From: Adenophora triphylla var. japonica
Lineage: Eukaryota; Streptophyta; Magnoliopsida; Asterales; Campanulaceae
Direction of reading: 5' to 3'
DNA: 64,000 bases
Assembly (NCBI GenBank): GCA_022495995.1
Contig: JAFEMH010002333.1
Coordinates: 182,501 to 246,500 of the forward strand
A program made the position numbers and the translations under genes. The notes beneath the pieces are model-generated. The model was not told where the DNA came from and did no database searches. It saw nothing but the letters and a program-made list of their open reading frames with translations. The stretch's first letter is position 1. Each line of letters begins with the position of its first letter. Positions 1 through 64,000 of this stretch are shown in pieces.

Positions 1-301
1 TCCTCATCACATCAATTAGATAAACCATTCCGCAAGCAGCATGCACCATGATATATCATTCTATGTATATTCGGTTAATCCATCCATCACTAAAGTAAAA
101 AAGACGACGACTTAAAGTCAATCCTTGGTTTACCCCTACCATAAATGGGAACTTACAAGTCTCTCCTACTGTAGTTCTAACTAATACTATCACTACTCTG
201 TGATACATATCATTGATCACATCATAATATCTTACTTTCAACCAATTTCTTCTCCTAAGACCAACCAAATTAACTATCTTGAAACTTTATCATGTGCCTT
301 T
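1..301 (-). pseudogene. RTE-type LINE reverse transcriptase fragment
   Basis: The minus strand encodes a piece of a plant RTE-clade non-LTR reverse transcriptase: the stretch YDVINDMYHRVV is followed by a TVGET segment and a degenerate GVNQGLTLSRRLF, corresponding to the usual GLHQGSALSPYLF core. Stops and an indel follow, so it is a dead internal scrap without ends. The same segment recurs at 17090-17390 with only a few mismatches, so the two share one source. Its left end lies outside the window. Confidence 0.75.
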
Positions 302-510
302 TCTCTATGTCCGTAAAGACCAAACTGAGGCCTTTAATGGAGATGTGAAGCTTTTAATCTTGATCAGTAGATATATACCTTTCATTGTGGACCTTCCTAA
401 CAGAAAACCAAACTGATTCTCTAATAATATTTTCTCCCATCATAGTAAAATGTCCTCTCCCTATGATTGAAACTTATCAATCTTAATTCTATGCAAATGG
501 ATGAATAATA
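302..510. other. Unassigned spacer between LINE scrap and copia LTR
   Basis: No coding signal. A short phrase near 325-350 (accaaactgaggcctttaat) is also found near 34700-34730, so this is probably more repeat debris. Confidence 0.5.
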
Positions 511-1621
511 ACTGTTAGGACCTAACTATGTAACTACATAGTTAAGTATGGTTTTGACAAAGAAACATATCTGAAATGTGTTTTATACTTAACAAAACAC
601 CAGACAGCCAAGATATACTCAACAAACATCAGATAGCCAAGATATGACAAGTAATGATAAATCAAGCCAATAGTAATGATCAATAGAACCAATCCAATGA
701 TACAAGTGTATTTCATTACAAAGAGATCATTACATATCACCTATCTCAAACCATGTCCTCTACACATCAAGATCTAATAGATAAGTCTGACAGCTAAGAA
801 ACTCAACAGCAGAGAACTCATCACTCTGACAGCTATGATCTTCAGTGCCAACAGCAATGTTCTATTTCAGTGATGACAAAGATATGCTATGCTCAAATCT
901 CTCAACAAACATTGACATGTCATCTCCATGAAGATCTTTTGAACTTGGGTTGCAAATTCCAGCCTGTTTATATCAAAACAACAAAACATTAAATGCAAAC
1001 ACTATTCCACCCACAAACATTTACTGCCTTGTCTCCTCCAACGGCTCTTTCTCAGCTTATAAAAGGAAGACTCAATGACTGAAGCTCCTGACCCTTAACC
1101 CACAACCTTTTGCAACCTCTCTCAAATCCTTGCATACCTGCAAACCTGTGAATCAACATCAAAAACAAACTTCAGACACTTGAGACTTCACTTCAAGTGT
1201 ATAATCAAACTTGTAAGCACTTAAGACTGTACTTTAAGTGTATTCTCTGTAATTTTCTTTGTAACAAGCAAATCCCTAATTGACTGTACTAATTAGGAAG
1301 AGGAAGTTCAAGGAACTTGCCTGATCAATCTTTGTAACTCTTAAAGCGAGCTAGAGTATATTGGATTGAGCTCACTTGTCAAGATTGACAGTGAGAGTGG
1401 ACGTAGGAAGAGTGAACTCTGAACCACTTTAAATTCTTGTGTTCTTTGGTATTATCACACACACACTCACACTAACCACCTTGTCTTTACATTATTTCAC
1501 CTTACTTATTCCGCTGCACATTACACTTTGTTATTTTAATCAGTTAATATCTGACAGCTAAGATTCACCTTAACTGCCAAAGCTTAACTGCCTGATCTTC
1601 TCTTAGTTGATCAAGTACACA
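511..1621 (+). repeat. 5' LTR of a Ty1/copia retrotransposon
   Basis: It begins TGTTAGGACC and the last plausible CA lies at about 1620-1621, just ahead of a copia primer-binding site. It contains a TATA box and transcribed leader-like sequence and ends shortly before a gag gene in the same orientation. Short GACAGCYAA motifs recur through it (about 603, 636, 789, 828, 1553). The 3' end is placed to within about 12 bases, because the matching 3' LTR is not in the window. Confidence 0.65.
1056..1066 (+). promoter_or_regulatory. Probable TATA box of the copia LTR
   Basis: CTTATAAAAGG lies about 640 bases before the gag start, at the position expected for the U3/R promoter of a copia LTR. It is followed by a C/A-rich leader (CTGACCCTTAACCCACAACC). 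Confidence 0.5.
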
Positions 1622-1633
1622 GGGACTTTTAAT

Positions 1634-1645
1634 TGGTATCAGAGC
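1634..1645 (+). other. Primer-binding site for initiator Met-tRNA
   Basis: TGGTATCAGAGC matches the 3' end complement of plant initiator methionine tRNA, the standard primer site of Ty1/copia elements. It sits a few bases after the LTR. Confidence 0.85.
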
Positions 1646-1700
1646 TTGTCTTCACCACCAAAAGTCTAACAACTTGTGAAGGATCCCCTTTCAACCCACC

Positions 1701-2986
1701 ATGCCTCAACCAAGAAGAAATAAGAAGACATTCCACACATTGACGACTGTGGATCTTTTGAAATTTATGCATCAAAAATCAAAACCTATCTTGATGCAAA
1801 CAGTATTTGGAACTGGTATGCATTAGAAAATGAAGTCACCTATCCAATCCAACAAGATTCAAATGGTAGAGCCAGTAAAATGAAATCCCTATAAAACTGG
1901 ACTGAATATGAAAGGAAATTGACTAGTGCCAATCTTAAAGTCAAAAACATACTTCAAAAGAGTGTGAATGACTCCCTAGCACAAGAAATTGCTAAAGAAC
2001 CAACTGCAAAATCAGTCTGGGAACTTATCCACACCAAATTTACCAAACACACCAGTGTTAGAACTCAAATTTTGTATAACTTGCTTAGGCAGCTAGACAA
2101 CTTTAAATTCAACCCTGGTGAAAAGGTTAGTGTTGCTAGACCAAGGTTTGAGGACCTTGTCAGATCCATTGCTGACCATGGAAAAACTTTTGAAAATCAA
2201 GATCTATGCCTTAAAATATATTCAAATCTTCCTCAAGAATATGAGAAGGTAGCCTTACCTATAAGAGAAGGTGCAGAATGGAGCACCATGACTGTAGAGC
2301 AATATTTTGGAAAGCTTGAGGCCTATGAACTAGAAGGAATGATAAAAATTAAACTTGTTTCTTCTATCTCACAAACTCTTGCCTTGGCTGCCCAGGAAAC
2401 TCCTCACAAACCCATCACTCAACAAGACATTGACATCATGGTTCTCAACTCCCTTCAAAAAGTAAACTTCTCTTCAAATAAACATACCTCACAAGCAGAT
2501 TTACCAAGTCTCATATCCATGGCTGTTAGAAATGCCATGAAAACACATAGGAAAACATTTGATAGAAAATACAGTCCATCTACGTCAGATCAAGAGAACC
2601 ACAAGAAGAAAATTGAATGTTTCAATTGTGGAAAACTTGGTCACTATTCATCTGAATGTCCTGAACCAAAGAAACCTAAGGAAAATCAGACAGCTAAGAA
2701 ACTCACCTACTCAAAGGAAATCATTCACAGTTCCAGATGCAACTGCTACACCTGCTCCAAAAGCAAAAATGAGAAAAATAAAGAACAAATAATGTTTGCT
2801 GACTCATCAAAATTTAGTGATGAAGAATTTGACTCCAGTTACTCTGAAAGTGAAGGAGAAGAGGCTATGATATGCCTAATGGCAGGAGATGATGAAGAAT
2901 CAGATAGTGAAGAAGATCTTGAAGTATTGGCTGTTGCTGAAGAATTAAAACAGGTATACAATTTTAACTCTTTAAATTTTTTTTAA
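1701..2986 (+). pseudogene. gag: Ty1/copia gag polyprotein, 3' truncated
   Basis: The reading frame starts at the ATG at 1701, is broken by a TAA near 1891, and is then open from 1919 to 2986. The open part is a copia Gag of the UBN2/gag-polypeptide type: the helical capsid-like region occupies about the first 150 residues, including KSVWELIHTKFTKH and the CLKIYSNLPQEYEKV segment. A CCHC zinc knuckle follows (CFNCGKLGHYSSECP, near residue 235), then a C-terminal stretch rich in acidic residues. Near 2955 the copia sequence stops, and the last residues come from foreign AT-rich DNA next to SatA. Protease, integrase and RT are absent, so this is a 5' stump (LTR, PBS, gag). Confidence 0.85.
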
Positions 2987-2989
2987 TTT

Positions 2990-5100
2990 TTCAGCGACGG
3001 TGATAATATAATTTTGTTTTTAAATTTAAAAAAAACTACTAATTAACAAAGTCTAAAATATTATTTCCTAGTGAATAAAAAATAAAATAAAATAAAATAA
3101 ATAAATATAGGATAGTCCGTCCCTCTTTTTTTCTATATACTTTCATTTATTTAGTTTTTTTCTATCTTTTTTTATATAACTTTTTCTAAAAAAAAACCAC
3201 TAATTAACAAACGCTAAAATATTATTTTCTAGTCAATAAAAAATTTTTTAAAAAATAAAAAATAAATATAGGGTAGTCCGTCCCTCTTTTGACTTTTCTT
3301 CTATATACTTTCATTTGTTTAGTTTTTTTTTTCTATCTTTTTTTATATAACCTTTTCTAAAAAAACCACTAATCAAAAACGGCTAAAATATTATTTTCTA
3401 TTCAATAAAAAAAATTTTAAAAAAATAAAAAATAAATATAGGGTAATCCGTCCCTCTTTTGACTTTTCTTCTATATACTTTCATTTGTTTAGTTTTTTTC
3501 TATGTTTTTTTATATAACTTTTTCTACAAAAAACCACTAATTAACAAATGCTAAAATATTATTTTCTAGTCAATAAAAAATTTTAAAAACAAATAAAAAA
3601 ATAAATATAGGGTAGTCCGTCCCTCTTTAGACTTTTCTTCTATATACTTTCATTTGTTTAGTTTTTTTTCTATCTTTTTTTATATAACCTTTTCCACAAA
3701 AAACCACTAATTAACAAAGACTGAAATATTATTTTCTAGTCAATAAAAAATTTAAAAAAAATAAAAAATAAATATAGGGTAGTCCGTCCCACTTTTGACT
3801 TTTCTTCTATATACTTTCATTTGTTTAGTTTTTTTCTATCTTTTTTTATATAACCTTTTCTACAGAAAACCACTAATCAACAAAGGCAAAAATATTATTT
3901 TCTCGTCAATAAAAAATTTAAAAAAAAAATAAAAAATAAATATAGGGTAGTTCGTCCCTCTTTTGACTTTTCTTCTGTATACTTTCATTTGTTTAGTTTT
4001 TTCTATCTTTTTATATATAACTTTTTCTAAAAAAAAAACCACTAATTAACAAAGGCTAAAATATTATTTTCTAGTCAGTAAAAAATTTTTAAAAAAATAA
4101 AAAATAAATACAGGGTAGTCCGTCCCTCTTTTGACTTTTCTTCTATATACTTTCATTTGTGTAGTTTTTTTCTATCTTTTTTTATATAACCTTTTCTAAA
4201 AAACCACTAATCAACAAAGGCTAAAATATTATTTTCTAGTCAATAAAAAATTTTAAAAAAATAAAAAATAAATACAAGGTAGTCCGTCCCTCTTTTTTTT
4301 CTTCTATATACTTTCATTTGTTTAGTTTTTTTCTATCTTTTTTTATATAACTTTTTCTAAAAAAACCACTAATCAACGAAGGCTAAAATATTATTTTCTA
4401 GTCAATAAAAAATTTTAAAAAAAAATAAAAAATGAAAATATGGTAGTCCGTCCCTCTTTTGACTTTTCTTCTATATACTAACATATGCGTAATTTTTTTC
4501 TATCTTTTTTTATATGACCTTTTCTACAAAAAACCACTTATTAAAAAAGGCTAAAATATTATTTTCTAGTCAATAAAAAATTTAAAAAAAATAAAAAATA
4601 AATATAGGGTAGTCCGTCCCTCTTTTGACTTTTCTTCTATATACTTTCATTTGTTTAGTTTTTTTCTATCTTTTTTTATATGACCATTTCTACAAAAAAC
4701 TACTAATTAACAAAGGCTAAAATATTATTTTCTAGTCAATAAAAAAATTTAAAAAAAAATAAAAAATAAATATAGGGTAGTCCGTCCCTCTTTTGACTTT
4801 TCTTCTATATACTTTCATTTGTTTAGTTTTTTTCTATCTTTTTTTATATAATTTTTTTCTAAAAAAACCACTAATCAACAAAGGCTAAAAAATTATTTTC
4901 TAGTCAATAAAAATTTTTTAAAAAAAATAAAAAATAAATACTGGGTAGTCTGTCTCTCTTTTGACTTTTCTTCTATATACTTTCATTTGTGTAGTTTTTT
5001 TCTATCTTTTTTTATATAACCTTTTCTACAAAAAACCACCAATTAACAAAGGCTAAAATATTATTTTCTAGTCAATAAAAAATTTTAAAAAATAAATATA
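2990..5100 (+). repeat. SatA tandem array, ~167-bp unit, about 12-13 copies
   Basis: The recurring landmark GTCCGTCCCTC ends its GTCCGT at 3120, 3281, 3451, 3620, 3787, 3955, 4123, 4287, 4451, 4617, 4785 and 4953 (with small variants), giving spacings of 161-170. Each unit carries the landmarks GACTTTTCTTCTATATAC, CTTTCATTTGTTTAG, an ACCACTAATTAACAAAGGC box and TATTATTTTCTAGTCAATAA, separated by A- and T-tracts. The array begins right after a stray CAGCGACGG (2991-2999), the motif of the CACTA subterminal repeats, and ends in telomere-like DNA. The same family appears inverted at 9096-9990 and in decayed form at 14686-14925. Confidence 0.95.
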
Positions 5101-5185
5101 GGGTATAGAGTATAGGATTTAGGGTTTAGGGTTCAGGGTATAGGGTAAATGATATAGGGTATAGGGTTTAGGGTTTAGGGTATAG
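5101..5185 (+). repeat. Telomere-like interstitial repeat, block 1
   Basis: Imperfect array of 7-base units mixing TTTAGGG, the plant telomere repeat, with TATAGGG and TTCAGGG. It continues at 10617 on the far side of the CACTA element. Confidence 0.9.
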
Positions 5186-5199
5186 CACTATCAGAAAAA

Positions 5200-5835
5200 C
5201 AGGTTTTAGCGACGAAAATTTCCGTCGCTAAATCCAAATTTTCGTCGCTAAAATTAAACAGCGACGAAAAAATTCCGTCGCTGGTCCGCCGCTACCAGCC
5301 CGACGCAGTGCTCCGACGGCTCAATTTCCGTCGGTATAATTTTGGTTTTACCGACGAAATTAACATTCTGCCGCTGATTTTAATTATTAGCGACGGAAAT
5401 TTCCGTCGCTGAATTAATTTAATTTAATTTAATTTTTATTTCAGCGACGGAAATTTCCGCCGCTGAAATAAAAATTAAATTAAAATAAATTAACTCAGCG
5501 ACGAAAATTTCCGCCGCTGAAATAATTTAATTTAATTAATTTTTATTTCAGCGACGGAAATTTCCGCCGCTGGAATAAAAATTAAATTAAAATAAATTAA
5601 ATCAGCGGCGGAAATTTCCGTCGCTGAGTTAATTTATTTTAATTTAATTTTTATTTCAGCTGCAGAAATTTCCGTCGCTGACTTAATTTATTTTAATTTA
5701 ATTTTTATTTCAGCGACGGAATATTCCGTCGCTGATTTAATTTAATTTTTATTTCAGCGACGGAATATTCCGCCGCTGAATTAATTTATTTTAATTAAAT
5801 TTTTATTTCACCGGCGGAATATTCCGTCGCTAATA
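5200..5835. repeat. Left subterminal palindrome array of CACTA-1
   Basis: Repeated palindromes with arms CAGCGACGGAA and TTCCGTCGCTG, variants with GCGGCGG and CCGCCGC, separated by TTAATTTAATTT spacers. This is the expected location and form of CACTA transposase-binding sites. Confidence 0.9.
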
Positions 5836-5839
5836 ATTC

Positions 5840-6135
5840 AATAAATAAAAAAAATCAAAAATGTCAAAATTAAATCCTTTTTTTTTCAATATTGAATAAT
5901 TTTTTTTATAATGATACAAATGAAAAACATCAATTATAATATTTTTAAAAAACTAATAAATTAAAAAAAAATACATCTATAGAAAAATATCAAAATACAT
6001 CAATTACAAATATCAAGATACGTCAATTAATAATGTCAAAATACATCTATTACAATCTTTTTAAAATTAATTACAAATCTTTCAAAGAAAAAAATAAATA
6101 TCAAATATTTGCAAATGACCACTACCACCATCCAA
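5840..6135. other. AT-rich interior of CACTA-1, no gene seen
   Basis: A/T-rich sequence with several ATCAAATACATCAATTA-like phrases (ATACATCTAT, TACATCAATTA, TACGTCAATTA). No convincing ORF, no recognisable element end. Confidence 0.5.
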
Positions 6136-6229
6136 ATTTCAAAAAAAAAAAATCAAAAAATGTCAAACCCCACTTTCAACTACAATTCTCAAACTTCAAA
6201 ACTCATCTTCTGTCAAAACCCATTTTCAA

Positions 6230-6710
6230 TTCGAAATCGAGGGGACGGCGGGTTTGGGGTAATTTTTTGAGAAGAGGGGCGAGGTAGAGGCGGAGATGGA
6301 GATGGAGATGGAGAAAGAGGAGGAGATGGAGATGGAGGCGGGGTGGAGGAAGAGGCGGAGATGGAGGTGGAGGTGGAGGCGGAGACAGAGATGGAGGTGG
6401 AGGTGGAGGCGAAAAAGATGGTGAAGAAGAAGGGCGAGGAAGAGGCGGAGATGGAGATGGAGGCGGGGTGGAGGAAGAGGCGGAGATGGAGATGGAGATG
6501 GAGGCGAAGATGGAGGGGGAGGCGGAGATGGAGGTGGAGGCGGAGGCGGAGTCAGAGATGGAGAGAAGGCGGGGATGTCGTGGGGAAGGAAGGAAGGTTC
6601 GCCGGATCTGGAAGGGTGGCCGGATCTGGTGGGGTGGCCGGATTTGGTAGTAGAGAGAGAAAGAGAGTGTGAGAGAGAGAAAGTGAGAGTGTGTGTTACT
6701 GTGTGTGTGT
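6230..6710 (+). repeat. GGAGATGGAGGCGG purine tract inside CACTA-1
   Basis: Simple-sequence purine DNA made of GGAGAT and GGAGGC hexamers with a GTGAGA/GTGTGTGT tail near 6670-6710. It opens long Glu/Met- or Arg/Trp-rich frames in several registers, which are composition artefacts. The tract may be the remnant of a captured 5' exon, since it follows C-rich, CT-poor leader-like DNA at 6140-6230, but no known protein can be read. Confidence 0.7.
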
Positions 6711-7172
6711 GTGTTTGAGTAAATAAATTGGAAGATAAAAAGAATTTAAGAATGTGAAATGGTTTGTGAAATGGTTTTGTTTTGATGAATTTAGACCATT
6801 GGATATTTAAGATTAATGGTCCAGATTGATTAGGGGATCAATCCATGTGAAAATTTGTAAGCCAATAAAAAAAAGGGTATCATACTTTTGCAAAATGGAT
6901 TTGGACCATTGGATGTTTAAGATTAATGGTCCAGATTGATTAGGGGATCAATCCATGTGATAATTTGTAAGCCAATTAAAAAAAAGGGTGTCATGCGTTT
7001 GCAAAATGGATTTGGACTATTGGATTTTATTGTTTGTGATATATTTAATGGCTAAGATCTTTCTTGTTTAATGACCATAATAATAGTAATATCAAAAATA
7101 ATTTAAGATATAAAATAATATTATATAATAATAATAATTAAATAATAAATAATAATATATCATAATAATGAT

Positions 7173-7463
7173 ATACTCCCTCTGTCCCGGCCGAAGTGTC
7201 CCAAGTTTTCTTTTTGGGCGTCCCATTTAAAATGTCTCATTCCTAAAAAGGAAAGTTTTTATTATTTTTGTACACTTCCTACCCAACTCATTCACTCTCC
7301 TACTTTACTTTTACACTCACAACATTCTCTCCTAACTATTCCTCCCACTCATTCTCTCTCCTATTTAATTTTTCATACTCACAACATTTAACCTTTTTCT
7401 CTTTCTTACATCACTTTCCTTAATTCTCGTGCAAACGTCCTTTTGGGACACTTCGGGACACAT
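7173..7463. mobile_element. Stowaway-like MITE fragment
   Basis: The left end is TACTCCCTCTGTCCC after a TA, the standard Stowaway terminus. Near 7440-7463 the reverse complement of its next block appears (TGGGACACTTCGGGACA against TGTCCC..GAAGTGTCCCA). The terminal GGGACGGAGGGAGTA of the right end is missing: the element runs at CGGGACA straight into the first SatB monomer, which has the same bases, so the junction may have formed by microhomology. Confidence 0.65.
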
Positions 7464-9095
7464 AAAACCCTAAAAATCCTAAATAATGGCACATATTTGT
7501 AACTCAATTTCCATTTGAATTTTGAGGAAAGTCATAGAGATGAAAAACACTTTAAATGTCATTTAGAATGTAGAAAAAAATTAAAAAAAAATAAACGAGG
7601 TAGCCGTATACCATTTTCACAAGATCGGGACACATTCCTTAAAACCCTAAATAATGGCACATAATTGTAACTCAATTTCCATTTGGATTTTGAGGAAAGT
7701 CCTAAAGATGAAAAACACTTTAAATGTCATTTAGAATGTAGAAAAAAATTTAAAAAAAATAAACGAGATAGCCGTATACCATTTTCACAAGATCGGGACA
7801 CATTCCTTAAAACCCTAAATAATGGCACATATTTGTAACTCAATTTCCATTTGGATTTTGAGGAAAGTCATAAAGATGAAAAACACTTTAAATGTCATTT
7901 AGAATGTAGAAAAAAATTAAAAAATAAATAAATGAGGTAGCCGTATACCATTTTCACAAGATCGGGACACATAAAATCCTAAAAACCCTAAATAATGGCA
8001 CATATTTGTAACTCAATTTCCATTTGGATTTTGAAGAAAGTCATAGAGATGAAAAACACTTTAAATGTCATTTAGTATGTAGAAAAAAATTAAAAAAAAA
8101 TAAACGAGGTAGCCGTATACCATTTTCACAAGATCGGGACACATTCCTTAAAACCCTAAATAATGGCACATAATTGTAACTCAATTTCCATTTGGATTTT
8201 GAGGAAAGTCCTAAAGATGAAAAACACTTTAAATGTCATTTAGAATGTAGAAAAAAATTTTAAAAAAAATAAACGAGGTAGCCGTATACCATTTTCACAA
8301 GATCGGGACACATTCCTTAAAACCCTAAATAATGGCACATATTTGTAACTCAATTTCCATTTGGATTTTGAGGAAAGTCATAAAGATGAAAAACACTTTA
8401 AATGTCATTTAGAATGCAGAAAAAAATTAAAAAAAATAAACGAGGTAGACGTATACCATTTTCACAAGATCGGGACACATAAAACTTTAAAAATCCTAAA
8501 TAATGGCACATATTTGTAACTCAATTTCCATTTAGATTTTGAGGAAAGTCATAGAGATGAAAAATACTTTAAATGTCATTTAGTATGTAGAAAAAAATTA
8601 AAAAAAATAAACGAGGTAGCCGTATACCATTTTCACAAGATCGGGACACATTCCTTAAAACCCTAAATAATGGCACATAATTGTAACTCAATTTCCATTT
8701 GGATTTTGAGGAAAGTCCTAAAGATGAAAAACACTTTAAATGTCATTTAGAATGTAGAAAAAAATTAAAAAAATAAACGAGGTAGCCGTATACCATTTTC
8801 ACAAGATCGGGACACATTCCTTGAAACTCTAAATAATGGCACATATTTGTAACTCAATTTCCATTTGGATTTTGAGGAAAGTCATAAAGATGAAAAACAC
8901 TTTAAATGTCATTTAGAATTTAGAAAAAAATTAAAAAAAATTAAACGAGGTAGCCGTATACCATTTTCACAAGATCGGGACACATAAAACCCTAAAAACC
9001 CTAAATAATGACACATATTTGTAACTCAATTTCCATTTGGATTTTGAGGAAAGTCATAGAGATGAAAAACACTTTAAATGTCATTTAGAATGTAG
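7461..9095. repeat. SatB tandem array with three-monomer higher-order repeat
   Basis: About 9.5 monomers of ~169 bp. GATCGGGACACA starts at 7623, 7791, 7960, 8132, 8301, 8468, 8639, 8805 and 8973. Three monomer types alternate in strict order. Type A has CACATAAAAC after the landmark. Type B has CACATTCCTT with CACATAATTG and GTCCTAAAG. Type C has CACATTCCTT with CACATATTTG and GTCATAAAG. Equivalent monomers recur every ~504-510 bp, so the array grew by duplication of a trimer. A diverged single monomer lies at 39331-39505 inside MULE-1. Confidence 0.93.
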
Positions 9096-9990
9096 AAAAA
9101 AATTGTAGAAAAAAAATAGAAAAAAAACTAAACAAATGAAAGTATATAGAAGAAAAGTCAAAAGAGGAACGGACTACCCTATATTTATTTTTTAATTTTT
9201 TTTAAATTTTTTATTTACTAGAAAATAATATTTTAGCCTTTGTTAATTAGTGGTTTTTTTTATAAAAAGTTATAGAAAAAAAGATAGAAAAAAAACTAAA
9301 CAAATGAAAGTATATAAAAGAAAAGTCAAAAGAGGGACGGACTACCCTATATTTATTTTTTAAATTTTTTAAAATTTTTTATTGACTAGAAAATAATATT
9401 TTAGCCTTTTTTAATTAGTGATTTTGTTTAGAAAAAGTATTAGAAAAAAAGATAGAAAAAAAACTAAACAAATGAAAGTATATAGAAGAAAAGTCAAAAG
9501 AGGGACGGACTACCCTATATTTATTTTTTAATTTTTTTAAAATTTTTTATTTATTAGAAAATAATATTTTAGCCTTTGTTAATTAGTGGTTTTTTTTAGA
9601 AAAAGTTATAGAAAAAAAGATAGAATAAAAAACTAAACAAATGAAAGTATATAAAAAAAAGTCAAAAGAGGGACGGACTACCCTATATTTATTTTTTAAT
9701 TTTTTTTTAAATTTTTTATTGACTAGAAAATAATATTTTAGTCTTTGTTAATTAGTGGTTTTTTTTTAGAAAAAGTTATGGAAAAAAAGATAGAAAAAAA
9801 ACTAAACAAATGAAAGTATATAGAAGAAAAGTCAAAAGAGGGTATATTTATTTTTTAATTTTTTTTAAATTTTTTATTGACTAAAAAATAATATTTTAGC
9901 CTTTGTTAATTAGTGGTTTTTTTTTTAGAAAAAGTTATAAAAAAAAAGATAGAAAAAAAACTAAACAAATGAAAGTATATAGAAGAAAAA
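9096..9990 (-). repeat. SatA array, inverted copy inside CACTA-1
   Basis: About five units of the 2990-5100 satellite on the minus strand. AAGTCAAAAGAGG recurs at about 9155, 9322, 9489, 9657 and 9827, spacing ~168. It abuts SatB on the left (shared GTAGAAAAAAA) and a CAGCGACGG subterminal palindrome on the right, mirroring the stray CAGCGACGG at the left end of the 2990 array. Confidence 0.92.
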
Positions 9991-9997
9991 TAAAAAA

Positions 9998-10600
9998 GAA
10001 ATTCAGCGACGGAATTATTCCGTCGCTGATAATCTAATTTTTTTTAAAAAAAAATAAATAAATTATCAGCGACGGAATAATTCCGTCGCTGATAAATTAA
10101 AAAAATAAAAATAAATAAATTAGATTATCAGCGACGGAATAATTTCGTCACTGATAAATTAAAAAAAATAAAAAATAAATAAACTATCAGCGACGAAAAT
10201 ATTCCGTCGCTGATAATCTAATATTTTTTTAAAAAAAATAAATTATCAGCGACGGAATTATTCCGTCGCTGATAACTTAAAAAAAATTTAAAAAAAAAAT
10301 AAATTATCAGAGATGGAATAATTCCGTCGCTGATAACTTAAAAAAATTAAAAAATAAATAAATTATCAGCGGCGGAATAATTCCGTCGCTGATATTTTAT
10401 TTAGCGACGGATTCTGCCGCTGAAATTCCGTCGCTAAAACGAATATTCGTCGAATATTCATTTTTAGCGACGGAATTCAGCGGCGGAATTTAATTCCGTT
10501 GGTAAATTTGGCGCCAAATTAATTCCGTCGCTAAAGCATAATTTTCGTCGCTAAATAGCGACGAAATGCTTCCGTCGCTGTTGATTCCGTCGCTAAAACA
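9998..10600. repeat. Right subterminal palindrome array of CACTA-1
   Basis: Repeated TCAGCGACGGAAT and ATTCCGTCGCTGA palindromes with A-rich spacers, denser GCGACG motifs toward the terminus at 10616. Counterpart of 5200-5835. Confidence 0.9.
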
Positions 10601-10616
10601 CCAGTTTCTGGTAGTG

Positions 10617-11066
10617 GTATAGGGTTTAGGGTTTAGGGTATAGTATATAGGGTATAGGATATATGGTATAAAGTATAGTCTATAGGGTATAGGGTATAAG
10701 GTATAGAGTGTATGGTATAGGATATAGTTTATAGGGTATAGTATATAGGGTATAAGATATAGAGTGTAGGTTATAGGGTATATAGGGTATAAGATATAGA
10801 GTGTAGGGTATATGGTATAGGGTTTAGGGTTTAGGGTATAGGGTATAAGGTTTAGGATTTAGGGTATAGGGTATAGTATATAGGGTATAGGATATATGGT
10901 ATAGAGTATAGTCTATAGGGTATAGGGTATAGTATATAGGGTATAAGGTATAGAGTGTATGGTATAGGGTATAGTATATAGGGTATAGGGTATAGAGCGT
11001 AAGATATATGGTATATATATAGGGTATAAGGTATAGAGTGTAGGGTATAGGGTATAGTATATAGGG
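10617..11066 (+). repeat. Telomere-like interstitial repeat, block 2
   Basis: 450 bases of degenerate TTTAGGG, TATAGGG, TATAAGG, TATAGAG and TATATGG units, the longest block of the array. Minus-strand frames across it read as Tyr/Pro/Leu/Ile repeats and are artefacts. Confidence 0.9.
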
Positions 11067-11880
11067 TAGACATGGCCAAATCCGGGTACGGGTACGGGTC
11101 GGAACCGCCGGGTCACGGGTCTGAAATTGAAGGAACCGTAACCGAACCCTGAGATGCACGGGTACGGGTCCACGGTTCCCACGGGTCCGACGAATACGGG
11201 TCCACGGTTTCCACGGGTCCATTTCTGTTAAAAATCTAACAGACTTTGTTTAAAACATAACGGTTTTCTGTTTTTTTTTTTTTTCAAATTTTTTTTTTCA
11301 AATTTAGTTGTTACCTAAAGTCAAAGAGAAATGATAATTTTATATAATGAATTAACAAAGTAAAAATATATAAAAAAAAAAGGCTTTGAAGTTTGAATTA
11401 ACAATTTTCGTTAGAGTGAGAGATAACTAAGTTTTTGTGAAGTAAATTATTTGGGAAGGGAAATGGTATTTATAGTTAGATAATTATATTATTTATATAT
11501 GGATAACAAATTTTATTTTTGAAGGACTGAGATCAAAAAGTCAGTCAAACGGTAATATTTTGGTCAAACTGCCTGTTACTAACGGGATTAAAGACAAAGA
11601 GGTCAAAAAGTCAGTAAAAAAGGTTATATTCTGACGTGTCTGACACGATTCCTGACACGGGTCTCACGGGTACGATTCCACGGGTCATAACGGGTACGGT
11701 TCCACGGGTTGGACCCGCCGGGTCACGGGTCCAAAAAATGAGGAACCGTAACCGAACCGCCAACTGTACGGGTACGGGTCCAACGGTTCACGGGTCTTAC
11801 ACGGTTACGGTTCTGACGGGTCAAATCCGGGTACGGTTCCACGGGTTCGTACGGGTACGGATACGGGTTGGCCATGTCTA
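11067..11880. mobile_element. hAT-type non-autonomous transposon, 814 bp
   Basis: Terminal inverted repeats TAGACATGGCCAA and TTGGCCATGTCTA are perfect over 13 bases, and the element is flanked by an exact 8-bp duplication ATATAGGG (11059-11066 and 11881-11888), the hallmark of hAT insertion. Next to each end are arrays of ACGGGTACGGGTCC-like units (11086-11222 and 11640-11870), long subterminal repeats. The centre (11225-11630) is AT-rich. There is no transposase. Confidence 0.9.
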
Positions 11881-11966
11881 ATATAGGGTATAGGGTTTAG
11901 GGTATAGGATATAGGATTTAGGGTTTAGGATTTAGGGTATAGGTTATAGGGTATAGGGTTTAGAGT
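11881..11966 (+). repeat. Telomere-like interstitial repeat, block 3
   Basis: TATAGGG/TTTAGGG units continuing the array from the hAT target duplication to the poly-T end of the L1 element. Confidence 0.9.
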
Positions 11967-12176
11967 TTTTTTTTTTTTTTTAAAGAACCAGGACGGTACC
12001 TGAGAGGATTTTATTAATATCAAAAGTTGAATACACGAGGGGGACAACCAATCACTTCTATGAGTGAGATGGAGTCGGACCTCAAAACTAACTATTACAA
12101 AGTAATAGCCTAACCATCTAGGCCTATCTTTATCTATCAATCCATCTTTTACAATTCTATACACTAACAACTTTAT

Positions 12177-13193
12177 TCACCCATTTGAACCATCACAATT
12201 GGTTTTTTCACTACCAAACATCCAACCAATATACCACCAAAACTTATTGATGTTTTGAAAATCCATATGATCCATAAGGATTTTAATGACTCCCAGATGC
12301 ACACCATCCCAATCAACATGGACACAAACTGCCCAAAACCAGTTAACAACTTTGAAAACATTCCATTGATATATACCTGAAACTTGCTTCATAGCTGAAT
12401 GACACAAAAGCAGCCTGTAACAAACACCTTGCTGACCAATGTTCAAATCCCCAGCAGATTGAAACAACAACAAACTGAAATCAGCATACTGATGCCTCAC
12501 ATTTTTAGATATTGTAGCAAACACCAACAAGCTGGATCCATCCACCAGAGGACCTGAATTACTACAAAACCACCCAAAACAATGACCCCAAGCTGCCAAT
12601 AACCAACTCAGAACTTGCATTTTGAACAGAATAGCTATTGAAATGCCACAAACTTCAGCAATAACAAACATCAGAACAATTGTTATGCCAGCAAATAACC
12701 AACAAACAAACAGAATCTGTGCACTTTGCTTTATTGCTGATAGAAACAACAGCAAACTGGAAATAGCAACCTGCAACAACACTAATTGGATCAACATCAA
12801 TCTGAAGGCATGAACCTGATTACTGGACACAGCAAACTGACTTGCAGCAGAACAAACACCAGAACAAACATCAAACTGAAACAAATCTGCTATAACAACT
12901 TCCTTATCCTCCTTTATCCACACATCAGAACAAAACCAGCTATCCATATCTCCATCGGACCATATATACCAGCAAACAACAACATTTAACAGGCCACTGA
13001 TCCAGAATAACAAACAGCAAGCATCACACTGATGCTTCACTATTAAAACTGAAGCTAACAACTCAGTAAATTGAACTATAACTACCTCCCTCAGCAAACT
13101 GAACACAAAACATTTGGACGTTGTATCAACAATGAACAGGACTGCCAAAACCATAACCCAAAACTGCTCTGAAAAATACTGCAAACTGATCAA
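12177..13193 (-). other. Long open frame of unknown nature in L1 3' region
   Basis: A 338-codon frame open on the minus strand where an L1 ORF2 would be expected. It shows none of the endonuclease or RT motifs. Its composition is odd (Val, Leu, Ile, Cys, Phe and Trp-rich, with hydrophobic runs), because the plus strand is rich in AAC, CAA and ACA words, which leave few stops in this register. A 20-base phrase (AAACTGATTTCAGGCAACAA) occurs twice nearby (about 13187 and 13260), so the region is itself repetitive. I treat it as probably non-coding. Confidence 0.3.
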
Positions 13194-13314
13194 AACTGAT
13201 TTCAGGCAACAACCATCTGAACATAAAACACTTGGGATTCACATAACCAGCCACCAAATAAACTGATTTCAGGCAACAACCAGCTGAACCAATCAAATGC
13301 AAAATAATCATCTA

Positions 13315-13791
13315 TCACAATTTGTTTACCTTCCCCAATCCTTTTGATCTACCCTTTTTTGCTTGAGGGTTAGATTTACTCTTCTTCTTCATATTCCTTG
13401 TGACTGGGATTTGATATTCTTCATCATCTTCTTCATTTTGATTTTTCTTTTTATTTTCAATTTCCTCCTCTGACATACCATAATCCACCTCTTCATTACA
13501 CCTCATCCTAGCTATACTCTCCTCTCCTTCATCAGACAGCATCCCAAAATTGTTACTAGTATGCCAAGAGTTAGCTTTATTCAGATTACAAACCTCAGAA
13601 CCTTTCCTCCCTCTTTTTTGTTGACTGACTTGCTTACTCTGCTGTGAGCCCCTTGTATTTATTGATTCCTCCTCCCTACAACCAGCAGCCTTCTCAGATT
13701 GACTAGTTATTTCCATTTCCTTGTCATGCATTTGCAAGAAGAGGATCCTTTCTAATTCATCAGTAATTGGATTTGCAATCTGATTTTCCAC
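13315..13791 (-). pseudogene. C-terminal charged part of L1 ORF1
   Basis: A 158-codon frame directly after the ORF1 knuckle segment, separated by one stop (GSE, stop at 13807). It is rich in Glu, Lys, Ser and Gln (EEEIENKKKNQNEEDDEEYQ) and ends in a basic KKKSKSNPQAKKGRSKG tail, as do many plant L1 ORF1 proteins. I recognise no domain. Confidence 0.5.
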
Positions 13792-13806
13792 TTTCTGATT
13801 TGATAA

Positions 13807-14597
13807 CTATTCACTACCAATTGGACTTTCACTGCCCATTGTAGATTCAAGTCTCACTACTGCTGATGTTGATTTCATTTCCCCTTCATTATTATCTTCA
13901 CTCTTTCCTCTTTCCACTACAGTTTCAACGTATTCCATCCCCAATGTCTCAGCTTGCTCACTGTTATTTCCTAAAATTTGCCCATTCTTTTTCTCTTCTT
14001 CTGTTATTTTCCCCAAACCTGACATATTTTTGTCTCCAATTTGAAATTGTTCTTCCAGTTTATTCCTTCTTTCTTCCTTTTGTTCAATCACCTTTCCAAC
14101 CACATCTAAATGATCTCTTAGATTGCTAGAAGAAGCCTCCTTGTCATTTTTTCTCTCTATTTGTATCCAAGTTTGTTTGTCTTTGTATTCCACTTTGTTT
14201 CCTCCTTCATTGTTCATTGGTTTTTTTCCATCAGCTTTCTCTTGTTGCCCCTTAAACCATTTTGTTTTACCATAAACAGTCCTCCCATTAGCCTTTCTGC
14301 AGATCCCAAGTGAGTGTCCAAGCAAACCACATCCACTACAATAGGCAATATTGCCTTCATATTGAACCTTCTGCCAAAAACCATTGTCTTTGGATTCACC
14401 TATCCACACTTCAGTTTCAAGAGGCTTTGATACATCTATTTCCACACACATTCTAGCATATAATTGATTGGTCAGCCCCAAAGTTCTATTATCCACCCTC
14501 AAGAACCTCCCAAGTTCATTTCCTATGCATTCAAGTAAAGCTCGATTATAAAATGCCCAAGGAATACCAGGAAGCCTAATCCAAACTGCTACAACTG
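13807..14597 (-). pseudogene. L1 ORF1 protein, DUF4283/zinc-knuckle part
   Basis: The frame is open from the 5' truncation. It reads VAVWIRLPGIPWAFYN, the end of the DUF4283 domain of plant L1 ORF1 proteins, then ARMCVEIDVSKPLETEVWI, then FWQKVQYEGNIAYCSGCGLL with a CX2CX4HX4C knuckle (C-SG-C-GLLG-H-SLGI-C). A hydrophilic Lys/Glu-rich tail follows. ORF1 proteins of this type bind the element RNA. The frame ends at a stop at 13807 and a related charged segment continues in 13315-13791. The N-terminus is missing because of the 5' truncation. Confidence 0.8.
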
Positions 14598-14685
14598 GGT
14601 TTAGGGTTTAGGGTATAGGGTATATGGTATATGGTATAGGGTATAGGGTATAGGGTTTAGGGTTTTAGGGTTTAGGGTATAGAAA
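14598..14685 (+). repeat. Telomere-like interstitial repeat, block 4
   Basis: TTTAGGG/TATAGGG/TATATGG units after the L1, the right limit of the interrupted array. Confidence 0.9.
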
Positions 14686-14925
14686 TTAACTAAATAAATG
14701 AGGGACAGACAATATCCTTCACTATGAGTATTTTTTTTTAATTTTTTTTTTTTTTGAATAGAGATAAATGTTTTAGACTTTTTTTAGTAAGAAAGTTTTT
14801 TTCAAAAAAATTATTTAAAAAACATGTAAATATTTTAGATAACTATTTGTAAATTTCAGTAATAAAAAAAGTTTAAAATATTTTTTCCTAGTCAATAAAA
14901 AATAATAAAAATTACTAATTATTAT
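14686..14925. repeat. Decayed SatA copies in both orientations
   Basis: AAATTAACTAAATAAATGAGGGACAG and the following T-tract match a minus-strand SatA unit, and AAAATATTTTTTCCTAGTCAATAAAA (about 14874-14901) matches a plus-strand unit. These are old units bordering the telomere-like array on the right, as the fresh array borders it on the left. Confidence 0.6.
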
Positions 14926-15501
14926 TAGTACTATTATTAATATTATTACTGTTTATATAATTAATATTAATATTAATTAATTAATCAATTATATAATTAA
15001 TAATTCAGTAATAAATATTATTGATAATAAATTTATTATTATTATTAATTATTTTTATATCAATTATTATTATGTTATTACTAATTATTATTGTAGTACT
15101 AAGCATTTACATTTATTATACAATTATTATTATTAAATAATTTTATTAGATTTTAAATGAATTAAATATTTTTTCAAAAAAAACTAAGTATCATTATTAT
15201 CATTTATTATTGTTAAGATTTTTTTTTCCAAAATATTGATTTTTAAAAATTTAAATACCAAACTAACATTGATGAAAAAATATTTACCAAACTAGCACTT
15301 TCCACTTGAATTCCGAAATAATGTAATCTGGAATTACCAATTCCGGATTCCAATTTTTTTTAAACTAAATTAATAATTAAAAAAATTATGTAAAAAGCGA
15401 GCGATCGCGCGATATAATTGGGGCGATCGCGCCGATTGTATTCCGGAATTACTAATTCTGGAATCCCTGTTTTTCTTATTTAATTCTTCTCTTCTCTTTC
15501 T

Positions 15502-15503
<2 letters not shown>
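14926..15503. other. AT-rich intergenic DNA
   Basis: Mostly ATT/TAA simple sequence, no gene. Two GGAATTACCAATTCCGGA-like segments (about 15308-15350 and 15436-15465) flank a short GC island (GCGAGCGATCGCGCGATA near 15396), possibly a small unrecognised element. Confidence 0.5.

Positions 15504-15588
<85 letters not shown>
15504..15588. repeat. (TA)n microsatellite
   Basis: About 40 uninterrupted TA dinucleotides. Confidence 0.98.
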
Positions 15589-15597
<9 letters not shown>

Positions 15598-15789
15598 AAT
15601 TAGAAAGAGGAAGTCCCCTTAAAGGTCCTCTCACTAAGAGAGGTCCCAAAGGAACTTGAAAAACAATGAAGATGAATCATCTATTTATAGTAAAAGAAAG
15701 ATTAGAAAAATGTAGGATGTATATATGTGGGAAACACTAAAAACATTTGAATTTAAAGATGGTGGGAAAAACAAAATTTCATTTGCCTC

Positions 15790-16435
15790 CAAACCAAACC
15801 ACGCGGTTTAGTTCGATTTTCAAGCAATAGTGGTTCGGTTCGATTTCAAAAATTGTCAAACCATATGGTTCGGTTTGGTCTGCGGTTTGAACCCCCGAAC
15901 CACGGTTCGAGACAGCGAGACAGAACCAATAAAACAAACCACCAAACCGTTCAATATTAACCGTAGATATGCATATTTTTCATTTCACCTCACATTTAGA
16001 TTTGAAAACCTCTAATTCTATTCAGGGGTTTTAGCCCATAACCCTTTTTTCTTTTGGTTAATCTTTCTGTAATAATGTTAATTCACTTTTTATCACATAC
16101 CATTACAAGTACTCAAATAGCTTGTTGTTATCATAAAAATTGAATCACAATTTCATTTAAATTTTGAATCTCTACTGTATGCTATGTCTGAAAAATTCAA
16201 ACAAACATGACAATGAATTGTGTAGTCTAAAACCATGTTCTAATTAATGGTTTAAGTCGTGTTCTATTTCATGGTTTGAACCGTGGTTTAAACCGCGGTT
16301 CGGACCGTAAAATCAAACCGCGGTTCGGTTTGAATTTTTTCATGGTTCGATTCGGTTTGAAATTTTTCCAAACCGATTACTAGTGTTTTGTTCCGTAAAT
16401 TGGCCTAAACCGAACCGAACCATTTACACCCCTAC
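15790..16435. mobile_element. hAT-like non-autonomous element, left end unclear
   Basis: Both halves are full of AACCGAACC/GGTTCGGTT words (15797-15915 and 16240-16420), and the right end reads AACCATTTACACCCCTA, the inverse of the TAGGGGTGTAAATGGTT terminus common in plant hAT MITEs. I could not find the matching left terminus near 15700-15790 and claim no target duplication. Confidence 0.55.
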
Positions 16436-16845
16436 TCTTTAATACTACCACTAACACTTCTTAACAATACCATGGACACTCTTTATTACATATATTTGCA
16501 CTTTCCAACACATAAACTGGCACCGTTATTTGGGATTAGATTAGAACGGAAAACATGTAAATCCTCTCAAATTCAAGCACATCACCGTATGTCATTCACC
16601 CAAAGAAACTCCTTTCAACCTTTAATCACATATTGTCCCTTTAATGTTATTAAACCCATTAGCGGATCTTGTGACAATCGTCTAAAAATGCGTTGATATG
16701 ATTGAAGCGGATCGGTCCGGTTTTTTCTTAACAATGTCGCATGTTTAGAAACCCCGTTTTTCCTAATTGTTAGGAAAAACTGATTTTTTTCTAATATTTT
16801 GGCAAAAAAAAAAAATCTGAGTAACTAATTTTCTTTATTCATTGA
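16436..16845. other. Unassigned intergenic DNA
   Basis: Nothing recognised. A short inverted pair occurs near 16750-16790 (GTTTTTCCTAA / TTAGGAAAAAC). Confidence 0.5.
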
Positions 16846-17390
16846 CCAACAACAAGAAAGTCATAATTCCAAAATGATATGCGGTTGACTAACATGAATC
16901 ATCGTATGGACTTGATTCATATCATGGTAATGTGACAAAGTTTTACGCTGCCAGCCACACACCAACCGCAAGCCTCCTCCTTTTTCCTAACTTAGGGCAA
17001 GCAAGGATAGTTCCTTGGCGGAGTTCTCCTACATATCCTTTGGCATCTAAAGTCTCTCTCCATTTTTCTAGCTTATAATTAACCTCATTCCTCGTCACAT
17101 CAATTAGATAAACCATTCCGCAAACAGCATGCACCATGATATATCATTCTATATATATTCGGTTAATCCATCCATTACTAAAGTAAAAAAGACGACGACT
17201 TAAAGTCAATCCTTGGTTTACCCCTACCATAAATGGGAGCATACAAGTCTCTCCTACTGTAGTTCTAACTAATACTATCACTACTCTGTGATACATATCA
17301 TTGATCACATCATAATATCTTACTTTCAACCATTTTCTTCTCCTAAGACCAACCAAATTAACTATCTAGAAACATTATCATGTGCCTTCT
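16846..17390 (-). pseudogene. RTE LINE remnant: RT core joined to 3' end
   Basis: On the minus strand 17356-17144 reads the RT segment YDVINDMYHRVV..GVNQGLTLS. 17137-16943 continues with VYLIDVTRNEVNYKLEKWRE, the region after the FADD box that reads DETRxxVNxKLExWR in intact elements. After an internal deletion the element ends near 16850 in CAACAACAAG..GGTTGACTAACATGAATC, the (TTG)n 3' terminus also present at 32965-33020. Frameshifts and stops are frequent. 17090-17390 is nearly the same as 1-301. Confidence 0.75.
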
Positions 17391-17906
17391 CTATTGATTT
17401 CTTTCCCATTATATCTATAATCCAGTCAAGTGCTTACAAGATACATTTACGTCGCATTAATAGTATTTCTGCTTTAAATAAGGCATGAATGGAAAAAGGA
17501 AAATATAGATAATGTGAGGAGCTGCATTATTTGCTCAAACTTAATATGTGGGTTTTTGCCTAGTGGCCAAATAATTGAGCTTTATGGAATAGGAAATATA
17601 CCATAATAAGTGTAAATAACTTCAATTTTCCACTATAAATGAGCTTATGATAAGCTCAATTTTTGCACTATAAATGAGCTTTATGATAGTGTCTTCGTAC
17701 TACATTGACACATAGTAGTTCAAAACATCACTTGAAAAGCAGTAACCACCCAGTAGATCAAGAAACAAGCGCCATTAAGACTGCTTGAGAAGACAGCTTA
17801 ATTGAGCTTATCATAATATAGGCAATCAGTACCTGAAGTGCTAACATAGGCTCCATATAATGTCTTTCGCCATTGCCAATGTGTTGCTGAACATCTACAT
17901 ATACGC
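17391..17906. other. Unassigned intergenic DNA
   Basis: No ORF or element end recognised. An imperfect direct repeat GAGCTTTATG..CACTATAAATGAGCTT lies near 17575-17690. Just downstream, homology to 31104 onward begins. Confidence 0.5.
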
Positions 17907-18672
17907 AATCATTGGATAAGCCCTCATCAAATTATTCTCCCCCTTACTTTTCCGAGCCAACTAGGATCAAATCTGGTATTGAAGGGAAAAAAAGGGAAAA
18001 AAAATAAAAGATAAGCTATTTTAATCAAATATTATAATAATTTTCTTTCTACCATATTGACTACTAGAGCATGTCATCGAGTAAAAGAGAATCTACAAGC
18101 CAACCCAAGTAACCCTTGATTTTGGAGTTATATCTTTTTTATCACCTTCAAGTTTAGAAAAATCACATTTTTTATGCTATAAATAGTATTCTTTGCAATT
18201 TTGACCCCCTTAATTTCAGGAAATAATACCACTATATCATAAATTTACCCTCTTCCAATAAATTCTTGGCTTCACCACTATAAAAAACTAAGCTACATCA
18301 AAGCCTCGTGATTTACTGATTATCTTACTCTAAGCCTAGTGGTCCTTCTGATAGACAAGACAGTGAAGGATATGACTGTACAACTAGTTATGCAGAAAAA
18401 ATAAGCAAATAAATGTCAATCATATCGTGTTCAGATGTTATAGATCGGAAAGGGAAATTGCATAAACGAAAGCGTAGTGAGAGTTATGCTAGGTGCAGGA
18501 TAAATCATAGAGTGCTGCATTGCCGCCAATATAGGGGAAAAATTTTCAATTAACACAGGCAGCAAGCTATGAGGTAAAATTTCTTAAATTGAAGACGAAA
18601 TTGCATGATGTATTATGTTTTGGACATGCAAAAGAATTCAACCGAGTTAACAAGCCAAGTTATAAAAAATAT

Positions 18673-18774
18673 TACTCCCTCTGTCCCTATATGAATGTAA
18701 AGAAAAAAATTTGCTCTTGATCAAGAGCAAATTTGAAAAAACTTTTTGACATTCATTTAGAGACGGAGGGAGTA
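18673..18774. mobile_element. Stowaway MITE, copy A
   Basis: TACTCCCTCTGTCCCTATATG at the left and CATTCATTTAGAGACGGAGGGAGTA at the right, with TA target bases and a palindromic core (GCTCTTGATCAAGAGC). The orthologous insert is at 32310-32409, so it predates the duplication. Confidence 0.9.
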
Positions 18775-18976
18775 GTAGTACCATGGATACTTCTAAGTTT
18801 GCTTGGGTAACCCCCATCACCCACATGAATTTGCCCTCCTATCCGGCCTGTTCAACGCCATATTTTCATCCAATCCAATGAAATGTATATCATTTTCAAT
18901 CACCCTTATCTAAGTTTGCTTAGGTCTTCCCCTACTCCTTACTATTTTCTCACTTCTCCATTCTTCAGGCCTCCTA

Positions 18977-19464
<488 letters not shown>

Positions 19465-19639
19465 ACCTTATAAATAACCTTATATTGAAAAAATTGTGTA
19501 TATACATCAATTAACAATGTCAAAATACCACTACTAAAATGTAATTCACAGTCATAAAATTTCCTAAATCAATTTTTTTTTTAAAAAATGTGCCTCTAAT
19601 TTGGATACAAGATTGCTAATCTTCGGTTAGAGACAGCAA

Positions 19640-20011
19640 ATGATAACAAACCTTCCACTGCACTCTTTGGCTCGGTGTGCACCACATCAGTATCAGCAAT
19701 CGCTGGCTGCAAGTCTCTCTTGAAGTTTTTCCTTGCCGTAATCAAAAGTGCTCAATTGAATTGTCGATCGTAATTGCTCGCATCTTCTCCAATGGCTTTC
19801 TTGTCACCAGCTCCATCAAGAACAACTGTGTCATCCTTTGATATAGTAACCTACAAAAGATTGTAGAGCCCGAAGTACAAATCAGATGATAGAAATAGAT
19901 TGTTTAGTTATATTGGTCTAGGGGAAGGAGAAATGAGATTTACCTTTTTACAAGAGCCGAGCAGTTCTGGTTCAACCTTTTCAAGGTTCAGGCTAAGCTC
20001 TTCAATATTAC
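19640..20011 (-). pseudogene. Captured mitochondrial HSP60 (Cpn60) exons
   Basis: Two exons are visible on the minus strand with intact splice junctions. 20011-19944 reads NIEELSLNLEKVEPELLGSCKK followed by GTAAAT. From 19850, after TTTGTAG, it continues VTISKDDTVVLDGAGDKKAI, then decays through an indel to DYGKEKLQERLA. Intact mitochondrial HSP60 has EELGxNLEKV..LGSCKK, KVTxSKDDTVxLDGAG and DYDKEKLQERLAKLSGG in this order, the apical-to-intermediate domain of the folding chaperonin. Retained introns show that the capture was from genomic DNA. A stop and a frameshift make it non-functional. Confidence 0.8.
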
Positions 20012-20277
20012 CTACAAACAATTTGAAAAAGATAAAATAAAAATCAAGGGATGTCCAATTATAGTTACAAAATGTGAACATTCCTACTTAATCAGAGTTT
20101 ATAACTGTCGGTTTCCAGCTTTGAAACGGCGTTCTACCTTGCTAATAATACAACATAAACCAAACATTCTACTCGAGTAACAGAAGGCAATGTAGTGAAG
20201 CCCTTTATGTTGTATCTTACAGGCAGGTCCAACCAGCCAACAAAAACCTTTCCATTGTTGAAAGAGCTATACCAAGG

Positions 20278-20425
20278 GCACAAAATGTTTACAATTTTCG
20301 CTCACAAAATCATATTTAATGGTCATTAATGGTGTTTAAATCATTTAATGCTTGAGCCTAAATAATAAACATCCGGTAGGATTTTGTTAGTAAAACTTTG
20401 TGAACATTTTGTGCTTCTAATTTTA
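20278..20425. mobile_element. Small MITE inside CACTA-2
   Basis: GGGCACAAAATGTTTACAA at the left is inverted as TTGTGAACATTTTGTGC at the right, about 148 bases apart, with inner CTCACAAAATC/GATTTTGTTAG also paired. Superfamily uncertain, no clear target duplication. Confidence 0.55.
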
Positions 20426-20559
20426 CTTTCTTAGAAACTGATTAAGCAATAGAGGGGGAGGGGTATCTTTGGTGGCTGGGGTCAATCCCCGACACTTAGA
20501 GGAAGTATGTTAAAACACAGGTATATAAACAAAACGAAATTATTAAATATCAAAGGGGA

Positions 20560-21130
20560 CTCACAACAAATGTGTTTTGCATTGGCCAACCCCCTCGCAT
20601 TCTAGATATGTTCTTACTGACTATGTCCTTTCCCGTTGCAGCCAATATTTCATTGAAAACAATTATGGAACTAGTGCTCTCGGCCAGAGAAAAAATCTTT
20701 ACAGGTTAAAGAAAATAATGATGACAGTGAATGCTAAAATGCAGCAAGCTGAGTAGAAGGCATATATCATGAGAATGACAAGAATATGGCATGGAGGGAG
20801 TATAACATAATATTCAATGTAAAGGATACTGCAGCAATTGCTTCATGGCGTAGTGGCTTCTCGGTTACATGAGCAGAGCGAAGCGAGAGATTGGGTCGTC
20901 CAGTTGGCATAGATAAGGTAAGCATAGATCTTGAACTACATTAAATTAAAATCCACAATTAATCAATAAATAGTTTCCAGATATTAAAAAATGGAATGGA
21001 CCTTGAAACATCAGTTTCATTCCGCTCGCTCCCCCTCTTTGTAATAAACTCTATGATTGCTTGAATAGCACCTTCTCCCGACTCCTTGACCTTATCACAT
21101 ATAGCTACAGAGCAACCATAAAGCATAGCT
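20560..21130 (-). pseudogene. Captured exons resembling proteasome-associated ECM29
   Basis: Three minus-strand blocks fit together as exons of one gene. About 21120-21000 reads CDKVKESGEGAIQAIIEFITK then RGSERNETDVSR. About 20935-20835 reads LSLRSAHVTEKPLRHEAIAAV. About 20705-20575 reads [21 protein letters not shown] then [18 protein letters not shown]. From memory of the family this order and wording fit the HEAT-repeat protein ECM29, which binds the 26S proteasome. I could not verify that by search. The blocks are separated by intron-like DNA and the frame is not continuous, so this is transduplicated debris in CACTA-2. Confidence 0.45.
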
Positions 21131-21229
21131 ACAAGCTGTAAAGAATAAGTCTGAGATTGCATGAAGCGAGAGGCGGATGTACGATCACTTAGTTTATATT
21201 ACAAGTACGCCCATGGTGATAGGAAAGTA

Positions 21230-21350
21230 CAACATTACCTAAACCTTATACATCATATACCTATACAGTATACCTTATACCCTAAACCCTTTATCCTAAA
21301 CCTTATACCTTATACCCTAAACCCTAAGTCGTATACCTATAAAAAAGAAA
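21230..21350 (-). repeat. Telomere-like repeat inside CACTA-2
   Basis: CCTTATACCCTAAACCCTTTATCC-type units, the reverse complement of the mixed TTTAGGG/TATAAGG array at 5.1-14.7 kb. It immediately precedes the right subterminal array of the element. Confidence 0.85.
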
Positions 21351-21354
21351 AGGA

Positions 21355-22160
21355 TATGTCTATATTAGAGACAGATTTTGAACACGTCTCTAATTTAGAG
21401 TCAAATACTAAATTTGTCTCTAAATTTTAGAGACAGATTTTGTATCCGTCACTAAATTAGAGACAGATTTGTCTCTGATTTAGAGACAGATTCAACATCC
21501 GTCTCCAAAGTTTAGAGACGGATTCTGAATCTGTCTCTAATTCCGTCTCCAAAGTTTAGAGACGAATTCTGAATCTGTCTCTAATTTAGAGACGGATTTT
21601 GAAGCTGTCTCTAAATTAGAGACGGATACAAAATTTGTCTCTAAACTTTGGAGACAGTCTCTAAATCAGAGACGGATTTTGAATCTGTCTGTAAATCAGA
21701 GACGGATTTTGAATCTATCTCTAAATCAGAATCAGAGACGAATTTTGTATCTGTCTCTAACTTAGAGACGGATTTTGTATCTGTCTCTAATTTAGAGACG
21801 AGTACAAAATCTGTCTCTAAATCTAAACTTTAGAGACAGATATTTAATCTGTCTCTAATTTTAATTTAAAGACAGATTAAAATATGTCTCTGATTTAGAG
21901 ACAGATTCAACATCTGTCTCCAAAGTTTAGAGACAGATTTTGTATCCGTCTCTAATTTAGAGACGGATTCCGATTTCGTCTCTAAATTCTAAATTAGAGA
22001 CGGATTCAGATTCCGCCTCTAATTTAGAGACGAAATCTGAATCCGTCTCTAAATTAGAGACGGAATCTGAATCCGTCTCTAATTTTTGGTCTGTCTTTAA
22101 TCTATCGCCAAATTAGCTACAGACTCCGTCCGTCTCTAATTTTCCGTCTCTATTTCCGGT
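21355..22160. repeat. Right subterminal array of CACTA-2
   Basis: More than 25 copies of TTAGAGACRGATT or its complement AATCYGTCTCTAA in both orientations, the CACTA transposase-binding type of array. It is far longer than the left arm, which consists of the foldback. Confidence 0.92.
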
Positions 22161-22176
22161 TTTCCTTGTAGTGCTA

Positions 22177-22540
22177 ATTGGTGAATCACTTGGTCTCCGT
22201 TTCACATGACCAAACCATCTTCGACGATTCTCCCTCATTTTATCTTCAATATGCGCAACTCCAACTTTTCCTTGAATCACTTCATTCATTAATCGAACCT
22301 TTCTTGTATGCCCACACATCCGTCGTAGCATGCGCATTTCCACCACATTCATCTTGTGAACGTGACACTATTTCGCAGCCCAACACTTAGTGAGCAGTGT
22401 CAGCCTAATTGTCGTGCGGTAAAATTTTCCCTTTAATCAATAGGGCATGTCTGAATCACATAATAATCCAGTGGCACTCTTCCACTTCATTCTCATCTTT
22501 TTCATTGACATTTCCACTTCACCTTTTTTTAATTATCCGC
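22177..22540 (-). pseudogene. RTE LINE 3' coding tail, copy A
   Basis: The minus strand reads [37 protein letters not shown] and VKRRPSD, the C-terminal domain of plant RTE reverse transcriptases. The remnant is split: its last part lies at 18820-18973, on the other side of CACTA-2. The uninterrupted counterpart is 32965-33560. Confidence 0.8.
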
Positions 22541-24171
22541 ATAAAATATCTATTAACCATACTCGAATGGATATTTAAATCTCCAATATCCTGCTCTTGA
22601 TCGTCATTGAACAAGTTATCAAAGTACGACCTTCATCTATCTTTTATCTTCCTATCCCCGACAAGAACTCTTTGTATTGAGAAAAAATACCTTTTAAAAA
22701 AGAAACGCGTGCACTTTAAAAGCCTCACATGAAAGAGAAGCAACCGAAGTGCTTCACGTACTCACTCTTCGAGATTTCTATCACTTCACAACGGTCCACC
22801 TTGTAAAACCAATTATCATTCGATCATAGCTTCAAGGGCCTTTAACAACACAACATGGATAGAATACATCGCACAAAGTGTGCAAAGTCAGCTACAGTAA
22901 ATCACAAGTGACCAACCTTCAAGAATTTCAAAATAAGGTGGCTTATCTACTTCACATGCAGCCATTTGGGAACTGCCCTCCAAACATTTTCAAGATACTT
23001 TTTCCTGACAGGCATGGGAAACCTCAAAAAAAATCAGTATCTAAAACAGGCTCGATTTTTCCACCTAAGACCGTCAAACTTTCTAGAAGGTACATAAACA
23101 GTGAAACTAGCATTTCTGCTACCATTTTGATATTTAATATTCTGGTCTGAATAAAGATATTGAAATTTCAGGAGCCATACTTCAACACGGAATCGACTAT
23201 TTATAATGAAGGATCAATCCTTCATTCTACCATATATGGCATCTTTCTTTTATTTATTTTTTTCTTCTTTTATGTAATGAGTTTTACAAAGAAAATAAAC
23301 AAAGATTTTTTGTTAAGAATCTAACGGGAGAAGATAGGATGATGAAAGTGAGAAAACTCATAGCACGTGATTTCATTGTCAGCATTTCTAAATGAAAATG
23401 AGCAACGCAGTTTACTGGGTGTTAACTACATATCAGAATTAGAGTTCAATGTGTCGAATGCTAAGAATTTCAATTAAATAATCTTACAAGTCAAAAAAAG
23501 AGTTAAATGACCTTTTCGCACTATTCCTAAGATTAATGCGTGCAACTTATGTAACAATAATAATCACTTTTAAGGTGCTTAAAACCAACGTCAACAGTTC
23601 CACATTATTCAACTTTATCATTGGTATGACTAGAAATAGATGTCCATGGAGGACGAAAAGGCCACAAATGTAGATACTATAAATGAAAGCTAATTGACCC
23701 TCTGAATTTCATTTCTTCATAGAGAATTGATTACAGAACTACAGCTAGCCTCTACAAGTTTCCATCAGAGATTGTGATCAAAGGGGTTGCTAGCATGTAT
23801 GGTTAATAAGGTTGTTTCTCAAGATAAAGCAGAATCAAGATTGAGCAAACAGCTACGATCTCAAAAGATGACATTGGTTCAAGTGAAACACTCGCACGTC
23901 TAAGACCAGCATCCGAAAATTATTGCCAAAGGGTTTATCCAATTATCGAAAACTTTGCTATTTCAAATCAACCAAAGACACTTACCAATCACATGTGTTA
24001 AGATTCTGAAAACAGTGTGCAAATGAACAAATTACCTTCAAAATGTGTTTCTCGGAGATCATCCAAATTGACACATCAAGATTCAAGATCCATTGAACTT
24101 CATGATGGTAAGTTTTTCCCCAATTAACTGCACAACTCTTCATATCAGTGTAGACTTAGCTGACTTTAAGA
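22541..24171. other. Intergenic DNA downstream of mTERF copy A
   Basis: No gene recognised. The sequence is collinear with 33700-35915. The part next to 24171 probably contains the mTERF 3' UTR, but I see no decisive polyadenylation signal. Confidence 0.5.
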
Positions 24172-25893
24172 CTACAAGTCATCTTTGTTTGAAAATTCTT
24201 CCAACCACTTCTTTAGAACAGCTGGATGAATTGTATAGATTCGATCAACAAAAGCTTTCTCGCTGGCTACAACAATACTTGAAACCGTGTAATCAGTTCC
24301 ACACAAACCCGATTCCTTGAGCCACAAATGAAATCTGTATCTGGGCTTAATTCGTTTCTCTAAGTTGAAAACCAAATAGGCTGGAAAATTATACAGATCA
24401 TTCAGAGATAAGCCCACATCCTCGCAAAGAAATTTAACTTTCTGGACGAGAAATTCAGGGCTTTGGTTTAGAAGCTTTGGAGATTTGCTAACCATTTTAC
24501 ACAGTTTAGAGAGAGGGATTCCATAAAGCAGTAAGCAATCAAATCGATCCTTTAACTCGCTACTCCTCCCATGTATGTTTTTCAAGATTTTGATGGTCAA
24601 TTTATTCTCTCCATACCCCATTCTATGCATAAACTCCAATTTACTTTGCGAATGGAACGGTGTTCTTGATAATTCAATTTTCACCAAGTAATCTACATAA
24701 TCTTTATCCAAATCCTCATCGGGACTCTCAATTATGTAGCTATTTAATAGTTGATGATCTCCATATTTCAGCTTGTCAAAGAACCATCCATTAAGATCCA
24801 ATGATTTCATCACATGAGGCAAATTAGTTAGCCTATTTCTACCCAAAACATAAGGATATTTTGCAGTTATATACATCAGTTGTTCTCCTTCCAATCCAAA
24901 ATGTTTCAAAAACCCCAATACTGAAAATTTCGGGCTTTCTAGATCAAATTTAAAAAATTCTGGCTTTGAAAGAAGCAATAATCCAATCTCATCCTTCCTT
25001 ACATCCAATCTACAAAAGTATTCAATTTTTTGAACCATTAAGTCTTCAGAGTGCTCAACAAAAATGTGTTTGCTTCTACCCATCAATTCACCCATCTTAC
25101 CTTTCTCGCAACCCAAGTCGTAAAACAACTTAATCTTCCTACAAACATCACACCAAGCATCCACATCACACTCCAAATCATTACCTAAACCAAAATCAAT
25201 AAAAACCCTTTTCAAATCATCAAACAGAGCATCAATTTCATCACTCAATTCGCAATTTCCACCCAAAACATAAGGAAAACCCAAACAAATCCCACATAAA
25301 GCCCTATTATAAAACCCCAAATCAGCATACTTTTGTAAACTCCTATTCAACTCATAAGGGTCTCGACTAAAAATCGAAACTTCAACCTTGTACAACACCC
25401 CCAATTTGTTCCAAGGGAACCCAAACCCACAAAGTGCACAAGCAACATTAAACACTTTCATATCTTCAGACAAAAAGGATTTGTGTGCAGGCAAAAACCC
25501 ATCAACCTCACTATAATCAATACCGATACTTTCATAGAAAAATTCAAATTCATTAATGGGATGATACCTGAGAAACCTCTGAAAACTATTGAAAAACCCC
25601 ACTGAAGGATGATAATCAACCTTATCAATGATGTAGGAGAGAGAAATTGGGGAGTTCTTGCTGATTTCTTCCACATAGCTCAAGGGTAAGCTTTTGACTG
25701 AGAAGAGGTAGTCAGTGAGGGCATTTTGGGCATCTTTTATTGCCTTGGGTCTGGACCGTTTGGGTACATTGGAGAGAGCTTCGAGGTTTAGATATGTGAG
25801 CTCTGCTGTGGTGGCGGAGGAGGATGAGGAGAAGTAGCGGGAAATAATGGTGTAGAAAGAGAGAGTGCCGGCGGTCGTGCGGCGGAGGGACAT
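24172..25893 (-). CDS. mTERF family protein (MTEF18/SHOT1-like), copy A
   Basis: A single-exon 573-codon gene. The N-terminus MSLRRTTAG..ISRYFSSSSS is Arg/Ser-rich and lacks acidic residues, a typical mitochondrial presequence. Repeated mTERF motifs follow, each a helical hairpin with a Pro-x-x-Leu core: SKNSPISLSYIIDKV (~70), LLLSKPEFFKFDLESPKF (~320), ITAKYPYVLG (~355), MVSKSPKLLNQSPEFLVQKV (~490). mTERF proteins are superhelical nucleic-acid-binding proteins of organelles. Length and layout fit MTEF18 (SHOT1), a mitochondrial member linked to heat tolerance in Arabidopsis. I chose the ATG at 25893 rather than the upstream one at 25995, because the extra residues are not shared with copy B and lie in transposon-like DNA. 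It differs from copy B at about 20 residues by my reading. Confidence 0.92.
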   Translation of the reverse strand: MSLRRTTAGTLSFYTIISRYFSSSSSATTAELTYLNLEALSNVPKRSRPKAIKDAQNALTDYLFSVKSLPLSYVEEISKNSPISLSYIIDKVDYHPSVGFFNSFQRFLRYHPINEFEFFYESIGIDYSEVDGFLPAHKSFLSEDMKVFNVACALCGFGFPWNKLGVLYKVEVSIFSRDPYELNRSLQKYADLGFYNRALCGICLGFPYVLGGNCELSDEIDALFDDLKRVFIDFGLGNDLECDVDAWCDVCRKIKLFYDLGCEKGKMGELMGRSKHIFVEHSEDLMVQKIEYFCRLDVRKDEIGLLLLSKPEFFKFDLESPKFSVLGFLKHFGLEGEQLMYITAKYPYVLGRNRLTNLPHVMKSLDLNGWFFDKLKYGDHQLLNSYIIESPDEDLDKDYVDYLVKIELSRTPFHSQSKLEFMHRMGYGENKLTIKILKNIHGRSSELKDRFDCLLLYGIPLSKLCKMVSKSPKLLNQSPEFLVQKVKFLCEDVGLSLNDLYNFPAYLVFNLEKRIKPRYRFHLWLKESGLCGTDYTVSSIVVASEKAFVDRIYTIHPAVLKKWLEEFSNKDDL

Positions 25894-25963
25894 GGTGGTT
25901 CTGGGTTTCGATTTGAAGGGCACCGGTGGCAAGTACTTTAGGGAAAGGAAGGCGAAAATAGTT

Positions 25964-28900
25964 TGGTCCCTACTCGAACTTTGACAAAAGTACATTTTAG
26001 TACATTTTTCTCGTCCTTAAACTAATTTAAGTTTTACCTTTTCGTCCTTAAACTATTTTTCGTTACCTTTTCGTTCTTAAACTATTGCTTTCAGGATTAT
26101 TACGTCCTTCCGTCTATCTTCCATCCAATCCACCGTTAAACCCTCCTTGCTGGCACCATGTTGGAATTTTTTGTCTTGTGTGGAGATGACTCAGCACAAG
26201 TAAAACTCACGCACAACTCACGTGATTGAGAATAGCAAGCGGCTTCCCAAGACTAGTTTGGCTTGTTCATGGCTTCCCATTCTTCATCATCTGCCAATCT
26301 CTATTGTCTAGGGTTATTACGACCTTCAAAACCCTCTCCTCGTTCATCATCATCATCAACGCGATTTCATTTTTCTTCGCATATCAAATCAAGTTTCAAC
26401 TAAATCAAGCAAGTTTATCCATTGATTGACTGTTATTATTGAGTAATTTTTTGATTGATTTGGTTTAAAAATTGAAGAATTAGGATTTCGTTTTTTTCTA
26501 GGTTTCTGTCTCTGATATTTTGCCATTTTGATTTTGCTTTTGGTTTATATATCTATCCATCTGCATTCTTTATGATAGTTAAGATTTCTTTTTGAGCATT
26601 ATATATATATATTTTCATTTTGCCACAGTATGGATGGTAATGATGATATCATTTCAAGTTTGAATGATATATTTGATGATGGTTTCATGGGTCGAGAACT
26701 GATGATGTGAATGACCTCAATTCTAACAATAATAATGGAGAAAACATGGATAATGATACATGGTGGATTGATTATGCGTATGAAATCGATACTATAGTTT
26801 CTAAGTGCAAGACAAAGGATGGTGGTGAGTTGAATATAAATCAAAATGATAATGTGAATGTTGATGGAAATGACAATGGGATTGGTGATGAGAATGTTAA
26901 TAGTTTTGTTGATGTGAATGATAATGGGAGTGATGATGGAGATGATAAAAGTGATGATGGAGATGATACTGATGTAGTTGATGATAGTGATGATGATGTC
27001 ATAACAGATGATGGGGAATATAGGACTAATAAAGAGGTAGTAGTTGCAAGTAGAAAAAAATCTAGGGAAGAGATTGAAGGTCAATTTCAACCATGGAAGA
27101 GTGATGATGATGGGGGAAATTCTGACTCTGATTTTGTTCCAGTGAGTAGTAGTGATGAAGAAGATTGGGTTAAAAGGCCTAGATCAAAACCAGCTGAGGA
27201 GATACACTTCAATCCGAATGTTGATATTAAAGACTTTGACTTTTGTGTGAATATGATATTCGAAGCACATGCACAGTTGAAACATCAAATTAGGTCATAC
27301 GCTGCAAAACATAGGTATCCCATCTGGTTTTAAAAAAAATATGATAAACTAAGGATTCAAACTAAGTGCACTGATTGTCCATGGTCTTTATATGAAAGTT
27401 ATGAAGGCAATGAACAAACTTTTAAGGTGAAATCATACCAAAAAAATACATAGGTGTTCAAGCAAAACAAGCATAAAAGCAGTTAATTCTGAATAGTTTG
27501 AAAAACAGTTAGGTGAAAGGATAAGATTAACACCTTTCATGGGTTTAATTGAAATAAAAAACTTGGTAAAAAAAGAGATTGGGGTTGAGGTTAATACAAA
27601 GACGTGTTTCAAAACAAAGAAGAGAGCCTCGACTGCTGTGAGAGAATCATTGAAGGATCATTATGCAAAACTTTGGAATTATGTGAATGAATTGGCAAGA
27701 TCAAATCCAAGAAGTACAATAGTCTTGAAGGGTACTGGTGATGACTGGGGAGGACCTCCAGAATTTACATATGTTTTGAAGCAATTAAGAGGGGATTTAT
27801 TGAGGGTTGTAGGAAATTTGTTGGGGTTGATGGATGCTTTCTAAAAACTTGGATAAAAGGTGAACTTTTGGTAGCTATGGGAAGAGATGCTAATAATCAG
27901 ATGTTCCCAATTGCATGGGCAGTAGTTGAGAAGGAAGACCAACACATTTGGAGGTGGTTCCTTAACTTGGTTGCAAGGGACATACATTTGAGAGATGGAG
28001 ATGGATGGACTATAATGTCTGACCAGCAAAAGGTAATATATTTTCTATGTGAATTCTAAATGTTTGTGTTTTTTTTCTTCTCAAGTATTCCATTTAATTC
28101 TCTTATGGTATATGTTTCATGGCTTAGAAATTGCTGTAAAAGATCTCTTTCCTGCAATCTATCATAGGAACTGTGCAAGACATATTTATGCTAACTTTCG
28201 GAAGAAAGGTTTCACTGGAGTAAACTATAGAAGGTACTTCTGGCAGCAGCAAAATCAACAACAGAGGACCAGTTCAAGACAAATATGGAGAAGATTAAAG
28301 TTCTATCCGAAAATGCTTACAAACATCTAATGGATAGGGATCCATCCTGATGGAGTAAGGCTTTTTTCCCTACTGATTGTACTGTTGACTCAGTTGATAA
28401 CAACATGTGTGAAAGCTTTAATAACTGGATTTAGATGCCAGGTATGAATTAAATTGTTTAAAACTTGAGCTTTATCTAAATCTAGTGATTTTGTTTCTCT
28501 ACTAATTTAATTTATGAATTGATGACAGGTATAAACCTCTCATCAGTATGTTAGAAGCAATTAGGCACCAGTTTGCATTTAGGATGAAAGAGAAAAGGGA
28601 TAACATGAACAAGAGATTGTTAGAGGATAGGAGATTTGGGCATAGAGTGCTGGCCAGTTTGGAGGACTCAATAGTTAAGTCCAGAGATTGCAATGCATTA
28701 TGGGTTGGTGATATGGAATTTGAGGTAGGGGGTTCAAGAGGGGGAACACTTGTGGACCTAACTAGATGGACTTGTACTTGCAGGGCTTGGCAACTTAATG
28801 GCATTCCATATTGCCATATTGTGTCTGCCATTTCTTTGATGAGAAGGGATCCAGAGGACTACATTTATGAATGCTTAAGTGGTGAGACATACCTTAGGTG

Positions 28901-29720
28901 CTATGGCCATATGTTAAGGGCTATGAATGGTCCATAGAAGTGGCCTGAGAGTGATAAACCATTGTTGCTACCACCACCACCAAGAGTTGTGAAGGGAAGA
29001 CCTAAGTGGAATAGAAGGAAGGATGCATTAGAAGATGGAAGAGCAAAAGCACAAACACAAATGAGAATCCAGTTGAACAACTTGTTGTTCAAGAGGATCC
29101 ATTTAAGAAAGGCAAGAAATCAAAGAAAGGAATTAAAATGACTTATAGACAATGCAAACAAGAAGGGCATAACATAAGAAATTGTCCAGATAGACCTGTG
29201 AATGAGAATCACATACTGCTCAAGATGCTCCAATTCCACCTTCAAGGAGAGAGAAACAACCTGTTAGAAGAAGAAAAAGTGTTGGATCTGGAAATATGGT
29301 AAGAGTAACCACGGACTTGTCATTTTTTAACTTTTGCTTTAACTTTTGCTTTATGTCTATTTTATATCTATTGAATATCTATTTTTATTCATTCAATGAT
29401 AGTCACATGGCTTTATTTTTTTGTGGTAGAATGGGTCAATAAGTGAGGCAAGAATGGGCAGGGAAGGACAAGGACATATGCCTCCTCATGCTGCAAGTGG
29501 GGTAAGATTTTAATAAAGACATTTTTATTTATTTTTGACCCACCCATGTACAATCAATTAAATTTTGCCTTACTTATTGGCAAAATGTAGGTGAGTATAA
29601 CATCCAGTACCAATGGTCTCGAGGAATCATTTACAAGGAGGGCAAGAAGTTTCATCACATCTGAATCTTTACAACAACAATCCAAGACCAAGAAGAAAAG
29701 AAGCAGGGTTTAATTATGTT
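25964..29720 (+). mobile_element. MULE-3, decayed MuDR-type element
   Basis: Homology between the two mTERF copies stops at 25963, and the next bases (TGGTCCCTACTCGAACTTTG, followed by CGTCCTTAAACTA repeated three times) look like a MULE terminal inverted repeat. A spliced but broken transposase gene follows. I could not find the matching right terminus before 31100, so the right limit is only the end of coding homology. Confidence 0.6.
26630..29715 (+). pseudogene. MuDR/MULE transposase
   Basis: Translation in shifting frames gives, in order: an Asn/Asp/Gly-rich acidic region; the MuDR domain start (FNPNVDIKDFDFCVNMIFEA, 27210); a Cys-containing segment KCTDCPWSLYES; the MULE DDE core (GVDGCFLKTWIKGELLVAMG then RDANNQMFPIAWAVVEKEDQ, 27820-27940); DLFPAIYHRNCARHIYANFR (28145); a SWIM zinc finger (CTCRAWQLNGIPYCHIV, 28773); and a CCHC knuckle (QCKQEGHNIRNCP, 29155). 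The catalytic core is recognisable, but there are stops near 27333, 27451, 28333 and 28937 and a frameshift near 27800. Several introns look genuine (donor at 28030, acceptor near 28528). The element cannot make its own transposase. Confidence 0.85.
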
Positions 29721-30345
29721 TTGTTGTTGTATGTTCAGTTGGTTGATGCACTAGTTATTTTCTTTTGGTCCATGTTTCAAACTTAGTCAAACTGTGCAAG
29801 TCTTTGTTTGCATATTTTATTATATTATTGTCTTTTGGATTTAGGAAATGGTGTGGGATTCCCTGTTTTGAACATGGTTTTTGGTCAGTGTTCTTTGAAA
29901 CACAATTATGTATTTGGGAACACCATTAAGTGCGGTAGTTTTTGGACAATGGAAGAATGTTTTTCTTATTTGACAGTGTTCTTTGAAAGACCCTTTCAGC
30001 TGAATTCGCAAAGTACTTGTTAATGTTAATATCTTCTTTAGCTGATGCTGCTAGCTGACCAATTTCATCATGTTGTCATGTTGTCTTGTGAAATAACATT
30101 TCTTCTATTGAGCAAGTGAATTTCACAGCAGGCTGACAAAATTCAGCAACAAAAACTGAAAAATCCCTTGGGTGTGATGCAATTCTCTTGGGTGTACTGC
30201 TCAAGAGTCAAAACATAGCAATAAGTACACTGTAATTTTAAACAGGAATGAGCAAGTAAAGCATGGTTCATTAAAAATGTTGACTTTATAAATGGGACAG
30301 TATTTTTGGGAGAGAGGTCAGAGGGAGTATCTATTTCCTACTGTG
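29721..30345. other. Unassigned DNA after MULE-3
   Basis: No gene recognised. Near 30290-30330 GGGACAGTATTTTTGGG..AGAGGGAGTA resembles the right end of a degraded Stowaway MITE. Confidence 0.45.
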
Positions 30346-30352
30346 TTTTACA

Positions 30353-30596
30353 TCAATTTTGGTCCAACCTTTGTGGGCTAAGCATAACCACAGTTGTCCT
30401 AACCTTGCGGTTCTCGAATTCAACGGTCATCTTCTCACTATCGGTAACAAAGTAAGGTGAGATATAACCACGCTCAAACTGCATTCCTTCGACAACATAC
30501 AGACTGTTTTCAGCACTTTTTCCCTCTTCAAGGGTCACAACACCAGTCCGGCCTACTTTACTCATGGCTTCTGCTACAATAGACTTGTATGAACCT
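30353..30596 (-). pseudogene. Chloroplast chaperonin Cpn60-beta exon fragment
   Basis: The minus strand reads [20 protein letters not shown] then [20 protein letters not shown] and [20 protein letters not shown], a close match to the equatorial/intermediate segment of plastid chaperonin 60 subunit beta. The match stops at EFEN-K, then unrelated sequence leads to a stop. There is no upstream or downstream exon, so it is a stranded gene fragment, probably moved by one of the neighbouring transposons. It is a different paralogue from the HSP60 piece in CACTA-2. Confidence 0.8.
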
Positions 30597-31103
30597 TAAT
30601 CGCAGCAACAACATTGCTCAAGCATTTCCAAATTTAAACCATCCATATTGACTAAAAAAATTCAAAGCACATCAATAAAAGGCCTCTAGGAAAACAAATT
30701 CAATGGCTCCTCCCCAAAATGTTGACGGAAAACTGAGCTATTTGTGTTGTAAATTGAGCTATTATCTGTAGTTAGCCCCAAATTTGTGTTTTGCATAATA
30801 TTCTGCCATTGTTGCTCAGATGTGTCCATTGTCACCATTTCCCCTTCCATTATCCAATCCAAACCCCTTCAATTAGTCAACAAAAGACAAAAATCAATGA
30901 AAATAAACAATACCCAAGTACCAAAATTACACATATTTCACTTTGTTTAAATCAATTTAAATAAAATAAAATTACCTGTTAGGTTCCTGCCGAGGAAAGG
31001 AGCAGCCGTGGCCGAGGCTGGCAAGGCAGTGGCCGAGGCTGTCAATGGCCGAGGCAACAGGCAGGCAAGGGTGAGCGACCGCGCACTGAAGGGGGCGGCC
31101 GCG
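30597..31103. other. Possible further captured fragments and a GC-rich patch
   Basis: On the minus strand 30850-30686 holds a 54-codon frame (starting MEGEMVTMDTSEQQWQNIMQ) that I cannot assign. At 30980-31103 a GC-rich stretch repeats GGCCGAGGC four times and ends GGGCGGCCGCGCGC just before copy B begins. Similar GGGCGGCCGC words occur in the Athila-type LTRs at 43.6 and 49.4 kb, so it may be a retroelement scrap. Confidence 0.35.
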
Positions 31104-32309
31104 CGCAATCATTGGATAAGCCCTGATCAAACTATTCTCCCCCTTATTTTTCCGAGCCAACTAGGATCAAATCTGGTATTGAAGTGAAAAAGGGAAAAAA
31201 ATTTAAGAAGAAGATAAGCTATTTTAATCAAATATTATAATAATTTTCTTTCTACCATATCGACTACTAGTCGAGTAAAAGAGAATCTACAAGCTAGGCT
31301 TCATTGAATAAAGTTGCTTTCAAAGTTGAGACACATACGGTACTTAGTTACAGATATTAAATGCTTAAAACTTTCTGCTTCTCCTTTTTGCCCGTAATTT
31401 CTTGCATGTGCATTGCTAAAGAAAGAAACATAAATTCATACGGCCAACATTTAATGATATAAAACCAGTGACGAAGCCACCCCAAGTAACCCTTGATTTT
31501 GGAGTTATATCTTTTTTATCACCTTCAAGTTTAGAAAAATCACATTTTTTATGCTATAAATAGTATTCTTTGCAATTTTGACCCCTTAATTTCAGGAAAC
31601 AATACCACTATATCATAAATTTACCCCCCTCCAATAAATTCTTGGCTTCACCACTATAAAAAACTAAGCTACATCAAAGCCTCGTGATTTACTGATTATC
31701 TTACTCTAAGCCTAGTGGTCCTTCTGATAGACAAGACAGTGAAGGTTATGACTGTACAACTAGTTATGGAGAAAAAATAAGCAAATAAATGTCAATCATA
31801 TCGTGTTCAGATGTTATAGATCGGGAAGGGAAATTGCATAAGGTGATAACCATGGGAGAGAAAATAAAAGAAAGATACAATTTAATAAGCAAGCAGAAAG
31901 GTAAGATTGTACATCAATTACCATTAAAAAAAGGACAAATAATCGCTCGATTCTTCACTCCGTTCCCTAGAAGGAAATAACAAGTTACTCAATGAATCCT
32001 CCTATTTTCCATCCCTAGAAGTCTGTCCTCAAAGTAAAGCTAGATGTGTTGGGTGCAAATAATGGTTATTTCTTGCTCATCAAGTCAAAAACACATAAGA
32101 GAAAGCGTAGTGAGAGTTATGCTAAGTGCAGGATAAATCATAGAGTGCTGCATTGCCGCCAATATAGGGGGAAAAAATTCAATTAACACAGGCAGCAAGC
32201 TATGAGGTAAAATTTCTTAAATTGAAGACGAAATTGCATGAAGTATTAGCCTGGTTTTGGACATGCAAAAGAATTCAACCGAGTTAACAAGCCAAGTTAT
32301 ACAAAATAT

Positions 32310-32409
32310 TACTCCCTCTGTCCCTATATGAATGTAAAGAAATATTTTGCTCTTGATCAAAAGCAAATTTGGAACTTTATTCGACATTCATTTAGGGACG
32401 GAGGGAGTA
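32310..32409. mobile_element. Stowaway MITE, copy B
   Basis: TACTCCCTCTGTCCCTATATG to CATTTAGGGACGGAGGGAGTA, orthologous to 18673-18774. Confidence 0.9.
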
Positions 32410-32964
32410 CCATGGAAACTTCTAATCTTAAATTCAATACCTTGAACCAATACACAAGAATTAAAACATCAATATTGACTGGATTTGACCTTTACATCTA
32501 CAGTTAGGTCTTCACCTTCCGGTGCTGAGAATCCAAAACTATATGATTTGATAGTTTTCCCAATTAAGAATAAACATTAAAGTACAATGCTGAAAGAAAA
32601 GAAAAGATTTATCCACATGAATAATGTAGAATGCACATAATGGATAAATGAAGCTGTTTAAAACAGTTATCACAGCAACATTGTTGAGAAAGAAATAAAA
32701 TTCTGAGTAGCAGTTAACGATCAATATACTGAAGCATAAGCTCCAAGAGTCATAGGAGACCTTAAGTGAGCTCAATAGCATGTATATCTCTATATATAAA
32801 AAAAAATGGTACAGCAAAACTACTGATTGTAAAGCAGCCAGTGAAGCACATGAAAGTTAAGGCATTATTATTAAGAATGTATGTTTCCACGTACATACTA
32901 AACATACTAAGCTGGAAGGCAAATGTTGAATAAAATAAACAAGATATTAGCATGAGAACCTATA

Positions 32965-33560
32965 CAACAACAACAACAAAGCCTTAGTCCCAAAATAATT
33001 TGAGGTCGGCTAACATGAATCCCCATACGTGTCATCACGAAAAGAAAAAAAGATGAAAAAAGGTAAATTAAAAGAAGAAATAGGAATAAAATTTAGAAAA
33101 TGAAAAGAAGAGAAGAAAAAATAGTGATAATAAAAGAATATATATAAGGAAAAAAAAAAAGTTAACCCCCATCACCCACATGAATTTGCCCTCCAATCCG
33201 GTCTCTCCAACGCCATATTTTCATCCAATCCAATGAACGTATATCATTTTCAATCACACTTATCAAAGTTTGCTTGGGCCTTCCCCTACTACTCGCTATT
33301 TTATCACTTCTCCACTCTTCAGGCCTCCTAATCGGTGCATCACTTGGCCTCGGTCTCACATGACCAAACCGCCTTCGACGATTCTCCCTCATTTTATCTT
33401 CAATATGCGCAACTCCTACTTTTCCCTAAATCACTTCATTCCGTAATCGAACCTTTCTTTTATACCCACACATCCATCGTATCATTCGCATTTTCGCCAC
33501 ATTCATCTTTTGAACATGACACTATTTCGCAGCCCAACACTTAGTGTCATATAGCAGTGT
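32965..33560 (-). pseudogene. RTE LINE 3' end, copy B, uninterrupted
   Basis: On the minus strand about 33520-33162 reads the RTE C-terminus, including MRENRRRRFGHVRPRPSDAP, GRPKQTLISVIENDIRSLDW and WRWRDRI. The 3' UTR then runs to the terminal (TTG)n repeat at 32965-32985 with the conserved GTCGGCTAACATGAATC phrase. Frameshifts upstream make it dead. Confidence 0.8.
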
Positions 33561-33704
33561 CGGCCTAATTGTCGTGCGATAGAATTTTCCCTTTAATCGA
33601 TGGGGCATGCCTGAATCACATAATAATCCTGTGGCACTCTTCCACTTCATTCTCATCTTTTTTATTGTCATTTCCACTTCACCTTTTTTTAATTATCCGC
33701 ATAA

Positions 33705-35915
33705 AAAAGAAACGCGTGCACTTTAAAAGCCTCACATGAAAGAGAAGCAACCGAAGTGCTTCACGTACTCACTCTTCGAGATTTCTATCACTTCACAACT
33801 GTCCACCTTGTAAAACCAATTATCATTTGATCTTAGCTTCAAGGGCCTTTAACATCACAACACGGATAGAATACATCGCACAAAGTGTGCAAAGTCAGCT
33901 ACAGTAAATCACAAGTGACCAACCTTCCAAGAATTTCAAAATAAGGTAGCTTATCTACTTCACATGCAGCCATTTGGGAGATACTTTTTCCTGACAGGCA
34001 TGGGAAACCTCAAAAAAAATCAGTACCTAAAACAGGCTCGAATTTTCCACCTAAGACCGTCAAACTTTCTAGAAGGTACATAAACAGTGAAACTAGCATT
34101 TCTGCTACCATTTTGATATTTAATATTCTGGTCTGAATAAAGATATTGAAATTTCGGGAGCCATACTTCAACTCGGAATAGACTATTTTCAATGAAGGAT
34201 CAATCCTTCATTCTACCATATATGGCATCTTTCTTTCTTTTATTTATTTTTTTCTTCTTTTATGTAATGAGTTTTACATCGTAAACTTTGCATTACAAAC
34301 ATCAGTTGCAGAACGTTTAAAAAACTATTGACTCAAGTGGGGCATGTAGCATGTATCTGAATATGTAAACAAGGATGAAAAAATAAAAATAAAAATTGAC
34401 TGGTGAATGAAGTGGAGTAACTTAACCATTCAAATTACCATATGTGTCTTAAATTTAGTTCAAACATAACACACATAAAGATATATCATACCAATACTAT
34501 CATAACATAAACTCTAAGGGGCTAGGTGTAAGAACTATAAGTAAAAGGCTAAAAGGATCTTCACCTAGTGAACCTTTTATTCATTTTGAAGACTACGGCT
34601 AGTTGAATTTTATCAACACCATTTTTCTCCCAGCTTTTCCCAAGTGACATCCTCTGCTACAGCCACTGACTCAGCTGACGACAATTCGTGACGCTTATCC
34701 TGATCCAAACTGAGGCCTTTAATTGGAGAAGTGAGGCTTTTAATCGCGATCCTGACTGTCAACGGATTGAGGCATTAAGTGCAGTTTAGCGAAATCGTTG
34801 AGGCAATTAATTTGACTTGCACATGACAAAGATGTTATTAATGTGGTTGGAGGCCAAGGGGACTTTGGGTGAGATGCCTTCCCTTGTAAATTAACTGATG
34901 CAGAGAAAAAAAATCAAATCAAAATTAGAATTAGAATGAATCTCGTTTAAAGAAAATAAACAAAGATTTTTTGTTAAGAATCTAACGGGAGAAGATAGGA
35001 TGATGAAAGTGAGAAAACTCATAGCACGTGATTTCATTGTCAGCATTTCTAAATGAAAATGAGCAATGCAGTTTACTGGGTGTTAACTACATATCAGAAT
35101 TAGAGTTCAATGTGTCAAATGCTAAGAATTTCAGTTAAATAATCTTACAAGTCAAAAAAAAGAGTTACATGACCTTTTCGCACTATTCCTAAAATTAATG
35201 CGTGCAACTTATGTAACAATAATAATCACTTTTAAGGTGCTTAAAAGTTAAAACCAACGACAACAGTTCCACATTATTCAACTATATCATTGGTATGACT
35301 AGAAATAGATGTCCATGGAGGACGAAAAGGCCACAACAGAGTGGCATCACAAAAATAGCAATAATATTTTCCAATTGGCAACAACAACAAAAACACAAAT
35401 GTAGATACTATAAATGAAAGCTAATTGACCCTCTGAATTTCATTTCTTCATAGAGAATTGATTACAGAACTACAGCTAGCCTCTACAAGTTTCCATCAGA
35501 GATTGTGATCAAAGGAGTTGCTAGCATGTATGGTTAATAAGGTTGTTTCTCAAGATAAAGCAGAATCAAGGTTGAGCAAACAGCTACGATCTCAAAAGAT
35601 GACATTGGTTCAAGTGAAAAAAAGAAATCCAACACTCGCACGTCTAAGACCAGCATCCGAAAATTATTTCCAAAGGGTTTATCCAATTGTCGAAAACTTT
35701 GCTATTTCAAATCAACCAAAGACACTTACCAATCACATGTGTTAAGATTCTGAAAACAGTGTGCAAATGAACAAAATACCTTCAAAATGTGTTTCTTGGA
35801 GATCATCCAAATTGACACATCAAGATTCAAGATCCATTGAACTTCATGATGGTAAGTTTTTCCCAAATTAACTGCACAGCTCTGCATATCAATGTAGACT
35901 TAGCTGACTATAAGA
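33705..35915. other. Intergenic DNA downstream of mTERF copy B
   Basis: Collinear with 22690-24171 but carrying an extra ~670 bases (34278-34946) between short repeats. No gene recognised. Confidence 0.5.
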
Positions 35916-37637
35916 CTACAAGTCATCTTTGTTTGAAAATTCTTCCAACCACTTCTTTAGAACAGCTGGATGAATTGTATAGATTCGATCAACAAAAGCT
36001 TTTTCGCTGGCTGCAACAATACTTGAAACCGTGTAATCAGTTCCACACAAACCCGATTCCTTGAGCCACAAATGAAATCTGTATCTGGGCTTAATTCGTT
36101 TCTCCAAGTTGAAAGTCAAATAGGCTGGAAAAATATACAGATCATTCAGAGATAAGCCCATATCCTCGCAAAGAAATTTCACTTTCTGGACGAGATATTC
36201 AGGGCTTTGGTTTAGAAGCTTTGGTGATTTGCTAACCATTTTACACAGTTTAGAGAGAGGGATTCCATAAAGCAGTAAGCAATCAAATCGATCCTTTAAC
36301 TCGCTACTCCTCCCATGCATGTTTTTCAAGATTTTGATGGTCAATTTATTCTCTCCATACCCCATTCTATGCATAAACTCCAATTTACTTTGCGAATGTA
36401 ACGGTGTTCTTGATAATTTAATTCCCACCAAGTAATCTACATAATCTTTATCCAAATCCTCATCGGGACTCTCAATTATGTAGCTATTTAATAGTTGATG
36501 ATCTCCATATTTCAGCTTGTCAAAGAACCATCCATTAAGATCTAATGATTTCATCACATGAGGCAAATTAGTTAGCCTATTTCTACCCAAAACATAAGGA
36601 TATTTTGCAGTTATATGCATCAGTTGTTCTCCTTCCAATCCAAAATGTTTCAAAAACCCCAATACTGAAAATTTCGGGCTTTCTAGATCAAATTTAAAAA
36701 ATTCTGGCTTTGAAAGAAGCAATAATCCAATCTCATCCTTCCTTACATCCAATCTACAAAAGTATTCAATTTTTTGAACCATTAAGTCTTCAGAGTGCTC
36801 AACAAAAATGTGTTTGCTTCTACCCATCAATTCACCCATCTTACCTTTCTCGCAACCCAAGTCATAAAACAACTTAATCTTCCTACAAACATCACACCAA
36901 GCATCCACATCACACTCCAAATCATTACCTAAACCAAAATCAATAAAAACCCTTTTCAAATCATCAAACAGAGCATCAATTTCATCACTCAATTCGCAAT
37001 TTCCACCCAAAACATAAGGAAAGCCCAAACAAATCCCACATAAAGCCCTATTATAAAACCCCAAATCAACATACTTTTGTAAACTCCTATTCAACTCAAA
37101 AGGGTCTCGACTAAAAATCGAAACTTCATCCTTGTACAACACCCCCAATTTGTTCCAAGGGAACCCAAACCCACAAAGTGCACAAGCAACATTAAACACC
37201 TTCATATCTTCAGACAAAAAGATTTTGTGTGCAGGCAAGAACCCATCAACCTCACTATAATCAATACCGATACTTTCATAGAAAAATTCAAATTCATTAA
37301 TGGGGTGATACCTGAGAAACCTCTGAAACCTATTGAAAAACCCCACTGAAGGATGATAATCAACCTTATCAATGATGTAGGAGAGAGAAATTGGCGAGTT
37401 CTTGCTGATTTGTTCCACATAGCTCAAGGGTAAGCTTTTGACTGAGAAGAGGTAGTCAGTGAGGGCATTTTGGGCATCTTTTATTGCCTTGGGTCTGGAC
37501 CGTTTGGGTACTTTGGAGAGAGCTTCGAGGTTTAGATATGTGAGATCTGCTGTGGTGGCGGAGGAGGATGAGGAGAAGTAGCGGGAAATAGTGGTGTAGA
37601 AAGAGAGAGTGTCGGCGGTCGTGCGGCGGAGGGACAT
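35916..37637 (-). CDS. mTERF family protein (MTEF18/SHOT1-like), copy B
   Basis: An intact 573-codon single-exon gene with the same start context, presequence (MSLRRTTADTLSFYTTISRY) and mTERF repeat layout as copy A, ending in the same LEEFSNKDDL. Differences include V to D and A to V near residues 175-195, K/E to G/K near 415, and four changes within residues 495-530. Neither copy has a stop or frameshift, so both may be functional, or the duplication may be too recent for decay. The 70-bp leader is shared, but the promoter beyond it is not: here the leader meets the MULE-2 arm, in copy A MULE-3. Expression of the two copies could therefore differ. Confidence 0.92.
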   Translation of the reverse strand: MSLRRTTADTLSFYTTISRYFSSSSSATTADLTYLNLEALSKVPKRSRPKAIKDAQNALTDYLFSVKSLPLSYVEQISKNSPISLSYIIDKVDYHPSVGFFNRFQRFLRYHPINEFEFFYESIGIDYSEVDGFLPAHKIFLSEDMKVFNVACALCGFGFPWNKLGVLYKDEVSIFSRDPFELNRSLQKYVDLGFYNRALCGICLGFPYVLGGNCELSDEIDALFDDLKRVFIDFGLGNDLECDVDAWCDVCRKIKLFYDLGCEKGKMGELMGRSKHIFVEHSEDLMVQKIEYFCRLDVRKDEIGLLLLSKPEFFKFDLESPKFSVLGFLKHFGLEGEQLMHITAKYPYVLGRNRLTNLPHVMKSLDLNGWFFDKLKYGDHQLLNSYIIESPDEDLDKDYVDYLVGIKLSRTPLHSQSKLEFMHRMGYGENKLTIKILKNMHGRSSELKDRFDCLLLYGIPLSKLCKMVSKSPKLLNQSPEYLVQKVKFLCEDMGLSLNDLYIFPAYLTFNLEKRIKPRYRFHLWLKESGLCGTDYTVSSIVAASEKAFVDRIYTIHPAVLKKWLEEFSNKDDL

Positions 37638-37707
37638 GGTGGTTCTGGGTTTCGATTTGAAGGGCACCGGCGGCAAGTACTTCAGAGGAAAGTAGGCGAA
37701 AATAGTT

Positions 37708-37778
37708 GAGAATTGTTATATAAACCCGTAAAATTGTTGAGTAAACCCGTAAAATTGCACTCATATTCATCACTGTAG
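37708..37778. mobile_element. Outer left arm of MULE-2
   Basis: Begins at the break in mTERF homology and contains TAAACCCGTAAAATTG twice. A third diverged copy (TAAATCCGTAAATTTG) lies at 42808-42824, on the other side of MULE-1, so 37708-37787 and 42704-43068 are one arm split by MULE-1. The exact left terminus and target duplication are not established. Confidence 0.5.
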
Positions 37779-37787
37779 GAATTGGGT
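37779..37787. repeat. 9-bp target-site duplication of MULE-1, left
   Basis: GAATTGGGT, identical to 42704-42712. Nine bases is the standard duplication length for Mutator-like elements. Confidence 0.88.
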
Positions 37788-38020
37788 GGCAAATTCTAAA
37801 TACAGGGAGTTTTAAATACAGGGATCCCGGGAAATTACTAATTTGCCCCTTTATATACCTAATTTCCCCTCCCTCCTTTCATTCAAACGCACACTCTCTC
37901 TCTCAGACTCTCCCTCTTCTCTCTGCGAACGAACGAGAGAAAAGGCGATTTCAATCCCAGGCGTCCCCAACCCACTCTCTCTCCTCGGACTCGCAACAAC
38001 GGAAAAAGGAAAAATCGATA

Positions 38021-39290
38021 ATGGTGAGAGTAAAAATCCCGGCGTCCCAACCCCGCCGCACCGAGCCGACGCTACCGCCCAAAGTCGTCGCCGCCGAGCG
38101 CCCTCTTCGACCGTGCCCGTAAAGAAGGTAAACTTAAACCTAATTTAATGGGACATCTCGAGTGAAACCACTCGAGATGCATCTCAGTGGGTTTATACGA
38201 GATGTCTCGTATAAACTCCACTGAGATGCATCTCGAGCGGTTTCACTCGAGATGTCATCCCACCGTTGTTGTTGATTTGTGTTAGATTGTTTAAAATTGA
38301 ATCCAAGTTTTGGCATAAACTGGGTAGCAAATGAACCGGGTTTTAATGGGACATCTCGAGTGAAACCACTCGAGATGCATCTCAGTGGGTTTATACGAGA
38401 TGTCTCGTATAAACCCACTCGAGATGCATCTCGAGTGGTTTCACTCGAATGTCATCCCACCGTTGTTGTTGATTTGTGTTAGATTGTTTAAAATTGAATC
38501 CAAGTTTTGGCATAAGCGGGTAGCAATGAACCGGGTTTTAATGGGACATCTCGAGTGAAACCACTCGAGATGCATCTCAGTGGGTTTATACGAGATGTCT
38601 CGTATAAACCCACTCGAGATGCATCTCGAGCGGTTTCACACGAGATGTCTCTAATGTATTGTCTCTCTCTTATTTGTGTTTTTGTAGGCACGTGAACCTA
38701 TGACCGTTTCGGCTAGAAAGAGGAAGGGCGATAAGCGTTTGGAGAGAGAAGAAAACGGAGGAAGGCCCTAAGACGAGGGAGCCACAAAACTCGATGATGA
38801 GCGGGGAGGAGGAGGCGGCGGTCGATAGGGATAGTGGGGAGGAGGAGGAGGATAGTTCTGATGGGGAGGAGGAGGAGGATAGTTCGATGGGGAGGAGGAG
38901 AGTGATAGTTACGGTGGTGGAGGTGGAGGTGGAGGTGGAGGTGGAGATGATGATGATGATGATGATGGTGGAGGTGGAGGTGAGGAGGAGGTGGAGGAGG
39001 GAGCGAGGGAGGAGGAGGAGGATATAGTAGAGCCTACTGTAGACCACCGAGACACGGGAGGAGGCGGGGTCGGGTTGTGGGCTGTCGGGCGGGGACGGGG
39101 GAGGAGAGCGGGGGTGTGGAGGGCGACCATCATGGCGGCTGAGAGGGACCCTGGTGGTGGCCCGAGAGGATGTTTCCTTGCTATACGGGTTCGGTGATCA
39201 CCGAGCGGACGACAGATTTGGAGTGACTCCATTAGTGAGTCATTAGTGACTTTCAGCAAGGCGACGCATCCGGGATAGGTAAGCTACTAA
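38021..39290 (+). pseudogene. PMD-like gene remnant in MULE-1
   Basis: Exon 1 (38021-38127) encodes a basic Pro/Arg-rich start (NPGVPTPPHRADATAQSRRR) ending at a clean AAG/GTAAAC donor. A 560-bp intron full of palindromes follows. Exon 2 starts at 38688 after TTTTTGTAG and reads AREPMTVSARKRKGDKRLER, then an acidic SGEEE..EEEEDSS tract and Gly/Asp repeats. Near 39150, allowing one frame change, DPGGGP..EDVSLLYGFGDH appears. A basic start, acidic stretch and PGGP..LL..H.A entry motif is also how the clear PMD protein at 53169-55055 begins. The PMD core is missing and frameshifts are present (about 38030, 38765, 39150). The assignment rests on this parallel, not on a full domain. Confidence 0.42.
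38147..38655. repeat. Three ~196-bp tandem units, each with a ~105-bp palindrome, in an intron
   Basis: AATGGGACATCTCG starts at 38147, 38345 and 38540. Each unit contains a long near-perfect foldback: GACATCTCGAGTGAAACC, GAGATGCATCTCAGTGGG and TTTATACGAGATG, followed by their complements. Spacers (GTTGTTGTTGATTTGTG and following) are also repeated. A transcript across this intron would fold into three strong hairpins. Confidence 0.93.
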
Positions 39291-39330
39291 TTAATGTGAT
39301 ATGTTTAAAATCTTGAAGTCATTTAAAAAA

Positions 39331-39505
39331 CCTATACGTGTACCACTTTCAGATGCTCGGGACATATTCCTTAAAACCCTAAAAAATGGGACATTTTTGT
39401 AACTCCACTTCCTTTAATATTTTGACCAATGTCATAAGCATGAAAAAGTCTTAAAATGTCATCTAGATCTTAGAAAAAATTTAAAAAAATATAAAAAACC
39501 AGGGT
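39331..39505 (+). repeat. Single diverged SatB monomer inside MULE-1
   Basis: The order of CGGGACATATTCCTTAAAAC, CCTAAAAAATGGGACA, TTTGTAACTCCACTTCC, AATGTCATAAGCATGAAAAA and AAATGTCATCTAGATCTTAG parallels the SatB monomer of 7461-9095 from end to end, at roughly three quarters identity by eye. There is only one copy here. Confidence 0.75.
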
Positions 39506-39737
39506 TTATGGAAAATATGACATCTCGTGTATATTAACACGAGATGATACTTGAACATCTCGTGTATAACTACACGAGATGATAGTTGAACATCTCGTGT
39601 AGACCTGCACGAGACGCGTCTAAATTTCCATAAATCGTTGCGTTGAAAGGAATTTGACGTTTAAAATTCCGAACATAAATCCAGAAAACACACCAACGCC
39701 ATTCTCATTCAAAAATTCAATTTTTTAAGTTCATAAC

Positions 39738-41981
39738 ATGGATTCCTCAAATAATAATAACATGGATTCCTCACATAATTCTCCCCAAAGTTCTCCAAGT
39801 TTCAATGATTATGCCTCACAAACTTCTCCACAAAATTCTTATGATTGTGTTGACCTTGATACGATAGATTTTCTCATTGATGAAGAAGAAGAAATCTTAC
39901 AAAATATTCCTCCACATCAACATTCTCCAAGTGTCAATGATCCTAGCTTCGATGAAGTAAGTTGTTAATTTTTTTTTTTGTGTATTGTGATCAAAATAAA
40001 AATAAAAATCCCATCTTGTTTTAAAAATCCCATCTTGTTTTTTTTTAAACTGTACAGGGGACATCTCGGGTAAATACACTCGAGATGCATCTCGAGTGAG
40101 TTTACTCGAGATGTGTCTCGTGTAATATTACTCGAGATGTGTCTCGAGTGGATATACCCGAGATACATGCCGGATCCTGAAACCGACCGATACTACTGTA
40201 TTTGTATTTTGCGGTGGTTCCTACCCGGACATCAGTGATGAATTCACTACATCACAAACATTTCAAACTCGGGCTGAGCTTCTTGCCCATGTACAAGCCA
40301 TCGCGAGGCGCCGTAATATATACCTTGTTATAAAGGACTCGAAGAATAGACGTGGAAATGTTCTTGCGTACGCAAACATAATTTGTCATTTTGGTGGACA
40401 ACACAGGGCCGGAAGATCAATGAACAAAAGGAAGACAAGTACGAAGAAAAGGGATTGCACTTTTAGACTATATGCCAAAGAAAGGGGTGGTGATGGGTTA
40501 TGGGGTTATGTTGTGAAGAATGGGGTGTTACATCAGGCGGACACATGGACTTCCCTGTTCCCATGAGATTTCACATATAGAGGAGCGTGGGGGACGGATT
40601 GAGCTTTCCATGATTGATGAGTTCTGGAAGAAGTTGGACATTGAAGTGGACACCCGTTCATCTGAGGATCCCTCTATAGATATCGACAGTTTTCGAGATG
40701 TGTTGGCTAGAGTTGAGACAGCACCTGAACCGGTAAGGAGAAGGTTATTATGGCATATGGAAGAAGGGCTTAATCACCACGCGATGGTTGCTTCCGAGCG
40801 CATCATACTTCAAAGGCGAATCAACCCCGACCCAGGAAGTTCAAGAGAACCGTCGGGTGGGAGCATACAAACAACTTTTATGGAGTCCCCGCTACACCGC
40901 CCTCGACTAGAAAAGGGTATGTATTTTCATGCAAATTATGCCTCAAATCTTTGGGTGTTTGTTGTACATTTGACACCGCTTCTCACACTTCTTTTTATTT
41001 TTCCTGTTTCAGGTCTAGATGTGCATTCATGGCATCAACCCGAGGGAGTTTGGATTCCACGCGCAAACGGAAATCACCTACCAAACCCACACCATCAACC
41101 CCTGCTAGTACTCCCTACGTCTCTCATCCACCGCTAGCTCCTTCCGGTCGTGGGAGAGGACGGGGTCGAGGTCGAGGTCGAGGTCGAGGACGGGGTCGAG
41201 GACGGGATCATGGTCAGGGACGTGGAGAGGGAAATGGACATCCCAATCACACTAGTATATACGACTCCGCGTACTTGGCGTATTTTCCGCCTTTCATTAT
41301 CCCTTATATTGGAGGCATCACCAACGTCAAAGGAGATGGTCATTGTGGCTATAGAGCCGTAGCATTACAAATATACGGAGATGAGGAGTCGTGGGGCCGA
41401 GTTCGCTCGTAATGTTACACAGAGGTGCGTGATCACCAAGAGCTTTATGAGAGAGTTCTATCTTGGATACCGGTATCGGAGCTGTTACGTAAGCTTGCTT
41501 GTTATGAACCGTGGGCGCCCGACTATTATTGGATGACGCTCCCAGAGGTTGGGCACATCATTGCCACGAGGTATAACGTGGCGTTTATTTCGTACGGATC
41601 TAGCGGTGGCAACTTATGCCTTCCGGTGACCGTACGTGCGGGAGTACAACCACCGACGGACACAGTTGTGCTGGGACAAGTCCCCACCCATTTTATAGCG
41701 GTATGATACTTTACTTTATCATCTATATTATATTAGTTATATTTTGTTGTCCTACTTATAGTCGTTATATTTGATGGCCTTGTATTTAACTGTTAATGCT
41801 TTTGCAGCTTCACATGTTAGGCAATGATTACCCCATTCCACCAACACCGCTCCCTTGGAGGTCCCAATGTGATCCAAGCGCAAGGCAACTGCACCTCCCA
41901 TACCAAGATAGGACATCAGAGTACAGTCGACTATATGAGGAGGACAGCGATGCAAGAAGACAAAGATTACATTTGGGATAG
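39738..41981 (+). pseudogene. MULE DNA-binding/SWIM domain fused to OTU cysteine protease
   Basis: Exon 1 (39738-39956, MDSSNNNNMDSSHNS..) is Ser/Asn-rich and acidic. Exon 2 (~40215-40916) encodes a FAR1/MULE-type DNA-binding region (RAELLAHVQAIARRRNIYLV, then CHFGGQHRAGRSMNKRK). Near 40515 it jumps with a frame change into the SWIM finger (GCYIRRTHGLPCSHEISHIE), so the whole DDE core between them is deleted. After an intron (40917-41012) come an Arg-Gly repeat tract (41150-41235) and an OTU protease: KGDGHCGYRAVALQIYGDEE with catalytic Asp (41335) and Cys (41344), and VPTHFIAV with catalytic His (41689). The last exon starts at 41808. Damage: a TAA at 41410-41412 inside the OTU domain and a lost AG at the exon 2 acceptor. 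OTU enzymes cleave ubiquitin or ubiquitin-like linkages; the substrate here is unknown. Confidence 0.85.
40027..40281 (+). repeat. Intron-exon segment duplicated within MULE-1 (upstream copy)
   Basis: About 255 bases from CCATCTTGTTTTTTTT through a palindrome cluster and the splice acceptor to CGGGCTGAGCTT recur at 42209-42462. In this copy the acceptor reads TTGCGGTGG. The downstream copy keeps TTGCAGGG. Confidence 0.9.
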
Positions 41982-42208
41982 TATATGTGTTATGGTTTTT
42001 TATTTATCCACTTTGTATGAATGTTTGAATTAATTGCTTTCGTTTCGTAAACACTTTCATTTCGTAAACAATTTGGCGATACTATACGTGTAATGGTATA
42101 TTCATCCCTCCCATGGTTTTGTGGAGATGTCCTATCACATTCACAATCAAATTTTATTCCAAGTTCGGTCTCTTGTTAGCTTTTCTGTTCTTTGAAGTGA
42201 AACATTAT

Positions 42209-42462
42209 CCCATCTTGTTTTTTTTAAAGCGTACAGGGACATCTCGGGTAAATACCCTCGAGATGCATCTCGAGTGAGTTTACTCGAGATGTGTCTCGTG
42301 GTAATATTACTCGAGATGTGTCTCGAGTGGATATACCCGAGATACATGCTGGATCCCTGGAAACCGACCGATACTACCTGTATTTGTATTTTGCAGGGTT
42401 CCTACCCGGACATCAGTGATGAATTAACTACATCACAACCATTTCAAACTCGGGCTGAGCTT
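42209..42462 (+). repeat. Intron-exon segment duplicated within MULE-1 (downstream copy)
   Basis: Partner of 40027-40281, placed in the right arm and retaining the intact acceptor followed by GSYPDISDELTTSQPFQTRA before an unrelated stop. It brings the CATCTCGAG palindrome cluster into the right subterminal region. Confidence 0.9.
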
Positions 42463-42494
42463 TTCCTGTTGCTGAAGTGAAACATTAGCCTCTG

Positions 42495-42645
42495 ATGCAT
42501 ATCTCGTGCCGATCTCGAGATGTCCTCTTGTATCTCGGGTAGACTTACACGACATAAATCTCGTGTAAATGTGCAGAGATATGTCGTGTAAGTCTACCCG
42601 AGATGTAAGAGGACATCTCGGGTAGACTTACACGAGACGGGCAGG
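42495..42645. repeat. Right subterminal palindromes of MULE-1
   Basis: TACACGACATAAATCTCGTG, GAGATATGTCGTGTAAG and ACATCTCGGGTAGACTTACA with complements, ending about 15 bases before the right inverted repeat. Confidence 0.8.
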
Positions 42646-42703
42646 GGCAGCGATGGAATAAATTAGATCCCTGTATTTAAGATCCCTGTATATAAATATA
42701 TCC

Positions 42704-42712
42704 GAATTGGGT
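42704..42712. repeat. 9-bp target-site duplication of MULE-1, right
   Basis: GAATTGGGT, identical to 37779-37787. Confidence 0.88.
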
Positions 42713-43063
42713 TCAAGCTTTCCCGTAAGTTGGAATCTTCAAAAATGTCATCAAGTGAAATGACAAAATTATCCCTAAATTTATTACCTAATTCACTAAT
42801 GTTAAATAAATCCGTAAATTTGTTGAGTAAACTCGTATACCATTTTCACCACCTTCCCCTTCCTCCCTCATCAATTTTCACCACCTTTCCTCTCACTCCC
42901 TCATCAATTTTCACTTTTTTACTTAATCACTTCTTTTTATTTTTTTACTCCAAAAAAAATTACCTTTCTTTCCTTCCTCTTCCTCTCACCATCATTTATT
43001 TCCCAAAAAAAAAAATTCATACACATTTGTTCCAAGACAAGAGATTCAGCAGGCTTTTCATGG
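42713..43063 (+). mobile_element. Inner left arm and leader of MULE-2
   Basis: Continues the arm from 37778 after MULE-1. It contains TCCGTAAATTTGTTGAGTAA (third copy of the arm repeat), CT-rich leader DNA (ACTCCCTCATCAATTTTCAC repeated), and the ATG of the MULE-2 reading frame at 43060. Confidence 0.6.
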
Positions 43064-43068
43064 ATGCT
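43064..43068. repeat. 5-bp target-site duplication of the Athila-type element, left
   Basis: ATGCT, identical to 50243-50247. Confidence 0.9.
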
Positions 43069-44656
43069 TGATAGATGTGTATTTACCCATCCAAATGATG
43101 CACTTTTAGGCTTTCTTTGTGTTTGATTCCCGAGTTTTATGTAGATTTGATGTGGTTTGTGAGTATTTTATGAGTACAGGGTATAGAGCTGATTAAAGAT
43201 GTATTTTATGGCTAAAAAGTGCAAAAAAAAATAAAGTGGAGCGGAGCAGAGAAGGAAAATAGTGAAATAAATGAGCTCCAAGGACCAAATGGGAAATATT
43301 GGGAAATTCAAGGACTAAACAGGAAATATGGAATTTTTGGACGAATTTGATTTATAAAAATTTATGGGATTAAATGAAAAATAAAATCTCAAAGAGCGAA
43401 GTGCAAAAGAATTCATTACAGTGGTCAAAGTGGACTTGACAATTGTGGAGACGAAACGAATAATAAAATTGGGTCAAGAGTGGCCGGCCACTTTGTGGTA
43501 CACGGCCAGAAGGAAGGAGCAATGTGGCCGGCCAGGAGGGGAGCTCTGCTAGGGCCATTGCCATTTGGGGCGGAGGTTGAAATGAAATGGGCCTGGGATG
43601 ATCTGTCAACAAGGGCGGTCGCTGTCCAGCTAAGGGCGGCCGCTGTTACTGAAGCAAATGGCCGAGTATCTTTCTGCCAACTTGGGCGTCCGCGCTAGCA
43701 TTCAAGGGCGGCCGCGCTACGTCGATTTCAACAACAGTGTGGCGATTTAAACAAGGGCATTATCGTATTTTCTCAGCTTGGTCCACAGATTTACCCTATT
43801 TTCTCTTTATAAATTGACACAGCCACGGTAGTTTGATATAGAACATATATCATATATCATATTATTAGAGTTAGATTTTTATGCTTTTCTTGGAACAATT
43901 GAAGAAGAAGAATTATTCATCAATTTCAGGTTTTAATATTTGTAAATTATGAGTAGCTAAATTTCTTAGATTTGTAGATTGTTTTGATCTTCGCCGAATT
44001 TCTATGCAATAATAGTATTTTAATTCTTTCAATTTAATTCCTTCTAGTTCATTAATAGATTTTAATTCCATGTTCTTGGATTCGAGACGTATGTTAAGAT
44101 ACGAACTCATCTTTGAATAATTGGGTATTTATTGAGCCATTAATTTGGGCGATTTATACATAGACTGCTATTAATTGAATAACTTGATCTGTGCCGTAAT
44201 AGAATCGGATCAACGTTAGGTTTTGATATTCTTTCGTGTTTAACGTATTCTTGGCATATTGTGAAACCGTAATAGAATAGAATTCACAAAATTAAGAGAG
44301 TATTTAGGATTGTAATCCGGCCACCTAACCGTGTCGATCCTAGCTAAAGTGAATGAACCCTAGAAGTTGAGTTGATGTTTTATAAGTAAAATTTTGCATA
44401 GAATGATGGTGAAGTGAAATCCAATCTACGAATCTCTGCTCATAATCTGTTTTCTCGTTTAGTTAGTTTTTTGTTATTTATTTTATGCTCTTAGTTCTAA
44501 ATCAAGTTATAAATTGTGGTTACAAAATTCACTGCTTTCACTTTACTTGTTTACCAACGAGTCTCTGTGGATTCGACCCCTGCATTTGCATACTGCTACA
44601 CCGGTAGTGAGTACACTTGCTCGGTTTTTATTACAAGAGGGAGTTTTCCTCCATCA
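43069..44656 (+). repeat. 5' LTR of the Athila-type element
   Basis: TGATAGATG..CTCCATCA, with GC-rich blocks (GGCCGGCCAC, AAGGGCGGCCGC) in U3 and a TTTATAAATTGACAC TATA-like region at about 43804. It contains ~130 bases (about 44450-44590) missing from the 3' LTR. Confidence 0.93.
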
Positions 44657-44662
44657 AGTTTT

Positions 44663-44680
44663 TGGCGTCGTTGCCGGGGA
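44663..44680 (+). other. Primer-binding site of the Athila-type element
   Basis: TGGCGTCGTTGCCGGGGA starts six bases after the LTR and matches, with one change, the TGGCGCCGTTGCCGGGGA site typical of Athila elements (usually assigned to Asp-tRNA). Confidence 0.88.
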
Positions 44681-44714
44681 CTTGTTGCAAGTAAACAAGT
44701 AGGTTAGGTAGTGA

Positions 44715-47192
44715 ATGCAAGGTCGTCGTTCTTTGAAGCCTACATTGGTGCCATTGGACGATAACATAAATAGATTTAAGGAAGCATTTGAGGGCGATCC
44801 CCTCTTTAATCCCCTGTTCTCAGATTCTGACACCGAATCAGAACCCTCCACCACCGAGGTAGAGGAAGAGAAAGCCGAGATGGCAGTACCACCGGCGCAG
44901 ACTATGAATGATTTCCTGAGACCTAGGGTAGACACATCTACCTCTTGCATAGTGTTGTCCGATGCAGCCAAAAATTTAGAGGTCAAAGGACAATACTTTG
45001 CCATGTTGCCAAGCTTTCACGGATTGCCTGGTGAGGATGCACTTACGTTCCTTAAAGAATATATTATTGTTGTTGCTCAATTTTTGTTAAGACAGGGAGT
45101 GACTGAGGAGCAAATTAGACTGAAGTGTTTTCCTTACACTCTTAAGGGAGTGGCTAAAACATGGTTGATGATGCTTGCACCGAGCAGCATTAGTACTTGG
45201 GGAGAATTACAAGATGTGTTCCTTAAAAGATATTACCCACATCATCTTTTGGCTGGTTTTAGACAGAAATTGATGACATTTTCCCAAGATGTGGGGGAGC
45301 CCTTTCATGAGGCATGGGAAAGATTTAATACAATGTTAATGCAATGTCCCCAACACAATTTCACACTACCCTCACTGAACCAAGCCTTTTATGATGGCTT
45401 GAATGACAATGGTCAATCAATGGTTGACAATGCTGCTGGAGGCTCGATAGGAGCCAAGACCCCGGAAGAAACTAAAGCTTTATTTGAGATGTTGAGTGCT
45501 AACTCTCAACAAAAGAGTTCGAGGGGTAAAACAAGGGGGGTACTTGAATTGAATGATAGTGATAATATTTCAAAGCAGATTGCACTTTTAAATAATAAAT
45601 TGGATAAATTGACTGCTTGTGGCACTTCTGCTGGTGCCAATGTTATTACTGATTATTGTACAAATTGTGGTTTATCATCTCATGTGACTAATATGTGTCC
45701 AAGTGCAGCAAATTTTTCCTATTGTCCTGAACAGGCACATGCTTTCAACGGATATGGACAAAGACCACCACCCCAAGGCAACCCATACGGTAACTACAAT
45801 TCATGGGGTGGCTATCATAATCAGCAAGTAAAACCCCTTCATGTGCCACCACATGGACAACATGGTAGGGAGCCTTGGGAGCTGGCAGTCCAGCAGTTAA
45901 GGATGGAGATGCAGCAAAGTAATAGAAATACAGATGCTGCGTTTGAAAAGATGGGCACACAAGTAGAGCAATTTGTGAAGGTTGCCCAAGAGTTGATGAA
46001 AGAGAAGAACCCACCTGAGCAAGCAAAGTCAATCACAACAGTGTGGGATGAAAGTGAGGAAATTGAGGAGGTATTTCTATCTTCCCTTGATAATTTTGAA
46101 TGTGATAATATTGATAATGTTAGTGAGGAAGAGGATGAGATTGGGGAGGTTCAATATGTATTTTCTGCATTAAATTTAGAAACCCCTCCCCCCAATGTTG
46201 TGAAAATCACACCCCAGAGAGGTGTGGAGTTTGAAAAGATTAAACATGTTCAAAAAGACCCCGGGTGTTTCACTATCCCAATTTCTTTAGGGGGTCAAAA
46301 TTTTAAAGGTTTGTTGGATCTTGGGGCAAGTGTTAATGTGATGCCCTTTCATGTTTTTAGAAGTTTGGGGGTATGTGAGTTGAAACCACCCATGAGAGAC
46401 TTGCAATTGGCGGATCTCTCAATTAAAAGACCTTTAGGGGTTCTTGAAGGAGTGTTGGTTAAAATTGATAAAATCATTATCCCCATTGACTTTTATGTGA
46501 TGTGTATGGAGGGATCAAGTGAGGAACAACTGAAAACTCCCATTCTGCTTGGGAGACCATTTATGTTTGACACTAAGGCCACCATTGATGTGTGTCAAGG
46601 GGTGGTGTCCTTGAGAGGTATGGAGGAGGAATGTAAGTTTTGTATGCTTAAAAATGATAAGAAACCCTTCCCCAAAGATGGTTTTGTAGGAGCCATAACA
46701 GATTTTCCAATTTTTAAAGATGATGTGAATGGATGTGAAAAAAGTGGGGATAATGCGGACGTTTGTCCCGTGGCTAGTAACATTAAGGCCGACCAATACT
46801 CTAGGAGTAACGGGTCGTATCACTCCCCACACGACTCCCATAAAGAGTCGATTCCATCACATTTACCACAAGGGCCTTCAAAATCGAGAGTTAGTGAGGA
46901 GAGTTATAGTGATTTATCTGATTCTATATTTGCTACGATTTTTGTGCACGATAACTCTCTTGATCTTGGTTGTGAGAATGGTGTTTTGCAGGTTGAAGAA
47001 AAGATTGAGTTCGGGGGTGAAAACCCCAATAAAAGAAAAAGAAAAAGGGGTAAGCACAAGCGTAAAGTTTTAAAAATAAATTTGGCTTTACCCCTACTTG
47101 TTGACAATGGAGAGCTGATTTGGAAAGAGAAGGGCGTTTGTGCCCGTGAGAAAAGGAGATGGTCCAAAGGCCGCAAAGCAAAGGCCAAGTAA
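44715..47192 (+). CDS. gag: Athila-type Gag with aspartic protease domain
   Basis: An 825-codon intact frame. An acidic N-terminus is followed by the gag capsid-like domain (~100-230): CFPYTLKGVAKTWLMMLAPS, DVFLKRYYPHHL and FHEAWERFNTMLMQCPQHN are all typical of Athila/Tat Gag. A knuckle CTNCGLSSHVTNMCPS lies at ~315, with His/Cys spacing degenerate from CCHC. A retropepsin-like segment at ~520-640 (FTIPISLGGQNFKGLLDLGA then SVNVMPFHVFRSLGV) has the DLGAS variant of the usual D-[ST]-G triad. A Lys/Arg-rich end (KRKRKRGKHKRK) could be nuclear-directing or RNA-binding. There is no RT after the stop. The product would package element RNA in trans with proteins from a complete relative. Confidence 0.9.
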   Translation: MQGRRSLKPTLVPLDDNINRFKEAFEGDPLFNPLFSDSDTESEPSTTEVEEEKAEMAVPPAQTMNDFLRPRVDTSTSCIVLSDAAKNLEVKGQYFAMLPSFHGLPGEDALTFLKEYIIVVAQFLLRQGVTEEQIRLKCFPYTLKGVAKTWLMMLAPSSISTWGELQDVFLKRYYPHHLLAGFRQKLMTFSQDVGEPFHEAWERFNTMLMQCPQHNFTLPSLNQAFYDGLNDNGQSMVDNAAGGSIGAKTPEETKALFEMLSANSQQKSSRGKTRGVLELNDSDNISKQIALLNNKLDKLTACGTSAGANVITDYCTNCGLSSHVTNMCPSAANFSYCPEQAHAFNGYGQRPPPQGNPYGNYNSWGGYHNQQVKPLHVPPHGQHGREPWELAVQQLRMEMQQSNRNTDAAFEKMGTQVEQFVKVAQELMKEKNPPEQAKSITTVWDESEEIEEVFLSSLDNFECDNIDNVSEEEDEIGEVQYVFSALNLETPPPNVVKITPQRGVEFEKIKHVQKDPGCFTIPISLGGQNFKGLLDLGASVNVMPFHVFRSLGVCELKPPMRDLQLADLSIKRPLGVLEGVLVKIDKIIIPIDFYVMCMEGSSEEQLKTPILLGRPFMFDTKATIDVCQGVVSLRGMEEECKFCMLKNDKKPFPKDGFVGAITDFPIFKDDVNGCEKSGDNADVCPVASNIKADQYSRSNGSYHSPHDSHKESIPSHLPQGPSKSRVSEESYSDLSDSIFATIFVHDNSLDLGCENGVLQVEEKIEFGGENPNKRKRKRGKHKRKVLKINLALPLLVDNGELIWKEKGVCAREKRRWSKGRKAKAK

Positions 47193-48801
47193 GCTTGGGA
47201 CCATAGTCGGGCTAACGACTTTAACCAAATGCGCTGCTTGGGAGGCAACCCAATGAGGTATGTTTTATTTTTATGTTAATTACTGTTTAGTAGTGTCTTG
47301 CTATCTGTCGAACCCAAGGCACGCTTTTGTTCTCTTTTCTATGAGGACATAGCATGTTTTAAGTTTGGGGGTGGGCAACTCTTCGAGTTTGTGGGTTTAT
47401 AGGGGAGTGTATATAGTGTCACCCTAAAAAAAAAATAGAAAAATTTTAAAAAATTTGTTCTTTTCATAGTTGGGATGTTGGCCAAAGTCTGTGATGATTA
47501 GAGTGTACTTTAATTTTAAAATCACATGTGCTATTATTAGTGTGGTGATTGGGATTGCATTGAAACATTTAAATTATGATTGCACCACCTCTCACTTCCG
47601 TATCATATTCTTGGTCATTGTCATCAACTTAGGTGCCTTTTATGGGATCACTTTGTGTATTCTCGGGGTCCCTAGAACATGTTTGCATGATTGTCAATAA
47701 CACGTCAATAGGTTACTTGATATATATGGCTATTTTTGAATCCCTTTTTGTGAGCCTTAAACTTTCTCGTCACTAAATAAAATTTTTTCGCTAGAACCCC
47801 TTTTGAGCTTGAAAAAGAATGGAATCTCTCATAAAGTGGGAGGTTATCTTAGACCACCATTCGCCTTCATTTGTACCCTCATTGTCCCACCCTTTTTAAC
47901 TTATACACTATTTTCTCACCCTTTCAAGAAAGTGAAACTAGGGAAAGAATGGGAATATTTTGGGGGATGTGTTGAAAATCAACGGGTTGTGTGGAAAGTG
48001 GTCACGAAAATAAAGAAGTGGGTCATGTTATGTAATAAAAAGAGGGGCTTGAGCAAAATAGTAAATGCACATTCTTTGTGATACATATGTGCAAAGTAAA
48101 AAAAAAAAAAAGCCTTGCCCTCTCTAATGTCAATGTGGAAATTATGTTTCAAGGTGACCAAAGAAAGTAATGGAATGTGCTCAACCCCATGTCGATGTAT
48201 GAAAAAGTTTTAGTTTGTGGGTTGGCACATTGGGAAGTAATAAGGGTGAGTGGAGGAATTATAATCAAAGTGAGGATGTATTGTTAAAAGAAGACTTTCT
48301 AGTTTCACTTTCTTATGTTCGTATGTCCTTACCTTCATTTGTAACCATGAACCTAGCCCTGCGATCTTTCGCACTTAACTTTGAGCCATATTATTCTTTC
48401 AATATCGAGTAACCGGGTTGACAATCGTGTAAATATGCATATGAGTGTCCTTTTTTGGGTTGTACTATCTATAACATATTGATTTAGAGCATCACTTAGT
48501 GAATCCATAAACAATCTTAGGTTGTTGACAGTGACCTCCCATAATTCATTCATCATTCAGGCATGCGGTGGAAAATTGTGAGTTTTATGCTTCAATGTGA
48601 TTGTAATCCCATTACTGTGGTGGCACTTGTTGATTATGTGTGTTGGTGAGAATCTGAGACTTGTATGGCCAATGACTCATCTGTGATAGAACAACCTCAA
48701 AAATAATTATTGTGTTTTAATGTTTTATTTAGAGTAGCTTTATTTTACTTCTTTTAGTTTTGTTTTACTCGGGACGAGCAAAAGGTTAGTTTGTGGGTGT
48801 T
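47193..48801 (+). other. Untranslated internal region and polypurine-like tract
   Basis: After the gag stop comes GTCGGGCTAACGACTTTAAC then GCTTGGGAGGCAACCC, a phrase typical of the region downstream of gag in Athila-like elements. About 1.5 kb follows without a convincing gene. GTTAGTTTGTGGGTGTT just before 48802 serves the polypurine role. Confidence 0.7.
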
Positions 48802-50242
48802 TGATGGATGTGTATTTACCCATCCAAATGATGCACTTTTAGGCTTTCTTTGTGTTTGATTCCCGAGTTTTATGTAGATTTGATGTGGTTTGTGAGTATT
48901 TTATGAGTACAGGGTATAGAGCTGATTAAAGATGTATTTTATGGCTAAAAAGTGCAAAAAGAATAAAGTGAAGCGGAGCAGAGAAGGAAAATAGTGAAAT
49001 AAATGAGCTCCAAGGACCAAATGGGAAATATTTGGAAATTCAAGGACTAAACAGGAAATATGGAATTTTTGGACGAATTTGATTTATAAAAATTCATGGG
49101 ATTAAATGAAAAATAAAATCTCAAAGAGCGAAGTGCAAAAGAATTCATTACAGTGGTCAAAGTGGACTTGTCAATTGTGGAGACGAAACGAATAATAAAA
49201 TTGGGCCAAGAGTGGCCGGCCACTTTGTGGTACACGGCCAGAAGGAAGGAGCAATGTGGCCGGCCAGGAGGGGAGCACTGCTAGGGCCATTGCCATTTGG
49301 GGCCGAGGTTGAAATGAAATGGGCCTGGGATGATCTGTCAATAAGGGCGGTCGCTGTCTAGCTAAGGGCGGCCGCTGTTACTGAAGCAAATGGCCGAGTA
49401 ACTTTCTGCCAACTTGGGCGTCCGCGCTAGCATTCAAGGGCGGCCGCGCTACGTCGATTTCAACAACACTGTGGCGATTTAAACAAGGGCATTATCGTAT
49501 TTTCTCAGCTTGGTCCACAGATTTACCCTATTTTTTATAAATTGACACAGCCACGGTAGTTTGATATAGAACATATATCATATATCATATTATTAGAGTT
49601 AGATTTTTATGCTTTTCTTGAAACAATTGAAGAAGAAGAATTATTCATCAATCCAGGTTTTATTTTTTGTAAATTATGAGTAGCTAAATTCCTTAGATTT
49701 GTAGATTGTTTTGATCTTCACCGGATTTCTATGCATTAATATTTTAATTCTTTCAATTTAATTCCTTCTAGTTCATTAATAGATTTTAATTCCATGTTCT
49801 TGGATTCGAAACGTATGTTAAGATACGAACTCATCTTTGAATAATTGGGTATTTATTGAGCCATTAATTTGGGCGATTTATACATAGACTGCTATTAATT
49901 AAATAACTTGATCTGTGCCGTAATAGAATCGGATCAACGTTAGGTTTTGATATTCTTTCGTGTTTAACGTATTCATGGCATATTGTGGAACCGTAATAGA
50001 ATTCACAATATTAAGAGAGTATTTAGGATTGTAATCCGGCCACCTAACCGTGTCGATCCTAGCTAAAGTGAATGAACCCTAGAAGTTTAGTTGATGTTTT
50101 ATAAGTAAAATTTTGCATAGAATGATGGTGAAGTGAAATCCATTCTACGAATCTCTGCTCATAATCTGCATTTGCATACTGCTACACCGGTAGTGAGTAC
50201 ACTTGCTCGGTTTTTATTACAAGAGGGAGTTTTCCTCCATCA
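48802..50242 (+). repeat. 3' LTR of the Athila-type element
   Basis: TGATGGATG..CTCCATCA, collinear with the 5' LTR, with one ~130-bp deletion near 50168 and a few small indels. Confidence 0.93.
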
Positions 50243-50247
50243 ATGCT
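50243..50247. repeat. 5-bp target-site duplication of the Athila-type element, right
   Basis: ATGCT, identical to 43064-43068. Confidence 0.9.
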
Positions 50248-50319
50248 CTACCATCGAATGTTAATGTAAGTTTTCTAACCATTTAAATTTGTTAAAAATG
50301 TCATTTCTGTTTCGTAGCT

Positions 50320-50545
50320 CAAATTCGGCCAGTAGTGACCGAAAATCTGTTCAGGTTCGGCCACGCCCGGCCGAAATTCAGCTATGGTTCGGCCACACCC
50401 GGCCGAAAATTTAAAATTTTTCGGCTCTGGTTTGCCGAATCTGGGCTGTTTTTCGGTCAGTAACGGCCGAATTTTTGAAATATTTCGGCCACACCCAGCC
50501 GAACCATCGAAGAAAATTCGGCCACCACTGGCCGAACCTTTGTTT
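50320..50545. repeat. GGCCGAA palindrome cluster in intron 1 of the MULE-2 gene
   Basis: About ten TTCGGCC or GGCCGAA half-sites, often paired around CASYACTGG or CACRCCC centres (for example TTCGGCCACGCCCGGCCGAA). The intron is otherwise unremarkable. Confidence 0.9.
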
Positions 50546-52504
50546 TTCTGCTTACACCTCCCTTATTGTTTTATTGAATTGTTGCAGTATTCCCTGGGTG
50601 ACAACAACTATGTCTCGGTTGATTTTGAAAGCGTTTTGCGAGACTACACCCCAGAATTCACAATGCCCTTGTTTTTTCGAGACCGAAAAATAATGTTTGA
50701 ATGGGTGCGTAAAAAGGGGGAAGAGCATGGGTTTGTCATCGTAGTCGGTCGGATAACGGGAGCCGTAATTTCGCTCCTCGAATGACGCTTGTTTGTGATC
50801 GGTGGGGGAAATACAAGGAAAAACCAATCTCTCTGTCCTCTCAAGGAACTGCCAACCTTGAAATATTGGGATTGGGGAAAAAAGAAAATAGAGAGAGCGG
50901 AACAAAGAAATGCGGTTGTAAGTTTCAGTTGAACGCCAGACAAGTCACGGTTGATGGTGAATGGCAATTAAAAGTGGTTTGTGGCTTTCACAATCATCCG
51001 ATTTGCGAATCCATGTTGGGTCACTCTTATGCCGGTAGATTACTGAAATCAGAGGAGGAGTACGTGATAGAATTGTCACATGCAAATAGCCGGCCGAAGG
51101 ATATTTTACATGGATTAAAAGAGAAATTTTCGGAAAACAAGTCCATAATACGAACTATTTATAATGCGCGAGTGAAGAACAGGATAAATGAGCATGCGGT
51201 CGTTCTCAAATCTAACAGCTCATGTTTAAATTGACCGATCATGCTTATCACTTCGAATATCGTCAATGCGAGAATACAAATGTCATTAAGGAGATATTCT
51301 TTGCTCATCCGAAAAGCATTGAATTGATGAAGGCATTTTCATACGTCTTGAAGAAGAGATTCGAAATCGGTACAATGAGATTCGCAATACTCTTGATTTA
51401 AGATTTGAGGCAGCTCCACGAACCGGAAAGATTTTGATTGTTCGGAGATTGACCGAGATTTTTCATCCTGCAACAACAATGGCTAATGAACCTGCAGTTA
51501 AAACAAATAAAAAGGGTCGTCCTAAAGCAAAGAATGCTAAGTTCCTCAAATCCACGAAGCGGGATCCTAGCGCATTTGAGTACGTGGAGGCCATACCCGA
51601 CCAAGTGTAATTCAACACCGATGCAAATCAAGGGTCTCCGATGTTATCTGCAAAAGCCAAGTTACAGGTAACCTCAAAACTGTTTATATTATTCAGTTAA
51701 ACTTTTATATCATGAAATAATTTTATTTATGTTTAATTTTTTCTTTTTTTGAATTTATCTTATAGCCCGTTCGTCGAAAAAGTCAACATGCAATCAAATA
51801 TCTTAATCAACTACTGGTTTTCATGCATGGTTATATTGAGAAAATAGTTGATGTGCGGGGTGATGGGAATTGTGGCTTCCGGTGTATTGCGGAGTTACTT
51901 GGCCGTGATTCAAATGAGTGGCGATGGGTTCGGGAAGTGTTATATCAGGAGGTTTTTGGAAATCAAGAGTTGTATACTGAGTTATTCATGGGCGAGGATA
52001 TGGTGGATAAAGTCCTTTCTGCTATTCACTGGTTTGATGGACCATGCGGAGAAGCAAATTGGTTTGATGCTACAGAAATGGGTTACGCTGTTGCAAATGC
52101 ATTCAACGTTGCGTTGGTGACTTTGAGTAACACCTTGTCTTTGACCTTCCTTCCTCTACGAAAATCAAAGCCACATAACCCAAAATTGATTTGCATATGC
52201 TATGTCAACGACAATCATTACATTCATGCCAAGTTGAAGGAAGGATGTCCATTGCCACCAGTATTATACAAATGGTATGATTGCCGAGCTGAATGTGCAA
52301 CCGGATGGCTAGATTCTTATCAAGATCGATTAATACAAGTACCCGAAACATCAATTTATGTAATTGATATTAAATAATTTTATTTATGTTAAATATTATG
52401 ATTTGTGGTGTTACATATCTTTAAATAATTTTCATTTATTATTACATTCCATTTTTTATTAACTAAATTTAACTAACTTTAATAAACAGAAAAAAAAATG
52501 GAAT

Positions 52505-52815
52505 TTTTTATTTTTTTGGAATGGTTCAGCCGGTAGTGGCTGAATTTTGTCAAATATTTCGGCCAGTACCTGTCGAAAAACTAAAGAAAATTCGGTCAGT
52601 ACTGGCCGAACCTTTGTAACTATGGCAAAAAAATTTTAAAAAATTTCAGCCAATGCTTAGAACACGTAACAATGTTTTTTCGTGAACGTTTCCAAAAAAA
52701 AACACACTTATTCTAGGTCTCGGTCAGTACTGGTCGAACAGTAATGAGGTTTTCGGTCAGTACTGGCCGAACTTCTTGACTGGTTCAGTCAGTACTGGCC
52801 GAATTTTTTCCAGTT
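52505..52815. repeat. GGCCGAA palindrome cluster between OTU and PMD genes
   Basis: TTCGGCCAGTACCTGTCGAA, TTCGGTCAGTACTGGCCGAA (twice) and related forms. It lies between the 3' ends of the two convergent genes. Confidence 0.9.
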
Positions 52816-53168
52816 TTTCGACATGTACTTGCTGTATTCTGCACTAACCAGGGCACGTCCCCGACTCGTCTATGCTGCAACCATCAACCATACACACATA
52901 TATATACAAACCATAAACCATATATATACAAATTATGCACCAGCCAATCACCCCCCATACACATAAAACCATTAACCCATATACGCACTCACCTCATACT
53001 TACACCAACCAATTACTCCATATATATACAAACCATAAATCCATAAATCAATTATTTCAAACATGAAATATAAAACCAAAAATAATTGTTCATATAATCA
53101 TTACCACATTTTCAAACATCAAATACAAAACCAAAAATAATTGTTCAAAAAAAACCAAAACTACAAAT
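52816..53168. other. Intergenic DNA 3' of the PMD gene
   Basis: ACCATAAACCATATATATAC-type short repeats and a duplicated TTTTCAAACATCAAATACAAAAC phrase. No gene seen. Confidence 0.5.
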
Positions 53169-55055
53169 CTATTGTCGTCTTCTACCACCCTGAGAAGTTG
53201 ATGTCCGTGCTGGGGTTTGAGTTTCTGCCAATGCTCTGAAGATGACGTCCATAGCCTCCTCTAAACTAAATGAGCGACCTCCATCTGTCCATCTCTCAGC
53301 AATAGGCATCATGACGTTCCGGACATTCATAATCATATCCCACGGATTAGGGGCAACAACTTCAGTTGTCCTCCTGACAGCGTGAGACCGCTCAGTAATG
53401 GGGTGCACAATAGGGTGTGAATATGCAGAGTACCATTGCAGATAATCATTTGCAGCATGTTGAGGCACTCTACATCCCGATAACTTGCGTTTATCGACGC
53501 AATTCGACTTCCAGTCATAGAATGACTGGGCAAACATGATCCACCCCATTAGAGACTTCTTATCTCGTCTCGCCATCCCAAGACCAAGTGGAGGGTTTGG
53601 TATTGTCTGCATGTACCCAAACTGTCGCAAGACCCGGTCAGGAAGATGTGGTTCCACCACATTACCGGCAACTATGGCACCTTGATATAGCGCGACTCTA
53701 GGAAAAGGAAATTGAGCGCGGATACCTTCATACGGCATCCAAATCACCTACAATAAAAACATAAAAAATATTAATATAGTTTCATTTAAGAAAACAAAAA
53801 TACATGTGAAAATTATTACTAAAAAAATAATACTTACTTTCGTGTCCTGAATAATGTCAATATGTTGCCTCTTTACTTGCACGGAGGCAACTGTCGCTGG
53901 TTGAGCCCGAGGTGGTAGCCACTTCAATGTGAGCGACAAATTGGGTAGATAGAAGTTGTTGAAACCGTTCCTAAACGCAGGAAACCTCTCATAAACCCAA
54001 GCCTCCAACAAGGTTAAGTGCCCGAAAATCTGATGGCAGTTAAACCTAGACCCTTTTCCTAGTTGCCGGTACAGAAAAGCTAACGCTCCGGCTCCCCAAG
54101 CATAATTCCCTATTGCCCCATCATCTCTCAAAAAATCTAGATAGCTAGCGTTGACACATGTCCCGGTCTTATCAGAAAAGATTGTGCACCCCAATAAATA
54201 TAAAAGATATGCCTTAGCAAAGACGCATGCCTTTTCGGGGGTCTGAGGAGTACAACTGAGGGGAGAACTTCGATCTAAGCCATTCTAAATTGACCAATGC
54301 CCCCTTGGCAGGAATTCCATCTTTAGCAACTTTTTGGTCACTCCCAAAACCTCACAAACCTTATTAAGAGGTGGCTGACTAGCATAAGTGAGACTCTCAA
54401 ATAAGGGTGCACCTACTACCGGAAGCAGTGTAAGACAGGACACATCCTCTAAAGTGATGGTCATCTCCCCAAATGGCATATGGAAACTATTAGTTTCCGG
54501 ATGCCATCGCTCAACAAAAGCGTTAACCAACATTTTATCTACGTTGTCATACGCTCCACTTCTATTAACTAAGCACAAGAGACCGGAATTAATGATAAGC
54601 ATTTGAACCGGCTCTGACACTTTATTCAACTCCAATTCCCATTTTTTCAATTTTTCTATATGGTTAATACATTTTAAAATTCTATCATCTTTACCCTCCC
54701 AAATTGATTTAGCAATATGAGTTTCATAGGAAAGAAGTAATGTTTTGTACCTCGGGCCACCGGGATAAGACGTTACATCCCCACCTCCCTCCTCATCATC
54801 CTCATCTTCCTCATCTTTCGGCTCATCTTCCGGCTCATATTCCCGTTCATCTTCCGGGTCACTATCATTTTGAGCCGGAATAAGGTCTATCCTAGGCTCA
54901 GGTGAGGTTTTCATAGGCTCATTGTAGACCGACAAGTGAGGATCAACATTTAAATCCTCAACTGGCTCTTGGTTCTGTGAAAATTGCCCTTGAGTACGTG
55001 CGGCTACTTTTTCACTCCTTTCGAAAGCAGTTGGACGTCTTCTCCTTGTAAACAT
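53169..55055 (-). pseudogene. Plant mobile domain (PMD) protein of MULE-2
   Basis: Exon 1 (55055-53838) starts MFTRRRRPTAFERSEK, then an acidic stretch, then the PMD: SYPGGPRYKTLLLSYETHIA, VSEPVQMLIINSGLLCLVN, FVERWHPETNSFHMPFGEMT and ITLEDVSCLTLLPVVGAPLF, later YLDFLRDDGAIGNYAWGAGA. GTAAGTA at 53837 and TTGTAG at 53748 bound an intron. Exon 2 (53747-53169) starts VIWMPYEGIRAQFPFPRVAL and ends TSTSQGGRRRQ. PMD proteins (MAIL/MAIN family) act in chromatin silencing in Arabidopsis, and PMD genes also occur inside transposons. Around 54240-54296 the reading frame shifts to EWLRSKFSPQLYSSDPR and back, so two compensating indels interrupt an otherwise full-length protein. It could be a sequencing artefact; otherwise it is recently broken. 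Confidence 0.85.
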
Positions 55056-55139
55056 TTGCTTAACTGCAAAGAAAACATCAAAAAATCAAACTCATAAATT
55101 TTTTATATAATATCATATCAAAATCAAACACTAAGATCT

Positions 55140-55300
55140 CATTGAGCAAGGTTCGTCCAGTTGTGGCCGAAATTTTGGGAATGGTTTGGTTGGTCATGGC
55201 CGAAAATTTGAGCAGGTTCGGCCGAGGGTGACCGAAATTTTGATATTTTTCGGCAGGGTGTGGCCGACTAGATGTAATAAATCGGCCAGTAGTGGCCGAA
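55140..55300. repeat. GGCCGAA palindrome cluster upstream of the PMD gene
   Basis: TTGTGGCCGAAATTTTGG, TTCGGCCGAGGGTGACCGAA, TCGGCCAGTAGTGGCCGAAC and degenerate forms, located about 90-250 bases upstream of the PMD start codon, so they could act on its promoter. Confidence 0.88.
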
Positions 55301-55429
55301 CCACTCAAAAACCCAGAATTCGAATTTCTTCAAAATGAAAATCTCTCAAATCTCAAATTGAAGGAAAAATAAACTAATTTTAGCACAAAGAAAAGAAAAA
55401 TTACCAGATTTTCCAAGGTTTGACATCTT

Positions 55430-55725
55430 GAAATTGAAAATGGTGGTTGTTCTTCTTCTTCTTCTTTGGTTTTTGCTTCTTCTTTCTTCGCTCTCTCTCT
55501 CTCTCTCAGCCGTGTCTCTCTTCTCTCTCTCTGCGGTCTCTTGTGTTCTCTTCTCTCTCTATTTCACCGTTGTTTCCTCTCTTTCTCTCTCTAGGTTTGA
55601 TTTGAGTGGGGATGAGTGAGAGAGAGTAAATGAGAAGTTAATTGGGTGGATGGGTGTGGGTGTGGGTGTGGGTGTGGGTGTGGGATAAAGACAAGGGGTA
55701 TAAAGGGAAAAAAGGGGGGGGGTTA
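55430..55725. repeat. CT-rich leader DNA, (GGGTGT)n tract and poly-G run
   Basis: CTCTCTCTCTCT from 55490, about six GGGTGT units at 55648-55685, and a run of nine G at about 55715-55724. On the minus strand these are the GA/CA/C-rich leader or promoter of the PMD gene. The G-runs could form a quadruplex. Confidence 0.75.
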
Positions 55726-57435
55726 TTTAATTTATTTGGGGTGAATTTAATCCCATTTTGCACCCTTCATCGGAAAGTGTTTCAATTTCATCCTTTATGT
55801 CCATTTTTTTATCATATTTTTTTGTACCAAAAATGTGATAGGAATAGTAGAAAAATGTGACAGGAATAGTAGAAAAATTGCTTAAGTTGACCAACAACAA
55901 GCGCCTAAATCATTTGTTAAATGGGTGTTTTTAATTTAACATGAGGTCTCGAGTTAGAGTGTTGGAAATCCAACAGAGTTAAAACTGTGTTGGAAGAGCT
56001 TATGCTGCGATCGATGTTTCGAGATCATATTTGAAATCAAGAACTAGGTGCGTGAACCTTGCTATAAAATCAATTAAATACCATAAACATGTATAGCACA
56101 CGAGATACATTGGTTCGACTAAACAACAACAATACCAGCAGTCACCACATGCTAACTGCCACAACTGATAAACATGACAAACTAGTGATAAACATGACAA
56201 ACTAGAGTTACACACAACTCTAAACAAAGTCTGAAAACACTTGTCGACACCAAAAGAATAACAACTACTACATCACGAAAATTATACTAAGCTACCCAAA
56301 TACAAAGTTTAAATAACTCATTACAACCAACGTCCTCACCAACATAAATATATAAAAGCTTTGTAAAGCAACTACCTAAAGGAGTAACAAAATACTCAGA
56401 GATCCCTGCTAAGTCGTACATCACTGTGCGAAACCACATGATCTCATGTAATCTATGAAAAACAAATAAATAAGGAAACGGGATGAGTCAAAACTCAGCA
56501 AGTTACTACATGACAAGTCATGATATCATGCATACAATAATATAACAACAATAATAGTAAACACATACTAAATAAGTAATACTATAATCAATAAATACAT
56601 ATCATATAACATGCAAAAGTACGCAGTATTTGCAAGCTGTAATTCAAATCATGTCACATAATGTATCCTGCAGAGTTGTCATAATTTAACTCATTTTCGA
56701 GTCCATAATATTAGACTCCAAATAATTAAATAACACATGTGATGATGTATCCACTCACAACTATTTTGCATGTATATAATTGCAAACGGACTTATATCGC
56801 ATTATAAGTCACAAACTATGTCCGCAAATATTTTGCGTCATTTCTATTAATTTTAATCACAAACACATTAAATCGCAATTATAATTTTATAACTCCTAAT
56901 ATATTTCAACTACTCGTTTTATGGATCAGTGTAATTTTGTTACACCCTAAACGACTATGTTGAGTCTTTTATTAATTTTGGGTCACAACTACTAGTTATA
57001 CTATTGTCACTGTACCACATTAAATTATTATTTCCATCATTTGAGTCCATTAAACTAGTTAACATGTATATCAAATTACATATAAACAAGAATAATAATA
57101 GTATCATTACTACCGACATCGATTTTGTAGTAAAATCATCTAATACAACATGTATATTTTTATTTTTTTAATACAACATGTATGAATAATACTATAATTA
57201 AAGGGGGAATAGTAACTTACCTATTGACGAAATTTACCAATTAAACTTTGAAATATTGCAGTCAAAATGATCCCTTAAGTACTGATACGGAGTCGGATCA
57301 TAAAACGGAAGTCCAATTGTTATAGTCTAATATTCATAAGTTCCCTCGAAACCCTTCTATGCTTCTTCTATTATTCCCCCGCTTTACTAATTTTACTATT
57401 TAGTCAAGGAACAAAGACTTTGTGGTTTGCCAAAG
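55726..57435. other. Intergenic DNA, no gene seen
   Basis: AT-rich with no credible ORF on either strand. A 24-base phrase is tandemly repeated near 56160-56205 (ACTGATAAACATGACAAACTAG / TGATAAACATGACAAACTAG), as is TGTGACAGGAATAGTAGAAAAA near 55840-55878. Confidence 0.5.
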
Positions 57436-57620
57436 GTTTTAGGGGCATTTACCAAATCGTCCTTCATCCTATGGAAACGACCACCAATGATGCACATTTT
57501 GGAAATTTACCACTAGGTCTTATACTTTTAGATGGACGTGGGTGCCCTTAGAAATTTAGCTAAATTTACACGCATTCCGCTCAGTTAAATGACGTGGCAT
57601 GCTTTCCCCCATCCACTTGT
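57436..57620. mobile_element. Probable transposon terminus upstream of second PMD gene
   Basis: GGGGCATTTACCAAATCGTC..AAATTTACCACTAGGTCTTATAC..GTTAAATGACGTGGCATG resembles the outward-facing terminal region common in plant MULE-type elements, and similar wording occurs at 26040-26160. No partner terminus was found. Confidence 0.35.
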
Positions 57621-57749
57621 GCTTTCTCTCTCCCCTTTCTCTTTCTTTATTTTTCCCCCAAAAACATTGAAATGAAATATCTTAAAATTCAAAAGTAAAA
57701 AATAAAAAACGAGAGCACCGTTGTGTTTGTATCGTAAAGACGAATCAAA

Positions 57750-59489
57750 CTAGTAGTAACAACATATAATCTGAATCAAATTTGAGAAGTTGACAGTTGT
57801 TCTAAGTTGACAGTAGGAAGCTCCTCGGACAACACGATCCGTCGCCGCACAACCGTCCAGAAGATCGACATAATCATCATCAGGAATGAAGTGGGTAGGG
57901 TACATCGCCCTCGACGGATCCGCTGGCACCATATATGGGCAGTGAACCTCGGCCATGCTGAGGAAAGACTCGCTCGCCCAGATACATGGTATCCCCCTCC
58001 AGAGATACCAAAATCCTCTGCATCGCTGTGGCATCCCAAGCATGGTGAACCTCCCATTCCACCAAGGTCTACAGATAAAGGCATAGCCTCTCATACTCAA
58101 AGGTGTCCAACATGGCCCGCGCCTCTGCAACTGTTAGGGTCCAGTCCTGATCTTCCTCCTCATCAATAGTCCGATTGGGGTGGCTCTACCTACTAATGTA
58201 CGGAAACAGAGGGTCTCGGCTCTCCAACTCAAACTTGTACAATCCAAAGACGACATAGTCCCATATCTGTACAAGAAAACAGAACAGATTCAGTATAAAA
58301 TACAGACAAGAAGTACAGATAAAAGACAGAGACAAAATCAAGAGCATACCTCCCAAGCGTAAGAATACCCCGACAGAGTATCCTTAGTATACCTACACGC
58401 CTCATCCATGGCGTGATAACAGAAGGCCTGTCCGGCTGAGCCCCAGTCATATGTCCTGACAACATCCAAATCAACCAGCAAACCCAAGAGAGAGAGACGG
58501 GCCGTAGAAGAATGGTTCGCAAAAATGGTCTCTGACAGAATGTACCAGAGGGCACCCCGCACCAGCCGATCAGTATCCACATTCGGCTTAATCGCACAAG
58601 CTTCAAGCTAGACCCGGAGAGGTGATAACTCAGCAGCAAACCCCTTAACCTTGTTAGGGGCAAAACTAATCAACCGCCTCCATTCAGCTGGGCTCGCAGG
58701 CTTATAACCCGTAGTCTTCGGGAGGGGCTCACCAGTGAACTCCAATCCCGTGATAGCCAGAAAATATATCGGAGTCATGGTAGCTTCCCCGAAGCGAAGA
58801 TGCACGGTGTGGGTAGTGTCCCACCACCTCTCTCGGATTGCCTGAAGAACTTGGGGAGTCCGTCTCATCCTCTGGATGTTGTCAACAAAGGTCAAAAGCC
58901 CCGTTTGATCCATCCTAGCTCGAACCCCATTGAGGCCCTTGATTTTGTCCCACAAAGCCTTGGCACATTTCGGACTCTCACGGCAGTTTTTTGTTGGCCT
59001 ATACGACTGCAAAACAAAAGGAAAAGCAAAGGAGGAACGTTAGAGATCATTCCATGGCAGAAATTTCAAAGAAATAGAAGAAAATTCTCATTAAGGCATT
59101 TCATCGAACACTTGGCGTGCTCACAAGAAAAGCATGCCCAAAGATACATTTAACTACCCGAATCAACCCCTCCTACAATCCATGATATGTAGGGGACTCA
59201 TACGCACACAATGTAACGTTAAACAAGCAACAAATTCAACAAAATCGAAGCATGCAAGATAGAACCAAGTTCTAGACAAAAACAAGAAAAGCTGCCATTG
59301 ATGAAATTGGGATTCAAATTCAAAATGCAATACAATGCATGAAATGAGAGTTGAGAAAGAAGCTCTTACCAAACCTTCACGAACGGCTTGAGAAATGTGC
59401 ACGCCCCTATCGAAAGTGAGGTCGTCACGGGGGTAATCCTTGCCAAGCAAATGACTCCCCAAAATTGGATTCTTCCTTTCTTGTGCCAT
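57750..59489 (-). pseudogene. Second plant mobile domain (PMD) gene, broken
   Basis: Exon 1 (59489-59370, MAQERKNPILGSHLLGKDYP..) ends at GGTTTG/GTAAG. Exon 2 starts at 59006 and reads LTFVDNIQRMRRTPQVLQAI, HTVHLRFGEATMTPIYFLAI and TGLEFTGEPL, a PMD start. A TAG at 58608-58610 interrupts it before VRGALWYILSETIFANHSST, VRTYDWGSAGQAFCYHAMDE and the donor at 58349. Exon 3 (from 58266) reads IWDYVVFGLYKFELESRDPL, then has further in-frame stops near 58190 and 58078. The family is the Aminotransferase-like/PMD group. This protein is not close to the MULE-2 PMD and lacks the PGGP entry motif, so it belongs to another subfamily. At least three nonsense codons make it a pseudogene. Confidence 0.8.
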
Positions 59490-59904
59490 TGATATTGGAA
59501 GGAGACAAGATTGAGGGTTGATTAGGAGAAGGAATCAACGAGCAACAAACAAAAAATTGCAGGGAAAAATCGCCTTGGCTCGAGCTGAGAAAGAGAATTT
59601 GAAAATAAGTGTTTTCAAAATAAACAGCAGCTGTTGTTATATTGCCCCAACAGTGGATGTGTCGCGCGAGATATACCTTCTGGAAATGTACGAAATTGTC
59701 CTCAACAATAAGCGTCTACACAACGTCAAAATTCAAAATTTTGACACATTTACCCTTGGAAGTAACACACTAGCAAGGAAACGTGGAAAAATCGGCACCG
59801 CAAGTCATGGAACGAGCCGAACGTGACACCCGCACGATTGCCCGATACGGCACCAGTCGCCCGAAAATGATTGATCCAGAGATCAACTCATTCCACTCAA
59901 TTCA
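59490..59904. other. Leader/upstream DNA of the second PMD gene
   Basis: No independent gene recognised. Contains GTCGCGCGAGATA near 59660, a word found again in the 60.7-kb region (TCTCGCGCGGAATAGTG, GCGCGAGATAAAGG), which links this stretch to the LTR-like DNA downstream. Confidence 0.4.
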
Positions 59905-60180
59905 ACACCGAGACAGGTGGATCGTCAAATCAGAAAAGCCCGATCCAATGCCCAGACAGGTGGATCATCAAAAGAAAAGCCCGATCCAATGCCCAGATAG
60001 GTGGATCGTTAAAAGAAAAGCCCGATCCAACGCCCAGACAGGTGGATCGTCAAATCAAAAAGCCCGATTCGATGCCCAAACAGGTGAACCGTCATCATAA
60101 AAGCTCGATTCAATGCCCAAACAGGTGGATCGTCATCCTCAACAAGAAAAAGCCCAATTCGGAGCCCAGACAGGCAAATC
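59905..60180 (+). repeat. Minisatellite, ~41-bp unit, seven copies
   Basis: GACAGGTGGATCGTC-type landmarks start at about 59912, 59955, 59996, 60037, 60079, 60120 and 60169 (spacings 43, 41, 41, 42, 41, 49), joined by AAAAGCCCGATCCAATGCCC. Frames across it repeat PIQCPDRWI-like peptides and are probably not genes. Confidence 0.92.
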
Positions 60181-60542
60181 GTCACAAAATCGACAGGACT
60201 CAAAGGAACGGACAGGTAAGCCTTTGTTTTCTAACATATTCCCCGTAGGTTCGGAGCCCAGACAGGCGAATCTTCAGACAGACATGTATATTCAGAATTG
60301 GGTCTTGATTTGATTCCTCAGTATGATCTTACATTTTCAAAACAAAATCTCCTCGATTTTCAAAATGATTTTCAAAATACCTAAAGCAGCCTTTTCGTGT
60401 TTTGGAGTCGAACTACGTTAAGGTCTGATTCTCTGATAGAGATACGTAAGAAGCCGTGCGGCCCGACCATCCCGATATTCAGAATGATGTCTTTTCTATC
60501 ATCGACATGACTTCTTCCATAAGACTTGTCGACGAGGGGCTC

Positions 60543-61480
60543 TGTAGACACCCCATTCTGAACCCATCGGATCACATTTATACCGCTCTAAGTCTCGCTT
60601 TGAGTCAAAAAGTAGAAATTCACCATTTCGTCATGTTTCGTTAAGTTTTAGCTAACTATCGTTAGTTTGAGACTGAACTGCATACGAGATAACGAGGGAA
60701 GGGCAGAATTGTCAACAGACTGCCTTATCTCGCGCGGAATAGTGTGTCTTGCGCGAGATAAAGGAGTTCTGCAGACTGTAGATGGAAGTTTCCTCGTCGA
60801 TTTCAACCTCTTTTGGGATAAAACTTCATCCATCCGGCCAGCCAATGAAGTTTGGATTCTGGAACCTTCCCAAGGTGTTTGATCTCATATTCAACACCTC
60901 TCAAACACCTATAAATACATGAAGACTTTCAGTATTTCTGATCCCTGGAAATTCCAAGTAAAAACTCCCACATTTACTGGTTTCTCTCCTTGAAAGATTC
61001 CTGTAAATCACCCCTAAAATCACCTAAAGCTTGTTTGTCAAGCTTGTTGATAAATAAACATCGAAGCTCGAATCAAGGACTGAGGCGAAGCTCTGTCCGT
61101 GTCAAGGTTCGACTCTAAACTTGAGTCAAAACTCTGCCCGAATTACCTCATGCAAGGTAACCTTTCTTTTCTTTCTAATTGATTGTTAGAGTGGTATAAA
61201 TACATCGAATCTAGGATCAGCCTAGAGCCTCCCCAAATCATGGGGATGGTCTCGAAGCAATCGATCATATATTCTGTTTAACCCCGTTAAATGGATCTTT
61301 ACTTTATTTATTTTTGAAATCTTCTCCTTCTTTGAAAACCTCTCTTTTCTTTAGCAAGACCGATCTCCGGATTGGGTGGAATGGGTGCTCCCTGACCTTC
61401 CCATTCCATAACCTAAGCCTCGAACCCAAAATCTATTTCAAAATGGTTTTTCTATGTTTCCAAACGAATAATATAGGTGG
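60543..61480 (+). repeat. Probable Ty3/gypsy LTR
   Basis: TGTAGACACCCCATTCTGAA is a common LTR start in plants. GACGAGGGGCT immediately before it could be the polypurine tract. It contains a TATAAATA-like promoter (CCTATAAATACATG at 60909) and a long leader. Near 61474 GGTGGCGACTC resembles the primer-site context of Tat/Ogre-type elements. The 3' boundary is not firm and no internal coding region is attached, so it may be a solo or truncated LTR. Confidence 0.45.
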
Positions 61481-62285
61481 CGACTCAAAAAGATGTCAAA
61501 AAGGGAAAAATCGCGCATCGCTACAGAATCCTTCTCATATTTTGTGATGAGATTTACTTTCCTTATCCGAAAAGGAGATTATCCTCGATTGATCAACATC
61601 CCATCGTCGTCTCCTTTGACTGTTAGAGTTCTTAAACACCTCATCATAAAATTATCATTGAACACGGTTGAATCGTTAAGCAAAAAAAAAACATTAGTAA
61701 CAACAAAAATTTGATCATATTTTTACCAAGATTTTTGAATGACCTAATTTTTTCACAACATGCCTATTATGAGAAAACAATGCACACACAGTGGAGATTA
61801 ATCTCAATAAAGTGTAACATGGTATGACTAAATCACATATTGACATAGTTTGACATGCAAGAAGTCAATGAGTTAACCCTCAATCATGTAGCCTCTAGAA
61901 TGTCTCCATATTTGGCATTGAATCAGTCGCTGATAAGGAGCTTTACACTCTCACACCATAGTGAATGCCCATTTTTTTCCCAAGTGATGCAACAATAAGT
62001 TATTAGCACTGAGTACATGAGTAGAAGCTTCAAAATAAATGGAGGCAACTTGTTTTTCTCAGTGACCTTAGATTAGACACCCACTCCATGATAGATATCA
62101 CAAAGAAGTTTTAACATGGGGATTGTATCACCTAATTAGGAGGGATCTCACATTCAGGAGTCAAACATAGTGTCAATAATGAAAAATAGTCAAGTGGTCA
62201 TAAGAGACAATCGTGCAATGCATGAATGCAGGATACTATTTTTTCTAGTGTTTTCTGTAATATACAATTATATAGAGATGCAGAC
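61481..62285. other. Unassigned DNA, possibly 3' region of the copia element
   Basis: No gene recognised. If the copia element to the right is complete, its 3' untranslated region and LTR would lie here on the minus strand, but I see no terminus matching TGTT..AACA. Confidence 0.4.
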
Positions 62286-64000
62286 AGTTGGCTGCATAGT
62301 TGTGCAGTCATTTGTGTTCACACAACCGAGAGACTTCTTAAGGGAAGAAAATCTCTCAAAATCCAAAGCCTTGGTAAAGATATCAGCAAGTTGATCTGTT
62401 GTTCCTACATGTTCAAGGGTAATGATTCTTTATTCAACAAGATCTCTTATAAAGTGGTGCCTAATATCTATGTGCTTTGTACAGGAGTGTTGTACAGGAT
62501 TCTTGGCAATATCTTCAGCAGTCATGTTATCACAAAATACGGTTAAGGTTTCACTTTTTAATCCATAATCCTTTATCATTTGGTTCATCCACAACAGTTG
62601 GGTATAACAACTACCTACTGCCACATATTCAGATTCAACATTAGACAAAAACACACAGTTTTATTTCTTACTAAACTAAGACACTAGATTATTCCCTAAA
62701 TAGAAACACCCTCTAGTGGTGCTCTTTCTGTCATCCGTATTCCCAGCCCAGTCAGAATCACTAAATCCAACCAAGTTTGTGTTGGTATGTCTAGTGTATC
62801 TTAACCCCAAGTGAGTGGTACCCCCAACATATCTAATTATTCTTTTTATAGCCTTTAAGTGGGATACCTTGGGTTCAACTTGATACCTAGTACATAGGCA
62901 CACACTGAACATTATATCAGTTCTGCTAGCCGTGAGATACAACAAGCTCCCTATCATACTCCTGAAGGGTGTGATCAATACTTTCACCTTCCTCATCCTT
63001 ACAAAGATTTTTAGATGATCCCATAGGAGTTTTCAAGTGTGATGCATTATCAAGCCCAAATTTCTTTACCAAATTATTTGCATACTTGGATTATGAAACT
63101 GACATTCCCTCTTTGGTTTGAACAATTTGTAGACCAAGAAATAATTTCAATTCCCCAACCATACTCATTTCGAATGTGTATTTCATACTTTTGTTTTAAC
63201 AAACATTTCAAGTAAGTCATTAGAAGTAGAACCAAATACTATGTCATCCACATAGATTTGAGCAATAAGTATGCCCTTTTTGTTTTTTAAAATAAATAAA
63301 GTCTTATCAACCTCTCCTCTTTTAAACCCATGTTGAATTAGGTGATCTGTCAGTCTACCATACCAAGCACGTGGGGCTTGTTTAATACCATAAAGTGCCT
63401 TTTTCAACTTGTACACATGATTTGGTTTAGAGGGGTCCTCAAACCCTTTAGGTTGCTCAACAAAAGCTTCCTCATTTAAAACACCATTTAGGAACGCACT
63501 CTTTACATCTATCTGATGTAGATTGATTTTTAAGTAGCATGCAATAGTTAACAGCAATCTGATTGACTCAATGCGGGCTATGGGGGCAAACGTTTCATCA
63601 AAATATACCCTTTCCATTTGAGTGTAGCCCTGAGCCACCAACCGTGCTTTGTTCCTTGTTAGTTTGCCTTGTTTATCAGATTTATTTTTAAAAATCCATT
63701 TGGACCCAATCACATTGACGTGAGAGGGCCTAGGAACTAAGAACCACATGTCATTTTTGTCAAACTGGATTAGCTCCTCTTGCATGGCATTAATCCAATT
63801 TTCATCTTTCAAGGCTTCCATTGCATTCTTTGTTTCATAATTAGCAACAAAACAACAAGAGCTTACCTGATGCTACATAAATTGCACACTTACCAAACCT
63901 GCAAGGTCACGGTAATTGATCTTCTTTCCTCTTATTTTCATTCCTTCATCCACTTCCCCTATCACTTGGGATATGGGATGATTCCCTTGTATTCTGGAAG
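62286..64000 (-). pseudogene. pol: Ty1/copia pol: reverse transcriptase and RNase H, cut by window edge
   Basis: On the minus strand 63821-63183 encodes the copia RT domain: NDMWFLVPRP, GSKWIFKNKSDKQGKLTRNK, ARLVAQGYTQ, ETFAPIARIESIRLLLTIA, QIDVKSAFLNGVLNEE, YGIKQAPRAWY and the active site YVDDIVFGST. After a frameshifted stretch 62996-62676 reads FRSMIGSLLYLTASRTDIMF and VGFSDSDWAGNTDDRKSTTR (RNase H connection). 62654-62430 reads ESEYVAVGSCYTQLLWMNQM, then DQLADIFTKAL near 62370. The wording fits the SIRE/Maximus lineage. Stops near 63180, 62670 and 62428 make it dead. Upstream (63840-64000) continues the pol linker with poor conservation. Confidence 0.88.

Follow-up and report, generated by a model that had tools for sequence, protein, structure and literature searches.

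Two transposons, MULE-1 and MULE-2, lie one inside the other in a 64,000-nt stretch of Adenophora triphylla var. japonica contig JAFEMH010002333.1 (the window, in whose positions all coordinates are given), and we read them as dead, internally deleted members of two MULE DNA-transposon families with two genes each. Judged from sequence, gene 1 of these families is a single polypeptide combining a FAR1-type DNA-binding domain, the MULE transposase, a SWIM-type finger and a C-terminal OTU cysteine protease domain, and gene 2 is a plant-mobile-domain (PMD) protein. To the explanation as a whole, including the anti-silencing roles proposed below for PMD and OTU, we assign a joint probability of about 0.55. 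That two distantly related MULE families carry an OTU together with a PMD of predicted VANC fold suggests a shared kit against genome defences.

Structure of the two window copies

MULE-1 sits within the 5' end of MULE-2, and the first exon of MULE-2 is interrupted by an LTR retroelement outside the two-gene system (direct repeats 43061-44449 and 48794-50168, 96.8% alike). The features of MULE-2 are:

37708..37751, + strand: left TIR, 44 bp, 44/44 identical to the TIR of the relative C86
43060..43068, + strand: start of the first exon (ATGGATGCT), resuming at 50248; ATGCT on either side, by eye
43069..50242, no strand: LTR retroelement, duplication ATGCT, boundaries by eye
50324..50536, no strand: TTCGGCC array, cluster 1, in intron 1 by eye
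50591..51350, + strand: FAR1 domain and beginning of the MULE domain (PF03101; P0004 alignment)
51348..51350, + strand: internal-deletion junction, ~1,035 bp gone, 3-bp overlap TTG (alignment to C106, C86 and C6179)
51351..51667, + strand: post-SWIM C-terminal segment of the transposase (P0004 563-651)
51766..52374, + strand: OTU domain exon, open, catalytic motif kept (Foldseek OTUD3 E 4.4e-5)
52549..52832, no strand: word array, cluster 2, between the convergent genes
53172..55055, - strand: PMD gene, 1 intron, frame disruption ~54225-54290, PF10536 in three pieces
55165..55300, no strand: word array, cluster 3, 5' of the PMD gene
55700..55750, no strand: right border region; alignment to relatives ends ~55749, right TIR missing

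The sequence-only reading had described MULE-2 as a FAR1 domain, an OTU and a separate PMD gene in convergent order, and this was borne out by a PF03101 match (E 2.4e-6; 28.6 bits against a cut-off of 28.1), the predicted OTU fold, and PF10536 hits on the - strand, opposite the transposase-OTU gene. Alignment to C106, C86 and C6179 indicates that the ~1,035-bp deletion took out the MULE domain and the SWIM region. Comparison with relatives found no right TIR at the right border, and the host flank expected at that end was not found within the window.

The features of MULE-1 are:

37779..37787, + strand: left target-site duplication GAATTGGGT, exact 9-bp repeat at 42704-42712
37788..42703, + strand: MULE-1, internally deleted, between the 9-bp duplications; imperfect TIR by eye; aligned to L029 and L030
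38022..39324, + strand: 5' part of the PMD gene, start by eye, remainder deleted at ~39324
38155..38621, 40078-40138 and 42267-42317, no strand: palindromic word array ATCTCGAGT (word hits in the window)
39739..40527, + strand: transposase N-terminal and FAR1-like part (L029 alignment; P0004 29-134)
40524..41000, + strand: SWIM-end remnant and C-terminal linker (P0039 match 40478-41008)
41270..41979, + strand: OTU domain, intron ~41704-41807, one in-frame stop

What is left of the MULE-1 PMD gene, its 5' part, shows an acidic N-terminus and a GGP..DVSLLYGFGDHRA start motif; a PMD call from the MULE-1 sequence alone was insufficient (best HMM E 0.53; tblastn 0.016 and 0.056). The fragmentary PMD and the tandem, same-strand order claimed for MULE-1 hold because its bases 1-1538 (~89% to L029) and 1-1497 (91% to L030) match DNA which, in both loci, continues into a PMD on the same strand. 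The FAR1-OTU claim for MULE-1 stands by alignment, the FAR1-like part matching P0004 residues 29-134 (29%, E 8e-7) and the OTU, with its motifs GDGHCGYR and HFIA, being 50% alike to P0038 and 31% to m2 (E 7e-43 with P0038, 5e-16 with P0004), whereas Pfam finds neither FAR1 nor OTU in MULE-1 above cut-off. Between the two parts, the L029 alignment places a deletion junction at ~40523-40527 with a short overlap GGGTG, and THGLPCSHEI was recognised by eye as the SWIM-end motif.

The MULE domain is missing from both window copies because of these internal deletions, and frame disruptions leave both copies broken. The fusion of a FAR1/MULE DNA-binding domain to an OTU is present in both, as had been claimed, in the form of leftovers of a longer transposase with a MULE domain.

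Full-length relatives and the OTU domain

MULEs are characterised by TIRs and by target-site duplications of 8-11 bp, most often 9 bp. C86 agrees with this in its 44-bp TIR (97.7%) and 9-bp duplication ATAGGAAAA, and MULE-1 in its duplication GAATTGGGT; C106 and C6179 have TIRs, with no duplication apparent at the boundaries used. The MULE transposase domain PF10551 is present in the full-length relatives (precomputed Pfam), and tblastn with P0004/P0039 detected a MULE transposase region in L029 and L032-L034. Proteins such as P0002, P0004 and P0009 join a MULE domain and an OTU-like C-terminus in one chain of 842-984 aa, and OTU-tailed transposases, with a SWIM motif seen by eye, occur in Phlomoides, Citrus, Melia, Malus and Rubus. 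We conclude that the OTU is the C-terminus of the transposase, and the idea of it as an accessory alongside a DNA-binding protein is given up.

Against Pfam OTU, the MULE-2 exon reaches only E 0.2; its predicted fold matches OTUD3 (E 4.4e-5), DUBA and others in Foldseek. The catalytic D/C/H residues are kept in 20/20 loci, which were chosen by OTU similarity, and together with the OTU fold, predicted for the MULE-2 OTU, they place the domain in the OTU superfamily. Its dN/dS ranges from 0.33 to 1.10 within subfamilies and is below 1 between them.

Recurrence of OTU and PMD

In this genome, OTU and PMD were paired in 12/12 and 4/6 fetched loci of two deeply separate families, with a gene order fixed within each family and a layout constant in 12/12 loci. 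In a third OTU-MULE clade, 7/8 loci lack a PMD in the DNA seen, which included upstream DNA for only 2/8, and the eighth (L009) has a PMD fragment ~4 kb away. The recurring OTU-PMD toolkit that had been suggested is thus found in two families and is not universal. The tree-congruence check proposed with it gave a divided answer: within the MULE-2 type, OTU/transposase distances are congruent with PMD distances, whereas the PMDs of the MULE-1 and MULE-2 types occupy different parts of the PMD tree, and 'module' therefore denotes a pairing that recurs, without clear descent from a single cassette. OTU-MULE and PMD proteins were also seen on contigs each of 2,212,257 bases in Camellia and each of 11,021,876 bases in Tripterygium, crude hints which we set aside.

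PMD proteins and short-word arrays

A 2020 paper (PMC7156037) describes PMD as a domain whose function is unknown. The MULE-2 PMD ORFs score 45, 73.1 and 69.2 bits (E 1.1e-11 to 3.1e-20), above the curated PF10536 threshold of 34.9, and have 306 homologues at E<=0.001, the best 120 of which were listed; between subfamilies, PMD dS comes close to saturation at 1.55-1.78. The modelled PMD, a homologue from Castilleja with 40% identity to that of MULE-2, has a predicted VANC21 fold (TM normalised by target 0.55, identity 10%); VIA-align names VANC21 as its sole family, and the absence of others is no evidence. VANC21, itself encoded by a transposon, binds arrays of short motifs and lifts silencing, and the predicted fold strengthens the idea that the PMD is anti-silencing, although proteins of one fold may differ in function. 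The PMD sequence profile found no relevant PDB match and no sequence-level link to VANC21. DUF1985 appears in 16/30 PMD proteins at E<=1, none of the 30 reaching the Pfam cut-off (best E 1.1e-4, 22.6 bits against 35.1), and Pfam found no ULP1, the mark of KIU VANDALs, in the MULE-2 PMD ORFs. Compared with the OTU-MULE profile, the PMD proved unrelated.

Both elements carry family-specific word arrays in non-coding parts, including the 5' region of the transposase gene. All 17 window occurrences of ATCTCGAGT fall inside MULE-1 (17/17; 0.00 in the shuffled element), and the words of MULE-1 and MULE-2 differ, in agreement with the claim that they are unrelated. The distant MULE-1 relatives L032, L033 and L034 hold 1, 0 and 0 copies of ATCTCGAGT, and carry ~170-bp tandem units. 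In the third clade, the seven loci without PMD have <=1 copy of any named word, whether 7-mer or 9-mer, and in L009 an array made of the locus's own words separates the OTU from the PMD fragment. In three of the seven (L012, L014 and L016), arrays of different words lie 4-6 kb beyond the OTU, possibly outside the element, so that arrays may not be confined to loci with a PMD. A 62-copy AGTGAACAC array in L036 appears by eye to lie in a separate nested inverted-repeat element.

Proposed mechanism and alternatives

On the fold model, each family's PMD probably acts as an anti-silencer: it would bind the word arrays of its own family and strip silencing there, as VANC does, while the OTU on the transposase would work on chromatin, silencing factors or the transposase itself, freeing them of ubiquitin or a ubiquitin-like protein, perhaps in parallel to ULP1 in ULP1-bearing VANDALs. 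Host MAIN/MAIL1 promote silencing, an effect of opposite sign.

A role of the OTU unrelated to PMD function, in which it would deubiquitinate the transposase or its complex and so stabilise it, is possible though unlikely. OTU and transposase share one polypeptide, and the OTU occurs in the clade where 7/8 loci show no PMD; such a role allows the repeated co-occurrence with PMD, but leaves it unexplained.

FAR1-type domains bind DNA, and MURB of MuDR is an accessory in transposition; the arrays could be transposase (FAR1) binding sites or element-control repeats, and the PMD an accessory like MURB with no part in silencing. The arrays found 5' in the transposase gene and those of other words in 3/7 loci without PMD fit this, as does the frequency of PMD beside the transposase in published MULEs (PMC6446971). 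We nevertheless consider it improbable, as no named word occurs more than once in loci without PMD, the sole third-clade locus with a PMD fragment has its own-word array, and the PMD has the predicted fold of an array-binding protein.

Still less probable is a PMD that works by mimicry instead of DNA binding, as a decoy of host MAIN/MAIL1 (e.g. titrating PP7L). MAIN/MAIL1 silence transposons, and TE-encoded PMDs have been suggested as counter-silencing (PMC8616336), but a decoy would explain neither the family-specific arrays nor the VANC fold, and decoys aimed at a single host target should stay alike, whereas the two PMDs fall in different tree parts. Finally, that OTU and PMD are functionless captured passengers, Pack-MULE-like, is very improbable and already disfavoured by the constant layout, the kept catalytic residues (in loci picked by OTU similarity) and dN/dS below 1 between subfamilies, despite two broken window copies, stops in many genomic copies and OTU dN/dS up to 1.1 within subfamilies.

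More tentatively, and less likely than not, the anti-silencing reading may extend to PMD at large as a VANC-type DNA-reading fold: transposon PMDs would be own-array anti-silencers, MAIN/MAIL1 would be domesticated with their sign reversed, and MULEs would at least three times have paired a reader with a ubiquitin-family protease (VANC/ULP1, tandem PMD/OTU, convergent PMD/OTU), since removal of ubiquitin/SUMO marks would be part of de-silencing. Judging by the pairing with OTU, transposon anti-silencing may repeatedly go together with ubiquitin removal, and the fold match to DNA-bound VANC21 makes the role of PMD testable, with candidate target words for each family, TTCGGCC, GTCGGCC and ATCTCGAGT among them.

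Comparison with known systems

VANDAL/Hiun elements with VANC resemble the two families in joining a MULE to a second gene of VANC fold (predicted here) and in having motif arrays in non-coding DNA, namely introns, intergenic stretches and termini (PMC5735166, PMC10398659, PMC13317346). Unlike VANDALs, the present families have a FAR1-type domain in the transposase, clear TIRs, only sub-threshold DUF1985, and different, largely palindromic words; KIU VANDALs, too, have a ubiquitin-like protease, ULP1, which comes with the VANC gene, whereas here the protease is an OTU carried by the transposase instead of the VANC-like protein. PMD-bearing MULEs of the MUDR, MDR, MUDRAVI2 and MULE-Monocots clades likewise have a PMD gene next to the transposase, in many cases antisense to it (PMC6446971, Dupeyron et al. 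2019); among the table entries compared from that source, OTU ('Ovarian Tumour Gene') appears only for MuDR-6_HM (Cnidaria), and the Jittery clade, which bears FAR1, is given without a PMD. FAR1-RELATED SEQUENCE-like transposases with an OTU tail (P0002, P0004, P0009 etc.), compared at the protein level, unite MULE and OTU in one protein as here. Host MAIN/MAIL1 share the PMD domain, but are host genes that aid silencing outside any element, and in their mutants a fraction of the down genes have a common promoter motif (PMC7156037). PMD underlies the host silencing pathway MAIN/MAIL1/PP7L, yet is mostly found in plant transposons.

Nested elements and their borders

The pairing of an OTU protease gene with a plant mobile domain (PMD, PF10536) gene in these MULEs is real, and it is better founded than the sequence-only reading could know. 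The genome concerned (GCA_022495995.1; plant DNA, 2.48 Gb in 8432 contigs) holds, in the window, two broken copies, one nested in the other.

Features of the nested elements
37708, 44 bp: left TIR of MULE-2, identical at 44/44 positions to the TIR of C86, a relative elsewhere in the genome
37788-42703: MULE-1, inside the MULE-2 5' end, with its own 9-bp duplication GAATTGGGT
43069-50242: LTR retroelement with duplication ATGCT, interrupting the first exon of MULE-2 (boundaries by eye)

The alignment of a duplicated host stretch ends at 37707, which fits 37708 as the likely insertion point of MULE-2. C86 has a TIR and a 9-bp target-site duplication; the related copies C106 and C6179 have TIRs and no duplication apparent at the boundaries used. 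At its right end MULE-2 lacks the TIR, and the sequence that follows the other copy of the host stretch did not turn up beyond this end. The LTRs of the retroelement are 96.8% identical, and a gag-like ORF (label by eye) spans 44715-47192. Elsewhere, a large direct duplication (18-26 kb and 31-37.7 kb, pieces 90-98% identical) carries a long ORF that we take to resemble an mTERF-like gene, and another PMD gene fragment, divergent at 25% identity to the MULE-2 PMD, lies outside MULE-2 at 58341-59039 on the minus strand.

OTU and PMD genes recur together

With the long OTU-tailed transposase P0004 as query, 52 of 6241 candidates in the same genome were scored and the OTU part was present in 22 loci, 20 of which were fetched as one stretch each from the OTU region downstream (9.9 kb; one 7.7 kb, at a contig end). 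The PMD profile matched 13 of these 20, always convergent with the OTU gene. Recurrent pairing, as earlier proposed, holds for L017-L028 (PMD in 12/12), which match MULE-2 at about 54% or more across most of the alignment, but not for a clade about 30% identical to MULE-2. In that clade the DNA fetched contained a PMD in one of eight loci, L009, as a fragment lying about 4 kb off; in two of the eight, C1906 and C5071, 5 kb upstream gave no PMD at E<=1. OTU and PMD distances were correlated (r 0.911, 74 of 78 pairs from 13 loci, 0/5000 permutations), also within subfamily 1 of the MULE-2 type alone (r 0.824, 35 pairs, 0/2000 permutations). Copy number is high: for each family at least 150 OTU places were scored, among 2034 and 3024 candidates, and the loci sampled above are few by comparison.

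The MULE-1 OTU as query gave 150 scored places among 3024 candidates, falling by our reading into three identity bands, and the upstream side was fetched for six MULE-1-type loci. A same-strand PMD lies upstream in four (L029, L030, L032, L034); in L031 the upstream region is lost, and the part fetched for L033 stops in an array, short of the expected PMD place. The difference in gene order noted between MULE-1 and MULE-2 extends to their relatives (same-strand upstream in 4/6, convergent in 12/12). The suspected PMD remnant at 38.0-39.3 kb was likewise borne out, since it aligns to L029 (88-89%) and L030 (91-92%), where the aligned DNA continues into PMD; in L030 the frame gives ERDPGGGPEDVSLLYGFGDHRAGQIWSDSI, the start motif of PMD.

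Whether the two families share one module was approached through trees. In the OTU tree, the MULE-1 type groups with the homologue P0038 (0.986) and the MULE-2 type with P0002 (0.961), separate from each other, and the PMD-poor clade stands apart (1.00). The PMD tree comprised nine MULE-2-type and four MULE-1-type sequences, the latter short joined fragments of 188-345 aa, with 42 of the 120 homologues listed. P0043 (0.995) and P0040 (0.928) join the MULE-2-type PMDs, and MULE-1-type PMDs cluster (0.981) within the clade of P0082, P0108, P0124, P0133, P0141 and P0142 (1.00), with low nearest-neighbour support (0.47). Separate positions in the trees, together with the different gene order, favour separate pairings or a very old divergence.

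The short FAR1-OTU form and sequence constraint

The MULE-2 remnant retrieved 37 proteins. The MULE domain is present in the long members of this set, proteins of 842-984 aa from Phlomoides, Citrus, Melia, Malus and Rubus, among others. The catalytic-Cys motif pattern matched in 17 of the 37; P0001, P0006 and P0008 align in their C-terminal part without it. The long proteins match MULE-2 residues 1-276 at one end and about 286-563 at the other, their middle being absent in MULE-2. Relative to C106, C86 and C6179, a deletion with a 3-bp overlap has cost MULE-2 about 1,035 bp; relative to L029, MULE-1 has a deletion of about 1.2 kb. Long homologues and deletions together indicate a full domain order of FAR1-MULE-SWIM-OTU (SWIM being a GLPC.HEI motif recognised by eye), with the short FAR1-OTU fusion as a decay product. 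Of the fusion earlier described, the presence of both domains in one polypeptide stands, but the short form is a deleted transposase. MULE-1 gave no Pfam FAR1 match and is called FAR1-like through alignment to P0004. In three cucurbit 2-succinylbenzoate-CoA ligase gene models (P0028, P0029, P0031), a C-terminal stretch matches the MULE FAR1 region, which would be a MULE insertion or an annotation fusion.

Catalytic D, C and H are retained in 20/20 OTU loci, which were chosen for OTU similarity. Between subfamilies, dN/dS is 0.35-0.41 for OTU (10 pairs, with 7 of 11 sequences of sufficient length) and 0.19-0.32 for PMD (4 pairs, dS 1.55-1.78); within subfamilies, OTU values are 0.33-1.10.

Word arrays

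Of the 19 TTCGGCC/GGCCGAA words in the window, 18 fall within MULE-2, and three non-coding clusters account for 17 of these. ATCTCGAGT occurs 17 times in the window, each time inside MULE-1. In subfamily-1 loci, TTCGGCC clusters are present between the genes (8/8, alongside 0-1 GTCGGCC) and also 5' of PMD (7/8, all except L017), whereas subfamily-2 loci have 4-11 GTCGGCC (4/4) and 1-2 TTCGGCC, in the same positions where the DNA is intact; element shuffles yield 0.3-0.7 TTCGGCC and about 0.2 GTCGGCC (4 and 3 elements). From one subfamily to the other, then, the array word changes but its positions are retained.

In MULE-1-type loci L032, L033 and L034, a unit of about 170 bp is repeated in tandem about 13-16 times upstream of the transposase gene, in L032 and L034 between that gene and PMD. 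At 7453-9118 of the window, a tandem unit of roughly 168 bp occurs about ten times; these copies are about 91-98% identical to the L032 array and probably represent one more MULE-1-type remnant. A different tandem repeat (roughly 165 bp) occupies 3028-5105 and 9097-9996, mutually inverted.

In the seven loci of the PMD-poor clade without PMD, each named word occurs at most once; in L012, L014 and L016, other words form arrays 4-6 kb past OTU, which may or may not belong to the element. L009, the one locus of this clade with a PMD fragment, has a GCGATTACAA and GCCTACCCCA word array (3544-4458) between it and the OTU gene. Upstream of an OTU-MULE without PMD, L036 has 62 copies of a AGTGAACAC-containing word (451-1936) in what appears by eye to be a small inverted-repeat element.

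Relation to known systems

Among the open-access papers searched we found none joining Mutator-like elements, OTU and plant mobile domain, none linking a Mutator-like transposase with an OTU-like cysteine protease, and none on a MULE or transposon with an ovarian tumor protease in plants, the sole co-mention concerning tomato microRNAs. Nor did these papers include one on a VANC21 crystal structure since 2023, and the portions seen of open-access texts naming both VANC and plant mobile domain draw no link between them. Subscription journals, including any paper behind 9lnj, may already have published a connection between PMD and VANC.

MULE transposases with an adjoining PMD, often antisense, appear in a table of PMC6446971, and a counter-silencing role for TE-encoded PMD is suggested in a passage of PMC8616336. 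The mechanism of OTU-PMD elements, for which a toolkit against silencing had been proposed, is something we infer. According to an excerpt of PMC13317346, KIU VANDALs carry VANC with ULP1, whose function is stated there as unknown. VANC targets, as described in sections of PMC5735166 and PMC10398659, are motif-bearing tandem repeats in intron, intergenic and terminal non-coding DNA that diverge between families. Among the new elements, the strongest is PMD fold, arrays and OTU in combination.
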